NCBI GenBank assembly: GCA_026417135.1
Contig: JAOADV010000007.1
Span: forward strand, 1-64,000
Direction of reading: 5' to 3'
Length of the DNA: 64,000 nt
From: Ignavibacteria bacterium
GTDB taxonomy: Bacteria > Bacteroidota > Ignavibacteria > Kapaibacteriales > UBA2268
The first letter of the stretch is position 1. Every line of letters begins with the position of its first letter. A program made the translations under genes and the position numbers. Under the pieces are notes generated by a model. It was not told the origin of the DNA, searched no databases, and saw nothing but the letters and a program-made list of their open reading frames with translations. Positions 1 to 64,000 of the stretch are shown here, in pieces.

Positions 1-2
1 TA

Positions 3-77
3 TCGAACGGAATGTATATCATAACAATGCAAAGCCAAAGCTACCGAACAAAACAAGAATTTGTATTGACGAAGTAA
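3..77 (+). CDS. C-terminal tail of a T9SS cargo protein (5' end outside window)
   Basis: Frame 3 from the window edge reads SNGMYIITMQSQSYRTKQEF, four more residues, then TAA. This matches the end of the type A T9SS C-terminal sorting domain (S-x-G-x-Y-h-h-x-h ... hhh-K), the same form seen at the ends of the 24672, 28125 and 59009 genes in this window. The tail directs export across the outer membrane and is normally cleaved by PorU. The body of the protein lies upstream of the window, so its function cannot be told. The two other plus frames do not give this pattern. The ORF track omits it because it has no start. Confidence 0.65.
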   Translation, partial: SNGMYIITMQSQSYRTKQEFVLTK

Positions 78-157
78 ATTTCCAATTCCTCTGAAGAAGG
101 GGAAATTTTACTGATATTTTTTGCCCCTTTCGATGATTTCGAAAGGGGCTTTTTTTT
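76..157 (+). terminator. Two hairpins, the second a strong intrinsic terminator
   Basis: The first hairpin pairs AAATTTCC (76-83) with GGAAATTT. The second is a perfect 11-bp stem, GCCCCTTTCGA/TCGAAAGGGGC (123-133 and 139-149), with a 5-nt loop followed directly by eight Ts. The second has all the marks of a rho-independent terminator for the partial gene ending at 77. No poly-U would follow it on the minus strand, so it acts on the plus strand only. Confidence 0.85.
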
Positions 158-401
158 GGATTATAGTTTAAACAAATATTATAAAAACAAATTGAATATA
201 AAATTTTAATTTTTAAGAAAATGCAAAAAATTTTGTTTAGTTTTTTGTTAAATTGTAAGTTCATTGTGTTATTCTTTTGAAACTTTAATTGGTTTAATTT
301 GAAAAGAAAGCATATAAATTTTGAGAAGAAGCAAAGCAAATATCATTTTTCTCAATCCACATTAATGTATTTATCAAAAAAAAGAAAGGAGAAATGCAGT
401 T
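158..401. other. AT-rich leader region of icd
   Basis: Very AT-rich DNA between the terminator and icd. I see no convincing ORF; the 106-residue minus-strand ORF over it is low-complexity (K/N/F/L) and reads through the terminator. It should hold the icd promoter, but no clean TTTG-N19-21-TANNTTTG match was found. The icd ribosome binding site AAAGGAG lies at 385-391. Confidence 0.5.
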
Positions 402-1862
402 ATGGCTCAAACAGCAACCAATAAGCGGCTTGTTACTCTTATCCCTGGCGATGGGATAGGACCGGAAGCAGTCAACGCAACAAGAAGAATTATCGAGGCA
501 ACGGGTGTTCCAATCGAGTGGGAGGTTTGCGAGGCTGGAGCAAATGTTTTCAAAAAGGGATTAGAATCGGGTGTTCCAGCAGAAACAATTGAGTCCATTC
601 GAAGAACTCGTGTTGTGTTGAAAGGACCATTAGAGACACCAGTCGGCTATGGCGAAAAAAGTGCAAATGTTACTTTAAGAAAACTTTTCGAAACTTATGC
701 TAACATTCGTCCTGTTCGAGAACTTCCCGGAGTGCCAACTCCATATAGTGGACGAAATATCGACCTTGTAGTCGTTCGTGAAAATGTCGAGGATTTGTAC
801 GCTGGTATCGAACATATGCAAACTCCTGGAGTTGCACAATGCCTGAAATTAATTTCTCGAAAAGGCTGCGAAAAAGTTGTGCGGTTGGCGTTCGAACTTT
901 GCCGCGCAGAAGGGCGAAAGAAAATCCATTGTGCCACAAAGTCGAATATAATGAAGTTGACTGAAGGAATGTTGAAACGGACTTTCGAGGCAATTGCTCC
1001 AGAATATCCCGATATCGAAGCCCAACATATTATTATTGACAATTGTGCGCACCAACTTGTTAAAAGACCAGAACAATTCGAAGTTATCGTAACCACAAAT
1101 ATGAATGGCGACATTATTAGCGATTTAACTTCTGCTCTCATTGGTGGCTTGGGATTTGCTCCTTCCGCAAATATTGGTAATGATGTTGCTATCTTTGAAG
1201 CTGTCCACGGTTCTGCTCCTAAGTATGCTGGCAAAAATGTCATTAATCCAACGGCAGTGCTTTGGTCTGGAATCTTTATGTTGCGACACATTGGCGAGTT
1301 CGAAGCCGCAGCAGCTATTGAACACGCTATTCTTGTAACTCTCGAGGAAGGAAAAGTTCGCACTGGCGATGTCGTTGGTTACGATAAATGTAATTCCACA
1401 ACTGAATACACAGATGCTATAATTTCGAATCTTGGGAGAAAATCTGAAAGATGGCTCGTACGCGATTATAAGCCTTTAAAGCTACCCCAAGTTTCGAAAG
1501 AATTCGACTTCGTCAAACCGCAAAGTCGTCGTGTAATTGGAGTTGATATTTTTATCGAGACTTCTAAGCAACCCGAGGAAGTTGGACCGAAACTCGAAGA
1601 GATTTGCGCAAATACTCCTTTAAAACTCAAAATGATGTCCAACCGTGGGACCAAAGTTTACACTCCTACTGGAGCAATTACCGATTGTGTGGACCATTTC
1701 CGCTGCCGTTTCATTTTGCGTTCGAACGATGGTGAATTGACCGATGCTCAACTAATTGACCTTCTCCAACGCGTATCCTCTGAGTTTCGGTGGATGCATA
1801 TTGAAAAGTTGCAAGAATTTGATGGTCAACCAGGATTCACAAAAGCACAAGGTGAAGACTAA
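402..1862 (+). CDS. icd: NADP-dependent isocitrate dehydrogenase, long (Thermus-type) form
   Basis: Converts isocitrate and NADP+ to 2-oxoglutarate, CO2 and NADPH in the TCA cycle (cytoplasm). The protein has 486 residues: the IDH/IMDH fold opens with LIPGDGIGPE near residue 14, then the substrate loop KSANVTLR, the RENVEDLYAG segment, and the metal-binding region DLTSALIGGLGFAPSANIG. The cofactor loop reads HGSAPKYAG. The K-Y pair is the NADP-type signature of E. coli IDH, where NAD enzymes carry D-I. About 150 residues extend beyond the core, as in the ~496-residue Thermus enzyme, and in E. coli (416 aa) they are absent. Start chosen on ATG at 402 with AAAGGAG 10 nt upstream. Single-gene unit with its own terminator. 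Confidence 0.93.
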   Translation: MAQTATNKRLVTLIPGDGIGPEAVNATRRIIEATGVPIEWEVCEAGANVFKKGLESGVPAETIESIRRTRVVLKGPLETPVGYGEKSANVTLRKLFETYANIRPVRELPGVPTPYSGRNIDLVVVRENVEDLYAGIEHMQTPGVAQCLKLISRKGCEKVVRLAFELCRAEGRKKIHCATKSNIMKLTEGMLKRTFEAIAPEYPDIEAQHIIIDNCAHQLVKRPEQFEVIVTTNMNGDIISDLTSALIGGLGFAPSANIGNDVAIFEAVHGSAPKYAGKNVINPTAVLWSGIFMLRHIGEFEAAAAIEHAILVTLEEGKVRTGDVVGYDKCNSTTEYTDAIISNLGRKSERWLVRDYKPLKLPQVSKEFDFVKPQSRRVIGVDIFIETSKQPEEVGPKLEEICANTPLKLKMMSNRGTKVYTPTGAITDCVDHFRCRFILRSNDGELTDAQLIDLLQRVSSEFRWMHIEKLQEFDGQPGFTKAQGED

Positions 1863-1894
1863 AGTTATAGTTTTATTATTGATGGTAATTCGGA

Positions 1895-1928
1895 GGGGCA
1901 CATTTTTTTGTGCCCCAAATTTTTTTTC
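1895..1928 (+). terminator. icd intrinsic terminator
   Basis: Perfect 8-bp stem GGGGCACA/TGTGCCCC with a T-rich loop, followed by AAA and eight or more Ts. It lies 33 nt after the icd stop codon. Confidence 0.88.
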
Positions 1929-1930
1929 TG

Positions 1931-2274
1931 AATTTTTAGATTATAATTTGTAAATGTAGCGAATGCTTTTTTTGTTTTCGAAATGGGTTTCTTCAATAGA
2001 GTATAGTAACAAAAGAGAACCAATAAATAAAATAATCATAACTCCACAACGCGAAGAGTTACACAAAAAGGGTGGGGGAAGGTAGCGTAGCTATCCAAAA
2101 CAAAATTCAAAAGGAACTTTGCCACTAATTGGAAGGACGGGCATCTTACCTATCCAATAATGGTAATTCATTAAGGTTTTTTGTTATAAATCAAAACAGT
2201 TCTGCAATGTAGATATTAAAAAAATTATTTTTCAAACAATACCAAAATAGAATTTTGGTCTAATCTTTCTAGTG
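1931..2274. other. Non-coding gap with degenerate palindromic repeat and a hairpin
   Basis: No credible gene. Within it, 2030-2160 is richer in G than its surroundings and carries two imperfect palindromes. One is GGTAGC-gta-GCTATC (near 2082-2096). The other is GGACGGG-catctta-CCTATCC (2135-2155), flanked by ATTGG and CCAAT. The second resembles the REP-like palindromes scattered through many bacterial genomes, here decayed. A separate perfect 8-bp hairpin ACCAAAAT/ATTTTGGT lies at 2241-2259. Whether any of this is transcribed cannot be told. Confidence 0.45.
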
Positions 2275-2298
2275 TAAAAAAGCTTTCGAATTCGAAAA
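2275..2298 (-). terminator. Probable terminator of the sdhCAB operon
   Basis: On the minus strand a TTTCG-aatt-CGAAA stem-loop (part of the 14-bp palindrome TTTCGAATTCGAAA) is followed by GC and six Ts, just after the sdhB stop. The stem is short and AT-rich, so this is a modest call. The hairpin at 2241-2259 lies further downstream and could serve as a second stop. Confidence 0.4.
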
Positions 2299-2304
2299 AA
2301 AGTC

Positions 2305-3078
2305 CTAAACTTGTTGAGTTTGTAGTAAATGTTTTTCGCCAGAGCACGTTGCTTTTAAATAATCCCGGTTCATAAGTGCAATAAAGCTTACGGAAATCTG
2401 TTTTGGGCAAGCAGCTTCGCATTCATAGAAGTTAGTGCAGTTACCGAACCCTTCTTTTTGCATCTGTTCAACCATAGCAAGAACGCGCCGCTTACGTTCG
2501 GGCTGACCTTGTGGTAAATAGGCAAAATGTGCAACTTTTGCGGCGACGAAAAGCATTGCCGATGCATTTGGACAAGCAGCAACACAAGCTCCACAGCCTA
2601 TACATTGAGCAGCGTCCATAGCGGTTTCAGCATCATCCTTTGGGACGATTATACTGTTAGCTTCGGGAGCTTGCCCAGCATTAACGCTTATAAATCCACC
2701 AGCCTGTATTATTCTATCGAAAGCGGAGCGGTCGACAACTAAGTCTTTTATAATTGGAAAGGCTCTTGCCCTAAATGGTTCAATCCAAATTTCGTCTCCA
2801 TCCTTGAATTTTCTCATATGTAGTTGACAAGTGGTGGTCGCTGGTTCGTGACCGTGAGGAATCCCGTTAATAGTCAAAGAGCAAGCACCGCAAATACCTT
2901 CTCGACAGTCGTGTTCGAATGCAACTGGTTCTTTTCCTTCAAGAATCAATCGTTCATTTAAAACATCAAGCATTTCAAGGAACGACATATCCTCGATTAC
3001 ATCATCGAGATGATAGGTTTCGAACCGACCCTTTGCCTTTGCATTCTTTTGCCTCCATATATGAAGTGTTACTTTCAT
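2305..3078 (-). CDS. sdhB: Succinate dehydrogenase / fumarate reductase iron-sulfur subunit
   Basis: Carries electrons from the SdhA flavin to the membrane quinone site. The 257 residues hold all three cluster motifs: a ferredoxin-like [2Fe-2S] site CREGICGAC near residue 57, a [4Fe-4S] [12 protein letters not shown] near residue 150, and a last cluster region with CEAACPKQI near residue 215. It is the third gene of sdhCAB; its ATG overlaps the sdhA TAA by one base (TAATG), so translation is probably coupled. The family works in either direction; with menaquinone, as expected here, fumarate reduction is possible. Confidence 0.93.
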
Positions 3079-4991
3079 TATTTATAACTCCTCACAGTTA
3101 ATGGTACATACTCAAAAACAAGAGGTTCAATGTGGCGAATTGGTTTGTTTCCGTCGCCAGTAAATTCCCAAGCGGCGACGTGCGCAAATTTTTCATCGTT
3201 TCGTTTTGCTTCACCGTCTGGATATTGGTGCTCTTCGCGGAAGTGACCTCCGCAAGACTCATCTCGTTCGAGAGCATCCCAAAGGATTAGTTCTGCAAAT
3301 TCTAAAAAGTCGGCAACACGAAGTGCTTTTTCCAGAACTATATTTAAATCCCCTTCTTCGCCAACGATGGTTAAATTGCTCCAAAACTCTTCTCTTATTT
3401 GAGGAACAATTTCTAATGCCTTTTTTAAACCTTGCTCATTTCGGCTCATTCCGCAGTAATCCCACATTACTTTACCCAATTCTCGATGGAATTGCGTTGG
3501 AGTCTTTTTACCATTAATCGACATTAACTTTTTAATTCGAGAAGTTACTTCTTCTTCGGCTTTCTTGAATTCAACTTTGTCTGTATTTACCTTATCGAGT
3601 TTCGTCGTTGCAAAGAAGTGTCCGATTGTATAAGGTAAGATAAAATAGCCATCTGCTAAACCTTGCATAAGGGCGCTTGCTCCTAACCGATTTGCTCCGT
3701 GGTCAGAAAAATTTGCTTCTCCGATAACAAATAATCCCGGTAAATTACTCATCAAATTGTAATCGACCCACAAGCCACCCATAGTATAATGTGGTGCTGG
3801 ATAAATCATCATCGGTGTTTCGTATGGATTTTCGCCAGTTATTCTTTCATACATTTCAAAAAGGTTACCATAGCGTTCTTCAATCACTTCTCGACCTAAT
3901 CTTTTAATTGCATCGGCAAAATCGAGATATACAGCATTGCCAGTTAATCCTACTCCGCGTCCCTCGTCGCAAACTCTTTTTGCAGCACGCGAAGCTATGT
4001 CTCTTGGAGCCAAGTTTCCATAACCGGGATACATACGCTCGAGAAAATAATCTCTTTCGTTTTCTGGAATATCGTTAGGTCTTCGCTTATCTCCTGGATT
4101 AATCGGCACCCAAACCCGACCATCATTTCTCAGCGATTCACTCATTAAAGTAAGTTTAGATTGATGTTCTCCACTTTGGGGTATACAAGTGGGATGTATC
4201 TGGGTGAAACAAGGGTTTGCAAAGAAAGCACCGCGTTTGTATGCTCTGTAGGTTGCGGTTACATTACATACTTGGGCATTTGTCGAAAGGAAGAAGACGT
4301 TCGAATAGCCACCAGTTGCAAGAACTACTGCATCGCCCCAATGAGATTCAATTTTACCACTGAGCAAATCTCTTGTAACAATCCCGCGTGCAATTCCATC
4401 AATTACAACGAGGTCGAGCATTTCCTTCCGTGTATGAAGTTTTATTTTCTTTAAACCCACTTGTCGCATCATCGAAGAATACGCTCCTAAAAGCAGTTGT
4501 TGCCCAGTTTGACTACGGGCATAGAATGTTCGGGATAGCTGTGCTCCGCCAAAGGAACGATTGCTGAGATAACCACTATATTCCCGGGCAAAGGGAACAC
4601 CTTGAGCTACGCATTGGTCGATAATGGAATTACTCACTTGTGCAAGTCGGTAAACGTTGGCTTCGCGTGCTCGGAAGTCTCCACCTTTGACTGTGTCGTA
4701 GAAAAGTCGCCAGATACTATCGCCGTCGTTTGGATAATTCTTGGCGGCATTAATGCCACCTTGTGCAGCAATACTGTGGGCTCGTCGAGGACTGTCGTGG
4801 AAAGTAAAAACTTCGACGTTATAACCAAGTTCGGCGAGGGAAGCAGAAGCCGAAGCTCCAGCTAATCCAGTCCCAACAACAATGATTTTGTATTTTAGTT
4901 TATTTGCGGGACTTACCAGCTTCATTTCGAAACGGTGTCGGTCCCATTTTTCTTCGATACGACCCGATGGTACTTTACCGTCTAATATCAT
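3078..4991 (-). CDS. sdhA: Succinate dehydrogenase / fumarate reductase flavoprotein subunit
   Basis: FAD-linked catalytic subunit. The Rossmann motif [19 protein letters not shown] and the flavin-attachment segment [17 protein letters not shown] (covalent FAD through the His) are present, as are the catalytic-domain segment [18 protein letters not shown] and a normal C-terminal helical domain. The ORF track starts at 5045, but the better start is ATG 4991: AGGAGG lies 6 nt upstream, the protein then begins [16 protein letters not shown] like Bacteroidota-type SdhA, and the ATG overlaps the sdhC stop (ATGA). Length is then 637 residues, normal for the B-type enzyme. Confidence 0.94.
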
Positions 4992-5701
4992 ATCTCGCCT
5001 CCTACCAAACCAGACATAATAGATATTGGTATAGAAATCAAGCAAATAACAATAATAATAGAAAGAATAGTGCTTAGGTTTTGCAAGGTTGGAAAATAGT
5101 GTTTCTCGTTAAAACCTAAGGTCTGGAACATACTTTGTATTGCGTGGTCAAGGTGAAAACCGACTATTATAACACCTACAATATAAACTAACGAGATTAA
5201 GGGATTTTTAAAGCCTAAAACTACCATTTTATAAACATCAAATCGTTCCAAAATAACGGTAGAAACAGCATTATGCATTTGAAAGAATTCTGCACTATAG
5301 TGCTGAGGATTGGTTACACGAAAAGTGAAATGCAAAAGATGGTATAGTACGAAAGCGAAAATCATAATTCCAGTCCATATCATTGTTCGCGAGCTAAATC
5401 GAGCTTTTAAATAATGTTTTAAAGCGTAACCAGTTGGTTTTGCGTTCCAGTTCTCGAATTTTAATTTAATTGAGGTGATGATATGAAGAACTACCGAAAC
5501 TATTAGAACAACCCGGAAAATCCAAAGAATTGGACCTAAACTATGAAGAAAGGCAGAATATGAGTTTAAAGTGTCGCGGCCAAAATAAATTAGAAGATTA
5601 CCAGCAGTGTGAATAATTAAATAAAGTACTAATATCGCTCCAGTAACAGCCATAACGACTTTGCTAAGAATAGTTGAGCGAAGGTAGCTAAATATCCCCA
5701 T
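4988..5701 (-). CDS. sdhC: Succinate dehydrogenase cytochrome b subunit (B-type, single anchor)
   Basis: Integral membrane anchor that holds heme b and the quinone site. About five hydrophobic helices, with candidate axial His residues in [29 protein letters not shown] and VGFHLDHAI, fit the single-subunit di-heme anchor of B-type SQR/QFR, typically menaquinone-linked. The ORF track starts at a TTG (5713); ATG 5701 is preferred because GAGG sits 5 nt before it. First gene of sdhCAB; no sdhD is present or needed. Confidence 0.9.
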
Positions 5702-5830
5702 AAAACCTCGCAACGTTATTTAACAAACAATTCAATGAACTTATAACTGTAAATAACTAATTTAGATAAAAAATTAAGAAAAAAGCCCAGTTATTATATA
5801 GAATTTTGTAAATTTTTTCTCAAATGTGTA

Positions 5831-7996
5831 TCATTTTGTTGCATTATCAAGGTATGATATACTCAACTTTTTTGAGTATTGAGCTATTTTTACCGAGGTG
5901 TTTTCTACTTCCTTAGTCAAAATTTCTATTGAATTTGTTAAAGATTTTATTGCATTAGATAATTCTGCCAGTTGACTTTGTTTTCTGAAAGCTTCTTCTT
6001 CTTCCTTCCTTAATGTATCGGAAATTTTTTGTAAAGCCATCTTTTTTTCTTTCGAAGCAAAAAGGTCTATCAATAGAAAGATAAATATTGCAATGAGAAA
6101 GAACGAGAGTAGCTTCAAAACAATACCCAAGCTTCTTAAAGCTTCGGTTTCGAGTATTTTGTTGAATATATACATTATGTTATTTCCAACGACAAAACTT
6201 CCTATTGAAGCTAACGCAAGGAACACAAAGGGTATCCAAGTGAACTTTTTACTTAAGTTTAAATACTTCGAGCGTGTTTCGATTATCGAATTTTCTGCGT
6301 TTAGAATTTCTTTTTGTAGCTCGACTACTTCTTTTTCTAAAGTTTGCCTCTTTGTTTTTAGTTCGTCGAGCTCTTTTTGGTCTTTTACAAGTTTAAGTTG
6401 CGACTCTTCCAAAAGTTTTTCTGTTTTTTCTTTAAAATCTACGACAATAGAGTTAAGAAATTCAGTTTTTTGCTCGAATCTAACATTGTCGAGCAGTTTA
6501 TTTAATTTAATTAGATTTTCACGCAAATTTGGTTGTAAGGTGAATATCCCGTCCTTTTCGATGAAAAGTTGTTTGTGCGATAAAACAAAATTAATTACGT
6601 CGGGGTAATCCTCGTTGAAGGCAGTTTCGAGAACTTCGCCAAAGTCGATTTCATTAAAGTATGCAATGTTTCGGATGATTTTCCTTTCGTAAGTGGTAAG
6701 CAATTCGATAGGAGAAATTGCTATCGTATAATCATTTGCTAATTGATTTAACAAATCGAACTTTTCCTTTTCCTTTTTCTTTAAATTCATAGAAATAATA
6801 ATAGAGTAATGTGTTCGAATCTTGTAAAATTCGTTCGTATTTGGAATTGGTTCTGCTAAATCGCTTTCATTTTTTAAATAACGGAATAAACTTCCGTAGG
6901 TTTCCAAATTCATTGGAATACAACGCAAAGCTTCTTCGCCGAATTTCGGTAACAGTGAAAGAAAATCGATTGAGTCTTTCAAAATTTTAGGCACCCTTTC
7001 AAAAATTTTCTCGTAAAGGATATTGAAAAAAATATTTTCGTTTTCTCGATTTAAATTGGCATCGAATTCCCCAAAAAATAAATCCAGAATGAATGGTATT
7101 CCAAATGTATATTTATAAACTTCTTCCAAGTCAAATTCCTTAGAAAATCTTTTAGAGTAATCAAAGGTTTCGGCTTTTGAAAGGGGCGCAAGCGTGTATA
7201 TGGCAAGTTTTTCGGCAGGTTCGCAATTTAAAATTTTTCTTGCAGTTAAATTATTTCTGGAAGTTAGTATGAATTGAAAATTGAATATATCCGAAAGCTT
7301 AATATTAACCTCGGGCGATTCAACCGTATAAGCTTTGAAATTGTGTAATGAAAGATTAGAAAGATAACGATATAAGTGTTTTACTATCCAATAATCAATC
7401 GAAGCAGCGGAAAGTTCGTAATTGTCGAAGATGAAATACAAATTAATTGATTTATCTGAGTCACGTTTTTCTGCAGCCAAAGAAACGAAAGGAATAAGTA
7501 AAGTTTCTACAAGTATATCAAGAAAATCTAACAAAACTCGGCGGTCGGATTTCTTTTGGAAAATTAAATTGATTGTATTTTCTAACTTTGGGAGCTCTTT
7601 TAGTCGATTGGTCCCAAGATAGTCAAGCGAAAGATAATCGTAAAAGTTGTATGAACTGGCGACAAATTCCGACAAATTTTTATCGATACCTTCGAGTTCG
7701 TTTAAAACTTCAACAAATCGCTCAGAAAAAAATTGTAGGTCCTCGAAATTGAGCTTTTCGAGTTCGGAGATATTTGTTTTAAATCTCAAGGACTTGTAAA
7801 GATTACAGAATTGGAAAGTATCATTAAGGTCGAAGAAAAAGACGAATGTGTTCGCTTTTTCCGATAGAATATCGTTAATAAGTTTAGAAACAAGAAAAGA
7901 CTTACCAACGCCAAAAGTTCCTTGCAAGCAAATGAATGGACAACCGTTGTTAACTGCATTTTCGAAAACAAGCTGGTAAACTTTATCTTGTTCCAT
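5831..7996 (-). CDS. Membrane-anchored STAND/AAA-like P-loop NTPase with coiled coils
   Basis: 721 residues, family not recognised. The Walker A motif GTFGVGKS is at residues 26-33, a Walker B-like strand YFIFDNYEL near 190, and a sensor-like FQFILTSRNN near 240, the order seen in STAND and ATPase-domain (AAA_16-like) proteins. The middle is helical. The C-terminal third has a long K/E-rich coiled coil (about 510-580), two close membrane helices (near 585-645), and a second coiled coil to the end. So the NTPase domain and both coils probably face the cytoplasm, joined by a membrane hairpin. It is the last gene of the clpB-like to rsbW-like operon, 5 nt after rsbW. A signalling or stress role is inferred from context only. 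Confidence 0.7.
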   Translation of the reverse strand: MEQDKVYQLVFENAVNNGCPFICLQGTFGVGKSFLVSKLINDILSEKANTFVFFFDLNDTFQFCNLYKSLRFKTNISELEKLNFEDLQFFSERFVEVLNELEGIDKNLSEFVASSYNFYDYLSLDYLGTNRLKELPKLENTINLIFQKKSDRRVLLDFLDILVETLLIPFVSLAAEKRDSDKSINLYFIFDNYELSAASIDYWIVKHLYRYLSNLSLHNFKAYTVESPEVNIKLSDIFNFQFILTSRNNLTARKILNCEPAEKLAIYTLAPLSKAETFDYSKRFSKEFDLEEVYKYTFGIPFILDLFFGEFDANLNRENENIFFNILYEKIFERVPKILKDSIDFLSLLPKFGEEALRCIPMNLETYGSLFRYLKNESDLAEPIPNTNEFYKIRTHYSIIISMNLKKKEKEKFDLLNQLANDYTIAISPIELLTTYERKIIRNIAYFNEIDFGEVLETAFNEDYPDVINFVLSHKQLFIEKDGIFTLQPNLRENLIKLNKLLDNVRFEQKTEFLNSIVVDFKEKTEKLLEESQLKLVKDQKELDELKTKRQTLEKEVVELQKEILNAENSIIETRSKYLNLSKKFTWIPFVFLALASIGSFVVGNNIMYIFNKILETEALRSLGIVLKLLSFFLIAIFIFLLIDLFASKEKKMALQKISDTLRKEEEEAFRKQSQLAELSNAIKSLTNSIEILTKEVENTSVKIAQYSKKLSISYLDNATK

Positions 7997-8001
7997 ATTA
8001 G

Positions 8002-8415
8002 TTAAATGTTGAACAGAATTTTGACTTCCGTCCCTTTCTCACTCGTTTGTACTGTAAAATTGTCGGATAGCTCTTTTATTAAGAAAATACCACGGCCTCT
8101 TTCTTTGTGAATATTTTCTGGTTTCCGAGGGTCATCGAGATTTGTAGGGTCGAACCCGCGACCTTCGTCCGAAACTATTACGATGAGATTTTTGTCGTAG
8201 GCAACAACTTTTAAAGTAACGTTTTTCATTGGGTCGCATTGGTTTCCGTGCTGGATTGCATTGATAACAGCTTCGGTCGTGGCTACAAGAATATCCTGAA
8301 ATTTTTTCTTTTCGAAAGGAAATTTGTTTTGGACTTTTTGAAGTATAGTTTCGATTATCGAAAGTGAAAACTTGTCAGAAGTAAAATTGATTTCGAGCTC
8401 GAAGTTATCTTCCAT
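8002..8415 (-). CDS. RsbW-like anti-sigma/serine kinase ATPase
   Basis: 137 residues, a single GHKL HATPase domain of the RsbW/SpoIIAB type. N-box EAVINAIQHGN, G1 box VSDEGRGFDP and G2 region ERGRGIFLIKELSD are all intact, so ATP binding is expected. Family members phosphorylate an anti-anti-sigma (STAS) protein or hold a sigma factor. Neither a STAS partner nor a sigma factor is encoded next to it, so the target is unknown. It sits 7 nt after the barrel gene and 5 nt before the P-loop NTPase. Confidence 0.88.
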   Translation of the reverse strand: MEDNFELEINFTSDKFSLSIIETILQKVQNKFPFEKKKFQDILVATTEAVINAIQHGNQCDPMKNVTLKVVAYDKNLIVIVSDEGRGFDPTNLDDPRKPENIHKERGRGIFLIKELSDNFTVQTSEKGTEVKILFNI

Positions 8416-8422
8416 TGCAAAA

Positions 8423-10309
8423 CTATACTTTAACGCTTATTTTCAAAATCAAATTTGGCACTACACCAGCAACCTTATAGTTCCAAAATTTTAACTCGTA
8501 CCAACCTTGCAAAAATACAATGTTATTGTCATTATAAAAAAACCTTATTTCTGTTTCTGGGGCAAAAGAATAATACTTATAGACCCGATTAATTTGGTAA
8601 GCTACGAGCGGACTTTGTTCAATATTATAGATTCGACCACCGAAGGAAAATCTCAAATTTTCGACGATTTCGGTTCCTAAAAGGTATCGGAGGAATATTT
8701 CATTGGTTATTGTTTCTTTTGTCATCGAAAATTCTTTCCAAAATAATGTACCTCTTTCCGAAAATTTAATAATCGCATTACCAAATAACGATAAACTTTT
8801 CGACAATGGAACAAAAAGGGAATCGCGATAAGAAATCTGACGAAATGCATAGCTTTGAACCGATTTGCCCGTCGATTCAAAATCAAATGTTACATAATTC
8901 GAGATAATTTCAACACTGGGGGAATAGGATAAGAATTCCGTTCGATATTGTGTCGATGCCGTTAGTCGAATAATCCGGTTCCAATTGTTTAACATACTGC
9001 GTGTAGCTTTGAGAAAGACCAAATGGTTCAAGTGTAATTCCAATTGAGCAGTAAAAAGTAGATACGAGGAAAATATACGTTTGTAAGAAATGTTTGTTAT
9101 AGCAGAAAATTCATCTCTGTCGTCGTCGTTTAATGGCGAAGGTGTGTCGTATCGCATAATACCAATATTTGAGCTCATTGAAAAAGTATTCTTGCGGTCG
9201 GGCTCCAAACCTAAGGATAAATATAGATTAAGACGGGTTTGAATATTATTCTTCTGATATTCCAAAGAATATAGTTGACTTAGCGTTTTTTCGTCTATTT
9301 CGAATTTTGGTTTTAGAGAATTATCCTCATTTCTGTAAAAGTAGGAAATTCCGAGTAGTGGGTAGAAAGTTGGGGTTTTTAAATCAAAATTTAGATTCAA
9401 CGAAATAGAGTTTTCAGTTAGTTCTTTGCGGAGCGCCGAAAACGCATTTGTAGGGTCGAATTTATTGTATTCTCTTTGAACCAAAAAAGAGAGGAAATCG
9501 AGCTTAAAAAAGGTTGAAAAATTATCTAAAAGAAAATATTTGAAAGAGACCGAAGGCGAAAAAGTGTAGTGAGTTCTTCGTTCGAAAAAATCTGGTAAAT
9601 AGGTTGGTGGAACGATATAATCCATTGTGTTCTCTTTATAATTTAGGTCGAAAAAAATTTGACTTGAATCCTCGAAAATTCCAGATAAATTCGAATGGAA
9701 TGAAAAGTTGGAAAATTTTCTTTCCTTTTGTAAACTTAATCTTTCGTTGACTAATCGGTTGTTAAATGTGAAATTGATAAATTTTAAGTTCGAGGTCTCG
9801 AAATAAAGGAAATATCTTGTGCCGTTTGTTTTAACAACCCATTGTTGGTTATGTTCTCTACCAAAGGATACCCCTCCGCGCAACTTGTTGAAAAGCTCGA
9901 ATTCCAAACCAAGATTTCCATTAAATCTTTCTGCTTCTTTTATTCCAATGTTTCGCGAATCTGAGTTAAGCAAATAATTTGTTTGAAAAAGCAATGAAAT
10001 CGGTGTAAATATCTGAGCAAAGTAAGTAAAATTTAGATTTTCCTCGTTACGAAAAGCATCGTCTACTCCTTTAATTATGCTTCCAGAATAAAGGTTGTTG
10101 AAAACAACTCGTCCGAACAAAATATTTTTGTTAAGCGAAATTGAGCTATTCAACTTGTATATGTTGTATTGCTTATCGAATATTGTGGAATAGTAATTTG
10201 TCGGCAAAAAAGCTCGGTCGAACGCAACAAATTGTGAAGGTTGAAGGAATATTCTTTGTTGGGAAAGAACAAACAAAGAAAAACTAATCAGTATTGTTCG
10301 AATCTTCAA
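8423..10309 (-). CDS. Predicted outer-membrane beta-barrel protein
   Basis: About 628 residues from the chosen start; no family recognised. A hydrophobic signal-like N-terminus (KIRTILISFSLFVLS) is followed by continuous alternating polar/aromatic strands rich in F, Y, S and N, ending in LILKISVKV, as in outer-membrane barrels. The ORF track begins at 10459, but those first 50 residues overlap the whole flbD gene in another frame and do not look secreted. TTG 10309 would start exactly at the signal peptide, overlapping flbD by 26 nt; it lacks a good ribosome site, so the start remains uncertain. Ligand or partner unknown. Confidence 0.65.
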   Translation of the reverse strand: MKIRTILISFSLFVLSQQRIFLQPSQFVAFDRAFLPTNYYSTIFDKQYNIYKLNSSISLNKNILFGRVVFNNLYSGSIIKGVDDAFRNEENLNFTYFAQIFTPISLLFQTNYLLNSDSRNIGIKEAERFNGNLGLEFELFNKLRGGVSFGREHNQQWVVKTNGTRYFLYFETSNLKFINFTFNNRLVNERLSLQKERKFSNFSFHSNLSGIFEDSSQIFFDLNYKENTMDYIVPPTYLPDFFERRTHYTFSPSVSFKYFLLDNFSTFFKLDFLSFLVQREYNKFDPTNAFSALRKELTENSISLNLNFDLKTPTFYPLLGISYFYRNEDNSLKPKFEIDEKTLSQLYSLEYQKNNIQTRLNLYLSLGLEPDRKNTFSMSSNIGIMRYDTPSPLNDDDRDEFSAITNISYKRIFSSYLLFTAQLELHLNHLVFLKATRSMLNNWNRIIRLTASTQYRTEFLSYSPSVEIISNYVTFDFESTGKSVQSYAFRQISYRDSLFVPLSKSLSLFGNAIIKFSERGTLFWKEFSMTKETITNEIFLRYLLGTEIVENLRFSFGGRIYNIEQSPLVAYQINRVYKYYSFAPETEIRFFYNDNNIVFLQGWYELKFWNYKVAGVVPNLILKISVKV

Positions 10310-10502
10310 GTTTGATTGTTTGTTGATTGCACTTTCTTTTGTATTCAAGGACAAGTTCAACAATCGTTTTATAATCTTCTTGAACAATAAATTTTTTCCC
10401 AGTTCGAAGTGAAATAACCGATTGAATACCAATTTCGACAGTTTCGATTTCTTCTGCATTAATTACAATACGTTGTCCATCAAGTTTGGTTACAAGTATC
10501 AT
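10284..10502 (-). CDS. flbD: FlbD family protein
   Basis: 72 residues matching the small FlbD family: MILVTKLDGQRIVIN start, a middle E-x-I-E-x-V-E-I segment, VISLRTGKKFIVQE and a K-rich tail (VLEYKRKC). FlbD genes are usually found among flagellar genes, but no flagellar gene is in this window and the protein's biochemical role is poorly known. Its ATG overlaps the stop of the upstream receiver/HD-GYP gene (ATGA), so the two are translationally coupled. The gene lies wholly inside the over-extended ORF of the barrel gene. Confidence 0.78.
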   Translation of the reverse strand: MILVTKLDGQRIVINAEEIETVEIGIQSVISLRTGKKFIVQEDYKTIVELVLEYKRKCNQQTIKLEDSNNTD

Positions 10503-11710
10503 TGAATTCTTATATAAACCTTCCCGATAATTGGTTCAGTTTTTGCAATAGTTTGGATTCTTTCGATGTTTTCAATGTTTAGATGTGTCCCGGCAACTGC
10601 GATTTTTAACCCAGTGTCTGTTACAATGTTTCTCGATAGAACCATACCTTCCATTAAATCCTCGACATTGATTGAACGTTCAGTTGGAATTTTTAAAGTC
10701 GAGGCACGGTGGGCAAAAAATTGGTCTAAAAGAACAATTAAACGGAAATCGTAAACACGACGTGATTCGGCTTCCATCATCGAAATAATTTTGTTCGTTT
10801 CAAATTTCTTTTGGTTGAAATAATCATCGAAGTCAACGACGACCCGCAGCAATCGAGAAACAAAGGGAATATTACTTTTTTCTAATTTATCTGGCAATCC
10901 ACTTCCATCGTAGTTTTCGTAAATGTGTATAACAGCTTCGGCTACATCTTCGAACCCGCGGAAAAGGGTAAAAGTTTCTTTTGCGAAGAAAGGGATTCTT
11001 TCCATCTTTTCGTTTTTAAGGAAGCCATTTTGAGTAGGTATTTCGCCTATATTTCTTTCGGGAAGTTGAAGTCGGCCAATAAAGCAAAGTTTAGCAGAAT
11101 TCTTGATTAACTCTAATGTCTTTTCATCGTCGATGCCGTATTCATTGGCAATCCAAAGAGCCATTTCGGTTATACGATTTATTCTTTGTGCAGCATCGGG
11201 GATACGAAGACATTCGAACAAATATAACATATCCCGCATTCGTAGGGTATCTCGTCGGAGCTCGAATCTCAGTTCCTCAATTGTTTTGTCCCGAAATTCC
11301 AAGCTTTTATAAAGGTGCATTATTCGATAAGCATTTTGAAACTTGGCTATAACTTCGTCAATCAAGAAAGGCTTGTTGATGAAATCATCGGCACCGACTT
11401 GGAGAGCTTTAAAGTTGAGTTCAGCATTTGAATTCGATGTGATAAATATTATGAATATATTTCGAATGTTTGGATTTTCGGACGCTCTAACGTTTCCTAC
11501 AAGTTGTTCAATATGGTAAGTATCTTCGGGATAATTTGCAACAATAATCATTAAGTCGTTGTATTTTTGCACCAAATTCCAACATTCTAAACCGTTTTCG
11601 ACAGAAAAAATTGGGGATTTGCGAAAAACTCTTTCTATTACAGCTTTTAAAGAGTTTTTTGTGGACTCGTTTTTCTCTACAATGCAAAAAGGTATAAAAA
11701 ATTCGTTCAT
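10499..11710 (-). CDS. Degenerate receiver + degenerate HD-GYP domain protein
   Basis: 403 residues. The N-terminal ~125 have a CheY-like pattern (FCIVEKNES start, FIIFITS strand, DFINKPF with the conserved Lys), but the phosphoacceptor strand reads LMIIVANYPED, with no Asp at the usual place. The rest aligns with the HD-GYP order, yet the signature HDxGK is CFIGR and HHExxDGxGYP is YENYDGSGLP, so the metal ligands are gone. It is therefore unlikely to be phosphorylated or to cleave cyclic di-GMP, and may be a binding or scaffold protein. The ATG directly follows the clpB-like TAA (TAAATG). Confidence 0.78.
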   Translation of the reverse strand: MNEFFIPFCIVEKNESTKNSLKAVIERVFRKSPIFSVENGLECWNLVQKYNDLMIIVANYPEDTYHIEQLVGNVRASENPNIRNIFIIFITSNSNAELNFKALQVGADDFINKPFLIDEVIAKFQNAYRIMHLYKSLEFRDKTIEELRFELRRDTLRMRDMLYLFECLRIPDAAQRINRITEMALWIANEYGIDDEKTLELIKNSAKLCFIGRLQLPERNIGEIPTQNGFLKNEKMERIPFFAKETFTLFRGFEDVAEAVIHIYENYDGSGLPDKLEKSNIPFVSRLLRVVVDFDDYFNQKKFETNKIISMMEAESRRVYDFRLIVLLDQFFAHRASTLKIPTERSINVEDLMEGMVLSRNIVTDTGLKIAVAGTHLNIENIERIQTIAKTEPIIGKVYIRIQ

Positions 11711-13036
11711 TTATTGTGATTCAAAACCTTTACTTTTTAATTCTCTCAAAAGAGCCTCCCGTTCAATTTCCAATTGACGAATTCGGCGTTCGACTATATC
11801 GAGCTCTTCGGGCATAGATTCAATTTCCAATTTAATTTTACTGCACGCTTCGTCTATTAAATCGATAGCCTTGTCGGGAAGAAATCTATCGGTGATGTAA
11901 CGATGCGAAAGTTCTGCGGCAGATACAATTGCAGAATCCGATATTTTAACACCGTGATGGACTTCGTATCGTTCTTTCAAACCTCTTAAAATTGAAATAG
12001 TTTCTTCGACGGTAGGTTCATCGACAAAAACTTTTTGAAATCTACGCTCCAAGGCTGGGTCTTTTTCGATATACTTTTGGTATTCGTCTAAAGTAGTTGC
12101 CCCTATACAACGAAGCTCTCCGCGAGCAAGAGCTGGTTTTAATATATTTGCTGCGTCCATACTACCTTGGGCTGAGCCCGCCCCGATTAAAGTATGAATT
12201 TCATCGATGAAAAGAATTATTTGCCCTTCGGATTCGGACACTTCTTTTATCACAGCTTTTAAACGCTCCTCGAATTGACCACGATATGTCGTTCCAGCAA
12301 CTAATGCTCCCATATCGAGCATAACGACAACCTTATCTTTGAGATTATCTGGTACATCCCCCGAAACAATCATAATTGCAATTCCTTCGGCTATTGCAGT
12401 TTTTCCAACACCGGGCTCTCCAATTAAAACCGGATTGTTTTTTGTCCTTCTTGAAAGTACTTGGAGAACTCGCCGAATTTCCTCTTCGCGTCCAATTACA
12501 GGATCGATTTTGCCTTGACGCACTTCATCATTCAATATTCTACCATATCGCCTTAAAGCTTGGTATTTTTCCTCTGGGCTTTGGTCGGTTACTCGATGTT
12601 CACCTCGAATTTCCTTTAAAATTTTTAAAACTTTATCCCGATTGACCCCAAGCGAGGCAAGCAAATCGGATACGTTCGAACGAACTTCCATCAAAGCAAG
12701 AAATAAGTGTTCAACGCTCACGTAATCGTCCCGCATCGTCTTGGCTTCTTTAAATGCAAAGTCGAAAACTTGGTTTAGTGTTGGACTTAAATATAAATTT
12801 CCAGTAAAACCACTTACTTTAGGGAGAGATTCGAGTAATTCGTTAACACGAATCATTAACTTTTTAACATTCACTTCAAGTTTCTTTAAAATTTCGACAA
12901 CGAGATTTTCTTCGTCTTGAATAAAAGCTGCAAATAGGTGAATAGGTTCTAACGATTGATTGTCGTAGTTACTTGCTATCTCTTGTGCTTTTTGGATTGC
13001 TTCTTGCGATTTTAAAGTAAATTTCTGAAAGTTCAT
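11711..13036 (-). CDS. Half-length ClpB-like chaperone (N domain + first AAA domain only)
   Basis: 441 residues, against about 860 for ClpB. Complete parts: the Clp N domain (two repeats, residues 1-145), then NBD1 with Walker A GEPGVGKT, the pore-loop segment [14 protein letters not shown], Walker [12 protein letters not shown] and arginine-finger region [11 protein letters not shown]. The chain stops just after the first helix of the middle domain ([20 protein letters not shown]). NBD2 and the C-terminal domain are absent, and nothing ClpB-like follows in any frame. The stop abuts the next gene's ATG in an intact operon, so this looks like a settled short form, not a fresh frameshift. Without NBD2 it probably cannot disaggregate like ClpB. 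Confidence 0.85.
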
Positions 13037-13147
13037 ATATTTTTTAAATTCACTTTTTAAAACAATATTTTTTTTGAAAACTACTCTTTTAAATCTGTAA
13101 ATTAATAAAAATTAACATTCAATTAAGAACTACAAGGTTTTTAATCT

Positions 13148-14725
13148 ATGGAAGAAAATATTAAAGGAAAAATACTTTGGATTGACGATGAAATTGAACT
13201 TCTTCGGCCCCATTTGCTTTTACTCAAACAAAAAGGATATCTTCTCGATACCGCTACTAATGGTGAAGACGGAATCGAGCTAGCTCGAAAAAATAATTAC
13301 GATTTAATTTTCCTCGACGAAATGATGTTAGGAATGAGTGGATTGGAAACTTTGACTATCTTGAAAGAAATTAATCCGTATGTCCCAATTACAATGGTAA
13401 CTAAAAACGAAGCTGAAACTTTAATGGAAGAAGCCATTGGTAGAAAAATTGATGATTATTTGACTAAGCCAGTAAATCCAACGCAAATCCTTGCTGTGTG
13501 TAAAAGATTTATCGAATCGGCAAGAATAAATCAAGAAAAAATAATTGAAAGTTTCCTAAGTGATATTAATAGACTTAAATTAAGTTTGAACAATTCGTTA
13601 ACTTGGCAAGAATGGGTCGATATTTACATAAACCTTGTTAATTGGTCGCTTGAATTAGACCGTTATCCAAACTTAGGATTTGTCGACACACTTCGCGATG
13701 TTTTTCGCGAAGCTAATTCTGTTTTTTCGGATTTTGTCGAGAAAAACTATCGTGAATGGATACACACCGAACCCAAACAAGATATTCCTTTATTTTCACC
13801 TTTTATTGTAGAAAAATATATTCTTCCAAAAATAAATTCTGAAACCTCGCTTTTTTTCTTCATAATCGATTGCCTGCGATTAGACCAATGGTACGTTATG
13901 GAAGAATTACTTCAGCAATACTTTAAAATTCAAAAAGAATATTACTTTTCGATTTTGCCGACAGCAACACCTTATGCGCGTAATTCTATTTTTGCTGGAT
14001 TATTCCCATACGATATCCAAAAATATTATCCGCAATATTGGGTAGGTGAATTGAATACCGAAGACCATAAACAGAACGCTTACGAAAAGAACTTGCTCGA
14101 GGAATTCCTTAAAAGAAAAAAAATCAACTTGTCGACTCCTCTTGCTTACGTCAAAATACACGAGACTGAATATGGAAAAAAGATTGAAAACGAAATACAC
14201 AAATTCATTCCAAATCAGCTCACAGCAATCGTTGTTAACTCTGTCGATATGATTGCCCATTCCCGTTCAGATTTTGCGATTTTAAAAGAAATCGCCCCGA
14301 ACGAATCTGCTTATCGTTCCCTTACTCGTTCTTGGTTTATGCATTCAAGCCTTTTTGGTATGTTACAGACCTTATCGACTTACCCTCAAGTTAAAATCGT
14401 CCTAACGACTGACCACGGCTCTATTCGTTGTATGCACGGAGTAAAAGTTCTCGGCGACCGTGAAACATCAACTTCCTTACGCTATAAGTTCGGAAAAAAT
14501 GTAAAATGCGACCCGAGGTATTCTATGCAAATTCAAGACTTAACGGAGCTTAGGTTGCCTAAAATTTCTATAACAGTTAACAATATTATAGCAAAGGAAG
14601 ATTTCTACTTTGTTTACCCAACTGACTACCATTATTACCTTCAGCGATACAAAGATAGCTTCCAACACGGAGGAATTTCGATGGAAGAAATGATTATTCC
14701 AATTGTAACAATGGAACCAAAATAA
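13148..14725 (+). CDS. porX: PorX-type response regulator with PglZ phosphodiesterase domain
   Basis: 525 residues. A receiver domain comes first (acid pair D13/D14, phosphoacceptor D57 in LIFLDEMML, DDYLTKP), then a helical linker, then an alkaline-phosphatase-fold PglZ domain with the metal-site segments FIIDCLRLDQW, ATPYARNSIFAG and TDHGSIRCMHG. In Porphyromonas and Flavobacterium, PorX works with sensor PorY to control T9SS genes, and its PglZ domain is a zinc phosphodiesterase acting on oligonucleotides. The T9SS cargo genes in this window fit that role. No porY is adjacent. Divergent from the clpB-like operon. Confidence 0.9.
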   Translation: MEENIKGKILWIDDEIELLRPHLLLLKQKGYLLDTATNGEDGIELARKNNYDLIFLDEMMLGMSGLETLTILKEINPYVPITMVTKNEAETLMEEAIGRKIDDYLTKPVNPTQILAVCKRFIESARINQEKIIESFLSDINRLKLSLNNSLTWQEWVDIYINLVNWSLELDRYPNLGFVDTLRDVFREANSVFSDFVEKNYREWIHTEPKQDIPLFSPFIVEKYILPKINSETSLFFFIIDCLRLDQWYVMEELLQQYFKIQKEYYFSILPTATPYARNSIFAGLFPYDIQKYYPQYWVGELNTEDHKQNAYEKNLLEEFLKRKKINLSTPLAYVKIHETEYGKKIENEIHKFIPNQLTAIVVNSVDMIAHSRSDFAILKEIAPNESAYRSLTRSWFMHSSLFGMLQTLSTYPQVKIVLTTDHGSIRCMHGVKVLGDRETSTSLRYKFGKNVKCDPRYSMQIQDLTELRLPKISITVNNIIAKEDFYFVYPTDYHYYLQRYKDSFQHGGISMEEMIIPIVTMEPK

Positions 14726-14757
14726 TTTAATCGTTTAGAAATATATTAATAATTTTG
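14726..14757 (+). promoter_or_regulatory. Candidate promoter of tRNA-Ala
   Basis: TAATTTTG at 14750-14757 fits the Bacteroidota -7 box TANNTTTG, and TTTA at 14726-14729 (one mismatch to TTTG) lies 20 nt upstream. The same -7 octamer is found in front of tRNA-Lys. It overlaps the 30 bases just after porX. Confidence 0.4.
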
Positions 14758-14767
14758 TAATTGTAGT

Positions 14768-15514
<747 letters not shown>

Positions 15515-15666
15515 TTAACCACAATTAAAAAACAAAATTAATGAACGGATTTTTTGTTTTAGAAATTTAAATTAGGGTAAGTTTCGCTTATCCGAGCAAG
15601 AAGTTAGTGTCAAAATTTAAAGGAATTATCGTAAATAAAATAAAAAAATTTAGATTGAATAGTTAG

Positions 15667-15738
15667 TGACCCCGGCAGGAATTGAACCTGCGGCCCCCTG
15701 ATTAAAAGTCAGATGCTCTACCACTGAGCTACGGGGTC
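15667..15738 (-). tRNA. tRNA-Lys(TTT)
   Basis: 72-nt cloverleaf on the minus strand: acceptor GACCCCG/CGGGGTC with discriminator A, anticodon stem CTGA/TCAG with loop CTTTTAA (anticodon TTT), and T arm GGTTCAATTCC. CCA is not encoded. Confidence 0.95.
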
Positions 15739-15752
15739 GTAAAAAAAGAGTA

Positions 15753-15784
15753 CAAAATTAATAATTATTATTGTAGTAAACAAA
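15753..15784 (-). promoter_or_regulatory. Bacteroidota-type promoter of tRNA-Lys
   Basis: On the minus strand TTTG (15784-15781), a 20-nt spacer, then TAATTTTG (15760-15753), a full match to the Bacteroidota housekeeping consensus TTTG-N19-21-TANNTTTG. It ends 14 nt before the tRNA 5' end, a sensible distance for a start just upstream of the mature tRNA. Confidence 0.65.
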
Positions 15785-16322
15785 ATGCATTTTTTTTCAA
15801 GATTTATCGGTAGATTTTATCTATTTCAAAGAAAAACAAATTATGGAAACATACATAAAAAGCAAAAGTGTTAGTTATGATTTTTTTAATTCTAAGAAGT
15901 TGGAATTTTTAGTGTGTTGGTAAACTGATGGAGACATCAGTGATTTACAAAAAATTGTTACAGGGAACAACTGTTAACCCAGTTATTAATGCATCAGTTG
16001 ATTTAAAGATTAATTTTGCTTTGCAGTTCACATATTGTTTAGGTTTACTTGGGGAAGTTCTAAAAATACACTCAATTATTGTGAAGCTAACATTTAACTT
16101 TTGAATTTTTGTATAGTTCAAAAGTGTTTCCAAATCGCTTTTTTGCTGACTTTTGTTTACTACTGTATGCATTGTCAAAAAAATCAAGTAAGGTAAGATA
16201 TTTAACTTGGTATAAAGCAAAGTTGAATGTTTGACTATTTGGTAATATGGGACTGATTTTGAATACTTTTTAATCCCTAAAATGAGACAGTGTGTATTTA
16301 CAGTTGATTCAAAATTCGTATT
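15785..16322. other. Gap without a credible gene; one long hairpin
   Basis: About 540 bp of AT-rich DNA. The 91-residue minus-strand ORF at 15945-16220 resembles nothing I know and has no start signal. One hairpin stands out: GTAAACTGATG-gaga-CATCAGT-ga-TTTAC (15920-15948), with a GNRA-type GAGA loop and a two-base bulge. A second, weaker pairing TTACAG/CTGTTAA follows near 15959. Neither has a T tract. No riboswitch recognised. Confidence 0.4.
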
Positions 16323-18617
16323 TCAAAAGCTGATTTTTAATCCAGCGTAGCTTGTGCGAGGTCTTGATGGCCCATACATATAGCCTGAATCTCGGTTAGG
16401 TCCGATGTCGAAATCTTTTTGAAATGAATTAAAAATGTTGTGTATCCCGAGATAAGTTTCGATTTGAGGAGATGATGAAATTGTATAGTTTAATTTTATT
16501 CCCAATTCAAAGAATTTCGGAGTTTTCTTTAAAACATCGCGTGCAACGAAGCCGGAATAATGTGGTATGAACATACTACCAGTATATATTCCCGAAATTG
16601 CGATAGAAAAGCTCTGCGAAGGGTAAATATTTGCTACAATGTAGGTGTATATATCTGGGGATTTGAAGATTTTTTTCGAATACTGTGGTTCGATTCCATA
16701 GTCTGGATCGCCCGAAGACCACTCAATTTCTTTGGAATATTCGGACTTTTGTGCAGTTAAACTTAATTTGAATTCAAGCAGTTTCGATATTTGCGACTGA
16801 ACTTCCAAATTCAAGCCTTGCACAATCGCAAGGTTTTCATTAACTCTCAAAAGTATTAAATTGTTGTTGTCGTCTCTTCCAATATTTTTTAATGTGAAGA
16901 CATCCTTTAAAATTGTTGCAAAAGCTTCGATTGAAAATGAAATTGGGATGCTTAATGCTTTTGTAAAGAAGTCTGTCGATAAAGAGAAAGAATTTGAATA
17001 TTCTGGTTTTAGGTTTTTGTCAACTAAAATTAAAAGTCCTTCGCCACCGACTTGTGTAATGTGTAAATCTTCGTCGAAGGTTTGGGGCGGGCGATAACCT
17101 GTCGAATACGCTACCCGAAGGTTTGTAAAGTTTGAAATTTTGTAAAGGAGATTGACGCGGGGTGAGAATATTAATTCTTTGATTTTGTTATGCTTTTCGA
17201 CTCGTGCACCGAAGACGATGTTCAAATCTTCGCTAATATTCCAATCGTCCTGAAAAAATACCCCATTTGAAAACGTTGTTTGGTCGATAGTTCTGTTATA
17301 AGCTGGAGCTTTATCGAGTATCCAATCGTTGTTGAATTCATATCCAGCTGAAATTATGTGGAACCCAAGTAAATTCTCGATTATATAGTCGAATTGTCCC
17401 CCAATAGCGAATGTTCTGTTATCGGTCGAACCGTAAGCGTTTAAGTCCCCTCCAGAACCATAGTAACTGTTTCTTGTAGTGTTTTGAAATCCAGCATTTA
17501 TTGTGAGTTTATTTAAATTTTGACCCCAGAACAGTTCATATTTTAACGTAATCAAATTAGAATGATGTGAAGCTTGCTCTGTAATGTTAGTTTGATGTGG
17601 TGGATTATTCAAGGAGTCCCCACCGCGAATTTTGTGATAAAGTGTTTGAAAAACCAGGCCAATTTTGCTTTTATGATTAGGTTTATAAAATAAGCGGGCC
17701 CCAGCAGTTTTAACATCTAATTTCCCTAATTCGGAAAATCCGTCGCCATTTGCGTCCCAATGTTTTCTTTCGCGAGTGTAACCAAAAAGAGAAGCCCCGA
17801 TATTTTGCTCGTTCGAGATAATGCTCCCGTTTAAGTTAATTGTGTTGTCGTTTGTTTTATTGTAAATCAGCCTTTGGGTAAAGTCAACATCGAAAGAGTT
17901 ATACGAAGGTTCTTTGGTAATTATGTTGACAATTCCAGCGATTGCATTCCCACCATATAATGAAGAACCACCTCGAATTACTTCGATTCTATCAATCATA
18001 TTCGATGGGATTTGTTCGAGCCCATAGACTCCGTTCAAAGAAGAAAAAATTGGATTGCCATCAATCAAGATTTGCGAGTAGCGACCGTCCAAGCCATTAA
18101 TACGAACTTGACTAAAACCACAGTTCTGACAGTTTAATTCTGTGCGAACTCCAGGCTGAAAATTCAAAGCCTCTTTGATATCCACGGAACTTGTCGATTG
18201 CATAATTTTACTTGTAACAACGGATACCTTTACTGGAACATCTTCGTAAATTTTTTCGGAGCGAGTTGCAGTTACAACAATGTCGGCAGTCTGAATTGGA
18301 GATTCTTCCATTTCAAATTTTAAAAATAGAGTTTTGTGAAGTTCTTTTTCGATTTCAAACTTATAGTAAATTGGCTTTAAGCCAACTCCCGTAATTAGGA
18401 GTTCGTATTTACCTTTTGGAATTTCTTTTATGTGAAATCTGCCGTGTTTGTCCGTAATTGCTCCAAGCGAAGTATTAAGAATTCGAACAGTAGCTCCAAC
18501 AATGGGTTGATTATCACCATTCTTTAATACAACAACTCCTTCGATACAGTTTTCGTGAGCGATTGAGTTAACTAATACAAGTGGAAATAAAACCCAGATA
18601 GCCCTAAAAAATTTCAT
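16323..18617 (-). CDS. TonB-dependent receptor with carboxypeptidase-regulatory-like domain
   Basis: 764 residues. A signal peptide (about 1-20) is followed by a CarboxypepD_reg-like domain (GVVVLKNGDNQPIVGATV, residues 27-105), a TonB box-like TADIVVTATRSEK, a plug domain (about 115-235, with RINGLDGRYSQILIDG and IERIEV-like IDRIEVIRGGSSLYG), and a 22-strand barrel ending in YAGLKISF. It imports a bulky ligand over the outer membrane with TonB energy. The plug carries a C-x2-C pair (NCQNCGFSQ), found in a TonB-receptor subgroup often near metal genes, but no metal or cobalamin genes are adjacent here and no riboswitch precedes it. Ligand unknown. Confidence 0.88.
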   Translation of the reverse strand: MKFFRAIWVLFPLVLVNSIAHENCIEGVVVLKNGDNQPIVGATVRILNTSLGAITDKHGRFHIKEIPKGKYELLITGVGLKPIYYKFEIEKELHKTLFLKFEMEESPIQTADIVVTATRSEKIYEDVPVKVSVVTSKIMQSTSSVDIKEALNFQPGVRTELNCQNCGFSQVRINGLDGRYSQILIDGNPIFSSLNGVYGLEQIPSNMIDRIEVIRGGSSLYGGNAIAGIVNIITKEPSYNSFDVDFTQRLIYNKTNDNTINLNGSIISNEQNIGASLFGYTRERKHWDANGDGFSELGKLDVKTAGARLFYKPNHKSKIGLVFQTLYHKIRGGDSLNNPPHQTNITEQASHHSNLITLKYELFWGQNLNKLTINAGFQNTTRNSYYGSGGDLNAYGSTDNRTFAIGGQFDYIIENLLGFHIISAGYEFNNDWILDKAPAYNRTIDQTTFSNGVFFQDDWNISEDLNIVFGARVEKHNKIKELIFSPRVNLLYKISNFTNLRVAYSTGYRPPQTFDEDLHITQVGGEGLLILVDKNLKPEYSNSFSLSTDFFTKALSIPISFSIEAFATILKDVFTLKNIGRDDNNNLILLRVNENLAIVQGLNLEVQSQISKLLEFKLSLTAQKSEYSKEIEWSSGDPDYGIEPQYSKKIFKSPDIYTYIVANIYPSQSFSIAISGIYTGSMFIPHYSGFVARDVLKKTPKFFELGIKLNYTISSSPQIETYLGIHNIFNSFQKDFDIGPNRDSGYMYGPSRPRTSYAGLKISF

Positions 18618-18879
18618 ATCGTCGATTTAAGAAGTTAAACATAACAATTTAATTTTTTAGATAACCAAAAATTTAATTTATTATCTTTGTAGATTATTTT
18701 TGTAATTATACTTAATTCTGTATTAAACTTGTTGTAATCTATTTTGAAATTAAACTAAATTACCTGCAAATTCTCTTAAGAAATTAATCTAAGCTCTGAG
18801 GTGAAAGATGATATGATTAAGTTTTTTTGTTGGAAGAACCAAAAATGGGTTTGCAATTTATATTAGAATTTGAGGACTT

Positions 18880-20007
18880 TTATTCTGAATTTTTCAGTTT
18901 TTCGTAGATAGATAGAATATTTTTTGCAAAATAATCCCAATTTGCCTTGCTTTTGTAAGTTTCAATCCCTTTCAAAAATTTTTCTTTTGATTCTTGAAAA
19001 AATTGCTCAATACTTTTTGCTAATCCGTTTGCAGAAGTTTCTTGGACAATTAGCCCTGTTCGAAATGGTTCTATCATCTCGGGCAAACCTCCCACATTTG
19101 TAGCGATTATCGGGAGGTCGAAATTGTAAGCTACACCTACAATTCCACTTTGGGTTGCAGTTTTGTATGGAAGAATACATACGTCGCTTGCAGAAAAAAA
19201 AGTAGGAACTTCCGCGTCGGGTATGTATCGAAGGAAAAGAGAAATTCTTTTTTCAATTTGTAGCTCATTGATAAGGTGTATGTATTTGTCTTTATTTTCG
19301 TATAGCTCTCCAGCTACGATTAGGTGGTAACTATCGTCGAGCTGGCTCATTGCCTCGATTAATATATCCAAACCTTTGTATTCGCGGATGAATCCAAAGA
19401 AAAGCAAAACCTTTTTATTTTTTTCGATGTTCAACATTTCCCGAGCTAATTCAGATGGAATTTTCTTTCCGAAATGGTCGTACAAAGGATGTAGCAGTCG
19501 GATGAAACGAGCATCTTTATTAATTTTGATTAGTTCGTTTTGAACTTGCTCGCTCATAACGATGAAATAGTGGTTTTGGCTAAGAAAAAATTTATTCAAG
19601 ATTTTTGAAAAAGGTATCTTTTCATGTGGTTCGATATTGTCGATTATTGAGATGTTATAACATTTCTTTTTGGTTCTTAAAAGGACAAAGCCAAGCGAAG
19701 GGGCAAAAAATGGCATCCAATATTTTGTTAAAACTATGTCTGGTTCGTACCGGTGAATTTCTTCGACAGTTTTCTGATAGCTTATTGGATTGATACTATC
19801 GAGAATTCTCAAGGAAGGGACAACTTCGACTTTTTCGCTACTTTGGACATATTGAGTTTCCCCGGGAAATAAAAAGTTTGGATATTGACGAGAAAAGTTA
19901 AAAGCTCGAACATTGCAAAGTTTCGATAACGCTCTGTAAAGGTTTGCATTAAATTGGGCTATTCCACCTCGATACGGATAAAAAGTAGAAACGTAAGCAA
20001 TTTTCAT
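18880..20007 (-). CDS. Glycosyltransferase, GT4-like
   Basis: 375 residues of GT-B fold. The N-terminal domain starts MKIAYVSTFYPYRGGIAQFN, with the glycine-rich acceptor loop; the C-terminal donor domain has LLFFGFIREYKGLDILIEAM and the E-x7-E type signature around VGVAYNFDLPIIATNVGGLPEMI. It transfers a sugar from a nucleotide donor to a cell-surface glycan or lipid; sugar and acceptor cannot be told. Divergent from the methyltransferase gene, and in a region with a second glycosyltransferase, so a surface-polysaccharide role is likely. Confidence 0.85.
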   Translation of the reverse strand: MKIAYVSTFYPYRGGIAQFNANLYRALSKLCNVRAFNFSRQYPNFLFPGETQYVQSSEKVEVVPSLRILDSINPISYQKTVEEIHRYEPDIVLTKYWMPFFAPSLGFVLLRTKKKCYNISIIDNIEPHEKIPFSKILNKFFLSQNHYFIVMSEQVQNELIKINKDARFIRLLHPLYDHFGKKIPSELAREMLNIEKNKKVLLFFGFIREYKGLDILIEAMSQLDDSYHLIVAGELYENKDKYIHLINELQIEKRISLFLRYIPDAEVPTFFSASDVCILPYKTATQSGIVGVAYNFDLPIIATNVGGLPEMIEPFRTGLIVQETSANGLAKSIEQFFQESKEKFLKGIETYKSKANWDYFAKNILSIYEKLKNSE

Positions 20008-20058
20008 AATGTCAAAATTAATAAATGGTTTAGACGTTTACATAAAAAATATTTTAGA

Positions 20059-20862
20059 ATGATGGAAATTAACGAAAAGCTTGAAAATCTTGATATTGAT
20101 ATATCTTACAAGTATTATTGGAGTTACCAATATTATTTGGGGAAGCATTATATCATTCCATTCTTTCGTTCCTTGAAAATCGAAATTGATGTTAATGTGT
20201 GTGAAATTGGTAGCGCCGAAGGTGGCGTTGCTTTTGCATTTGCCGAAGAAGGAGCTCTGTCCTGCCTTGCAACAGACATTGCTACGAATAGGCTCGAAGC
20301 GGGCGAAAGAATCGCCACACTGCTTAATCGAAAAATTGACTTTCGCTATCACGATATTTTGAACGATATAATTTCTCCAGAATGGTTCGAAAATTTTGGA
20401 ATTGTCATTCTTCGAGATGTTATTGAGCATTTAGACGATACTACGCTTGCCCTTGCTCAAATTTCGAAAATGTTGCGAAAAGGTGGCTACCTTTACGTAA
20501 CCTTTCCACCTTATTTTTCACCATTTGGTGGACATCAACATCTTTTAAATAATTTTTTTGGAAAATTCCCCTTTATTCATTGGCTTCCGATAAGTTTTTT
20601 TGAATTATTAATTAAGAATGGCAGACCAGCAGATGTAGCAGAAGTTCGTCGCTTGAAGAAAAATAAGTTTACAATAAATAAGTTTTTTTCGGCAGTTTTA
20701 AAGAGCGATTTTACCATTTTCGACCAAAGATACTTCCTTTTGCGTCCAGTTTACCAATTTAAATTTGGTTTGAAACCTATTCAACTGCCGAAGCCTTTCA
20801 CGAATGGATTTTTAAAAGAAATTTTACCAACCGAAGCTTCTTTTATCCTTCAAAAAAAGTAA
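20059..20862 (+). CDS. Class I SAM-dependent methyltransferase
   Basis: About 267 residues. Motif I NVCEIGSAEGGVAFAFAEEG, the acidic D in CLATDIATNRLEAG, and motif IV-like FGIVILRDVIEHLDD followed by MLRKGGYLYVTFPP are those of the Methyltransf_11/12 type. The substrate is unknown; the neighbouring glycosyltransferases suggest a glycan or lipid. The ORF track starts at 19954 inside the divergent gene; the first sound ATG is 20059 (or 20062 beside it), which leaves about 50 bp for promoters. It ends 10 nt before rlmB. Confidence 0.8.
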   Translation: MMEINEKLENLDIDISYKYYWSYQYYLGKHYIIPFFRSLKIEIDVNVCEIGSAEGGVAFAFAEEGALSCLATDIATNRLEAGERIATLLNRKIDFRYHDILNDIISPEWFENFGIVILRDVIEHLDDTTLALAQISKMLRKGGYLYVTFPPYFSPFGGHQHLLNNFFGKFPFIHWLPISFFELLIKNGRPADVAEVRRLKKNKFTINKFFSAVLKSDFTIFDQRYFLLRPVYQFKFGLKPIQLPKPFTNGFLKEILPTEASFILQKK

Positions 20863-20872
20863 TTCGAAACAA

Positions 20873-21649
20873 ATGGCTGAGAAATTGGAAAAGGATGTCG
20901 TAATCGTTGGGCGAAATTCAGTAATCGAAGCACTTCGTTCCGGCTTGAATATCGAAAAAATCTATGTTCGGTTTGGGATAAATGAAAAAGCAATTCAAAT
21001 GGTATTTGCATTATCGAAACAAAGCGGTATTCCAATTTCAGTTCTTGACAAGGAAAAGTTTTTTAGATTAGAAAAGGAAAACTCGGTTGAAAATAGAACA
21101 CAAGGAATTATAGCCATAGTTTCAAAAATTCAATATTTCGAGCTCGAAGAATTGATACGGAAATCCTACGAAGTAAACCCAACCCCAGTTTTAGTCCTTT
21201 TAGATAAGATACAAGACCCTCAGAATTTAGGAGCAGTTGCAAGGGTAATAGATGGAGCTGGTGCCGAAGGTTTAATTATTCCCCTTAGGAGTTCTGTCCC
21301 AGTAACCAGTTCAGCGATTCGTGCGAGTTCGGGAGCTTTACTTCATATACGAATCTGCAAGGTAGGTAGCTTAATATCGGCGATACAGAAATTAAAGGAC
21401 GAAGGGTTTTGGATTGTAGGTGCAAGCGAAAAAGCGGAAAGAGCATATTTCGAGTTGGATTACAATTTCCCATTGGTTTTAATCTTGGGTAGCGAAGGCT
21501 ATGGAATAAGTAAGTCTATCCTTAAGAATTGTGATTACTTTGTAAAAATTCCAATGCTTGGGGCTGTCCAATCATTAAATGTTTCCGTATCTGCTGGAAT
21601 TATTTTATACGAGGTCAGACGACAACGTGGTTTTTATCCTTCTGAGTAA
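20873..21649 (+). CDS. rlmB: SpoU/TrmH-family 2'-O-ribose methyltransferase, RlmB type
   Basis: 258 residues. An N-terminal substrate-binding domain (GRNSVIEALRSG) is followed by the SPOUT domain with motif 1 QDPQNLGAVARVIDGAG, motif 2 LVLILGSEGYGIS and motif 3 IPMLGAVQSLNVSVSAG, which form the trefoil-knot SAM site. RlmB methylates the 23S rRNA ribose at G2251 (E. coli numbering). A tRNA-modifying TrmH-family role cannot be ruled out. Its 3' end overlaps the convergent exporter gene by 35 bp. Confidence 0.88.
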   Translation: MAEKLEKDVVIVGRNSVIEALRSGLNIEKIYVRFGINEKAIQMVFALSKQSGIPISVLDKEKFFRLEKENSVENRTQGIIAIVSKIQYFELEELIRKSYEVNPTPVLVLLDKIQDPQNLGAVARVIDGAGAEGLIIPLRSSVPVTSSAIRASSGALLHIRICKVGSLISAIQKLKDEGFWIVGASEKAERAYFELDYNFPLVLILGSEGYGISKSILKNCDYFVKIPMLGAVQSLNVSVSAGIILYEVRRQRGFYPSE

Positions 21650-22493
21650 TGGTTACTCCTAAGATAACTAAGATACCACCGACAACAAAAAATGGGCTTA
21701 TTTGTTGTGAAAAAAATATCACAGATAAAATCGTGGTGAATATTGGTTGAAAATTGTTGAAAATTCCTACGTTGCTTGCTGGCAATCTTTTTAGAGCGTA
21801 ATACCAAATTAAATATGCTACTCCAGAAGTCATTATAGCAAGGTAAACTATTTGAGAAAGATGTATAACTTGAACTTGTGTTAAGTTGGAAAAATCTTTA
21901 TTAATTATTGAAAATGGTAAATAGAGTATAAGTCCAAGAATCATCGACATTCCAGTAGTATAAATACTTCCATATTTTAGAATTAATGGTTTACCATAAA
22001 CTGAATAAAAAGCCCAAGAAATACTAGCTGTAATGGCAATTAAGTTGCCAAGGAAAAATTCTGAACGTAACGAAACCCCTTTTTCGACAAGCACAATTGT
22101 TATTCCTATAAAAGCTATAATAACACCGAAAACTTTGCGAAGTTGTATTCTTTCCTTTAAAAAATAAGAAGCTACGACTAAAATGAATATTGGAGAAAGT
22201 GCGTAAGCAAGAGCAACGTTAGGTGGAGTCGTTAAGTTAATGGATGTGAAAAAAAGATATTGATTTAGTGGAATATTCAAAGCCCCTAAAATTAGGAATT
22301 TTGGGATATCTCTTTTCCCGATTTTTAACAATTTTCCATTTCTTGCAACTATGAGAATTAAAAAAAATATTGCTGCGAAGAAGCTCCTTAAAAGAAGAAT
22401 TGTTGTTGGGGGCAGTTCGAAGGTGAGATTTTTTGCAAAGATATGTGTTGTCGAAGAAATAAATTGTTGCAGAATTAAAAGAAAATATATCAT
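21615..22493 (-). CDS. EamA/DMT-family membrane transporter
   Basis: 292 residues with ten hydrophobic helices in two EamA repeats (residues about 5-135 and 150-285). Typical segments are the proline/glycine helix ends PPNVALAYALSPIFILVVASYFLKERI and LPASNVGIFNNFQPIFTTILSVIFFSQQ. Members export or exchange amino acids, nucleosides or other metabolites; specificity cannot be told. Its ATG overlaps the stop of the upstream glycosyltransferase (ATGA). Convergent with rlmB. Confidence 0.85.
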   Translation of the reverse strand: MIYFLLILQQFISSTTHIFAKNLTFELPPTTILLLRSFFAAIFFLILIVARNGKLLKIGKRDIPKFLILGALNIPLNQYLFFTSINLTTPPNVALAYALSPIFILVVASYFLKERIQLRKVFGVIIAFIGITIVLVEKGVSLRSEFFLGNLIAITASISWAFYSVYGKPLILKYGSIYTTGMSMILGLILYLPFSIINKDFSNLTQVQVIHLSQIVYLAIMTSGVAYLIWYYALKRLPASNVGIFNNFQPIFTTILSVIFFSQQISPFFVVGGILVILGVTITQKDKNHVVV

Positions 22494-23590
22494 CGGAATA
22501 AATTTTTAATTGTATCTGTCTGGTTTTCCCAAATAAATATTTTCGAAGCAAGCTCTAAATCTTTTGAGTAAATATGCCGATTTTTGTGGACATTTATGAA
22601 AATTTTTGCAAGATTTTCCGGCGTTTCATTTGGAGCGACAAGTTCCCCAATCCGATAATTCAAGAAAATTTGTTCGATTGCTGGTAATTTGGTTGCCACG
22701 ATAGGTATTTTTGCTTGGATGTACTCGAAAAGTTTGTTGGGTAAAGCAAGTTTGTACGATAGGGAAATTGGCTCGACAAGGCATAATCCAATATCGGCAA
22801 CCTTTGTATAGCATAAAAGTTTTTCGTATGGAATAAAGCCAAGAAAATAAACTCTTGAAGAAAGTTCGAGCATATTAGCTAGTTCTGCTAATCTTTCTTT
22901 GTATTGTCCATCGCCAATGAGTGCTAAATGTAAATTGTTATCGTACGTTAAAGCTTTTATGGACTGTTCCAAACCTCTTCCTTTAAGTAGAACACCTTGA
23001 TAAATCAATAGGATATTTTCATCCGAAAGATTTAAATCTTTTTTTAAGTTCTTTTCTTCGTCGAACTGGAATTTTCGAGGAAGGTTTTTTATAACCAAAT
23101 ACTCAACATTTCTGAATTTCGGGTATAAGATTTCTTTGTCGAGTTCCCCAGTAACAATTATTTTATCGACAAATTTAATATAATAACTTTCGAAATAGGA
23201 TAAAAACAATTGCTTTAAAGGTTTATTCGAAAGAGTTCCTAATGCTGAATATATTTCTCGCGAATCGTAAACAACAATTGAATTTTTCTTTTTCTTAAAG
23301 TATGCACCAATTGGTAATGAGTATAAATCTGAGCAAAGGACATATTTTGGTATAACTTTTCGTATGTTTTCTTTGGCTTTACTTACAAACTCATATAGGT
23401 TTTTGTAAAGCTTTCTCGTTTTGGGCAAAGTTATGGGAAAGTGGAGTAATCCATCGATTTCATTATCCAAAGAGATTACTGCTATCGTTTTTTCGAGTTT
23501 TCTTAATGTATGAATAAAGTTGTTGAGTCTTCCGTCGAATCTGACTTCGTTAAATGCTACGATTAGAATGTCGACATAGATTTGAGTCAT
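22490..23590 (-). CDS. Glycosyltransferase, GT4-like
   Basis: 366 residues, GT-B fold. The donor domain is clear: ILLIYQGVLLKGRGLEQSIKAL, then LHLALIGDGQYKERL, and the signature LALPNKLFEYIQAKIPIVATKLPAIEQI. The N-terminal domain is less typical (DILIVAFNEVRFDGRLNNF). It lies between the GNAT-like gene (2 nt upstream) and the EamA exporter (4-nt overlap), so the three are probably one transcript. Confidence 0.84.
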   Translation of the reverse strand: MTQIYVDILIVAFNEVRFDGRLNNFIHTLRKLEKTIAVISLDNEIDGLLHFPITLPKTRKLYKNLYEFVSKAKENIRKVIPKYVLCSDLYSLPIGAYFKKKKNSIVVYDSREIYSALGTLSNKPLKQLFLSYFESYYIKFVDKIIVTGELDKEILYPKFRNVEYLVIKNLPRKFQFDEEKNLKKDLNLSDENILLIYQGVLLKGRGLEQSIKALTYDNNLHLALIGDGQYKERLAELANMLELSSRVYFLGFIPYEKLLCYTKVADIGLCLVEPISLSYKLALPNKLFEYIQAKIPIVATKLPAIEQIFLNYRIGELVAPNETPENLAKIFINVHKNRHIYSKDLELASKIFIWENQTDTIKNLFR

Positions 23591-23592
23591 AA

Positions 23593-24576
23593 TTATTCGC
23601 GGAATTTGTAATGGAAAGTACTTCTAAGAATTCCGTACGAGTTGAATCTTTCTTTAAAGGAAATTAAGGAAAGCGCTGGTGTCATTGGATTTGGGGATTT
23701 TGTATCTTGCGAAACACCGATGTCGACCCATTCAAATCCATTTTCAATTGCCCAACGAACTGTCTCATACATAATTAAATAGATTGGTCTAAAATGTTCA
23801 TATTCGTAAAGTAGCATATTATAAAAACAAAGGACGACTTTGGGATTACAAACGAAAAGCAGTGAACCAGCAATTGGAGTTTCTTTGTAATAGACCATAT
23901 TTAGCAAGACATCGTCTGGCAACAAAGAGGAAAGGCGTAGCATATCCTCCAACGAATGTGTAGGCTTTGCGTTGTGTTTAGCTTTATTTTTAACTAAAAT
24001 TTGGTTGAATGTATAATAGTCGTTGCTTCTTTTTACGCTTATTTCCTCATTTCGCAGGATTTTTCGAATTGTTTTTCTCGCAGTCTTGTCGAAAAAAGAA
24101 ATGAAGTTTTCCGGGGTATCAAAATTTAAGTGAATTGCGTGGCTGATGTAATGAAGCTCGAAGTCGAACTTTCGGTAAAGCATTGCGTATTCAATATTCT
24201 GCGTGATAATTTTGTTATATATTATTGGTGGTGGTATAAGGAATATTTCTTTGAAGTTGTTTTTATCGAAGTAATCCATCATTGCATCTACGATTCGAAG
24301 ACATTTCTCGAAAGGTAGGTTTTCGGTAACGAGCGAGCCGTAGCTTGCTCCAACTGGAGACCAAAAAATACCTTTTTCAGTGATACCACCGGGCAAAACA
24401 GCAACAAGTCGATTATTTTCGAAAAACATAAGATGATGGAAATTGTACTTTCCAGTAGGGTGATAATCTAAGAAGGTTTGCAAATGGAAAATAGTTCCAT
24501 TATTAGAACTTCGGACAAATTTTTCCCATAGATGGCGGCAGTTTTCTTTATACTCGACAACTACAATTTCGGACAT
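23593..24576 (-). CDS. FemAB/GNAT-like acyltransferase
   Basis: About 327 residues. The pattern is that of the GNAT-fold FemAB/BioF2-like (Acetyltransf_6) group: SNNGTIFHLQTFLDYHP near the start, LPGGITEKGIFWSPVGASYGSLV, TARKTIRKILRNEEISVKRS in the middle, and PIYLIMYETVRWAIENGFEWVDIG near the end. Relatives transfer amino-acyl or acyl groups onto sugars or peptides during envelope synthesis. The ORF track begins at TTG 24588; ATG 24576 is preferred (MSEIVVVEYKENC). First gene of a three-gene unit with a glycosyltransferase and a DMT exporter. Confidence 0.75.
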   Translation of the reverse strand: MSEIVVVEYKENCRHLWEKFVRSSNNGTIFHLQTFLDYHPTGKYNFHHLMFFENNRLVAVLPGGITEKGIFWSPVGASYGSLVTENLPFEKCLRIVDAMMDYFDKNNFKEIFLIPPPIIYNKIITQNIEYAMLYRKFDFELHYISHAIHLNFDTPENFISFFDKTARKTIRKILRNEEISVKRSNDYYTFNQILVKNKAKHNAKPTHSLEDMLRLSSLLPDDVLLNMVYYKETPIAGSLLFVCNPKVVLCFYNMLLYEYEHFRPIYLIMYETVRWAIENGFEWVDIGVSQDTKSPNPMTPALSLISFKERFNSYGILRSTFHYKFRE

Positions 24577-24623
24577 TTGATTAAACAAAATTGCAAAATT
24601 ACAGATATTTCAATATAAAATAG

Positions 24624-24658
24624 CCCAAAGCCCCCAGTTTTAACTGGAGTACTTTGGG
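24624..24658 (-). terminator. Hairpin after the arylsulfotransferase-like operon
   Basis: Nested inverted repeat: outer CCCAAAG/CTTTGGG and inner CCAGT/ACTGG, 14 nt past the stop of the 24672 gene. On the minus strand it is followed by CTATTTTAT, U-rich but not a clean tract, so termination is likely but not certain. It also separates this operon from the GNAT-like gene downstream. Confidence 0.55.
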
Positions 24659-24671
24659 TAGGAGGGATGCC

Positions 24672-27600
24672 TTAGGGTAATAGGATAATTTTTTGTATAT
24701 GATAAATATTATCAATTCTTACTTTAACTATGAATGTCCCAGCTGATTTCACTGAAGGCTGCCAAATATAATTTGTTGAACCAGACGAATTGAATAGAAG
24801 TTCGGACAATTCGTTGTAAATCCAAATTTCAGAATTGTCTGTATTTGTTTGTATTGTTAACTTATCGTTAAAGGGATTTGGGAAAATTAGAACCGCATTC
24901 TCAAGATATTCTTCGACGTTACTTGTTGAACCAATCTTAAATGTTCTCGTTTCGGACCACTCGCTTTCCAACTGACCAGCAAAGGCTTTAACTCGCCAAT
25001 AGAACCAGGTCTCGGTTGATGCCTTTGTCAAGGTGAATGATGTTTGTTGATAGAGATTTTGCTCGTTCAAAAGAAATTCAAAGTCCGGGTCGTATGCGAT
25101 TTGCAACCTGAAGAATAGGTTCGCGCCAGTCTTTTCCCATTGGAAATCAATAGGAAGGGTAAGGTCGGGCGATTTATCCTTCGGATAAATAAGGCTTGGA
25201 GTTCGTAAAAGTGTTGTAAAGGAGAAAATACTTGACCAATTACTTTGTTGTGTTTCATTAATGGCACGCACACGCCAATAGTATCGAGTTCCGTACGATA
25301 GATTTGTTGTTTTGAATAATGTATCGCTTGTTTTCTGATTTGCAATTAGATTAAAGAAAGTTTGGTCGGTGGATACTTGGATTTCATATTCGTTAGCAAA
25401 TGGTTCTTTAATCCAAACAAGATAGTTCCCAATTTTAAAGTTCATAGAGTTATTTTCTGGATAGAATAAAGTGGGAGGCGGTAAATACCTTTCGGGAACA
25501 GTTCTAAATGAAGAGACATCGGACCAAGGACTTTCGGCATCGGAGCAAATGGCTTTAACTCGCCAATAATATTTTGTTGAATAAACTAAATCGTTAATTA
25601 GGATGAATGCACTGTTAGAATTATATCTTAAAACGCCAATTTGGAAATTTTTATCCTCGGAAACTTCAACCAAGTATTTTAAAGCAAAAGGAACTGAACT
25701 CCACTTGAGAAGTGTTTTCAAAGAAACAAGTGTATCACTATCAGTTGGGGTCATAATAGTTGGTTTTTGAAGTTGGGTCTTGAATTTTTGAACTTCGGAC
25801 CAGTTACTTTTACCAAATTCTCCAATGGATTGGACTTTCCAGTAATATTCAGTGTAAGGTTCTAAACCTTCGTATTCATATTTTGGTTTTTTGAGGTCAG
25901 GCACTTCAACTATGTTTTTGATAAAATTCGGTGATTTTGACAAGACGAAATTGTAGTGGAGAGCACCAGGGACGTCAACCCAAGAAAGCGTTCCGTTTAT
26001 TGGAATATTTTTTGAATTGTTGCTTGGAGAAAAGTAAAAAGGTGCCGACAGCATAGTTTGGAAAGTTCGGACTTCCGACCAAATTCCAAAATGTTTGTCC
26101 CTAATAAGTCGAACACGCCAGTAGTATTCAGTAAAATAAGCGAGGTTGCTAACGTTTATTCCAGCGTTATATACAATTGTATCTATGACAATTAAGTGGA
26201 AAACCGAGTCATAAGCAAGTTGAAATTGATAACCTTTCGCATTATTATTTGATTGCCAAGAAAAGGGAATATTTAGGAGTTGATGCCGGACATTGTTTTC
26301 TGGGGAGAAAAGTTCCACCTTTTCGTAAATTGTGGTGAAGCTTTGTGTTGCAGACCAAGCACTATTGCAGTTTTCCCTTTTCGAGCGAATTCTCCAATAG
26401 AAAGTTTTTCCGTTTGCCAAATCTGGGATTGTAAAAGCAGTGTCGCTTATGTTTTGTATATTGTATATGATATTTGTGAAAAGACTATCCGTTGAAATTT
26501 GCAAATCATACTTTTCACCATAGATGTAACTGTTCCAGATGAATCGGGTAGGAACAAGATTGTTGATGGATTTATTTTCGGGAAGCAGTGGTTTCGGGAT
26601 GCCGACGGTAATCGAGCCAATACAATATTCACCAAAACCAGCAAAACTAGCAGTTAGTGTATTCTGACTTGGATTGTAAGTTGTATTTAATTCAGTGAAG
26701 GGACCGAACCCTTCGCCTTGTCGATAAAATATTTTAAAGTTTGATGGGTTGGAAAAGCCACCTAACCCACTTAAATTAATTTGTATTGTTCCTCGTATCG
26801 AGTTGATATCGCGTTTTGTAACAACCCATCGATAAGGTATTGCAGCGCAAGGTCCACCTTGATTTAGGTTGTGTGGTTGATATTTATGCTTTTCAACGGT
26901 TATATCACCTTGACCAGAAAGTGAAGTAATCTGCAAAACGAGGTTTGTATTAAATTGGGAGTTAGAAAAAGAATATGTATTTGTTGAATTAATTCTTAAA
27001 GTAACTGCATCTAATTTGAAGATATACTTATATGCTCGATAAGTTCCATAATCGGAATAATATTCTAAAGTAATTTCTCCTTGGGGAGTAACTTCGGACA
27101 GAAGGTACCGATGACCACTGTCCGATTCGGGGCCACCCCAAGAGATTAAGGTATTTCCATTAGGAAGTCGTTGAGCCCCACCCATAGCGTAGGATACAAT
27201 GTTGTTTGGGGCAATGTATTCCCAGACTTTTGTTACGGTTTTCCGGGTTTCATCAATTTGATATTCAACAACGCGTGAAAAGGGTGTGGGTCGAAGATTT
27301 CCATTATCGAATAGTAGTAAGTTACCGTTTGAAAGAATGCGAGGCTCGTGTTGATGTGAAAAACCGAAAAAGCCGTCTATTGTATCGTTAACGAAAGTGA
27401 AATCGTTACGGCGAGCCTTGCTACCACCCATTCTCCAAATAATGCTACCAGTTTGTTTATTTATTTTCACTAATTGGTCAAGATTTCGGAAACATAAAAT
27501 TAAATTCCCATCGCTGGTTAGTTCATAGGAGTTTAAATGGTATGGATTAATGTAGCTGGCAGTTAAGTCAATGTCTTCAGTTGCATCTAAAATTGAAATA

Positions 27601-28121
27601 TGGTCGAAAACATTCCATTCCCAAACGACTTGTTTGTTCCTATGATTAATTTCTTGAATTATGAAATTTCTTACTGTTGCATTTCTGTGTCCATTAGGTA
27701 CTAACTTGCTCATATCGACAGATTTATACTCAATTCCAAAAAGAAGATAATTATTGTTCGGGAGAATTAAGAATTCGTGGAAATCGGTATTGTATCCAAC
27801 CGTTGATACAGTTTCGAGGATGTTGAAGTTGGAATCCGCAATAACAAATTTGGAAGAAAGAAAATCGAAAAATGATATTTTCCCATTTGGGTGTATTTTG
27901 AAATCTGCAAAACCTTGTCCAAAGAATCCATAATCTTTGGAATAAACAATATAACCAGAATTGTCGTAAACAGCAAGTTGAGAATAATTCATTGGCCCCA
28001 AAAAGATGTATCCGGGAGCTGGGTGGTTCCAGATTGTCCTTTCAATGTGTGGTTGGTTGTCACAATATAAAATTCTTGGTAACAGCAGAAGTATTATTGT
28101 TATAAATAAATTTTTTTTCAT
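24672..28121 (-). CDS. Secreted arylsulfotransferase-like propeller with six FnIII repeats and T9SS tail
   Basis: 1149 residues. Signal peptide (about 1-20), then a beta-propeller of the arylsulfotransferase (ASST) superfamily to about residue 400: PAPGYIFLGP, FHEFLILPNNNYLLF, YHLNSYELTSDGNLIL, TGSIIWRMGG, HQHEPRILSNGNLLLFDNG and QRLPNGNTLISWGG. Next come six FnIII repeats of the P-x2-L-x2-P...YYWRV...WS...F.T form (about 510-1075), and a T9SS type A domain (VLIFPNPFNDKLTI to KIILLP). True ASSTs move sulfate between phenols; whether this one is active is unknown. Lies 3 nt after its paralogue. Confidence 0.82.
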   Translation of the reverse strand: MKKNLFITIILLLLPRILYCDNQPHIERTIWNHPAPGYIFLGPMNYSQLAVYDNSGYIVYSKDYGFFGQGFADFKIHPNGKISFFDFLSSKFVIADSNFNILETVSTVGYNTDFHEFLILPNNNYLLFGIEYKSVDMSKLVPNGHRNATVRNFIIQEINHRNKQVVWEWNVFDHISILDATEDIDLTASYINPYHLNSYELTSDGNLILCFRNLDQLVKINKQTGSIIWRMGGSKARRNDFTFVNDTIDGFFGFSHQHEPRILSNGNLLLFDNGNLRPTPFSRVVEYQIDETRKTVTKVWEYIAPNNIVSYAMGGAQRLPNGNTLISWGGPESDSGHRYLLSEVTPQGEITLEYYSDYGTYRAYKYIFKLDAVTLRINSTNTYSFSNSQFNTNLVLQITSLSGQGDITVEKHKYQPHNLNQGGPCAAIPYRWVVTKRDINSIRGTIQINLSGLGGFSNPSNFKIFYRQGEGFGPFTELNTTYNPSQNTLTASFAGFGEYCIGSITVGIPKPLLPENKSINNLVPTRFIWNSYIYGEKYDLQISTDSLFTNIIYNIQNISDTAFTIPDLANGKTFYWRIRSKRENCNSAWSATQSFTTIYEKVELFSPENNVRHQLLNIPFSWQSNNNAKGYQFQLAYDSVFHLIVIDTIVYNAGINVSNLAYFTEYYWRVRLIRDKHFGIWSEVRTFQTMLSAPFYFSPSNNSKNIPINGTLSWVDVPGALHYNFVLSKSPNFIKNIVEVPDLKKPKYEYEGLEPYTEYYWKVQSIGEFGKSNWSEVQKFKTQLQKPTIMTPTDSDTLVSLKTLLKWSSVPFALKYLVEVSEDKNFQIGVLRYNSNSAFILINDLVYSTKYYWRVKAICSDAESPWSDVSSFRTVPERYLPPPTLFYPENNSMNFKIGNYLVWIKEPFANEYEIQVSTDQTFFNLIANQKTSDTLFKTTNLSYGTRYYWRVRAINETQQSNWSSIFSFTTLLRTPSLIYPKDKSPDLTLPIDFQWEKTGANLFFRLQIAYDPDFEFLLNEQNLYQQTSFTLTKASTETWFYWRVKAFAGQLESEWSETRTFKIGSTSNVEEYLENAVLIFPNPFNDKLTIQTNTDNSEIWIYNELSELLFNSSGSTNYIWQPSVKSAGTFIVKVRIDNIYHIQKIILLP

Positions 28122-28124
28122 TGT

Positions 28125-30980
28125 TCAGTCTCTTGTTATTTTAAGAATAGGAAAACTTGATGTTTTTTCGTTGAAGTAAACGACTAAATTGTAAAATCCA
28201 TTTTGGAGATGAGAAGTTTTTAGATAAATTAAGTTCGATTCGTAAGGTTCTGGGGTTTTGGTGTCGAGCAACTCTCCGTATAAATTATAAATTTCAATTT
28301 TTAGAATTTTTTCATCATTAGCATTTATATGCAGATACTCGTCGAATGGGTTTGGCAAAACATTTAATTTACTATTTGTAAACTGAACACTGTTATAATC
28401 TGTAATTTCAAATCTTGGGCTTTCCGCGAAAAGGGAGAGATTTTTTAGAGAAGTAATCCGAATCTTATAATCGTTTCCATTTTCGAGAAGCTCCGAAACA
28501 GTCCAATTTAATTTGCCATAGACACTATAAATTGAATCAGCTACATTAGTTATCGGAGTGTTTCCTTTGTATAGTGTTATCATAAATGCTGGGTAAAGGT
28601 TGTGCGACCATTCAAATGTGTATTGAGTGTTTTTTACCAATATTGAATTAAGCTTTGGGGAATGAATTTGGATGAATGGAGATTTGACTTCGAACGAGAA
28701 AACATCTGACCATTCGCTTTCTTCAAATTGATTGAATGCTTTTACCTTCCAATAATATCTACCTTCGGGAAGTTTGGGATGGTAATAAATATTGTTTTTA
28801 ATACTATCGATATTACTTACAATGTCCGTAAAGTTTTCATCTCTTGATACGAGTAAACGAGAAAATTTGCTTAGACCAGAAGGGGTCCATTGAAACTTAA
28901 TGGTTTGCTCTGTATTCAAGACAAAGTTATTGAATGGAGAAACAAGTGTGGGTTTATTTGGAGCATAATTAAAATCGTCCGTAGCGAATATGTATTCTCC
29001 ATCGAGCGAATTGGAATAAGCTCCAAGCAAGTCGGAAGTATCGGCTAGAAACGTAGGTAAAGGTTCAAATGGAGTGGTTTTATTAATCCTTCGCCAAACA
29101 GAAATATTCTTTTTATGTTTATGTATAATCATTGGAAATTTTTTTAGGTCAAATAATATTTTGCCTTCGAATTGTTCGATATTTTCAGTTTTTATGATTA
29201 TTTTATATGGGTTCACAAGTGGTGTTTCGCCTGTAAATCTGGGATAAAGTGGAGCAAATGGATACTTTTCAACGGTAATCGATGAATTTTGCTTATCGAC
29301 AATGGTATCGAATACAATTGTAACGCCAGTTTGGTTTTCGGTATCTTCGAAATGAATTCTATCTTTTGGGAGTGGGGGCATCGTCCCATACAAAATTTGA
29401 GATATTTCTTTCTTGGTTACCCGAGCTTCTGGAAGGTTGGGAGGATAAGGGAAACGGTATGCTCGGTAGGTGGTCATTTGGAAAGCGGCGCCGCGTGGAA
29501 AGGACAACTCGAATTCAATTTCTCCTTTTTTGTTGACTTCTGTTACAATGCGATAAAATTGACTAACTATACCGCCCCAGCCAATAACTGTATTGCCATT
29601 TGGAAGTCTTTGGGTTGACCCCATTGTTTCGCCATAAATGTCTGGTTCATTTCTATATTCCCAAACTAATTCAGCAGTCAAGTTATCTTCGTCGAGCTTA
29701 TATTCGACGGCACGGGAGTATTTTGGGGTGTGTTGAACTCCATTGTCATAAAGAGTAACATTGCCATCTGGTTGACGTCGTATGTCGTGTTGGTAGGAAA
29801 AATAGGTTGGGGCATTTTCTTCGTGCTCGCCAATGAAAGTGAACATATTTTTCTTGCCACCGAGTCGCCAAATTATTTCGCCAGTTTGCCGATTGATTTT
29901 GGTAATTTCCGAAATATGTCGCGATGAAATTAGGATATGACCATCGTAATCTAATTCGACCGCATTAATATGGACTGGGTCTAAAGCTACTCCTTCCAAA
30001 GAAGAGTATGTGTCGGTAATTGGGATGTGGTCCCAATCGCGCCATTGGAAAACGACATTTTTATCGGCATCGAGTTCTTGGACAATGCTACCTAAAACAA
30101 TAGCATTCGGATTACCATTAGGAATTATTTTACTCATATCGATTGGCTGTGGGTCGTATGAAATTAATAAGTAATGTCCGTTTGGGAGCATTTTGAAATC
30201 GTGGAAATCTGCAATATATCCACCTCGGCATTGAACGGTATCGATAATATTTAAATTTTCGTCCATAACTTCCATATATGCTTCAGCCCAACCCCAGCCT
30301 TGGGGTATGTAGGAAGCAATAATTCGTGCGTTTGTGATTAATCCATTTGGTTGCATTTTGAAGTCGAAACCGGGGACTGGAACCTTTTTATATTTAATTG
30401 GCTTTCCGTTGTTATCAAGAATCATTAAGTAACTTCTTTCAGCTCCAAGCCCAAAGTTGGCAATGTAAATATATCCGGGCGCAGGATTTCTTACAGAGTC
30501 AATTATGATAGTTGGAAAATCGGAAGGTATCGTATCGCTTGCTGTTTCGTCAGAATAATCTTTTTTCCCCTCATAAAAGGAAAGTGCATTTGAGTACGCT
30601 GGGAACTTATCGGCAAAATGAGTTAAAAAAATATGTTTTTGTTCGTCAGGTGTAATCTTTGAAGTAATAAAGTAAAATGTTTTATCTAAAATTTTTACAG
30701 TAACCGTTTCTTCGGTTGCAAAAGGTTCGTTAGTGTAAATTGTGAGTGTTTTTTTGTCGTTTGATAACTTTTTTTCAAAAGCGTGAGCGCCCGATTTACT
30801 TCCTTGAATTTTTATTTTGTCGGAAAAATCGTTTATATCGATTGGTCTGTCGAAGCGAACGATAATCGGCGTCGAGATTGAATGCATTTGTGTGTTGTGA
30901 ATAGGATAAAAATAAGTTATGTTTTGGCTGAGAACTAGAATAGGGAAGATTTGGAAAATTATCAATAAGCAGTATTTCAT
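28125..30980 (-). CDS. Secreted arylsulfotransferase-like propeller with Ig-like/FnIII domains and T9SS tail
   Basis: About 951 residues. Signal peptide (MKYCLLIIFQIFPILVLSQ), an N-terminal SbsA-like Ig domain (TPIIVRFDRPIDI, with TLTIYTNEPF), then the ASST propeller: PAPGYIYIANFG, FHDFKMLPNGHYLL, VHINAVELDYDGHILIS, TGEIIWRLGG, YQHDIRRQPDGNVTLYDNG and QRLPNGNTVIGWGG. Two FnIII-like domains follow (about 700-880), then a T9SS tail (LNVLPNPFDEYLHI). The ORF track adds 39 residues before the signal peptide; ATG 30980 is preferred because the export signal then leads. Paralogue of the next gene downstream, so a local duplication. No sulfatase lies nearby. Confidence 0.82.
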   Translation of the reverse strand: MKYCLLIIFQIFPILVLSQNITYFYPIHNTQMHSISTPIIVRFDRPIDINDFSDKIKIQGSKSGAHAFEKKLSNDKKTLTIYTNEPFATEETVTVKILDKTFYFITSKITPDEQKHIFLTHFADKFPAYSNALSFYEGKKDYSDETASDTIPSDFPTIIIDSVRNPAPGYIYIANFGLGAERSYLMILDNNGKPIKYKKVPVPGFDFKMQPNGLITNARIIASYIPQGWGWAEAYMEVMDENLNIIDTVQCRGGYIADFHDFKMLPNGHYLLISYDPQPIDMSKIIPNGNPNAIVLGSIVQELDADKNVVFQWRDWDHIPITDTYSSLEGVALDPVHINAVELDYDGHILISSRHISEITKINRQTGEIIWRLGGKKNMFTFIGEHEENAPTYFSYQHDIRRQPDGNVTLYDNGVQHTPKYSRAVEYKLDEDNLTAELVWEYRNEPDIYGETMGSTQRLPNGNTVIGWGGIVSQFYRIVTEVNKKGEIEFELSFPRGAAFQMTTYRAYRFPYPPNLPEARVTKKEISQILYGTMPPLPKDRIHFEDTENQTGVTIVFDTIVDKQNSSITVEKYPFAPLYPRFTGETPLVNPYKIIIKTENIEQFEGKILFDLKKFPMIIHKHKKNISVWRRINKTTPFEPLPTFLADTSDLLGAYSNSLDGEYIFATDDFNYAPNKPTLVSPFNNFVLNTEQTIKFQWTPSGLSKFSRLLVSRDENFTDIVSNIDSIKNNIYYHPKLPEGRYYWKVKAFNQFEESEWSDVFSFEVKSPFIQIHSPKLNSILVKNTQYTFEWSHNLYPAFMITLYKGNTPITNVADSIYSVYGKLNWTVSELLENGNDYKIRITSLKNLSLFAESPRFEITDYNSVQFTNSKLNVLPNPFDEYLHINANDEKILKIEIYNLYGELLDTKTPEPYESNLIYLKTSHLQNGFYNLVVYFNEKTSSFPILKITRD

Positions 30981-31229
30981 ACGTAAGCAAATTTTTGTTC
31001 GACTAAACTCTCTAATAAATAATAATGGTTTATTTGGTAGAAAGTTACATTTGCAAATCTTAATTAAGAAGGATATGTTGCTGTAATTGTTATTCATCTA
31101 CCAAAACCTTTTAGCACACAAACAAACATAAACAAAGTGGAAAAAGTAGGAAATAGAAAAAAAAAGGAATTTTTTGTAGTTATATCTCAGTTCTCTTTGT
31201 GGAAAAAAAAACGACTTTTGTGTAAAAGT

Positions 31230-31859
31230 TTATACTAAACCATTCTTTATAGCGTAATGGGTAATTTCGGCGTTATTTTTGAAGCCCATTTTTTCGAGAA
31301 TTCTAATTCTATAAGTACTTACTGTATTTGCACTTAAATCGAGTTCTTTTGCGATTTCTTTAATAGTTTTGCCCGAAGCTATCAAGCACATAACTTGATA
31401 TTCTCTGTCGGACAATTGTTCGTGTAGGGGAGTAGAGTTAGTTTCTTCTAACTTGGAAGCCAAAAGCTCAGCTAAATGTTCCGAAACATACTTGCGGCCC
31501 GAGGCAACTTTGTAAATTGCTTCGATTAATTTTTCTGGTTCACATTCCTTATTTAAATACCCGGATGCACCTGCTTTAAGAAGTCGAATTGCATACTGGT
31601 CTTCGGGATAAACAGTAAAGATTAGGACTGGTAATTTTGGATTAATTTTTTTGATTTCCTTAAGTGTAGCAAGTCCATCTTTGCCCGGCATTGAAATGTC
31701 GAGAATGACAACATCGTATTGCCCCTCGCTTATTTTTTCGACCAGCTCGAACCCCGAGCTTGCTTCCCCGGTTACTCGCAAGCCTATATCTTGTTCTATA
31801 ATTTGTTTTAAGCCTGTTCTTACGACAGCGTGGTCGTCTGCAATAATAATTTTAATCAT
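31230..31859 (-). CDS. NarL/FixJ-type response regulator
   Basis: 209 residues. A receiver domain with acid pair D8/D9, phosphoacceptor D54 in VVILDISMPG, a Thr-type switch (IFTV) and the Lys in YLNKE is followed by a LuxR-type HTH (LSDREYQVMCLIASGKTIKEIAKEL...VSTYRIRILEKM). It binds DNA once phosphorylated. The ATG lies one base after the stop of the histidine kinase upstream, so the two form a matched pair. Confidence 0.93.
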   Translation of the reverse strand: MIKIIIADDHAVVRTGLKQIIEQDIGLRVTGEASSGFELVEKISEGQYDVVILDISMPGKDGLATLKEIKKINPKLPVLIFTVYPEDQYAIRLLKAGASGYLNKECEPEKLIEAIYKVASGRKYVSEHLAELLASKLEETNSTPLHEQLSDREYQVMCLIASGKTIKEIAKELDLSANTVSTYRIRILEKMGFKNNAEITHYAIKNGLV

Positions 31860-31860
31860 G

Positions 31861-34008
31861 TTAATTTATTGGAATTGTTAAAGTTACAGTTGTGCCTACA
31901 TTAGAAATTCCTTGAATTTGAAGCTTCCCATTCACAGCATTTGCTCTTTCTTTCATACCCACAATCCCGAGTGAACGATTTGTCGAGATGTCTTCGGGTT
32001 TTATTCCTTTTCCGTTATCCGAAACTGTTAAAATAAGATTGTTTGAATCCACATCTAAATTAATGTCAACGCGAGTGGCGTTCGAATGTCGTGCAACATT
32101 GGTAAGTATTTCCTGAAATATCCTAAATACGGCAATTGCCTTTGGTTCAGCAAGCTGAATTTCCTGTTTTGTTATATTTAAACGACAACGAACAGCTGTT
32201 TGTTTTTGAAATTCTTTTGCTTGCCATTCTATTGCTGCAACAATTCCAAAATGGTCGAGTACACTTGGTCGAAGTTGTGATGAAATCGAACGGACTTTTC
32301 GAATTGTCGAATCTATCATTTCAATTAATTTATGCAACCTTTCGTGGAGCACATCCTCCCGAAGGTATTGCTTTTTCAACAACCAGGAAAGTTCGAGTTT
32401 CATTGCTGTCAAAACGTGTCCAAGTTCATCGTGAATTTCGAAAGCAAGTCGTTTCTTTTCCTCTTCTCGCAAGGATTCGAAATAAAGAGCTAAGTTTCTC
32501 ATCTGCTCTTGTGAATTTTTTAGTTGCTCTTCGATAAGTTTTTGTTCAGTTATATCATAAAGTATTAATTGTGCATATTGTATTTTGCCCCTTTCGTCGA
32601 TTGCATTCTCTATCTGGCTTTCGACCCATTTAATTTCTCCACTTGGTTTTACAATTCGGAAGTCAATGGAATTTTTGTAGTTTGGGAAATGAAGTGCTTC
32701 GGAAAAGGTTTTAAATACCTTATGGCGGTCGTCGATATGAACTAGTTCATTTAGATTTATTTTTCCCGAGACTAAATCCTGCGTTGTAAAGCCAGTTAAA
32801 TCTTCTGCCCATCCTAAAACTTCGAGTATTCTATTTTCGTTCGATATTTTGAGTATTAGACCTTTAATTCTTGTCTCGAAAATTTTCAGTTTTTCTTTCA
32901 GTCCCTCGAGTTCTTTCGATAAGTTGTAAATTTCAGTTCCATTATCTACACATACTATTTTTAAATTTTTGTTTGAATTTTGTAGTTTCAAGTCGAATAT
33001 CGTTGGTATAAGATGTAATTTTCCCCCAGAAGACAAATCCCAAACGATGTTATTTTCTTTTTTTCTTTCCATTTCTTCGATTAAGTCGAAGAATTTAAAG
33101 TAGCATTCAATCTTTTCGTCGCTGATTTGCAACATTTTTTTTATAAATGGGTTTTGTAAGTATATTTGGTCAAGTTCATCTTTTACAATAATTCCGGTTT
33201 TTAAATTTTCGATAATTTTAGTTAATAGCTCGAATTTTTCATATATTTCTATGTTAATTTCTTCTCCGAAATTGGAAATGAATAAAACGAAATAGTCGCT
33301 CGGAGGTAGTATGTTGAAGTGTGTTAAACGACAAGATAAGTTTAATTTATTATTCTTGTGTTTGATTACAAAATTGCTGTAACTTTTGTTCATTAGTTCC
33401 GAGTAAATTTCTTCGATGTCAAGTTCAGTAAGTGAAGCGGTAAATAAGTCCCTTAGGTTTTTGTTTTTTTCAATTATCCCTTTTTCGAAAATTGTTTCGA
33501 AGTCTTTATTGTAATAAAGAATTTTAAATGTCTTATCGATAACTGCCACAGCAGAAGGTATTCGGTCTAAAAAAGCAATAACATCTTTCGAAAGAGACGA
33601 GATTTCGCTTCCTTTACAGAGAATCTCTTCAATAATGTTTATGGAAAATACTTTATTCCCGATAGAAATTGGATTTGAATAAATTTTGGTTAGAACTGTT
33701 TCCTCGTTTTTTAATTGACTATGGACAAATAGCGACCTTGGTTCGCCCATTTTAATAGAAAAAGTTGCTGGACAAGATGGGCAAATCGTTTCGCGGCCGA
33801 AAATACTTTTGAAGCATTTCTTCGAATCGGACAAAATTCTACTGTGGATTAATGCTTTGTTGTTCCAAACCAAGTCGAAGTTCTGACTAATCAAATAAAT
33901 TGGGTATTTGCTTTTATCGAAAATATTCGAAACTGAGTAGATTATTTCATCGAAATTTTTGTCTTTTAAAGTGTTTTTAGAAAAAAGTTTTTTTAGTTTG
34001 TTTAACAA
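31861..34008 (-). CDS. PAS-containing NarX/DesK-type sensor histidine kinase
   Basis: 715 residues, apparently soluble (no clear membrane helix). Several PAS domains: the first (about 20-110) contains a cysteine cluster C-x10-C-P-x-C-P (CFKSIFGRETICPSCP), two more follow, and a PAS with PAC motif lies near 390-490. The kinase core has an HisKA_3 dimerisation box LAFEIHDELGHVLTAMKLE, with phospho-His, and an HATPase (NVARHSNATRVD, VSDNGKGIKP, GIVGMKERANAVNG). The Cys cluster could bind an Fe-S centre or sense redox; this is inference. Start is a TTG at 34008; no ATG is near. Confidence 0.86.
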   Translation of the reverse strand: MLNKLKKLFSKNTLKDKNFDEIIYSVSNIFDKSKYPIYLISQNFDLVWNNKALIHSRILSDSKKCFKSIFGRETICPSCPATFSIKMGEPRSLFVHSQLKNEETVLTKIYSNPISIGNKVFSINIIEEILCKGSEISSLSKDVIAFLDRIPSAVAVIDKTFKILYYNKDFETIFEKGIIEKNKNLRDLFTASLTELDIEEIYSELMNKSYSNFVIKHKNNKLNLSCRLTHFNILPPSDYFVLFISNFGEEINIEIYEKFELLTKIIENLKTGIIVKDELDQIYLQNPFIKKMLQISDEKIECYFKFFDLIEEMERKKENNIVWDLSSGGKLHLIPTIFDLKLQNSNKNLKIVCVDNGTEIYNLSKELEGLKEKLKIFETRIKGLILKISNENRILEVLGWAEDLTGFTTQDLVSGKINLNELVHIDDRHKVFKTFSEALHFPNYKNSIDFRIVKPSGEIKWVESQIENAIDERGKIQYAQLILYDITEQKLIEEQLKNSQEQMRNLALYFESLREEEKKRLAFEIHDELGHVLTAMKLELSWLLKKQYLREDVLHERLHKLIEMIDSTIRKVRSISSQLRPSVLDHFGIVAAIEWQAKEFQKQTAVRCRLNITKQEIQLAEPKAIAVFRIFQEILTNVARHSNATRVDINLDVDSNNLILTVSDNGKGIKPEDISTNRSLGIVGMKERANAVNGKLQIQGISNVGTTVTLTIPIN

Positions 34009-34069
34009 ATTTAAAACTTAAAATATTGATTATACAATTTAATAAACAAAATTTGAATAAAAATATTGT

Positions 34070-35110
34070 TTAAAGAGGCTCTGGGTTGTTTGCGACAATG
34101 ACAACTTCATTTTCGAGCAAAATTTTGAACTTAGCAAAAACTTCATTGCGGAGCATTCTTGCAAAATCTAATATTTCTTTTCCAGATGAAGTGCCATAGT
34201 TTACTATTACAAGTGAATGATGTTCGTAAGTTCCAACTTTTCCTATTCGTTTTCCTTTCCATCCTAATTGTTCAATCAACCAGCCAGCTGGTATTTTGTA
34301 TTTTCCATTTTTTGTTCGGTAATACGGAATATTCGAGTTGTTTTCTTTGATTCGAAGAAACTCTTCTTCGTCGATGACTGGATTTTTGAAAAACGAGCCA
34401 CAGTTTGGCAAAACGGAAGGGTCGGGAAGTTTAGAACTTCTTAGATTGCAAACAGCAGTGTAGATTTTTTTTGGGGTGGGACGGAAAAAAGGAAATACTT
34501 TTACTTTTTTTTTCAATTCATCGTGCGAAAGATTTGGTTTTGGAATTTTGGATAACTTTAATACTACGGAGCTGATTATGAATTTATCTTTTAGCTCGGT
34601 CTTAAAAATTGAGCTCCGATAGCCAAACCGACACTCCTTTCGTTCAAGTTTTTCGTAACTCCACTTTTCTATGTTAAAGCCACGTACTTCGGTTACAAAT
34701 TCTTCGATTTCGACACCATAGGCACCAATATTTTGAACAATAGCACCACCGACCGAACCCGGAATTTGTGCCAAGTTTTCAAGTCCAAAAAAACCTCGCT
34801 TCAAAGTTTGTTGAACTAACTCTGCCCAACTTACACCAGCCCCAACCAATAAAGAAGCTTCCCATTTCCCATTGCTAATAACTTGGACATTATTGTTGGT
34901 CAATCGAATTACTATTCCTTCGAAATCTTCAATGAACAATACATTTGACCCTTCGCCTAAGATAAATTTCTTGTTTTTCTTCGAGACCTCGCTTTCAAGT
35001 AGCGAATGAATTTGCTGTTCGTTATTTATTTCGACATAGTGTTGGGCTTTTGCATCTACTGCAAACTTGTTCTTGTCTTTTAAGGAGACCCCTTCAAAAA
35101 TTCTAACCAT
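34070..35110 (-). CDS. murB: UDP-N-acetylenolpyruvoylglucosamine reductase
   Basis: 346 residues. Second step of peptidoglycan precursor synthesis: reduces UDP-GlcNAc-enolpyruvate to UDP-MurNAc with NADPH and FAD. FAD-domain motifs LGEGSNVLF and LENLAQIPGSVGGAIVQNIGAYG, the catalytic-arginine segment CRFGYRSSIFK, and the proton-donor serine in NCGSFFKNP are all visible, with the extra loop of type I MurB. Divergent from the hydrogenase maturation protease. Confidence 0.93.
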   Translation of the reverse strand: MVRIFEGVSLKDKNKFAVDAKAQHYVEINNEQQIHSLLESEVSKKNKKFILGEGSNVLFIEDFEGIVIRLTNNNVQVISNGKWEASLLVGAGVSWAELVQQTLKRGFFGLENLAQIPGSVGGAIVQNIGAYGVEIEEFVTEVRGFNIEKWSYEKLERKECRFGYRSSIFKTELKDKFIISSVVLKLSKIPKPNLSHDELKKKVKVFPFFRPTPKKIYTAVCNLRSSKLPDPSVLPNCGSFFKNPVIDEEEFLRIKENNSNIPYYRTKNGKYKIPAGWLIEQLGWKGKRIGKVGTYEHHSLVIVNYGTSSGKEILDFARMLRNEVFAKFKILLENEVVIVANNPEPL

Positions 35111-35116
35111 ATTTTA

Positions 35117-35149
35117 CAAATTTAGAGAATAAAATTCTATTATTTCAAA
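35117..35149 (-). promoter_or_regulatory. Candidate murB promoter
   Basis: On the minus strand TTTG (35149-35146), 21-nt spacer, TAAATTTG (35124-35117), fitting TTTG-N19-21-TANNTTTG. The -7 box ends only 6 nt before the murB ATG, so the transcript would be leaderless or nearly so. Chance matches are easy in AT-rich DNA. Confidence 0.3.
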
Positions 35150-35257
35150 GTTTAAAACCACTCGTGGCGAGTGCATTTCCAAAAAATTTCCCTTCGATTT
35201 TTAAATTTTCATTAATTTATCCTTTTTAAAACAGAATTCTTTCGTTTTTCAAGTTGT

Positions 35258-35731
35258 ATGGACGAAATACTCGTTATTGCCATTGGGAACGATATTATTG
35301 GAGATGATGGTGCAGCTTTTGTTGTTGCAGACGAATTGAAAAAGCTTCTTCCGGAAAGTGTTTGTATCGAAAAAATATATACCACCGGATTGGACATTAT
35401 TGAATTAATAGAAGGAAAACGAAAAGTACTGATTTTAGATACTATTTCAACTTCTGCTAATCCAGTCGGAACAATTTATGAACTTCATCCGGAAGATTTT
35501 CGTGTTAATCATTCAAGTTCGGTTCATTATATTGGTTTGCCAGAGGTCATAGAACTATGCAAACTTATTGGAATTCAATCCCCCGAAGAGATTAAGATTA
35601 TTGCTTTGGAAATCGAGCCTCAGTACAATGTCAATATTGGTTTAAGCCAAACAATTAAAAATAAAATTCCAGAAGTAGTTCTGCTTGCGGAAAAAGTAAT
35701 CAAAAGTTGGATAGAAATTAATAAAACTTGA
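35258..35731 (+). CDS. [NiFe]-hydrogenase maturation protease (HyaD/HycI family)
   Basis: 157 residues. Clips the C-terminal extension of the hydrogenase large subunit once nickel is in place. Family marks: N-terminal IAIGNDIIGDDGAAF with the metal-ligand Asp/Glu, LILDTIS, and HYIGLPEVI with the third ligand His. Its likely substrate is the MvhA-like protein in the convergent operon, whose precursor has a tail after DPCHGCATH. The gene ends 8 nt short of the transporter that closes that operon, on the opposite strand. Confidence 0.9.
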   Translation: MDEILVIAIGNDIIGDDGAAFVVADELKKLLPESVCIEKIYTTGLDIIELIEGKRKVLILDTISTSANPVGTIYELHPEDFRVNHSSSVHYIGLPEVIELCKLIGIQSPEEIKIIALEIEPQYNVNIGLSQTIKNKIPEVVLLAEKVIKSWIEINKT

Positions 35732-35739
35732 ATTTCTAC

Positions 35740-36429
35740 TTATAAGCCTAGAAATTGAACTCCAATCCCGCAAACCAGTATCGTTAAACCAGCAAGTGAG
35801 TGAACGTATTTTTCTATTCTATTAAATTGAATTAAGTTTATTCCTTTGACTCCAAGAAAAGTAGTAAGCATCATTGTTCCTATTGTTGTGATAGCAAAAA
35901 ATAGAGATGCAAGCCCAGCAACAACAAAATTATGCTCGATTCCGGGATACATTATAATAGGAATTAAAGGTTCGCAAGGTCCAAAAGCAAATATTATGAA
36001 AAGTATCCAAGGAGTTATTTGTACTTTCGAGGTGTTGCCAACAGTGTTGTGGTCTATATGCACATCTCCATCGGTGTGAATATGGAAGTGCTTGTGTTTG
36101 CCTTCTTTGAAAATAACTTTTAAACCCCAAATCGAGTAAATAAAACCAAAGGCAATTAGTAACCAACCAGAAATATTGCCTTTCGTTTCCTCAATTGCAA
36201 CAAGAGAAAGAGCAGATTTCCCTAAAATGATTCCAATGATACCAAGCAAAATAGAAGAAAGTACGTGGCCCACCCCGCAAATGAAGACAATTAAAAGTGT
36301 CTGCTTGATTGACCAATTCTTCGCTTTCGATAAGGCAATGAATGGAATATAATGGTCTGGACCAAGGATAGTATGAAGAAAACCAAGAAACCCAGCTGTA
36401 GAAATCAATAAAATTGCTTCGTTTTGCAT
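35740..36429 (-). CDS. Probable nickel transporter (NicO/UreH-like membrane protein)
   Basis: 229 residues with about six membrane helices. The first helix carries H-x5-DH (HTILGPDHYIPFI), resembling the H-x4-DH nickel/cobalt motif, and a His-rich loop (KHKHFHIHTDGDVHIDH) follows helix three. FAFGPCEPLIPI in a later helix is typical of the SafE/UreH-like group. Position as last gene of the hydrogenase-maturation operon, 18 nt after hypE, strongly suggests Ni(II) supply for the hydrogenase. Direct metal specificity is inferred. Confidence 0.72.
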   Translation of the reverse strand: MQNEAILLISTAGFLGFLHTILGPDHYIPFIALSKAKNWSIKQTLLIVFICGVGHVLSSILLGIIGIILGKSALSLVAIEETKGNISGWLLIAFGFIYSIWGLKVIFKEGKHKHFHIHTDGDVHIDHNTVGNTSKVQITPWILFIIFAFGPCEPLIPIIMYPGIEHNFVVAGLASLFFAITTIGTMMLTTFLGVKGINLIQFNRIEKYVHSLAGLTILVCGIGVQFLGL

Positions 36430-36447
36430 TTTTTTATTATTATTTGT

Positions 36448-37527
36448 TCAACAAATTCTTGGGAGTTGTTCACCAGATAACATATCTATTATTCTTGTAG
36501 TTCCAATTATGGTTTTTAAAGTAACTGTTTGGTTGGTTTCGGGCATAACTTTCCCAATAATTGCGGAATCTTTCCCGTATGGATGGTTTTTCATTGCTTG
36601 TAATACTTTTTCTGCGTCCTCCGGGGCAACAATTACTATCAATTTGCCTTCATTTGCAACATACAGTGGGTCGAAACCCAGAATTTCGCAAGCACCTTTG
36701 ACTTCTTCCGATATTGGAATTGCACATTCTTCTATCATTATATCGAAACCAGAAGAAATAGCAATTTCGTTCAAAACGCTTGCTAAACCACCCCGTGTTG
36801 GGTCTCTCATCATTTTAACTTTATCTGATGTTTCGAGAATAGCTTCGACAAGCCCGTTTAGTGGAGCAGAATCACTTAGAATCTCGGTTTCGAACTCAAA
36901 GCCTTGTCTTTTGGAAATAATTGCAATTCCGTGTTCTGCAATCCTTCCATTAATGATGATTATGTCATTTGGTTTGCAGTTTTTTGGCGAAATATTAAGA
37001 TTCGGTCGAACTATACCAATACCAGTTGTATTAATGAAAATCTTGTCTCCTTTTCCTCGTTCGACAACTTTTGTGTCGCCAGTAACAATTTTGACATTTG
37101 CGAGTTCTGCTGAATTTTTCATCGATTGAACGATTTCCCACAATTCTTCGATGGGCAAGCCTTCTTCGATAATGAAGCTAACAGAGATGTATAAAGGTTT
37201 TGCACCGCAAACCGATAAGTCGTTGATGGTCCCAAATACTGCGAGAGAGCCTATGTTTCCACCGGGGAAAAAAATTGGGTCGACAACAAAAGAGTCGGTT
37301 GTAAAAGCAATCTTTAATCCGTCGATTTCCAAAATTGCACCATCGTGAAGTGTATTTAAAATAGGGTTTTCGAACTGCCTTAGGAAGAGTTTTTCAATTA
37401 GGTCGTGCATTAAACTTCCACCACCGCCGTGGGCTAAAAGTATTTTGTCATAATTAGTGATAGGGAGTGGACAGCTTAAATTAATTTTGTTCGAGGTATT
37501 TTTTTCTTGCTCCATCGAAAATATCAT
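36448..37527 (-). CDS. hypE: Hydrogenase maturation protein HypE
   Basis: 359 residues, AIR-synthase fold. With HypF it makes the cyanide ligands of the NiFe-site iron: HypF carbamoylates the C-terminal Cys, which HypE dehydrates to thiocyanate with ATP. The chain ends PRIC, the required C-terminal motif. Also AHGGGGSLMHDLIEKLF at the N-terminus, FTTDSFVVDPIFFPGGNIG, and MMRDPTRGGLASVLNE. A second ATG at 37515 is possible. 13 nt after hypD. Confidence 0.95.
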   Translation of the reverse strand: MIFSMEQEKNTSNKINLSCPLPITNYDKILLAHGGGGSLMHDLIEKLFLRQFENPILNTLHDGAILEIDGLKIAFTTDSFVVDPIFFPGGNIGSLAVFGTINDLSVCGAKPLYISVSFIIEEGLPIEELWEIVQSMKNSAELANVKIVTGDTKVVERGKGDKIFINTTGIGIVRPNLNISPKNCKPNDIIIINGRIAEHGIAIISKRQGFEFETEILSDSAPLNGLVEAILETSDKVKMMRDPTRGGLASVLNEIAISSGFDIMIEECAIPISEEVKGACEILGFDPLYVANEGKLIVIVAPEDAEKVLQAMKNHPYGKDSAIIGKVMPETNQTVTLKTIIGTTRIIDMLSGEQLPRIC

Positions 37528-37540
37528 TGTTTATAGATTT

Positions 37541-38647
37541 TTATGTGAAAGACCTAGCTTGTTTGAACTTATATCTAAAGTATGCCGCACAAGCACCTTC
37601 GGACGAAACCATTGGTGCTCCGAGAGGATGCTCTGGTTTACATTCATTTCCAAAAGCTACGCATTCGTTTGGTTTCCTAAAGCCTTGTAAAATTTCGCCA
37701 GCTATACAAAGACCTTCTTTTTTTCCTTTAGGTAGCGAACGAAACTCGAATATTTTTTCTGCATCGTAGTCGGAGTATTTGTCGTTAAGATGTAAGCCAC
37801 TTTTTGGAATAGTTCCTATCCCACGCCATTCTCTGTCCACTCTTTGGAAAACCTCGAAGATAAGTTTCTTAGCATTTTGGTTACCTTCCTTTCGTATTGC
37901 TCTTGAATACTCGTTTTGAACTGTATTTATGTTTTTCGAAATCATTTCTACAACCATAGATATTCCAGTAATAATATCCAAAGGTTCGAATCCAGTTGCT
38001 ACGATTGGAACTTGGTATTTTTCCGCAATTTGTTCATATTCTTCCAACCCCATTACCGTACAAACGTGTCCAGCAGCAAGAATTCCTCTGATTTTAGATT
38101 GGTTATTCGCAAGTAAAGCTTCGATTGCGGGAGGAACAAGCATATTTGCACAAAGCAAATAGTAGTTTTTTATTCCGTTGTTTTTGGCTAAAATTACAGA
38201 CCGAGCGATAGCTGGAACTGTCGTTTCGAAGCCAATAGCGAAAAAAACGATTTTTTTTTCGGGATTTTCCTTTGCAAGGTTTACAGCTTCGAGTGGCGAA
38301 TAGACGATTTTTACATTGCCTCCATTTGCTTTGGCAAGTAGAAGGTCCCCTTCCGACCCGGGTACACGGAGCATATCTCCAAAAGAAGTTAAAATGACTT
38401 CGGGGTTAAGTGCTAATTCTATTGCTTTGTCGATTAACTCGACAGGTGTAACACAAACTGGGCATCCGGGTCCGTGAATTAAACTTACTTTATCCGGAAG
38501 TAAAGATTCAAGGTCGTATTTTAAAATAGTATGGGTTTGTCCGCCGCAAATTTCCATTATTGAAAGCGGCGACGTAACCATTTGGTCAATTTTTTTTGTA
38601 AGTGCAAATATGTACTTATAATTCCTATATTCGTCGAGGAATTTCAT
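37541..38647 (-). CDS. hypD: Hydrogenase maturation protein HypD
   Basis: 368 residues. A [4Fe-4S] scaffold that, with HypC, holds the Fe(CN)2CO unit. The conserved segments are MEICGGQTH, IHGPGCPVCVTP, AGHVCTVMG and the C-terminal cluster cysteines in LCIAGEILQGFRKPNECVAFGNECKPEHPLG. Lies 3 nt from hypC and 13 nt before hypE. Confidence 0.96.
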   Translation of the reverse strand: MKFLDEYRNYKYIFALTKKIDQMVTSPLSIMEICGGQTHTILKYDLESLLPDKVSLIHGPGCPVCVTPVELIDKAIELALNPEVILTSFGDMLRVPGSEGDLLLAKANGGNVKIVYSPLEAVNLAKENPEKKIVFFAIGFETTVPAIARSVILAKNNGIKNYYLLCANMLVPPAIEALLANNQSKIRGILAAGHVCTVMGLEEYEQIAEKYQVPIVATGFEPLDIITGISMVVEMISKNINTVQNEYSRAIRKEGNQNAKKLIFEVFQRVDREWRGIGTIPKSGLHLNDKYSDYDAEKIFEFRSLPKGKKEGLCIAGEILQGFRKPNECVAFGNECKPEHPLGAPMVSSEGACAAYFRYKFKQARSFT

Positions 38648-38650
38648 ATT

Positions 38651-38929
38651 TCAAGACTTAAGATTGATATTATTGGACTTTTTGGAGATGAATTCTTCTT
38701 CGGCAATGAAAATTTCTTCGAGAGTTTCCAGGAGTTTGTTTGCCTCTTCTTCGTCGATTGTATTCAAGGCAAATCCCACGTGAACAAGTACATAGTCTCC
38801 AGTTTTTGCTTCTGGAACTAAATCCAAGCATACTTCTTTTACGATTCCTCCGAAACTTACTTTACCCATTTTTAAGTTTTCGTCTTTATATTCAATTTCT
38901 AAGATTTTCCCAGGAACTGCTAAACACAT
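38651..38929 (-). CDS. hypC: Hydrogenase maturation chaperone HypC
   Basis: 92 residues starting MCLAVPGKILEIE. After loss of Met the N-terminal Cys binds the iron centre. The G-x-V-x-F-G-G segment (MGKVSFGGIVKEVCLD) and GDYVLVHVGFALNTID are typical. It also binds the hydrogenase large-subunit precursor. Confidence 0.95.
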   Translation of the reverse strand: MCLAVPGKILEIEYKDENLKMGKVSFGGIVKEVCLDLVPEAKTGDYVLVHVGFALNTIDEEEANKLLETLEEIFIAEEEFISKKSNNINLKS

Positions 38930-38949
38930 TTTTATAACTCCAAATTGAT

Positions 38950-41256
38950 TTAAGTTTCAAATTTATCATTAAAAAACCAATTTGCAGAAGCAATTTGGCC
39001 AAAAGAGATACCTCCGTCGTTTGGTGGTACTCGTTGGTGCCAAGCTACCTTGAATTGATTCTCTTCGAGCCTATTGATTGTTCTTTCCAGAAGGTAGGCA
39101 TTTTGAAAGCAGCCACCGCTCAAAACTATAGTTGTTTCGTTTCCGACGAGTTTCGCAAGTTTTAAAATAATTTCGGAAAGTGTATTGTGGAATTTTGCAG
39201 AAATCCTTCCAACTTCTGTATCACTCTTAATGTCTTCAAGTATACCTTCGATTATTGGTTGCCAATCGATTATTATCGGCTGTGCTTTTTCAATTTCGAA
39301 AGGATAATTTTCATTAATATGTGAATTAGCGGTGAATTCCAACATCATTGCTGCTTGGCCTTCGAAGTTTATTCTATGGCATAAATTAACCAAAGAAGCG
39401 ACAGCGTCGAAAATTCTACCTACACTTGATGTTCTAGGCGTGTTTAAGTTATTTTCGAGCATTTGTGTAAAAATACGAAGTTCATTGTGGCTAAAGTTTA
39501 GTTCGAGAAATGGAATTTTTACATTGGACAACTCTTTTCGATAGATTTCCCACAACAAGCTTAGAGCCGAGCGTCGTGGCTCCTTTATTGCTTGCTCGCC
39601 GCCAGGTAGGGAAAATTTTCGGAAACTTGCAAAATGCTCGAAATGGAAATTTTTGACTAAGAAAAATTCTCCACCCCAGATTGTGCCATCAAGTCCAAAT
39701 CCGGTTCCATCCCAAACGACTGCAAGAGCATTGTTTTTAACTTGATTTTCGGCTATACAAGAAGCAGCGTGAGCTATATGATGTTGTATATAGATAACTT
39801 TTTTGTTTTCATTATTGAGCGAATTTACAAATTGTGTTGAAAAATAATCAGGATGTAAATCGCAGATAAAAATGGAAGAATCTGACTTATATATTTCTTG
39901 AAATTCTTTCACCGCCTTTTTGAAAGAATTTATTGCTTTTTCGTTCGACAAATCACCTATATGCTGACTGATGAAAACGTTTTTTCCTTTTTGCAATGCT
40001 ATTGTGTTTTTCAATTGTCCCCCAACAGCCAAAAGAGTTTTATCGTCGAATCTGATATTTTCTTCAAACTCTATTGGGAAGGGAGCATATCCTCTTGCTC
40101 TACGAAGCATCATAACTTTTCCTTTGATTACTCTTGCAACTGAATCGTCAACATACCTTGCAATCGGTCGGTTATGTACAAGGAAAAAGTCTGCAATATT
40201 TTGCAATCTGTCGAGTGCTTCTAATTCGTCGATACACATAGGCTCTTCGCTGATATTTCCGCTTGTTGCAACAATTGGAATGTTTAGCTCATTCATAATT
40301 ATGTGGTGTAAGGGAGAATAGGGCAACATTATCCCAAGGTAAGGATTTTCGGGGGCTACATATGTCGAAGGTTGTTTTGTATTTGGTGTAGATTTTCTTT
40401 TGAGTAAGACAATTGGTGCTTCGGGAGAAAGAAGTAATCTTTCTTCGGCGAGCTCGAGGTTGCAAACTTGGTAAACAGAATCAAGATTTGGGAACATTAG
40501 GGCAAATGGCTTGTCGATTCGATGTTTTCTTTCTCTTAACTTTTTTACAGCCTCGTCGTTATACGAATCGACCAAAAGCTGAAATCCGCCTATCCCTTTC
40601 AATGCAATAATTTTCCCTTTTTTAATAAGTTCTACAGTTTCTTCGATTGCATCGTGCTTTTTGGAAAGCACATTGCCTTCTCTATCCCAGAGTTCTACGT
40701 GAGGACCACATTCTGGACAAGCTATTGGTTGAGCGTGATATCGTCTATCGTTTGGATTGTTGTATTCTTCCCTACATTTTGAACACATCTGGAATTTTTT
40801 CATTGTCGTATTGCTTCGGTCGTATGGAAGCGACTCGATTATTGAATATCTCGGACCACAATTGGTACAATTAATGAACGGATACATATACCTTCTATCT
40901 TTCGGGTCGAACATTTCCTTCAAACAATCGGGACAAGTCGAGATATCAGGCAAAATAAAAGCAACTGTTTCTGCTTCGTAACGACTATGTAATATTTCAA
41001 AAGTCTCGTAGCCTTTTGGTTCGAGAAAAGAATACTCAAAGCTTGAAATAAAAGCGAGTTTTGGCTTTTCCGATTTAATTCTATCAATAAATATTTCCAA
41101 AATTTTTCGTTCGCCTTCGCACTCTATTATTACCCCAATTGTCGAATTAAGGACATAACCATTTAAATTTAATTCGTTTGCCAAGCGGTAAACAAATGGG
41201 CGGAAACCAACACCTTGGACTGCACCTTTGATTTCAAGCTTGATTCTTTGCCGCAT
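38950..41256 (-). CDS. hypF: Carbamoyltransferase HypF
   Basis: 768 residues, full length. Order: acylphosphatase domain (AVQGVGFRPFVYRLA, 1-90), two zinc-finger motifs (CPDCLKEMFD, CTNCGPRYS, CSKCREEY, CPECGP, about 108-190), YrdC-like domain (about 200-380, SGNISEEP), and a Kae1/carbamoyltransferase-like domain (GGQLKNTIAL, VWDGTGFGLDGTIWGGEFF, LSGGCFQNAYLL). It uses carbamoyl phosphate and ATP to load HypE. Its first 23 nt overlap the end of hypB. Confidence 0.96.
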   Translation of the reverse strand: MRQRIKLEIKGAVQGVGFRPFVYRLANELNLNGYVLNSTIGVIIECEGERKILEIFIDRIKSEKPKLAFISSFEYSFLEPKGYETFEILHSRYEAETVAFILPDISTCPDCLKEMFDPKDRRYMYPFINCTNCGPRYSIIESLPYDRSNTTMKKFQMCSKCREEYNNPNDRRYHAQPIACPECGPHVELWDREGNVLSKKHDAIEETVELIKKGKIIALKGIGGFQLLVDSYNDEAVKKLRERKHRIDKPFALMFPNLDSVYQVCNLELAEERLLLSPEAPIVLLKRKSTPNTKQPSTYVAPENPYLGIMLPYSPLHHIIMNELNIPIVATSGNISEEPMCIDELEALDRLQNIADFFLVHNRPIARYVDDSVARVIKGKVMMLRRARGYAPFPIEFEENIRFDDKTLLAVGGQLKNTIALQKGKNVFISQHIGDLSNEKAINSFKKAVKEFQEIYKSDSSIFICDLHPDYFSTQFVNSLNNENKKVIYIQHHIAHAASCIAENQVKNNALAVVWDGTGFGLDGTIWGGEFFLVKNFHFEHFASFRKFSLPGGEQAIKEPRRSALSLLWEIYRKELSNVKIPFLELNFSHNELRIFTQMLENNLNTPRTSSVGRIFDAVASLVNLCHRINFEGQAAMMLEFTANSHINENYPFEIEKAQPIIIDWQPIIEGILEDIKSDTEVGRISAKFHNTLSEIILKLAKLVGNETTIVLSGGCFQNAYLLERTINRLEENQFKVAWHQRVPPNDGGISFGQIASANWFFNDKFET

Positions 41257-41905
41257 TTAGTTTTGCATCGTTTAGCAAGAAGTTAAACCAGTTTTCCAGA
41301 CCTTCGCCAGTTCGACACGATACTTCGAAGATTTTTAAATTGCCATTGATTGCCAAAGCGTTTTCTTTTAACTTGGCGATGGAAAATTCAAGAAAAGGAA
41401 GTAAATCGATTTTATTTATGATAAGCACATTAGAATTGCGAAACATAACCGGATACTTCAATGGTTTGTCTTCTCCTTCGGTTGTGCTTATCAATGTTAT
41501 TTTCATTTTCTCCCCAAGCTGGAATTCTGCTGGGCATACCAAATTCCCAACATTTTCGATAAATAATATCTCAATTTGTTCATTCTCGATTTGAGTGAAA
41601 GCGTTGCGAACGAGTGTAGCATCCAAATGGCAAGCTCCGTTTGTTACAATTTGAACAACTGGGACATTCAAAGCATCGATTCTTTGTGCGTCCAAGCTTG
41701 TTTGCAAATCGCCAGTGATAACTGCGAAATTAATTTTAGACTTTAATTTTTCTATGGTTCTTTCGATTAGACTTGTTTTTCCCGACCCTGGCGAGCTTAC
41801 CAGGTTGTACGCTGTAATTCCTTTTTCTGCGAAAAGCTTCTTATTCGATAAGGCTATTTCGTCGTTCTTTTGTAGAATTTTCCTTTCTATGGTAATTACA
41901 CTCAT
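41234..41905 (-). CDS. hypB: Hydrogenase nickel-insertion GTPase HypB
   Basis: 223 residues. G-domain motifs: Walker A SSPGSGKTSLIE, ITGDLQTSLDAQRI, the G-domain metal-binding segment NGACHLDA, FIENVGNLVCPAEFQLGE and INKIDLLP. The protein starts with MSVITIERKILQKN, so it lacks both the N-terminal CxxCGC high-affinity nickel motif and the His-rich stretch of many HypB proteins; nickel storage is not expected, only GTP-driven delivery with HypA. Confidence 0.95.
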   Translation of the reverse strand: MSVITIERKILQKNDEIALSNKKLFAEKGITAYNLVSSPGSGKTSLIERTIEKLKSKINFAVITGDLQTSLDAQRIDALNVPVVQIVTNGACHLDATLVRNAFTQIENEQIEILFIENVGNLVCPAEFQLGEKMKITLISTTEGEDKPLKYPVMFRNSNVLIINKIDLLPFLEFSIAKLKENALAINGNLKIFEVSCRTGEGLENWFNFLLNDAKLNAAKNQA

Positions 41906-41930
41906 ATAAATCTAAATTAAATAAATAACT

Positions 41931-42275
41931 TCATTCAAGAGTAACAATTTCAACAACTTTTGAATCTAACCCAGACAAAATTTCGACATTACTACTTGAA
42001 CAGTTGGGACAAACAAAAAATGGGTAATCGGGTTGAGAAATTTCAGCACAATCAATACATTTGAATTTTAGCGGTTTTAAATCGAAATCGAGCTTTGCAC
42101 CTTCGAACTGCGTTCCTTGTACGAGTATTTCGAAACACATTTCTAAGGATTCTGGAACAATGTTGGAGAATTCCCCAACTTCCAACTTGATAGATTTGAC
42201 AATTGTTCCGTCAGAATTTGGAACAAAAGATTTAGCTATATTAATTATTTCTTGAGCAAAAACAAGCTCGTGCAT
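41931..42275 (-). CDS. hypA: Hydrogenase nickel metallochaperone HypA
   Basis: 114 residues. The N-terminus MHELVFAQEI supplies the nickel-binding His2, and the zinc site is CIDC...CPNC (residues about 73-93). Partner of HypB. First of the hyp genes, 45 nt after the large-subunit gene. Confidence 0.95.
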   Translation of the reverse strand: MHELVFAQEIINIAKSFVPNSDGTIVKSIKLEVGEFSNIVPESLEMCFEILVQGTQFEGAKLDFDLKPLKFKCIDCAEISQPDYPFFVCPNCSSSNVEILSGLDSKVVEIVTLE

Positions 42276-42320
42276 TTAGTAATGCCTTGAATAGAAAATT
42301 AAGTTAAGTAAAATTACAAT

Positions 42321-43799
42321 TTATGAATTATTTACTAATTTTTTTATTACCTTTCCTTCCGAATTGTAAATAGTTGCTACAAGCGGAATTGTTCCTGGCA
42401 AAGAGTGAGTTGCACAACCGTGGCAAGGGTCGTACGCACGAAAAGCCATTTCAATCATATTGAGTAATCCATCGTTGACGATACCATTTTTTATCAAAGC
42501 TTTGGCACTTTTTTCGACACTCATTGCGATACGCGCAGAATTATTTTGTGTTGCAACTATGAGATTTGCTTTTTGGATTAAACCAAGCTCGTCGGTTTCA
42601 TAGTGATGTATCAGAGTTCCTCTAGGGGCTTCGATAACGCCTATACCGACAGAAGGTTCCTTCAGTGGCTTTGGTATATTTCTAATGTCGGTGCTGGTTA
42701 TCTCGGGGTCTTCGAGTAATTCATTTATTCTTTCTGCTGCATATAAAATTTCGACTACTCTTGCCCAATGGTTTGCAAGCGTAAAGTGGACTGGTTTTCC
42801 ACCAAGTGTTTCATACATTTCGTTCATTGCCTTTTGAGCAAGCGGGGTCGCCATTCCATCAGATGCATTCAATCTTGCTAATGGGGCTACTGAATAAATG
42901 CTCGTTCCATCGCCATCGACAAATCCTTTCCATCCAAGCGGACGTATATAACAGAATTTATCGTAACTCCATGGTTCAACGTGTTCGGCAATATACTCCA
43001 AATAATTGTGTATGTGGAATTTTGCAAATTCATTCCCATTGGGGTCGACAACTCTTAGCTTCCCATCATAAAAATTAACACAGTTATTTTCGTCGACTAA
43101 ACCCATATAGTTTGTTTTGTGGTAATATGCATCGGAGGTGATTAATTTAACATATTCTTGATTGGACAGAACAATATTTTTGAAAACTTCAAGTGTGAAT
43201 TGTGCGAATTCTAAAGCTTCTTTTGCTACTTCTTTGAATCTTGGTAGTTCTTCTTTTGCAATTCCTTTGGAAACGCCACCGGGTAAACCAAGAACTGGAT
43301 GTATAACCTTCCCTCCCAAGTAAGTTATTAAATCCCTTAATTTACGACGCATAGATATAACTTTTTTTCCAACTTCGAGCCCGACTTTGCCAATAACTCC
43401 GACAACATTTCTTTGTTCTTTTGGTGCGTCGGGTCCAACTATAAAATCTGGGCCACCTAAGACATAGACGTGGAGAGCGTGGTCTTCGACCATAAAAATG
43501 TTATATACGAGTTCTCGGATTTTCTTTGCCGTGGGTGTCGGTTCGACTTTGTAGAGGTCGTCGAGCGCCTTAGTCGAAACCATATGGTGTGCGGTTGGGC
43601 ATACCCCACAGATTCTGCTCGTTATCTGGGGCATATCTTCGGCTGGTCGACCTTTGCAAAAAACTTCGAAACCGCGAAGTTCGGGTACCATAAAATAAGC
43701 TCTTTCAACATTGCCTTGGTCGTCGAGGAAAATTTCTATTTTCCCGTGACCTTCGAGCCTTGTAATAGGGTCTATTGTAATTTTTTTCTCTGTCCTCAT
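42321..43799 (-). CDS. mvhA: [NiFe] hydrogenase large subunit, group 3c-like (MvhA)
   Basis: About 492 residues. H2-activating subunit. The four nickel-binding cysteines lie in RICGVCPTAHH (L1, about residue 64) and DPCHGCATH (L2, about residue 460). The segment after the L2 His (SLPGTIPLVATIYNSEG) is the tail removed by the maturation protease. The pairing with mvhG, mvhD and hdrA places it in group 3c (methyl-viologen-reducing, bifurcating); the sequence alone cannot separate 3c from close relatives. Start at ATG 43799: GGAG lies 8 nt before it, while the upstream ATG (43811) has no site. Confidence 0.92.
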   Translation of the reverse strand: MRTEKKITIDPITRLEGHGKIEIFLDDQGNVERAYFMVPELRGFEVFCKGRPAEDMPQITSRICGVCPTAHHMVSTKALDDLYKVEPTPTAKKIRELVYNIFMVEDHALHVYVLGGPDFIVGPDAPKEQRNVVGVIGKVGLEVGKKVISMRRKLRDLITYLGGKVIHPVLGLPGGVSKGIAKEELPRFKEVAKEALEFAQFTLEVFKNIVLSNQEYVKLITSDAYYHKTNYMGLVDENNCVNFYDGKLRVVDPNGNEFAKFHIHNYLEYIAEHVEPWSYDKFCYIRPLGWKGFVDGDGTSIYSVAPLARLNASDGMATPLAQKAMNEMYETLGGKPVHFTLANHWARVVEILYAAERINELLEDPEITSTDIRNIPKPLKEPSVGIGVIEAPRGTLIHHYETDELGLIQKANLIVATQNNSARIAMSVEKSAKALIKNGIVNDGLLNMIEMAFRAYDPCHGCATHSLPGTIPLVATIYNSEGKVIKKLVNNS

Positions 43800-43827
43800 T
43801 GTAAACTCCATTTATTTTTTAGTAATG

Positions 43828-44796
43828 CTACAAATTTAATCTTCTGTGTAATGTCGATTTTGCAAGTCCATAGCGATAGAAAGTTCCAACAGGGTCGGGG
43901 ATTCCATTTAAGATTTCATCGATTTCTGGTTCGGTTTTTGCATCAACGGAAGAGGCTATCGAAGATAAAAATTTAGCCCCGTGGTCTCGAACTCGTGATG
44001 TTGGTCCAAAGCAGCCAGAGCAAGGCATATTTCCACCGATACAAAGAGCCTCGCATCCACTTCGAGTTGCTGGTCCCATACATATCAAGCCTTGGGCTAA
44101 AAAGCATAGCTCGGGGTCTATTTCTACTAAATGCGGTCGCTTAAACTCTTTGAATTGTAAATCAGTTGGTTTCGTATCTTTACGAGGACACTCGTCGCAA
44201 AGTGCTACATCTGGCGAAAGAACAGTTCCTTTTGGTGGCAAATTACCGGAAAGTAGTGTAACGAGTGCATTTTTTAATATCTTAGGTGTTGGTGGGCATC
44301 CGGGTATGTAATAATCAACGTCCACGACTTGGTCCAATGCGCGTACAGTTTCCCAAAGTACTGGAAGCTCGACTTCGCGACCATTTTCTTTTAGAATTGG
44401 CTGGGGGCGTGTTTCATCTGGATTAGAAACCGTTGGTGCTTCGCTATAAACATAGTTTTGAATAAGTTCCTTCCGAAATTCATTAGCCAGACTTGGTATG
44501 CCACCCATATGGGAACAAGCTCCATAAGCTATCATAATTTTGCTTTTCTTACGCAGAAGTTGTGCCATTTCGTATTGTTCTGAACTACGAATGGCACCAT
44601 TAATCATAGATACAAGAATTTCTCCGTCGGCAAACTTTTCAACATCGCTCCTTTTGAAATCCATAGCTACGGGCCAAAAAATAATATCGACATTTTCGAC
44701 GACGAAAAGAATATCTTCGGCTAAATCGACGACAGATTCCTCGCATCCACCACAAGATGCGCACCAGTACATTGCAACTTTTGGTTTCTCTGCCAT
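43828..44796 (-). CDS. mvhG: [NiFe] hydrogenase small subunit (MvhG-like)
   Basis: 322 residues. Electron-transfer subunit with three cluster regions: proximal CASCGGCEES (residues about 12-20) with ACSHMGG and PGCPPTP; further clusters from CDECPR, CFLAQGLICMGPATRSGCEALC and MPCSGCFGP. No Tat signal and no membrane anchor, so cytoplasmic, as for group 3. AGGAGG precedes its ATG. It lies between mvhD (3-nt gap) and mvhA. Confidence 0.93.
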   Translation of the reverse strand: MAEKPKVAMYWCASCGGCEESVVDLAEDILFVVENVDIIFWPVAMDFKRSDVEKFADGEILVSMINGAIRSSEQYEMAQLLRKKSKIMIAYGACSHMGGIPSLANEFRKELIQNYVYSEAPTVSNPDETRPQPILKENGREVELPVLWETVRALDQVVDVDYYIPGCPPTPKILKNALVTLLSGNLPPKGTVLSPDVALCDECPRKDTKPTDLQFKEFKRPHLVEIDPELCFLAQGLICMGPATRSGCEALCIGGNMPCSGCFGPTSRVRDHGAKFLSSIASSVDAKTEPEIDEILNGIPDPVGTFYRYGLAKSTLHRRLNL

Positions 44797-44799
44797 ATT

Positions 44800-45303
44800 T
44801 TATTCCTCCTTAATTTCCGAAGTTACTGGATGATGTTCAATTTCTTTTTTCAATTCTTCATATTTTTGTGGAAGAGCAAGTGGTCCGAGAGCCTTTACTT
44901 GGTTGACCATCTCGTTAACTACTACCCGGACTCTATCGGCTTCCGAAGCTGAAATCCATTCCAAGCGTAGTCTTTCGGGCTCGATTCCAAAAGAGTTGAT
45001 TACTCTTTGAAGAAGACGGAACCGGCGTAAACATTTATAGTTACCTTCTTGGTAATGGCAATCTCCGGGGTGGCAACCACCAATTAAGACGCCATCGGCG
45101 CCTTTTGCGAATGAATCAAGTATGAATTGCGGGTCGACGCGGCCCGAGCACATTACTCGGATAATTCGAATATTTGGGGCATACTTAATGCGCGAGACAC
45201 CAGCTGAATCCGCTGCTGTATAAGTACACCAATTGCAAAAGAATGCAACAATTTTTGGTTGCCATTCTTTTTGACCATTACCGTTTGATTTGTTCTCCAT
45301 CAT
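44800..45303 (-). CDS. mvhD: MvhD-type [2Fe-2S] subunit linking hydrogenase to HdrA
   Basis: 167 residues. Cysteines in FFCNWCTYTAADSAG, VMCSGRVDPQFI and GGCHPGDCHYQEGNY match the MvhD family, whose [2Fe-2S] centre carries electrons from MvhAG to the FAD of HdrA. About 25 extra residues extend the C-terminus beyond the usual ~140. Its ATG overlaps the hdrA stop (ATGA). Confidence 0.94.
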   Translation of the reverse strand: MMENKSNGNGQKEWQPKIVAFFCNWCTYTAADSAGVSRIKYAPNIRIIRVMCSGRVDPQFILDSFAKGADGVLIGGCHPGDCHYQEGNYKCLRRFRLLQRVINSFGIEPERLRLEWISASEADRVRVVVNEMVNQVKALGPLALPQKYEELKKEIEHHPVTSEIKEE

Positions 45304-47312
45304 ACTTCCTCCTCGTGATAAGTGTAATTTAAGACACCAACTATTTCACTAAATATTTCTTCATCTTCGAACAGATTCTGAACAATTGAACCAGATGGAC
45401 AAGCTGCAACGCAAGTGCCACATCCTTTACACAGAACTTCATTGATAAATGCTTTCTTTTTGTCTTCTAAGAATGAAATTGCAGTATATGGACACAATGG
45501 TATGCAAGACTTACAGCCCGAACAATCATCTTCGAGAACGAATGCAGTATTAGGTTCTATTTCAATGTATCCAGTATCTATCAATGTTAAAGCTTCGGCA
45601 GCAGCAGCTCCCGCTTGGGCAACTGTATCGGGTATATCTTTCGGTCCTTGGCAACAACCAGCAAGGAAGATACCGTCGGTAAATGTATTTACTGGTGCAA
45701 GCTTTGGATGTCTTTCGATATAAAAGCCTTCGGTTGAACAAGTGATATTGAACATTCTTCGTATTTCTTGGGCATCTGCTCTCGGTTCTAAACCAATCGA
45801 AAGTACAACCATATCGACCGGTACTTTAATAATTTCTCCGACCAAAGTGTCTTCTGCTTTAACTACAAGTTTTCCGCAACATCCATTTGAGGTATCGGGA
45901 TAAATATCTGCAACCCTACCACGTATGAATTTAATCCCTTCTTCTTTCATTCTTATAAAGAATTCATCCATCATTTTTCCTGGAGTTCTTATGTCGATAT
46001 AAAAGTTATAGATTTCAGCTTCGGTTCTCTCTTTTAGAAGATGTGCCAGCTTAATTGAGTAAAGACAACAAACACGAGAACACCATTGGTTGGTGTTTTT
46101 GTCGCGAGAACCTACGCAATGTATAATTGCAATTGATTTTGGTCGGGTTCCATCTCTTAATACTATTTGCCCTTGCGTTGGTCCAGATGCATTAATTAGC
46201 CGTTCTACTTCGAGTGCTGTGTAAACGTTGGGATATGTTCCGTAGCCGTAGTATGGTATTTTCTTTGGGTCGAAAGTTTGAAAGCCAGTTGCAATAATGA
46301 TTGTACCAACTTCGATTTCCTCTATCCGCTCTTTTTGAGTAAAGTCTATTGCGTTAGGTTCGCAAACTTCGACGCATGTTTGCTTGCATTTTCCAGATTT
46401 AAACTGTATGCAAGTTTCTGGGTCGATTACAACAAGTAGAGGAACTGCTTGCGGAAACGGAATGTAAACTGGTTTACGCTTTGAAAGACCAAGATTAAAT
46501 TCATCGTAAAAACGACCCTCTTTATAAACGCAAGCTTCGATACAATCGAGACACCCGATACATAAATCCTCGTTTATATATCTTGGCTTTCGTCGAACCT
46601 TAACTTTAAAGTTACCGACATAACCATCGACACCAATGACTTCGGAATAAGTCCACAAAGTAATATTAGGATGGTTTTTCACCGCTGTCATTTTTGGGGT
46701 TAGGATACAGGCTGCACAATCTAATGTTGGAAAAGTTTTATCGAACATAGCCATATGTCCACCGATAGAGGGTTCGCGTTCGACTAAATAAACTTTTTTC
46801 CCGGCGTTTGCAAGTGTTAGTGCAGCGTGTATTCCAGCAATACCTCCCCCAACAACAAGAACATCGGGGTGTATAGGAACTCTTTTTTGTTCTAAGGGCT
46901 TATGATAAACAACTCGGTAAATCGCTGCTCGGACTAAATCAATTGCTTTCTCGGTCGAGGCATAGGGGTCCAAGTGTACCCAAGAATTTTGTTCACGAGT
47001 GTTAACCATCTGGAAATAGAACTGGTTCAAGCCCGCTTGGGAGGAAGCGTTTCTAAAGGTTTTCTCGTGTAGGAATGGGGAACAAGCAGCAACTACAATT
47101 CTATTAAGGCCTAACTCTTTAATATCTTTTTGTATAAGTTCTTGCCCGGGGTCGGAGCACATATATTTATAATCTCTTGAAACAACTACTTTTGGTAGTT
47201 TTGATGCAAATTCTACGACTTTTTGAACATCTACGGTGGAGGCTATGTTAGTTCCGCAATGGCAAATATAAAAGCCAATGCGTATATCCTTATTGTTTCC
47301 TTGATTTGTCAT
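45300..47312 (-). CDS. hdrA: Heterodisulfide reductase subunit A-like flavoprotein (HdrA)
   Basis: 670 residues. The N-terminal cluster domain (YICHCGTNI) is followed by the FAD fold LVVGGGIAGIHAALTLANAGKKVYLVER and the Cys-rich segment FPTLDCAACILTPKM, an inserted ferredoxin pair (CIGCLDCIEACVY and CIQFKSGKCKQTCVEVCEP), and a C-terminal ferredoxin domain (CSGCKSCIPLCP, CKGCGTCVAACPSGS). In methanogens and others HdrA is the site of flavin-based electron bifurcation, sending one electron to HdrBC and one to ferredoxin. 2 nt after the HdrD-like gene. Confidence 0.94.
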   Translation of the reverse strand: MTNQGNNKDIRIGFYICHCGTNIASTVDVQKVVEFASKLPKVVVSRDYKYMCSDPGQELIQKDIKELGLNRIVVAACSPFLHEKTFRNASSQAGLNQFYFQMVNTREQNSWVHLDPYASTEKAIDLVRAAIYRVVYHKPLEQKRVPIHPDVLVVGGGIAGIHAALTLANAGKKVYLVEREPSIGGHMAMFDKTFPTLDCAACILTPKMTAVKNHPNITLWTYSEVIGVDGYVGNFKVKVRRKPRYINEDLCIGCLDCIEACVYKEGRFYDEFNLGLSKRKPVYIPFPQAVPLLVVIDPETCIQFKSGKCKQTCVEVCEPNAIDFTQKERIEEIEVGTIIIATGFQTFDPKKIPYYGYGTYPNVYTALEVERLINASGPTQGQIVLRDGTRPKSIAIIHCVGSRDKNTNQWCSRVCCLYSIKLAHLLKERTEAEIYNFYIDIRTPGKMMDEFFIRMKEEGIKFIRGRVADIYPDTSNGCCGKLVVKAEDTLVGEIIKVPVDMVVLSIGLEPRADAQEIRRMFNITCSTEGFYIERHPKLAPVNTFTDGIFLAGCCQGPKDIPDTVAQAGAAAAEALTLIDTGYIEIEPNTAFVLEDDCSGCKSCIPLCPYTAISFLEDKKKAFINEVLCKGCGTCVAACPSGSIVQNLFEDEEIFSEIVGVLNYTYHEEEV

Positions 47313-47314
47313 AA

Positions 47315-48511
47315 TCAGTCCTCCATTGATTCCGATAATAATTCAACAATATCCTTGACAACCATTTTGTTTTCGTAGCCAGCAACTTTCAAAGCATCTT
47401 CGAATCGTGGAATTTCGTATGGACAGCCGACTGCAAGAATGTCTGCACCAGTTGCTATTGCTTCTCGAATTCTAATGTCGGAGAGTCGTTCCATATTTTG
47501 GGATTTAAAGTAGGTATCGAGCCACATTCCACCACCTCCGCCACCACAGCAAATTGAATTGATTCTATGGTGGAACATTTCGACTAATTTTATTCCGGGA
47601 ATTGCATTAAGCAAAGCTCTTGGCTCGTCGAAAAATCCATTGTGTCTTCCCAAACAACAAGAGTCGTGATAAGTAACAGAATAATTTAGCGGGCGAGTAA
47701 GCATTGATTTTAATTTGTCGTAGTATGGCATTAGGAAGGGAATAATGTGGTAGACTGGTTTTTTAAAACCATACATACGATAGCGGTAATTGAAGGCATC
47801 GAGCGCGTGTGGGTCCGAAGTTACGATTTTATTGAATGTATATTTTCCCAAAATGGAAATATTGTAGTCGATGAGTGCTTCGGCAAGTCCAGTTTCCCAT
47901 GCTAAAAGTCCACATTCCCCGGCGCTTCTTTCTTCGTTCCCTAAAATTGCGAAGTCGATTTCCAAGCGATTAAATATTTTTGCTATGGCTCGGCAAGTAT
48001 CTTGCCCTCGAGGATAATATGCTGGATAACTTTCGACAAACCAAAGAACATCGACTGGTCCGGGGTTCTGACTTAAAATGCGAACCGGATACTTGGAAGT
48101 AGCGACCCAGTTGGCTCTTTTCCTACCAGATTCGCCCATTGGATTGCCATAACGATAACTATTTTCGAGTGCTTTTTGTAATTCTGCAGGCAATGTAGGA
48201 AGCTTTAGTATGGTTTGCTCTTTAATTAGCTGCAACAATACCTCTGTAAGATGGATACCTCGTGGACATTTTGCCATACAAGCATAGCAATTGACACATT
48301 TCAACATACTATCTGTATCGGAGACTTTATCTGCCAAACCGTGGAGTAGCATTTCGATAATTCTTCGAGGAGGATATTTCATATATTCTCCGTGGGGACA
48401 GGTTCCAACACAAGTTCCGCATTGAATGCAAGTTAGTATTAATTTCCCCTCGCTTGTTTCGTAAATAGTTTCAAGTGTAACACCTTTAATTTCTTCAAGG
48501 TCTGCAATCAT
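47315..48511 (-). CDS. HdrD-like (fused HdrC/HdrB) iron-sulfur protein
   Basis: 398 residues, soluble. Two [4Fe-4S] motifs, CIQCGTCVGTCPHG and CVNCYACMAKCPRG (residues about 28-85), form the HdrC part; the rest is HdrB-like. The second CCG module is present (HDSCCLGRHNG, SICCGGGGGGMW), but the first has decayed to VESYPAYY and SAGECG, and the last CxxC reads CPYE. So at most one of the two non-cubane clusters of true HdrB is likely. It should accept electrons from HdrA. Its C-terminal two-thirds is clearly paralogous to the next gene upstream. Confidence 0.85.
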   Translation of the reverse strand: MIADLEEIKGVTLETIYETSEGKLILTCIQCGTCVGTCPHGEYMKYPPRRIIEMLLHGLADKVSDTDSMLKCVNCYACMAKCPRGIHLTEVLLQLIKEQTILKLPTLPAELQKALENSYRYGNPMGESGRKRANWVATSKYPVRILSQNPGPVDVLWFVESYPAYYPRGQDTCRAIAKIFNRLEIDFAILGNEERSAGECGLLAWETGLAEALIDYNISILGKYTFNKIVTSDPHALDAFNYRYRMYGFKKPVYHIIPFLMPYYDKLKSMLTRPLNYSVTYHDSCCLGRHNGFFDEPRALLNAIPGIKLVEMFHHRINSICCGGGGGGMWLDTYFKSQNMERLSDIRIREAIATGADILAVGCPYEIPRFEDALKVAGYENKMVVKDIVELLSESMED

Positions 48512-48537
48512 AGTTTATCTCCTTTCTATAAATAAAT

Positions 48538-50568
48538 TTACTGTTCAATGGAATCCCAAACTAATTCTGCAATGTCTTTTACCGATAATTTTGCTTCGTA
48601 ACCAGTTGTTTTAACAGCATCTTGGAACATTGCTATATCTTTTGGACAAGCGACAACAAATGTACTAATGTTGTTTAGTGAAACAGCTTCGCGAATTCTA
48701 TTTTCGGCTGGTCTCTCTTTAACTGGGGTTTTGTCTTCCATCCAAATTCGACCACCGCCAGCACCGCAACAATAACTTTTTCTTCTATTACGGGGCATTT
48801 CTTTCAATTTTACACCTATTGCTTTAAGGATGTTCCTTGGCGGGTCGTATATTCCGTTATATCTTCCCAGATAGCAAGGGTCGTGGTAGGTTGCTTCGAT
48901 GTTTAATTTTTTGTTAATAGTTAACTTCTTTTCTTTGATGAGTTTCTCGATTAGCTCAGTGTAATGCAAAACCTCGATTTTTTCATTTGCTCCATTTCCG
49001 TTTAGCCAATACTCGTTTTTTAATGTATTATATGTGTGTGGGTCGGTTGTAACGATTTTTCTAAATTTAGCTTTTCCAAAAGACAACTGATTTTTTTCTT
49101 TTAAGAATTCGAACAAACCTTCTTCGCCAATTCGTCGCACATCGTTTCCGGAATTTTTCTCACCTTCGTATAATATACCAAAGTCCAAACCAGCTCTTTG
49201 GAAAATCATTGCAGTTTTTTGTGTAATGCTTTCCATTCTTGCATCATAAGCTGCGTAGTCCCCAGTGAACCAAAGGTATTCTACTTCCTCTTTGCGAGCA
49301 TCTTTAATCTTAAATTCAAGGCTCGAAGCCCATTTAGCTCTATTTCGTTCGGATTGACCAAAAGAGTTGCCATAGCGTTGAAGTTTTTGTAAAACATCTT
49401 GGACAGTTTGGTCCATTATTCCTTGATTAATGAGGAAGCGTCGCATATCGACAATCAACTTTGGATGCTCGATAAAAACTGGGCACATTTCTTCGCAAGC
49501 TCTACAAGTTGTGCAAGCCCAAAGTTCTGCGTCGGATATAATTTCGCCGTGTACCTTGCCTTCGCCGTTCGATGGTGAACCGTTTGATATTTTCTTCGGA
49601 TTGAAACTTATCAATACCTTTTCAAGCTTCAAGACAAGATTTTTTGGCGAAAGAGGTGTTCCACTATTATATGCTGGGCAAGCTTCTTGGCAACGGCCAC
49701 ACCAAATACAAGAATCAAGTTGTAAAAGCTGGCGCCAAGTAAATTCTGTGATTTTTTCAACCCCAGATTCATTTGCTGGGGAAAGGCTACCTATTTTCGA
49801 GGTATCTTTGAAAATCATATTGACGGAAGCAGAGAAGATATGAAACGCTTTTGTAAATGGTATTGAAGCGATGAACAAAAAAGATAGTAGCATATGTGTT
49901 GTCCAAAACCCCACGTGTAAATCTTGAAGGGTTGAGAGGGGCATAGAAGCAAAAAGTTTGGATAATTCGTTGCCAATAGGTGCCCAATGTTTCCAATAAG
50001 GATTTTGAACTGAAAGCCGAAGCCCTTCGACTACGAAACCAGTTGAAGCGATTAAGAAAAGAATTCCAAGCAAATAGAAGGAATCCCAACTAAAAGTTGG
50101 TTTAATTATAGTTTTAAGTTTTTCGGGCCTAAAAATATATCTTCTAATAAGCGCGATGATAATACCGACAATTAGGAGTATGCCGAAAATATCGAGAAAC
50201 AATTCGTAATATAGATAGAAATCCCCTTTAAGAAATTGGAAGCCAAAGAAAAGATGGGTAACATCCCAATCGACGGTTGCAATTATAGTTCCAATCAACA
50301 AGATAAACATTCCATAAAAAATTGTCAAGTGGAAAATCCCGGGGATGAATTCCGATATGATACGTTTCTGTATAATTGCTCCGTTGAACAAGGATTTAAT
50401 TCGTTGCCAAAGCGAAAGCAGAATTTTTTCGGGTCGACCGATACGCCATTTCTTTGTATGGCGAATAAAACCAACGGTGAATATGATAATAGAAAGAAAT
50501 CCCAATGCATATTGTAATATTTCCAGCCAATGAGGGATATTCCAAAATGTTGGCCTTACAGGTTCCAT
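48538..50568 (-). CDS. Membrane-bound ETF:menaquinone oxidoreductase-like (HdrDE-fusion) protein
   Basis: 676 residues. About five membrane helices with several His residues (NarI/HdrE-like cytochrome b domain, residues 15-250) are followed by a ferredoxin domain (CIWCGRCQEACPAY, CTTCRACEEMCPVF, about 290-375) and a CCG module (HDPCYLGRYNG, SYCCGAGGGRIW). The first CCG half lacks its cysteines (FTGDYAAYD, NSGNDVRR). Proteins of this build next to etfBA are thought to pass electrons between ETF and menaquinone. 3 nt after etfA and 26 nt before the HdrD-like gene. Confidence 0.85.
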   Translation of the reverse strand: MEPVRPTFWNIPHWLEILQYALGFLSIIIFTVGFIRHTKKWRIGRPEKILLSLWQRIKSLFNGAIIQKRIISEFIPGIFHLTIFYGMFILLIGTIIATVDWDVTHLFFGFQFLKGDFYLYYELFLDIFGILLIVGIIIALIRRYIFRPEKLKTIIKPTFSWDSFYLLGILFLIASTGFVVEGLRLSVQNPYWKHWAPIGNELSKLFASMPLSTLQDLHVGFWTTHMLLSFLFIASIPFTKAFHIFSASVNMIFKDTSKIGSLSPANESGVEKITEFTWRQLLQLDSCIWCGRCQEACPAYNSGTPLSPKNLVLKLEKVLISFNPKKISNGSPSNGEGKVHGEIISDAELWACTTCRACEEMCPVFIEHPKLIVDMRRFLINQGIMDQTVQDVLQKLQRYGNSFGQSERNRAKWASSLEFKIKDARKEEVEYLWFTGDYAAYDARMESITQKTAMIFQRAGLDFGILYEGEKNSGNDVRRIGEEGLFEFLKEKNQLSFGKAKFRKIVTTDPHTYNTLKNEYWLNGNGANEKIEVLHYTELIEKLIKEKKLTINKKLNIEATYHDPCYLGRYNGIYDPPRNILKAIGVKLKEMPRNRRKSYCCGAGGGRIWMEDKTPVKERPAENRIREAVSLNNISTFVVACPKDIAMFQDAVKTTGYEAKLSVKDIAELVWDSIEQ

Positions 50569-50571
50569 TGG

Positions 50572-51543
50572 TTATCCCTTTCTTTGTTTCAATTTTTCAG
50601 TAAGAATTGGAACAATTTCGAACAAGTCGCCAACTACTCCATAATGTGCAATATTAAATATAGGAGCTTTCGGGTCTGTATTAATTGCAAGTATTGTTTC
50701 AGAGTTTTTCATTCCTTCTTGATGTTCTGGTGCTCCACTAATGCCAAGAGCAAGATATAGTTTGGGTTTTACAATCATTCCAGATTTCCCTACTTGCCTT
50801 GTCAAGGGTAGCCACCCTTGGTCGACAACTGGACGGGAAGCGGAAACTGCACCACCAATTGCTTCGGCAAGCTCTTCGGCAATTTCGATATTATCTTTAT
50901 TTTGAATTCCTCTTCCGACCGAAACAAGTATATTTTCTTTCGTTATGTCGATATCTCCAAGTTCTGGTTCAATGTATTTTTTGAAAGATGGTTCGGGGAC
51001 AAAATCGGGAACTTCAAGCTCTTCGACTGGGGCGGTTCTGTCCGACTTTCCAGCGTCTAATGGGAAAGAACCGGGATATATTCCAACAATACCTTTGTTA
51101 TCGATAAGTTTAACTTCCGACAAAATCTTTCCGCCGTAGAGTTGGCTTGTTAGGAAAAGGTCCCCATTTTCGAATCTAAAAGTCTTGCAGAAGTTAATAA
51201 AAGGTAGGTCTAATCGCCTTGCAAGTATTGGTCCAACTCCGGCAGTGATATTCGTACAAGCAAGTAACAGTATCGAAGCTTGCTTTTGTTTGTAAACGTT
51301 CTCGACCAACTTTGCTGTTAGTTGTGGCGGAGTTATCTCTAATTTTTCGTCATCAAGCAATAGTACGGAGTCTGCCAATCCCAGGTTTGGTGTAAGTTTA
51401 CTTACGTCCTTTCCTATTACTAATGCAAGCAAAGGAACGTTTAGATGTTGGGCAATTTTCTTTCCGACACCTAACATTTCGTAGGTAATATCTACTATAT
51501 TACCTCGAAGATGCTCAACTAATACAATTACAGAATTGTTCAT
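50572..51543 (-). CDS. etfA: Electron transfer flavoprotein alpha subunit
   Basis: 323 residues. The C-terminal FAD domain is typical: VSVGRGIQNKDNIEIAEELAEAIG, ASRPVVDQGWLP, RQVGKSG, LALGISGAPEHQEGM, AINTDPKAPIFNIAHYGVVGDLFEI. The usual G-A-I-Q-H is G-A-P-E-H here. It binds the electron-carrying FAD and pairs with EtfB. Whether this ETF bifurcates cannot be told by eye; the context (HdrA, membrane oxidoreductase) makes it possible. Confidence 0.93.
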   Translation of the reverse strand: MNNSVIVLVEHLRGNIVDITYEMLGVGKKIAQHLNVPLLALVIGKDVSKLTPNLGLADSVLLLDDEKLEITPPQLTAKLVENVYKQKQASILLLACTNITAGVGPILARRLDLPFINFCKTFRFENGDLFLTSQLYGGKILSEVKLIDNKGIVGIYPGSFPLDAGKSDRTAPVEELEVPDFVPEPSFKKYIEPELGDIDITKENILVSVGRGIQNKDNIEIAEELAEAIGGAVSASRPVVDQGWLPLTRQVGKSGMIVKPKLYLALGISGAPEHQEGMKNSETILAINTDPKAPIFNIAHYGVVGDLFEIVPILTEKLKQRKG

Positions 51544-51577
51544 ATTTATCCTCCTAAAAATTTGTCTGTCTCATAAA

Positions 51578-52357
51578 TTATATAAGACCTTTATCAGTAA
51601 GTATTTCGACAATTTTCGTGGCAATTTCTTCTGGATTACCTTCTAACATTACAGCCTTCCCAGCGACTTCGGGTTCGTAAAGTTTCTCGATTTCGATACC
51701 TTTTGAAGCAAAATCTTGTGTAAACTCCAGCTCTTCGATATTTGCAGATTTCATCATAGCACGGATTTTTGCTATAGGGACATATCGTGGTGGGTTCTCA
51801 GCTGCTTGAATACCTAAAACTGCTGGAAGTTCAACTTCGAATTCGCCACGCAAGCCACCGGAAAATTCTTTCCTAATCAAAATATTGTTCTTGTTTTCAT
51901 TATATTGCACGTAAGTTACAACTCCGTAGACGGGTAGTTCCAGGTATTCTCCAAGATAATAAACGAGTTCTCCTTCGATATCGTCGGTTGCTTGGGAACC
52001 AGTCAATATCAAGGTTTTAGAATCGATTAGATTATTTTCTTTAAGATACTTTGCAAAAACTTCGGCAATCGCTGGGGAAGTAAAATTTTGCCAATCGCCC
52101 AAGATTTTAACTGCTTTGTCGCAACCTTTGGCAAGAGCAGTGTAAATTGCTTCGTCGACCTCTGGTGCGTCGAGTGTTACTAATGTTACAGTCCCGCCAT
52201 ATTTTTCTTTGAGTATAACTGCTTCTTCGACAGCGTGCTCGTCGTTTTCATTTGCTTTCATTCTCAACCAGTCGGGGTCGAGTGTTTTCCCATCTGATGC
52301 AATCTTTAATTCCTCGACCGTATCTGGAACCATTTTAAGAAATACAATCAAGTTCAT
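51578..52357 (-). CDS. etfB: Electron transfer flavoprotein beta subunit
   Basis: 259 residues. MNLIVFLKMVPDT start, NENDEHAVEEAVILKEKYGG (the AMP/FAD-site helix), GSQATDDIEGELVYYLGEYLELP and the late LPAVLGIQAAENPPRYVPIAKI (equivalent to the V-x-L-P-A-V-V-T recognition region). The nucleotide loop differs from the respiratory consensus. Precedes etfA by 34 nt. Confidence 0.92.
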   Translation of the reverse strand: MNLIVFLKMVPDTVEELKIASDGKTLDPDWLRMKANENDEHAVEEAVILKEKYGGTVTLVTLDAPEVDEAIYTALAKGCDKAVKILGDWQNFTSPAIAEVFAKYLKENNLIDSKTLILTGSQATDDIEGELVYYLGEYLELPVYGVVTYVQYNENKNNILIRKEFSGGLRGEFEVELPAVLGIQAAENPPRYVPIAKIRAMMKSANIEELEFTQDFASKGIEIEKLYEPEVAGKAVMLEGNPEEIATKIVEILTDKGLI

Positions 52358-52394
52358 ATGTAACCTCCTAATTCAAAATGTATGAAAACCTCTT

Positions 52395-53207
52395 TTAGAC
52401 AAACTTTATGTCTTTAATACCCGGTTCAGTTCGAAGAACGTTTTGAATAAGTGCAATTGCTTCCTTCCTTTCTTTTTCTTTTTCCAAGCCCAAAATCGAA
52501 ATTTGACCAGTTTCGGCATCGCCTTCGACATCGACTTCGAAACCTCGAGTTGTTGGTGCAAGGAAAAGCAAAAGTTTTGCTTTCGACGAAAGCAAAAGAT
52601 TATTTAATTGTTTAATGTTTTCCTCGGTAGAGTTAAAATATGGCTGATTGAGAATTTGTTCGACAATTGTAGCAAAATACTCTGGGTCGATTTTATCCAG
52701 ATTTATGACTAAATCATAATGTTTGGGTTCTTCGATATTTACGCCATAAAGGAAATCGCCCCAAAGTCTTCTTCGTTCGTCAATTAGTCTTATATAGTCG
52801 AGAGCTTGCTCGTATGTTAAGTGTGGATTTCTATCTTGCCAAGCTTTGGCTCGATTGTGTAAAGATTTAATTACTCTTATTCTTAGTACAAATGGGATAT
52901 CGTTTAGGAGGAAATGAGCAAGATGCCCAAGATAAATACAACTACCTTCTTGTAGAATAAGTTCGAGCAAGGCGACTTGGAAACTCAAAAGGTAGTGCTT
53001 TCTTTTGTAATATTGACGTTCCCAAGGGCTTGGAGCGCGGTCGAGAAAAGTTATATCAGTAAATCCAGTTTCACTGATTAAGTATTTTTCCCCTTCCTCG
53101 ATAACTTTTTCTCGAGTTATGATTGGAATTTGTAGTCTTTGCGAAAGTGCATTAGCGAGTTGTTCTGCACCTATTAAAGTTCCACGAGAAATAGTAACAA
53201 TTTGCAT
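52395..53207 (-). CDS. Cytidylate-kinase-like protein with C-terminal domain, head of the ETF/Hdr/Mvh operon
   Basis: 270 residues. The first ~195 follow the cytidylate_kin2 pattern (VTISRGTLIGAEQLANALSQRL, FLDRAPSPWERQYYKRKHYL, IYLGHLAHFLL, RLWGDFLYGVNIEEPKHYDLVINLDKI). The P-loop GSGG of true kinases is GTLIGA, so nucleotide binding is doubtful. The last ~55 residues (LFLAPTTRGFEVDVEGDAETGQ...) look like a small BON-like or ACT-sized alpha/beta domain. Why it leads an energy operon is unknown; a sensor or regulatory role is a guess. 37 nt before etfB. Confidence 0.72.
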   Translation of the reverse strand: MQIVTISRGTLIGAEQLANALSQRLQIPIITREKVIEEGEKYLISETGFTDITFLDRAPSPWERQYYKRKHYLLSFQVALLELILQEGSCIYLGHLAHFLLNDIPFVLRIRVIKSLHNRAKAWQDRNPHLTYEQALDYIRLIDERRRLWGDFLYGVNIEEPKHYDLVINLDKIDPEYFATIVEQILNQPYFNSTEENIKQLNNLLLSSKAKLLLFLAPTTRGFEVDVEGDAETGQISILGLEKEKERKEAIALIQNVLRTEPGIKDIKFV

Positions 53208-54911
<1,704 letters not shown>

Positions 54912-54958
54912 ATTTTATTAAATCTCTGTATTTTTTCAAACTCAAAATGAGGTAGTAT

Positions 54959-55342
54959 ATGAATTTCCCAGATGATTTAAAGTACACCAAAGACCACGAA
55001 TGGGTCAGAATTGTAGATAATATTGCTACAATTGGGATTACTGACCACGCACAAAGCGAACTTGGCGATATTGTTTACGTCGACATCTCGCAAGATATCG
55101 GCGAAGTGAACAAGGGTGAATCGATAGGAACTATCGAAGCAGTAAAAACTGTTGCAGATATTTTTGCTCCAGTTTCTGGGAAAGTCGTTGAAGTGAATAC
55201 TTCAATTAACGACAAGCCCGAAGTTATCAACAAAGACCCTTACGGCGATGGTTGGATTTTGAAAATCGAGATGAGTAATCCGGAGGAATTAAACGAATTG
55301 CTTTCGGCAGACGATTACAAGAAACTTATTGGACAAAGTTAA
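54959..55342 (+). CDS. gcvH: Glycine cleavage system H protein
   Basis: 127 residues. Carries the lipoyl arm that shuttles the aminomethyl group between the P, T and L proteins. The lipoyl-lysine lies in SIGTIEAVKTVADIFAPVSG (about residue 63). N-terminus PDDLKYTKDHEWVRI is standard. No gcvP, gcvT or lipoate genes are adjacent, so the rest of the system must lie elsewhere. Confidence 0.94.
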   Translation: MNFPDDLKYTKDHEWVRIVDNIATIGITDHAQSELGDIVYVDISQDIGEVNKGESIGTIEAVKTVADIFAPVSGKVVEVNTSINDKPEVINKDPYGDGWILKIEMSNPEELNELLSADDYKKLIGQS

Positions 55343-55396
55343 ATTATCATTTTTCTTTGATTTTAGATTATTTTGTAAGTACCTTGTTTCGAAGAC

Positions 55397-55705
55397 TTAG
55401 GTTTTGATTTCTTTGTTTAAAATAGTCTTAACTTTTTCGACTTTCGATTGCATTCGACTTTGTTCTCCTTTGCGGTAGTCCACTTTGATTACCGAGTAAA
55501 TTCTATTACATTGTGGTTCTAATATCTTAAAACATTCTGATATGACTTTAAAAACTTCGTCCCAATTACCTTCCATTATTGTTCCCATCGGGGTAAGTCG
55601 ATAGTTTAACCCGCTTTTGTCGATATGGGAGATGACTTGCGATACCCAAGGGCTTACACTTTCGCCCTTATCGGTTGGAAACATTGAGAATTCAACTAAA
55701 ACCAT
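55397..55705 (-). CDS. MTH1187/YkoF-family thiamine-binding protein
   Basis: About 102 residues of the thiamine-binding MTH1187 (formerly DUF77) family: VLVEFSMFPTDKGESVSPWVSQV, the ligand segment LTPMGTIMEGNWDEVFKVI and SVIKVDYRKGE. Members form tetramers and bind thiamine-like ligands. Start at ATG 55705 (MVLVEFSMFP) has AGGA 6 nt upstream, better than 55711. Convergent with gcvH. Confidence 0.85.
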   Translation of the reverse strand: MVLVEFSMFPTDKGESVSPWVSQVISHIDKSGLNYRLTPMGTIMEGNWDEVFKVISECFKILEPQCNRIYSVIKVDYRKGEQSRMQSKVEKVKTILNKEIKT

Positions 55706-55804
55706 ATACATCCTACAATTTTTTCAACAAATTTTTAAAGTTTTTTCAAGAATGAATTATTAAATTATTAAATTTGAATTTATTGACTTTTGTCTTGATT
55801 GCTA

Positions 55805-56677
55805 ATGACAAGTATAAACGAACTTTATAAACGGCTCGAAAGTTGCGATATTTGTCCCCACAACTGTAACGTTAATCGAATGGTTGGAGAAATCGGAAAG
55901 TGTGGGACAAATTCCTCTATTATTGTTTCGAGTTATGGTCCACATTTCGGCGAAGAACCCGAGCTTGTTGGTTACTTAGGTTCGGGAACTATATTTTTTT
56001 CTGGTTGCAACTTGCTTTGTGTTTTCTGTCAAAATTATACAATCAGCCATTGTCGGGAAGGAAGAAGTGTAAGTATTAATGAACTTGCAAATATAATGCT
56101 TCGATTGCAAGACATTGGTTGCCACAACATTAATTTAGTTAGCCCAACCCACTATGCTCCGCAAATTGCCCAATCTATTATCGAGGCGAAAAGCTATGGC
56201 TTAGCTATTCCAATAGTTTACAATACTGGATGTTACGATAAAGTTGAAACTTTGAAAGCTCTCGAAGGTTTGATTGATATATATATGCCAGATTTGAAAT
56301 TTTCCGACCCAAACAAAGCAAAATTATATACAGAGGCACCCGACTATTTTTATTATGCTTCGTCGGCGGTAATTGAGATGAAGCGACAAGTGGGCATTTT
56401 GGTAGTAAGAAATGGTATTGCACGTCGTGGGCTGATAATTCGTCATCTTATTCTCCCCGACAATCAGTCGGACACAATAGAAATAATAGACTTTATCGCC
56501 GAGAATCTTGGAACTGATATATATCTTAACTTAATGGACCAATATTATCCTCGATACCAAGCATATCAATATCCAAAGTTAAGCCGTTCTATAACAACAG
56601 AGGAATATTCATATTACATAGATTATGCCAAAAGTAGGGGTTTTCGCAACCCCAAATATATTTTTGGTTATGGGTAG
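55805..56677 (+). CDS. Radical SAM protein, PflX-like (putative glycyl-radical enzyme activase family)
   Basis: About 290 residues. The radical-SAM triad is SGCNLLCVFCQNYTIS (C-x3-C-x2-C), with an N-terminal Cys-rich segment CDICPHNCNVNR typical of the PflX group. Also NLVSPTHYAPQIAQSI and YMPDLKFSDP. No glycyl-radical enzyme is present nearby, and PflX-like proteins have no proven activation partner in most genomes. The ORF track opens at TTG 55799; ATG 55805 is more likely. It overlaps the convergent yggS gene by 10 bp. Confidence 0.85.
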   Translation: MTSINELYKRLESCDICPHNCNVNRMVGEIGKCGTNSSIIVSSYGPHFGEEPELVGYLGSGTIFFSGCNLLCVFCQNYTISHCREGRSVSINELANIMLRLQDIGCHNINLVSPTHYAPQIAQSIIEAKSYGLAIPIVYNTGCYDKVETLKALEGLIDIYMPDLKFSDPNKAKLYTEAPDYFYYASSAVIEMKRQVGILVVRNGIARRGLIIRHLILPDNQSDTIEIIDFIAENLGTDIYLNLMDQYYPRYQAYQYPKLSRSITTEEYSYYIDYAKSRGFRNPKYIFGYG

Positions 56678-57387
56678 TTTCTTTCTCCAAATATTGCAGT
56701 ACCAATTCTTAAGATTGTTGCACCCTCTTCGACTGCAATTAAGTAATCGTTCGTCATACCCATAGAAAGCTCGTTGAGCGGTAAATTTGGGAAAGATTTT
56801 CTAGCTTCCTCAAAAAGGCTTTTCAGTAGTTGAAATTCCTTTCGGATAACTTTTTCATCAAGCGAAAAGCTTCCAATCGTCATTAATCCACGAATTCGTA
56901 GGTTTTGCAAATCTTTGATTTCATTGATTAATTCACAAGTTAATTCGGGACTGCAACCAAATTTAGAAGCTTCGCCAGAAGTATTTACTTGGATTAAAAT
57001 ATCGATGGTTTTATTGTTTTTTTCGGCTTGCTTTTCGATTTCTTTTGCCAAATGGACTGAATCAACTGAATGTATTAAGGAAACAAAAGGAGCAATATAC
57101 TTGACTTTGTTGGTTTGAAGGTGCCCTATAAAATGCCAGTTGACTTGTTTGGATAAACTTTGATTAACAAGTTCGTACTTTGCCTTTAGCTCTTGGGCAT
57201 AATTTTCGCCGAAATCAGTTATCCCAGCATCCGCAGCATTTAAAATAGCTTCAATGGGATGAGTTTTAGTTACAGCAACTATTTTAACATTTGTAAGAAT
57301 ACCTTTCTTTTCTTTTAAATTTTCAATTGAATCGATTATGGCTTGATAATTTTTGCGAATGGTCTCTTTAGTATATTTTTCTTCCAT
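56668..57387 (-). CDS. yggS: YggS/PLPBP-family PLP homeostasis protein
   Basis: 239 residues, alanine-racemase-like barrel with no second domain. PLP lysine in VKIVAVTKTHP, then FGENYAQEL, WHFIGHLQTNKVKYI, KFGCSP, LMTIGSF and the phosphate-binding SMGMTNDYLIAVEEGATILRIGTAIFG. The family buffers pyridoxal phosphate and has no known enzyme activity. Confidence 0.93.
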   Translation of the reverse strand: MEEKYTKETIRKNYQAIIDSIENLKEKKGILTNVKIVAVTKTHPIEAILNAADAGITDFGENYAQELKAKYELVNQSLSKQVNWHFIGHLQTNKVKYIAPFVSLIHSVDSVHLAKEIEKQAEKNNKTIDILIQVNTSGEASKFGCSPELTCELINEIKDLQNLRIRGLMTIGSFSLDEKVIRKEFQLLKSLFEEARKSFPNLPLNELSMGMTNDYLIAVEEGATILRIGTAIFGERNYP

Positions 57388-57462
57388 AAAGTGTTCTTTT
57401 TTAGTATAAATTTTTTTTAAAAAGAATTTTTAATTTAATAATTTTTTAAATAGAAAAACATT

Positions 57463-58776
57463 ATGAAATACCCAGACGTTCCTATCTATATGAATCTCCC
57501 ATTTGTGGTGATGGTACTTGCCATAGCAATTATGCCATTAGCAACTCCACATTTTTGGGAGAGCAATAAGAATAAATTGTTCGTTAGTTTGATATTAGGT
57601 ATTCCAACTGCTATTTGGCTTTTATTGAATAATTTATCGGAGGCGCTTGTTCATTCTGTTTTTTTCGATTATCTACCGTTTATTATTCTATTAGGGTCAT
57701 TATTTGTTATTACTGGGGGAATTTTTCTCGAAGGAGACCTCGAAGCAAAACCTAAAACGAATCTTATTTTTTTAATAGTTGGGACAATTTTAGCTTCCTT
57801 TATGGGAACTACGGGCGCTGCTATGCTTTTAATTCGTCCGCTTTTAAAAACCAACTTCAGGCGAAAATATAAAGTTCATATTATACTTTTCTTTATTGCT
57901 TTGGTTGCAAATTGTGGTGGACTATTGACTCCGTTGGGCGACCCTCCGCTTTTTATACTGTACCTTCGTGGAGTTCCTTTCTTTTGGTTTTTTACACTTG
58001 TCAAGGAATGGTTAGTTTGTAATGTAATTTTGCTGACAGTTTTTTATTTTATTGAAAAACACTACTACAAGAAAGAATCGAAAGAGGACCTTGAACTTGA
58101 CCGTCAAGAATATGTACCATTAAAAGTCCACGGAGGATTCAATCTTATCTTCCTTCTTGGAGTTGTCTTATCTGTTGCTTTTATCAATCCATTATACATT
58201 CCATTTATGCAACCACACCATTTCAGTATGTATCTTCGGGAAATAATAATTCTTTCGATGGCAATTCTTTCGTTGATTTTCACAAAACGTGAGATAAGAA
58301 AATTGAATAGTTTCAACTGGCATCCGATAGAAGAAGTAGCCTTTTTGTTCTTAGGCATTTTCATTACTTTAACACCTTCTTTGATTTTCCTTGAACATCA
58401 CGCTAAAGATTTCGGCTTTAAAACCATTTACCAGTTTTACTATGCTGTTGGCTCTCTCAGTAGTTTCTTAGATAATACTCCGACAGCAGTTACATTCTAT
58501 TCAGTTGCAAAAGGGCTTGTCGAAGCCCAACCAGATTTATTTTTCGATAAGATTATCGTTGGGGGTATCCCCGAACATTTACTCGAAGGCATTGCAACAG
58601 CCGCAGTTTTTTTCGGCTCGATGACTTATATTGGCAATGGTCCTAACTTTATGGTAAAGGCAATTGCAGAACACGAAGGTATCGCTATGCCTCACTTTTT
58701 TGAATATATGTATAAGTTTTCATTGGTTATTCTTTTGCCAGTTTTCATACTTGTCCAGTTATTATTAATACATTGA
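57463..58776 (+). CDS. NhaD/ArsB-superfamily sodium:proton antiporter-like protein
   Basis: 437 residues with about 11-12 membrane helices. Ion-transporter-superfamily marks: ANCGGLLTPLGDPPLFILYLRG in the first half and SSFLDNTPTAVTFY in the second, the paired hairpin regions of NhaD-like antiporters, with GTTGAAMLLIRPLL. Probably Na+/H+ exchange. A citrate-type anion substrate is less likely. Confidence 0.83.
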   Translation: MKYPDVPIYMNLPFVVMVLAIAIMPLATPHFWESNKNKLFVSLILGIPTAIWLLLNNLSEALVHSVFFDYLPFIILLGSLFVITGGIFLEGDLEAKPKTNLIFLIVGTILASFMGTTGAAMLLIRPLLKTNFRRKYKVHIILFFIALVANCGGLLTPLGDPPLFILYLRGVPFFWFFTLVKEWLVCNVILLTVFYFIEKHYYKKESKEDLELDRQEYVPLKVHGGFNLIFLLGVVLSVAFINPLYIPFMQPHHFSMYLREIIILSMAILSLIFTKREIRKLNSFNWHPIEEVAFLFLGIFITLTPSLIFLEHHAKDFGFKTIYQFYYAVGSLSSFLDNTPTAVTFYSVAKGLVEAQPDLFFDKIIVGGIPEHLLEGIATAAVFFGSMTYIGNGPNFMVKAIAEHEGIAMPHFFEYMYKFSLVILLPVFILVQLLLIH

Positions 58777-58964
58777 GTTATGGTAAGATTTGTTCAAGTT
58801 AGTCGAAAATAAGTTTCTTCACTTATTATCTATGTTTGCTTTTTATTGAAAGCATTTTTCATAATCAATACCTTTTTTCAATTGTTGTTCATTTCTTTCG
58901 AAATTCTTATGTCTTGGGCTGTAATTAAATCAACTTTAAGGAACTTAAATTTTTTAGTAAAAGC

Positions 58965-58995
58965 AAAAGGCGGGCAAAGTTGCCCGCCTTTTTCG
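58965..58995. terminator. Bidirectional terminator between the antiporter and the surface protein
   Basis: Long perfect stem AAAAGGCGGGCAA/TTGCCCGCCTTTT (58965-58977/58980-58992) with a run of Ts on the plus strand and, read from the minus strand, Ts after the stem as well. It lies 188 nt after the antiporter and 14 nt after the minus-strand surface protein, so it serves both convergent genes. Confidence 0.9.
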
Positions 58996-59008
58996 TCTGT
59001 AATTTTAA

Positions 59009-62000
59009 TTACTTAGAGATTATCAATTTTTTAGTTGTGGAAAAACCATTCGAAAGCAAACGGACAGCATATACACCCGAAGAAAGAGATTTTGCGTTCA
59101 CTGTGAGCTCGTAAGTTCCTTCTTTTAAGAATTCGTTTAGTAATGGGTTAATATAGCCATTTTCAAGATTTATCAAATCGATTTTCGTATTTCCTTCGAA
59201 GCTTACGCCAAATTTAATTTGGAAGAAGTCCTCGACGACTGGATTTTGGTTTACTTCGAGGAAGTAATTTGTCGTTGCAATTACAATGGGTCGCATATCG
59301 ACAACACAAGTGTTGAAAACAATTTTTGATGTATCGCCCGATGGAACGACGCACTTGTCACGTTCGAAAAATGTTATGTTAGAAATGTAGGGATTTAATT
59401 CTTTTGCATCGGTAAGCATCAATAAAATTAAAGGTTTTGAAAGGATGCCATCCCTATTTATAGGATTTGTCCCATTTCCAATAATTCGTATACGCGAAAA
59501 CTTCTCGTCAATTTTTTCTTGGGTAGCTCTCACATTCCAAGTGTTATCCAAAATATCGCCTTTTTCGATGGATTGGAATTCGAACCACTCGGATTTGAAA
59601 ATAATGTAATATTCAAAGGCTGTAATAGAAGCATCCCGCCAGTTTCTCGACTTTGCAGTTGTTGTGAGTGGTATTTTATATCCGGGGGCAAGTTTATGTT
59701 CTGGACCATAGTCAGGAATTGTAAGAGCAACCGAAGTATTGTAGCTTGCTCCAATTAGTTCTACAAAGTAGTTGTTTCCGACGTCGCTATAAACACGAAA
59801 GAGTGCGCGGAAGCTTCCAGTCCTATTTGGAGAGAATTTTGCGGAAACTTTAATAGAATTCATTGGTGAAATTGTCATTGGAAACGAAACACCTACTAAT
59901 TCGAAGTTGTCCTTATCGCCAGAGATAAAGGCTATACTGTCGATAATTGCTTGAGTGGTAGAACTTGTATTTGTAATGGTAAATTCCTTTATTGGCTCAT
60001 CGCAAAGTAGAACCAAACCATAATTTATTGAATCGACAATAATCCCTTTTTCAATTCCATACCCAATTACTGTGGTATTTGTTGTGATGATAGAATCTGG
60101 TGCGGGTGAAGCATCGTTAATTACATTTACTTCTGCAGTCCTTCTATTTACCATCCTCGGGGTAAATCGAACAGGTAGAACTAATGAATCTCCCATTGGT
60201 AGTATGATGTTGGTTGGCGGGGCTGTTACCCATTCAAATTCATTTAAGGGATTTTGAGAAAAATTAATTGAACTGATGAACAAGTCGGCAGATTGACTTA
60301 CAGACTTAATTACAACGCTACCAATATCTGGATGTTGCGTGCCGACTAGGACCGGGGGTTGAAATTCATAACCTCGTATTTGAATTTTTGGGAGGTAACC
60401 ATAACCTTGTAACGAGCCAATTACGCTGTTGGGCGGAATTCCATCTTCTGGATGAAATTCTGGAATTACAGTGTTGCTATGTTCAAACTCAGCTTGGGGC
60501 TCGTAAAGTACTGTAATCTCGATTTGAGTTGTACCAGTTGTACTATTTTCGGGCATCAAGTCCACTGGAACTGAAGGAGTTGGATTGGGAACAATACCAT
60601 TTGGTTTAATTTTGAAATAGGCGGAGCCTTGACCAAGTTTAATGTCAGTTACTCTAACCTTCGAAGTACCAGAGTTTCTTAGAAAAACTTTGCCTTCGTT
60701 CGAAGTTCCGACGCGGCGACGGTGCCAATCGTAGTTGGTGATATAAGGACCGGGTTGTATTCCACTTCCTTTCCAGTTCGAAACACTATCGCCACTTCCA
60801 GCGTTGCTGTGGAATGTAACATCGATTTCGAAGTTACCAACAGCAGTTGGTTTAAAACAAGGCGTTTCGAGGAAGACTGTTCCACGCGGTGGAATGATAA
60901 TATCTAACTGAGGTGTGAAAGGTGAAGATATATAGAATGGTTCAGTTATACCTGTAAATCCAGTGATTACGAGGGTATCTGTTCCGGGATTTTGAATCAA
61001 CAAGCCAACCCCGGTTTGTTGCAGTTTACACACCGAGAAGTTTATTTGGACTGGACCGGCATCCCAATCTTCGACTGCAATTTTGGGAATCACTCCGCGT
61101 CCGACAACAGGAGTTTTAAAGGTATCGCAGTCGGTAACTACAAACAAAGTGTCAATATCGAGCATTGATGGAGTTAAAGATTCATCCGCTGGGGTGTAAC
61201 TCAATTTGATTGAATGAATTCCCAGAGGTGGTAATTCAATTTCTGGTGGAACGTTCCCATTGGTAATAGAAAAGACAGTTCCTTGTTTTAAGTAAATCGC
61301 TTTAATTTTTTCAGTAGTATCGGCGGAAGCGTTTTTAATTTCGACATCGATATTAGAAGTTGTATATAATCTTACTTTTCCGAAGTTTATTGGTCTAGGT
61401 CGAATTTCGATGGTATCTGGGTAATAGTAAAGGGTATCGAACGAGGAATTACCAGCGCGGTCGATGATTTGAAGATGGGCCAACGCAGGCTTCCTTTTGT
61501 TAATAACTTTGACAATAAAGCTGAAATCGTAATTGGGAGGGAAAGATTTAAATTCTTTCGGAAATTTTAACTCAGTATTGTAAGAGTCATCGAGTAAGAA
61601 AATTTCAGATATTCCTTGGTCAATTTGCCGCGGGTCGTCGTCTGGTTTCCCATTTCTTAGTTCAGTTGTTCGAATCGTAAAAATGCCACAGTCTTCTACC
61701 ACAAAAATTTCTGGGGGCAAGGTATCAGTTTCATCAACTTTGTTGAAAGCCGTACAAGCGGGCCACCCATAGCCATCAGCATTACTGAATCCGTAAATGT
61801 ACCCGCTAAACTTAGTTTTGCTTCGGACGACGTGGGCTCCGGGTTTCACCATAAGTTTAGCCCAGTAAAGGTCGGTGCCCGGAATTCGGTTGAACAGGAA
61901 TTGAGGTTGAATTTCCCAAATTGGTTTTCCATCGATTGTTATAGACTTTAATTTTTCGTTGCTTGGGTCATTTGTATCGCCGATGGCAATAATGTTGAAA

Positions 62001-63256
62001 TAATTGTCCAAGAATTGTGCTTCCGCTTCTGGGGTTTGAAAAACAGTGTTCGGAACGAATTGCTCTCTTGGTACAACGAGTATCATAAATGGGTCGAACT
62101 CTGGGGCATTGTCCCAGTCTGTGGAATATGAATATTGCATTACAAGTACTGGTTTATCTGCTTCCCAAACCGATGTCCCACGTATAGAGTATTGTTGATT
62201 TGGTTCGTTACGGGGGACATAGACTTCCTCGAATTCAGCGAAATCACCGCTTTTTCTCAATAACATTGGACCTCGTTGTCCAAGAAATTTTCCATCCTTG
62301 ATGTCGTACCATTTAACAGTAAAAGTCGTGTTATCTCTTGCAGCAATGATTCTAAAGAAATCGCCGCGACCTTTTCTTTGGAATTCAACAGTGTAGTATT
62401 TTTTCCCCCATGCTTGAACCGGTGGCATCATTTCGCAAAGCATATTACGTCCGTTCCAAAGGTCGAATGAGGGTATTAGCGTTCTTTTGTGGAAAGAGAT
62501 AAAGCCTATTGGTTTATTCGCAATTATTCTTGAACCAGAAAGGTCGAACACTCCGCGTGTTGTCCCATCCCCCATTACGCAGTAAACATCCCCAGGGTTT
62601 AACGATACTTTCCATTTGTCGCCGATTTTACGACCACCTATTGTTCTTCCAATTGTTGCTCCACGTCCTTTTAATTCAATTAATACTTCGGTTCCAACTT
62701 GTGAAGGAATGATAATGAAGCCACCACCACGAAACTCGCCGCCAGCGTTGTCTTCTCGAAAATCATAATACGAAAGGTGTATGTATTCAGTTCCCCAAGC
62801 ATTCATAGGAACGGCGAGATAACCGTCGGCTGTAAATCCTCGATGGTTAAGGACATATACCGAAATGGGTTCATTTGCTGTTAAACGAATGGCTTTTGGT
62901 GTTGGAGCTTCACTTTCTCGAACTTCCAAATTCCAAAATAGTTCGTTTCGTAGAGTCGAGAAAGTTGTTATTCTAAAAGCTTCGACTTTTTTGGTTCTAA
63001 TAAAGTTCATTCCGGGTATTTCTAATGTTACCATACAATTCTTCGACGAAGTTACGTAGATTTCAATAGCGATTTCGCCAGTGTTGCCATAGGGTTGGCG
63101 GTCGTCTTCGTTCGGTGGGATGGCTATCCAGTACTCTTTCCCTTGCGATGAGTTAAAAAGCAGTTGTTCGGCTGTGATTTTCTGTCCATATATTGTCGAA
63201 ATTGAGAGCGAAAAAAGAATAAGTAGGTAAGAAAATTGGACAAAAATTTTTTTCAT
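59009..63256 (-). CDS. Large T9SS-secreted surface protein with IgGFc-binding-like N-domain and ASH-like repeats
   Basis: 1415 residues. Signal peptide (about 1-24) is followed by a domain resembling the IgGFc-binding N-terminal family (residues about 35-510: GKEYWIAIPPNE, ITANEP-type turns, VLNHRGFTADGYLAVP, KPIGFISFHKRTLIP, GYGWPACTAF). Then several immunoglobulin-like repeats of the ASH/choice-of-anchor type with the F-x-I-x-x-P-x-x-x-P-x-x-V/I-P pattern (about 620-1190), a cohesin-like segment (TIPDYGPEHKLAPG...), and a T9SS type A tail (LINLENGYINPLLNEF to KKLIISK). Likely cell-surface or secreted adhesion protein; ligand unknown. Confidence 0.78.
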   Translation of the reverse strand: MKKIFVQFSYLLILFSLSISTIYGQKITAEQLLFNSSQGKEYWIAIPPNEDDRQPYGNTGEIAIEIYVTSSKNCMVTLEIPGMNFIRTKKVEAFRITTFSTLRNELFWNLEVRESEAPTPKAIRLTANEPISVYVLNHRGFTADGYLAVPMNAWGTEYIHLSYYDFREDNAGGEFRGGGFIIIPSQVGTEVLIELKGRGATIGRTIGGRKIGDKWKVSLNPGDVYCVMGDGTTRGVFDLSGSRIIANKPIGFISFHKRTLIPSFDLWNGRNMLCEMMPPVQAWGKKYYTVEFQRKGRGDFFRIIAARDNTTFTVKWYDIKDGKFLGQRGPMLLRKSGDFAEFEEVYVPRNEPNQQYSIRGTSVWEADKPVLVMQYSYSTDWDNAPEFDPFMILVVPREQFVPNTVFQTPEAEAQFLDNYFNIIAIGDTNDPSNEKLKSITIDGKPIWEIQPQFLFNRIPGTDLYWAKLMVKPGAHVVRSKTKFSGYIYGFSNADGYGWPACTAFNKVDETDTLPPEIFVVEDCGIFTIRTTELRNGKPDDDPRQIDQGISEIFLLDDSYNTELKFPKEFKSFPPNYDFSFIVKVINKRKPALAHLQIIDRAGNSSFDTLYYYPDTIEIRPRPINFGKVRLYTTSNIDVEIKNASADTTEKIKAIYLKQGTVFSITNGNVPPEIELPPLGIHSIKLSYTPADESLTPSMLDIDTLFVVTDCDTFKTPVVGRGVIPKIAVEDWDAGPVQINFSVCKLQQTGVGLLIQNPGTDTLVITGFTGITEPFYISSPFTPQLDIIIPPRGTVFLETPCFKPTAVGNFEIDVTFHSNAGSGDSVSNWKGSGIQPGPYITNYDWHRRRVGTSNEGKVFLRNSGTSKVRVTDIKLGQGSAYFKIKPNGIVPNPTPSVPVDLMPENSTTGTTQIEITVLYEPQAEFEHSNTVIPEFHPEDGIPPNSVIGSLQGYGYLPKIQIRGYEFQPPVLVGTQHPDIGSVVIKSVSQSADLFISSINFSQNPLNEFEWVTAPPTNIILPMGDSLVLPVRFTPRMVNRRTAEVNVINDASPAPDSIITTNTTVIGYGIEKGIIVDSINYGLVLLCDEPIKEFTITNTSSTTQAIIDSIAFISGDKDNFELVGVSFPMTISPMNSIKVSAKFSPNRTGSFRALFRVYSDVGNNYFVELIGASYNTSVALTIPDYGPEHKLAPGYKIPLTTTAKSRNWRDASITAFEYYIIFKSEWFEFQSIEKGDILDNTWNVRATQEKIDEKFSRIRIIGNGTNPINRDGILSKPLILLMLTDAKELNPYISNITFFERDKCVVPSGDTSKIVFNTCVVDMRPIVIATTNYFLEVNQNPVVEDFFQIKFGVSFEGNTKIDLINLENGYINPLLNEFLKEGTYELTVNAKSLSSGVYAVRLLSNGFSTTKKLIISK

Positions 63257-63363
63257 ATTCTATCTCCTAATCTTCTTCTAAAATTTAACAAAAAAAATCT
63301 AAATAAGTTACATAAAAAATTTGTAATAATTTAGAGTTTTATACTTTCTTTTATGAAATTTTT

Positions 63364-64000
63364 ATGGCAATTAGAAAAATTTTTCCATATATAAGCAAAC
63401 ATAAAGTAAGATTGATTGTAGGATTTGTGTTTGTTATTGCTTCTAATCTATTTGCTCTAATTATCCCAAAGTTTGTTGGTAAGGCTGTCGATTTAATTGC
63501 TCGTGGTAACTTTTTGATGAAAGAAATTTTGGAGATAATTTTTTGGATACTTCTTCTAACTATTGTCAGTGGCTTTTTTATGTATCTAACTCGCCGTATG
63601 ATAATAGTTTTATCACGCATAGTAGAGTTTGAATTAAGAGAAGATTTTCTCGATAAAGTTTCCATTTTGCCATATTCATTTTTCGCCGAGAACTCAACTG
63701 GAAGGCTAATCGCACTGGCTACAAATGATGTTGCTTCCGCTCGTGAGTTTTTAGGTCCCGCATTAATGTATACTGCAAGTACTGTAACAACTTTCGTGAT
63801 GGCGCTTTTTTTTATGTTAAACTTAGATTTGGAACTTACTTTGCTTTCGATTTTGCCTTTACCTTTGATAACGCTAACCACTTATGTGTTAGGTAGAAAA
63901 ATTTATATCTCTTTCAAAGATGTACAAGAACATTTCTCAAAATTAACTACTCAAGCACAGGAAACCTTTTCTGCGATTCGTTTGGTGAAAGCTTTTGTTC
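63364..64000 (+). CDS. ABC exporter membrane domain, N-terminal part (runs off the window)
   Basis: 212 residues seen, open to the window edge and missing from the ORF track because it has no stop. It starts MAIRKIFPYISKHKVRLIVG and has the type IV (MsbA/Sav1866-like) exporter layout: helices near 15-35, 55-75 and 135-175, the coupling-helix segment TGRLIALATNDVASAREF, and QAQETFSAIRLVKAF before the ATPase domain that must follow. The substrate (lipid A, multidrug or peptide) cannot be told. Divergent from the surface-protein gene. The minus-strand ORF 63351-63881 is its shadow. Confidence 0.88.
   Translation, partial: MAIRKIFPYISKHKVRLIVGFVFVIASNLFALIIPKFVGKAVDLIARGNFLMKEILEIIFWILLLTIVSGFFMYLTRRMIIVLSRIVEFELREDFLDKVSILPYSFFAENSTGRLIALATNDVASAREFLGPALMYTASTVTTFVMALFFMLNLDLELTLLSILPLPLITLTTYVLGRKIYISFKDVQEHFSKLTTQAQETFSAIRLVKAFV

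Follow-up and report, generated by a model that had tools for sequence, protein, structure and literature searches.

Why would a single operon encode two versions of an HdrD-type CCG domain, one in a membrane protein and one in a soluble protein, when both have lost cysteines from their cluster sites? The question is raised by a stretch of 64,000 nucleotides (positions 1 to 64,000 of contig JAOADV010000007.1, assembly GCA_026417135.1; hereafter the window) from an Ignavibacteria bacterium, the genome of which is 2.24 Mb in size and 98% complete. The answer we favor, with a probability of roughly 0.6, is that both paralogues are docking partners of one ETF, the soluble protein (B3) on the donor side and the membrane protein on the acceptor side, in a non-catalytic relay that would lead from H2 to menaquinone and would probably be bifurcating.

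The paralogous pair and its cluster ligands

The operon lies on the minus strand and runs in the order EtfB, EtfA, membrane protein (676 aa), soluble B3 (398 aa), HdrA, MvhD, MvhG and MvhA, after which come the hydrogenase maturation genes (Table 1). The membrane protein is composed of a NarI-like cytochrome b domain, two cubane [4Fe-4S] sites (C287/290/293/297 and C352/355/358/362) and a CCG region, and its predicted heme ligands H80 and H243, both of which are invariant, align with H78/H241 of EtfD. B3 matches HdrC at its N-terminus (92 bits) and EtfD at its C-terminus. As the original prediction had it, the two are tandem paralogues, one membrane-bound and one soluble, that share their C-terminal region (37% identity over the last ~335 residues, 204 bits, E 1.7e-60), and the motifs it quoted are all present in the sequences. 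The EtfB-EtfA genes directly upstream of the pair had been left unconnected to it at that stage.

Table 1. Features of the operon and of the residues discussed, with positions in the window.
Feature	Position	Strand	Basis or remark
EtfB, 259 aa	51578..52357	-	Pfam ETF PF01012; first gene in the conserved 8-gene set
EtfA, 323 aa, FAD motif SGAPEHQEGM	50572..51543	-	PF00766 and PF01012
EtfA Glu273, at the canonical Gln position of SGAxQH	50725..50727	-	
Membrane EtfD/EMR-type protein, 676 aa	48538..50568	-	Nitrate_red_gam, Fer4, CCG
Asp644 (CPKD) of the membrane protein, replacing EtfD Cys712	48637..48639	-	
His511 (DPHT) of the membrane protein, equivalent of EtfD cluster ligand His583	49036..49038	-	
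Soluble HdrC-HdrB fusion, sHdrB3-like (B3), 398 aa	47315..48511	-	
Glu366 (CPYE) of soluble B3, replacing EtfD Cys712	47414..47416	-	
His235 (DPHA) of soluble B3, equivalent of EtfD His583	47807..47809	-	
HdrA, 670 aa, with K421 and E370	45300..47312	-	HdrA2 model, 848 bits
MvhD	44800..45303	-	FlpD PF02662
MvhG, [NiFe] hydrogenase small subunit	43828..44796	-	VhuG model
MvhA, [NiFe] hydrogenase large subunit, active-site CGVC and CHGC	42321..43811	-	VhuA model; motifs
Hydrogenase maturation genes, putative HypA/B/F/C/D/E by sequence appearance	36448..42275	-	ORFs

As the reference for cluster ligands we used EtfD of M. smegmatis (PDB 9ojn), in which a linear [3Fe-4S] cluster, D1, is bound by C503, C538, C581 and C584, and a non-cubane [4Fe-4S] cluster, D2, by C637, C672, C673, C709, C712 and H583; the histidine completes D2 and thereby renders it non-catalytic, and HdrB, unlike EtfD, has the bridging cysteines Cys81 and Cys234 (ligand positions and descriptions from PMC13083937). 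In the alignment to EtfD, the four D1 positions read D/N/D/T in the membrane protein and S/S/D/A in B3, which bears out the claim that the first CCG motif lacks its cysteines in both, and cluster 1 is, to judge from this alignment, gone from both paralogues. The D2 positions correspond to C565, C600, C601, C641, Asp644 and His511 in the membrane protein, where five of the six EtfD ligands are kept and C712 is an Asp, and to C285, C321, C322, C363, Glu366 and His235 in B3; the last CxxC, correctly described at the outset as short of one Cys, reads CPKD in the former and CPYE in the latter. We take Cys81 and Cys234 of HdrB to be the counterparts of EtfD C584 and C712, the last Cys of each CxxC, a correspondence that fits the text of the EtfD paper. 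At these positions the two proteins carry T/A and D/E, respectively, and the two-module pattern of HdrB/HdrD is found in neither.

The view that each protein has only one intact CCG module was right about the loss of the first, but the second holds four of its five cysteines and is a conserved variant rather than an intact module. Likewise, replacement ligands restoring both non-cubane clusters, which the original prediction named as the finding that would overturn it, are lacking for cluster 1, but may be present in part for cluster 2, which in both paralogues could be completed by the invariant Asp or Glu together with the invariant His. Ligation by the carboxylate is suggested by the invariance and the position of the acid, although it could also sit beside the cluster without binding. 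The AlphaFold2 models of both proteins, which are metal-free, have EtfD 9ojn as their best PDB match (B3: pLDDT 90.9, TM 0.81; membrane protein: pLDDT 88.9, TM 0.86), and HdrB chains rank below EtfD in both match lists.

Conservation of the acid and of the EtfAB module

Our survey covered 84,980 species genomes, from which 80 loci were kept, together with relatives from a whole-genome search. The position of C712 is Asp in all 44 collected membrane members and Glu in all 43 readable soluble members, with no mixture (L093, another soluble protein, has a broken reading frame and stands outside the 43), and these acid-type members span about ten phyla. Alignments of 32 soluble and 26 membrane members show no variation in the acid, the His or the four Cys, and within the subfamily a Cys at the acid position (L122) is a rare exception; given that the changes are invariant in dozens of genomes, a pseudogene or a sequencing error is ruled out. 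Two or three of the cluster-1 cysteines are retained by some members of the soluble family (L042, L047), and this variation suggests that they are dispensable there.

The acid is also distinct from the loss of cluster 1. Loss of cluster 1 is common and, as already noted (PMC13083937), extends to FadF and DgcB; genuine FadF, encoded near beta-oxidation genes, and DgcB, next to dgcA and glycine-betaine genes, nevertheless keep C712; the acid is therefore a separate trait, and D1 does not define the EtfD/EMR family. For the same reason, CPKD is not merely the FadF/DgcB pattern, as the real FadF and DgcB retain the fifth Cys. C712 is kept in the soluble HdrD controls, which mostly stand beside HdrA without Etf genes, and ordinary EtfD, of which the host genome has a second copy (L037), retains every ligand.

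When the ligand columns are left out, trees place the Glu-type soluble proteins, B3 among them, in a single clade (100/100) with the sHdrB3 of sHdr clusters; the membrane protein is EtfD/FadF-like. The hydrogenase-linked B3 proteins (with L043 and L045) make up an inner clade (100/100) that extends across Bacteroidota/Ignavibacteriota, Verrucomicrobiota and Acidobacteriota, a distribution that suggests the operon was transferred as a unit. The first of these trees grouped the Asp- and Glu-type proteins (82/70), but a single clade, and with it a single origin of the acid, was rejected (AU p 0.0009) once Cys-type relatives from haloarchaea and Paracoccus were added; on the evidence of the trees, the acid arose more than once, in a Glu soluble line and an Asp membrane line, or reverted. 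Under either history, the same ligand position came to be occupied by an acid in both paralogues.

A portable module is formed by B3, EtfAB and a membrane protein of EtfD type, the presumed quinone reductase. EtfAB stands beside B3 in 38 of 44 loci, as against 4 of the 28 loci of soluble HdrD that keeps C712; the B3 loci without EtfAB are mostly contig ends, with one real exception in a Bryobacteraceae genome (L043). The inputs to the module are of two main kinds, namely HdrA-MvhDGA at eight loci, the window included, and sHdr C1-B1-A-hyp with lipoate-binding proteins (type II sHdr) at 23, the remainder having HdrA but no large hydrogenase subunit, or lying on cut contigs. Type II sHdr is defined by the fused C2B2 gene shdrB3 and etfAB (PMC11582611); the window contains none of the sHdrC1, B1 and A genes, and the shdrC1B1AH-B3 arrangement is not found in it. 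The hydrogenase version comprises the same eight genes in three gene orders in Bacteroidota/Ignavibacteriota, Verrucomicrobiota and Acidobacteriota, and the genes are therefore linked functionally rather than through inherited position alone. Acid-type membrane proteins also adjoin Etf genes in the absence of any B3 (L097, L103, L105, L119, L125).

The EtfA of the module has a mark of its own, in that its FAD-binding motif is SGAPEH in module loci versus SGA(I/V/F)QH in ordinary EtfA. SGAPEH is found in every readable EtfA of the B3 loci and in none of the 13 Cys-type loci, and the second EtfA of the host genome has the ordinary SGAIQH. Among 297 genomes of the phylum, the EtfA and CPKD motifs co-occur in exactly the four module-bearing genomes, and the other pattern matches are unrelated ORFs. 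Paraburkholderia and Shinella have the cluster Asp but the ordinary EtfA Gln, and the changes in EtfA and in the cluster are therefore not strictly coupled. Coevolution of the EtfA Glu with the cluster Asp was considered, but the tree offers only two independent contrasts, which is too few; as read from these sequences, SGAPEH is treated here as a shared signature of the module and not as proven coevolution.

A putative path from H2 to menaquinone

We infer an electron path, its direction included, that would begin with the oxidation of H2 at MvhA, from which, by homology, electrons would pass through MvhG and MvhD to the flavin of HdrA. MvhA is the only PF00374 gene in the genome and its sole [NiFe] hydrogenase, and with MvhG, MvhD and HdrA encoded alongside it, the gene set is that of an HdrA-Mvh (group 3c [NiFe]) hydrogenase. 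Judging from its own features, HdrA probably bifurcates, such that one branch would go to ferredoxin and the other, by homology with HdrC, to the HdrC-like cubanes of B3 and thence to the modified non-cubane cluster of B3. It is reasonable to postulate, from the conservation of the operon and from the nature of B3 as a soluble copy of an ETF-docking domain, that B3 would reduce the FAD of EtfA; the reduced ETF would then dock on the corresponding, homologous surface of the membrane protein, the modified cluster, two cubanes and heme b of which would, by homology with EtfD, deliver the electrons to menaquinone. In both paralogues, the ligands of cluster 2 would be four Cys, one His and, most likely, the Asp or Glu, and the cluster would serve as a coordinatively closed, non-catalytic relay.

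The case for bifurcation lies with HdrA, which aligns along its whole length with the HdrA of Methanothermobacter and Methanothermococcus (743 bits against methanogen HdrA) and retains the cluster cysteines, the second inserted-ferredoxin motif having a longer loop; its K421/E370 align with K409/E356 of 5odc_A, the proposed mark of a bifurcating HdrA (PMC12054007). The genome also carries a heme-copper oxidase family member, so that H2 could simply feed respiration, and no ferredoxin-using gene was seen in the operon, both of which would suit a simple H2:menaquinone oxidoreductase acting through HdrA and ETF without bifurcation; we consider this somewhat unlikely, as the inserted ferredoxin-domain cysteines and K409/E356 that HdrA keeps are not obviously needed for plain transfer. 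The menaquinone pathway itself is represented by a weak match only (PF02621). With textbook potentials of -414 mV for H2, -74 mV for menaquinone and about -500 mV for ferredoxin, coupling of H2 to menaquinone could pay for ferredoxin reduction. We offer as a tentative proposal a bifurcating hydrogenase in which ETF/menaquinone, and not heterodisulfide, would drive ferredoxin reduction by way of a pair of proteins with His+Asp and His+Glu non-cubane clusters, a ligand set for non-cubane [4Fe-4S] that is not reported in the literature searched.

The nature of the second site admits another reading, namely an ordinary cubane [4Fe-4S] on four Cys, with the acid only tuning the potential or taking a proton. 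Exactly four Cys are left at this site and they never vary, as such a cluster would have it, but in EtfD the neighboring Cys pair and this invariant His belong to the non-cubane cluster, and within the subfamily only the rare Cys mentioned above is found in place of the acid, which makes a cubane unlikely.

The suggestion that the soluble protein links HdrA to the membrane protein held in its broad form, but EtfAB, which belongs to the same operon and is beside B3 at most of the loci counted above, is most likely the intermediary. The adjacent genes and the common CCG region would accord with electrons passing directly from B3 to the membrane protein, the Etf genes serving another dehydrogenase. 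Such direct contact is nonetheless improbable: EtfAB is found with B3 at the majority of loci and in each of the three gene orders, the membrane family is that of the ETF:menaquinone oxidoreductases (PMC13083937), acid-type membrane proteins stand beside Etf also where B3 is missing, and the module's EtfA has an FAD motif of its own.

That the pair would relay electrons rather than cleave a disulfide, as first proposed, agrees with the replacement of both HdrB bridging-Cys positions and with nearest relatives that are ETF:menaquinone oxidoreductases. That B3, like HdrB/sHdr B subunits, still turns over a sulfur substrate such as a disulfide or persulfide at its single remaining cluster is very unlikely in spite of its grouping with the sHdrB3 of type II sulfur-oxidation clusters and of an HdrB2 whose iron content fits one Fe4S4 and which is yet competent in heterodisulfide reduction (PMC5296606), as those bridging positions are replaced, the His by which EtfD closes its catalytic-iron site never varies in these proteins, and sHdrC1, B1 and A genes are absent from the window.

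Relation to known systems

The membrane protein resembles EtfD (M. smegmatis, 9ojn) in its NarI-like heme b part, its two cubanes, a C-terminal CCG cluster with the equivalent of His583, and its association with ETF, and resembles FadF and DgcB in the absence of cluster 1; it differs from all three in having Asp where they keep Cys712. B3 resembles the sHdrB3 of type II sHdr (PMC11582611), a fused HdrC-HdrB of the same clade that is encoded next to etfAB and has CP(Y/F)E, but it sits with HdrA-MvhDGA and without the sHdrC1, B1 and A genes. With methanogen HdrABC-MvhADG (5odc, 8rvu) the window shares HdrA, MvhD, MvhG, MvhA and an HdrC-like cubane domain, whereas its HdrB part is without cluster 1 and has both bridging-Cys positions replaced, and EtfAB and a quinone reductase would stand in for heterodisulfide. 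Desulfobacterium autotrophicum has soluble HdrD and membrane HdrF types, with hdrF3 beside etfBA, but the passages of PMC2702500 consulted describe neither a paired ETF-hydrogenase module nor an acid at the ligand position. A search of literature accessible without subscription found no carboxylate-ligated non-cubane cluster and no H2-linked ETF-HdrA-Mvh-EMR operon.

EtfD, sHdrB3 and HdrA-Mvh are thus the known kinds at this locus, and what appears new against the literature searched is the acid at a cluster-ligand position and the H2-linked version of the module. A single position, EtfD Cys712, separates the module proteins (Asp/Glu) from EtfD, FadF, DgcB and ordinary HdrD (Cys). The findings suggest that H2-oxidising HdrA-Mvh and sulfur-oxidising type II sHdr reach the respiratory chain via one shared ETF module that brings its own donor and acceptor proteins and, if bifurcation proves true, it would be the quinone pool, as the high-potential partner, that drives ferredoxin reduction by H2.

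HdrA and the hydrogenase island

The second inserted-ferredoxin motif of the window HdrA (residues C301-C317) reads CIQFKSGKCKQTCVEVC, whereas methanogen HdrA has a shorter loop at this point; comparable long-loop forms are also found in the other HdrAs associated with the module (soluble B3, EtfAB and the EtfD-type membrane protein). Judging by the appearance of ORF starts, the hydrogenase island extends with HypC-, HypD- and HypE-like genes, a hydrogenase maturation peptidase-like gene and a nickel/HupE-like membrane protein gene.

Neighbors of the module

In the window, EtfB is immediately preceded by a cytidylate-kinase-like gene; among all other searched loci, only L034, a same-family relative, has it at this position. 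In Chloroflexota, apparent sensor-kinase and response-regulator genes follow the module, and beyond them lies a second HdrC-HdrB-HdrA set. The Asp-type membrane protein (Asp in place of EtfD Cys712) also occurs without B3, adjoining Etf genes and a GMC-family oxidoreductase in Agrobacterium, and EtfAB and unknown catabolic genes in Mesorhizobium. NuoE/NuoF-like proteins, plus an HdrA with a 2Fe-2S-like N-terminus, lie near the truncated HdrA of L045.

Coordinates of features in the window and in related loci from other genomes (L)
Feature	Location	Remark
HdrA	window 45300-47312	
Hydrogenase island extension	window 35258-38929	
Cytidylate-kinase-like protein (Cytidylate_kin2)	window 52395-53207	directly upstream of EtfB
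Cytidylate-kinase-like protein (Cytidylate_kin2)	L034 5120-5947	directly upstream of EtfB
Chloroflexota loci	L051 14980-21146; L054 7638-13770; L084	
Asp-type membrane protein without B3	L125 3434-6317; L105 8308-11233	Agrobacterium, Mesorhizobium
Truncated HdrA limited to the N-terminal part, 286 aa	L044 5698-6558	after soluble protein; Bacteroidota/Ignavibacteria
Truncated HdrA limited to the N-terminal part, 286 aa	L045 2374-3234	after soluble protein; Bacteroidota/Ignavibacteria

Truncated HdrA

Alongside HdrA-MvhDGA (hydrogenase) and type II sHdr (sulfur oxidation), the truncated-HdrA arrangement of L044 and L045 possibly constitutes a third kind of input module.
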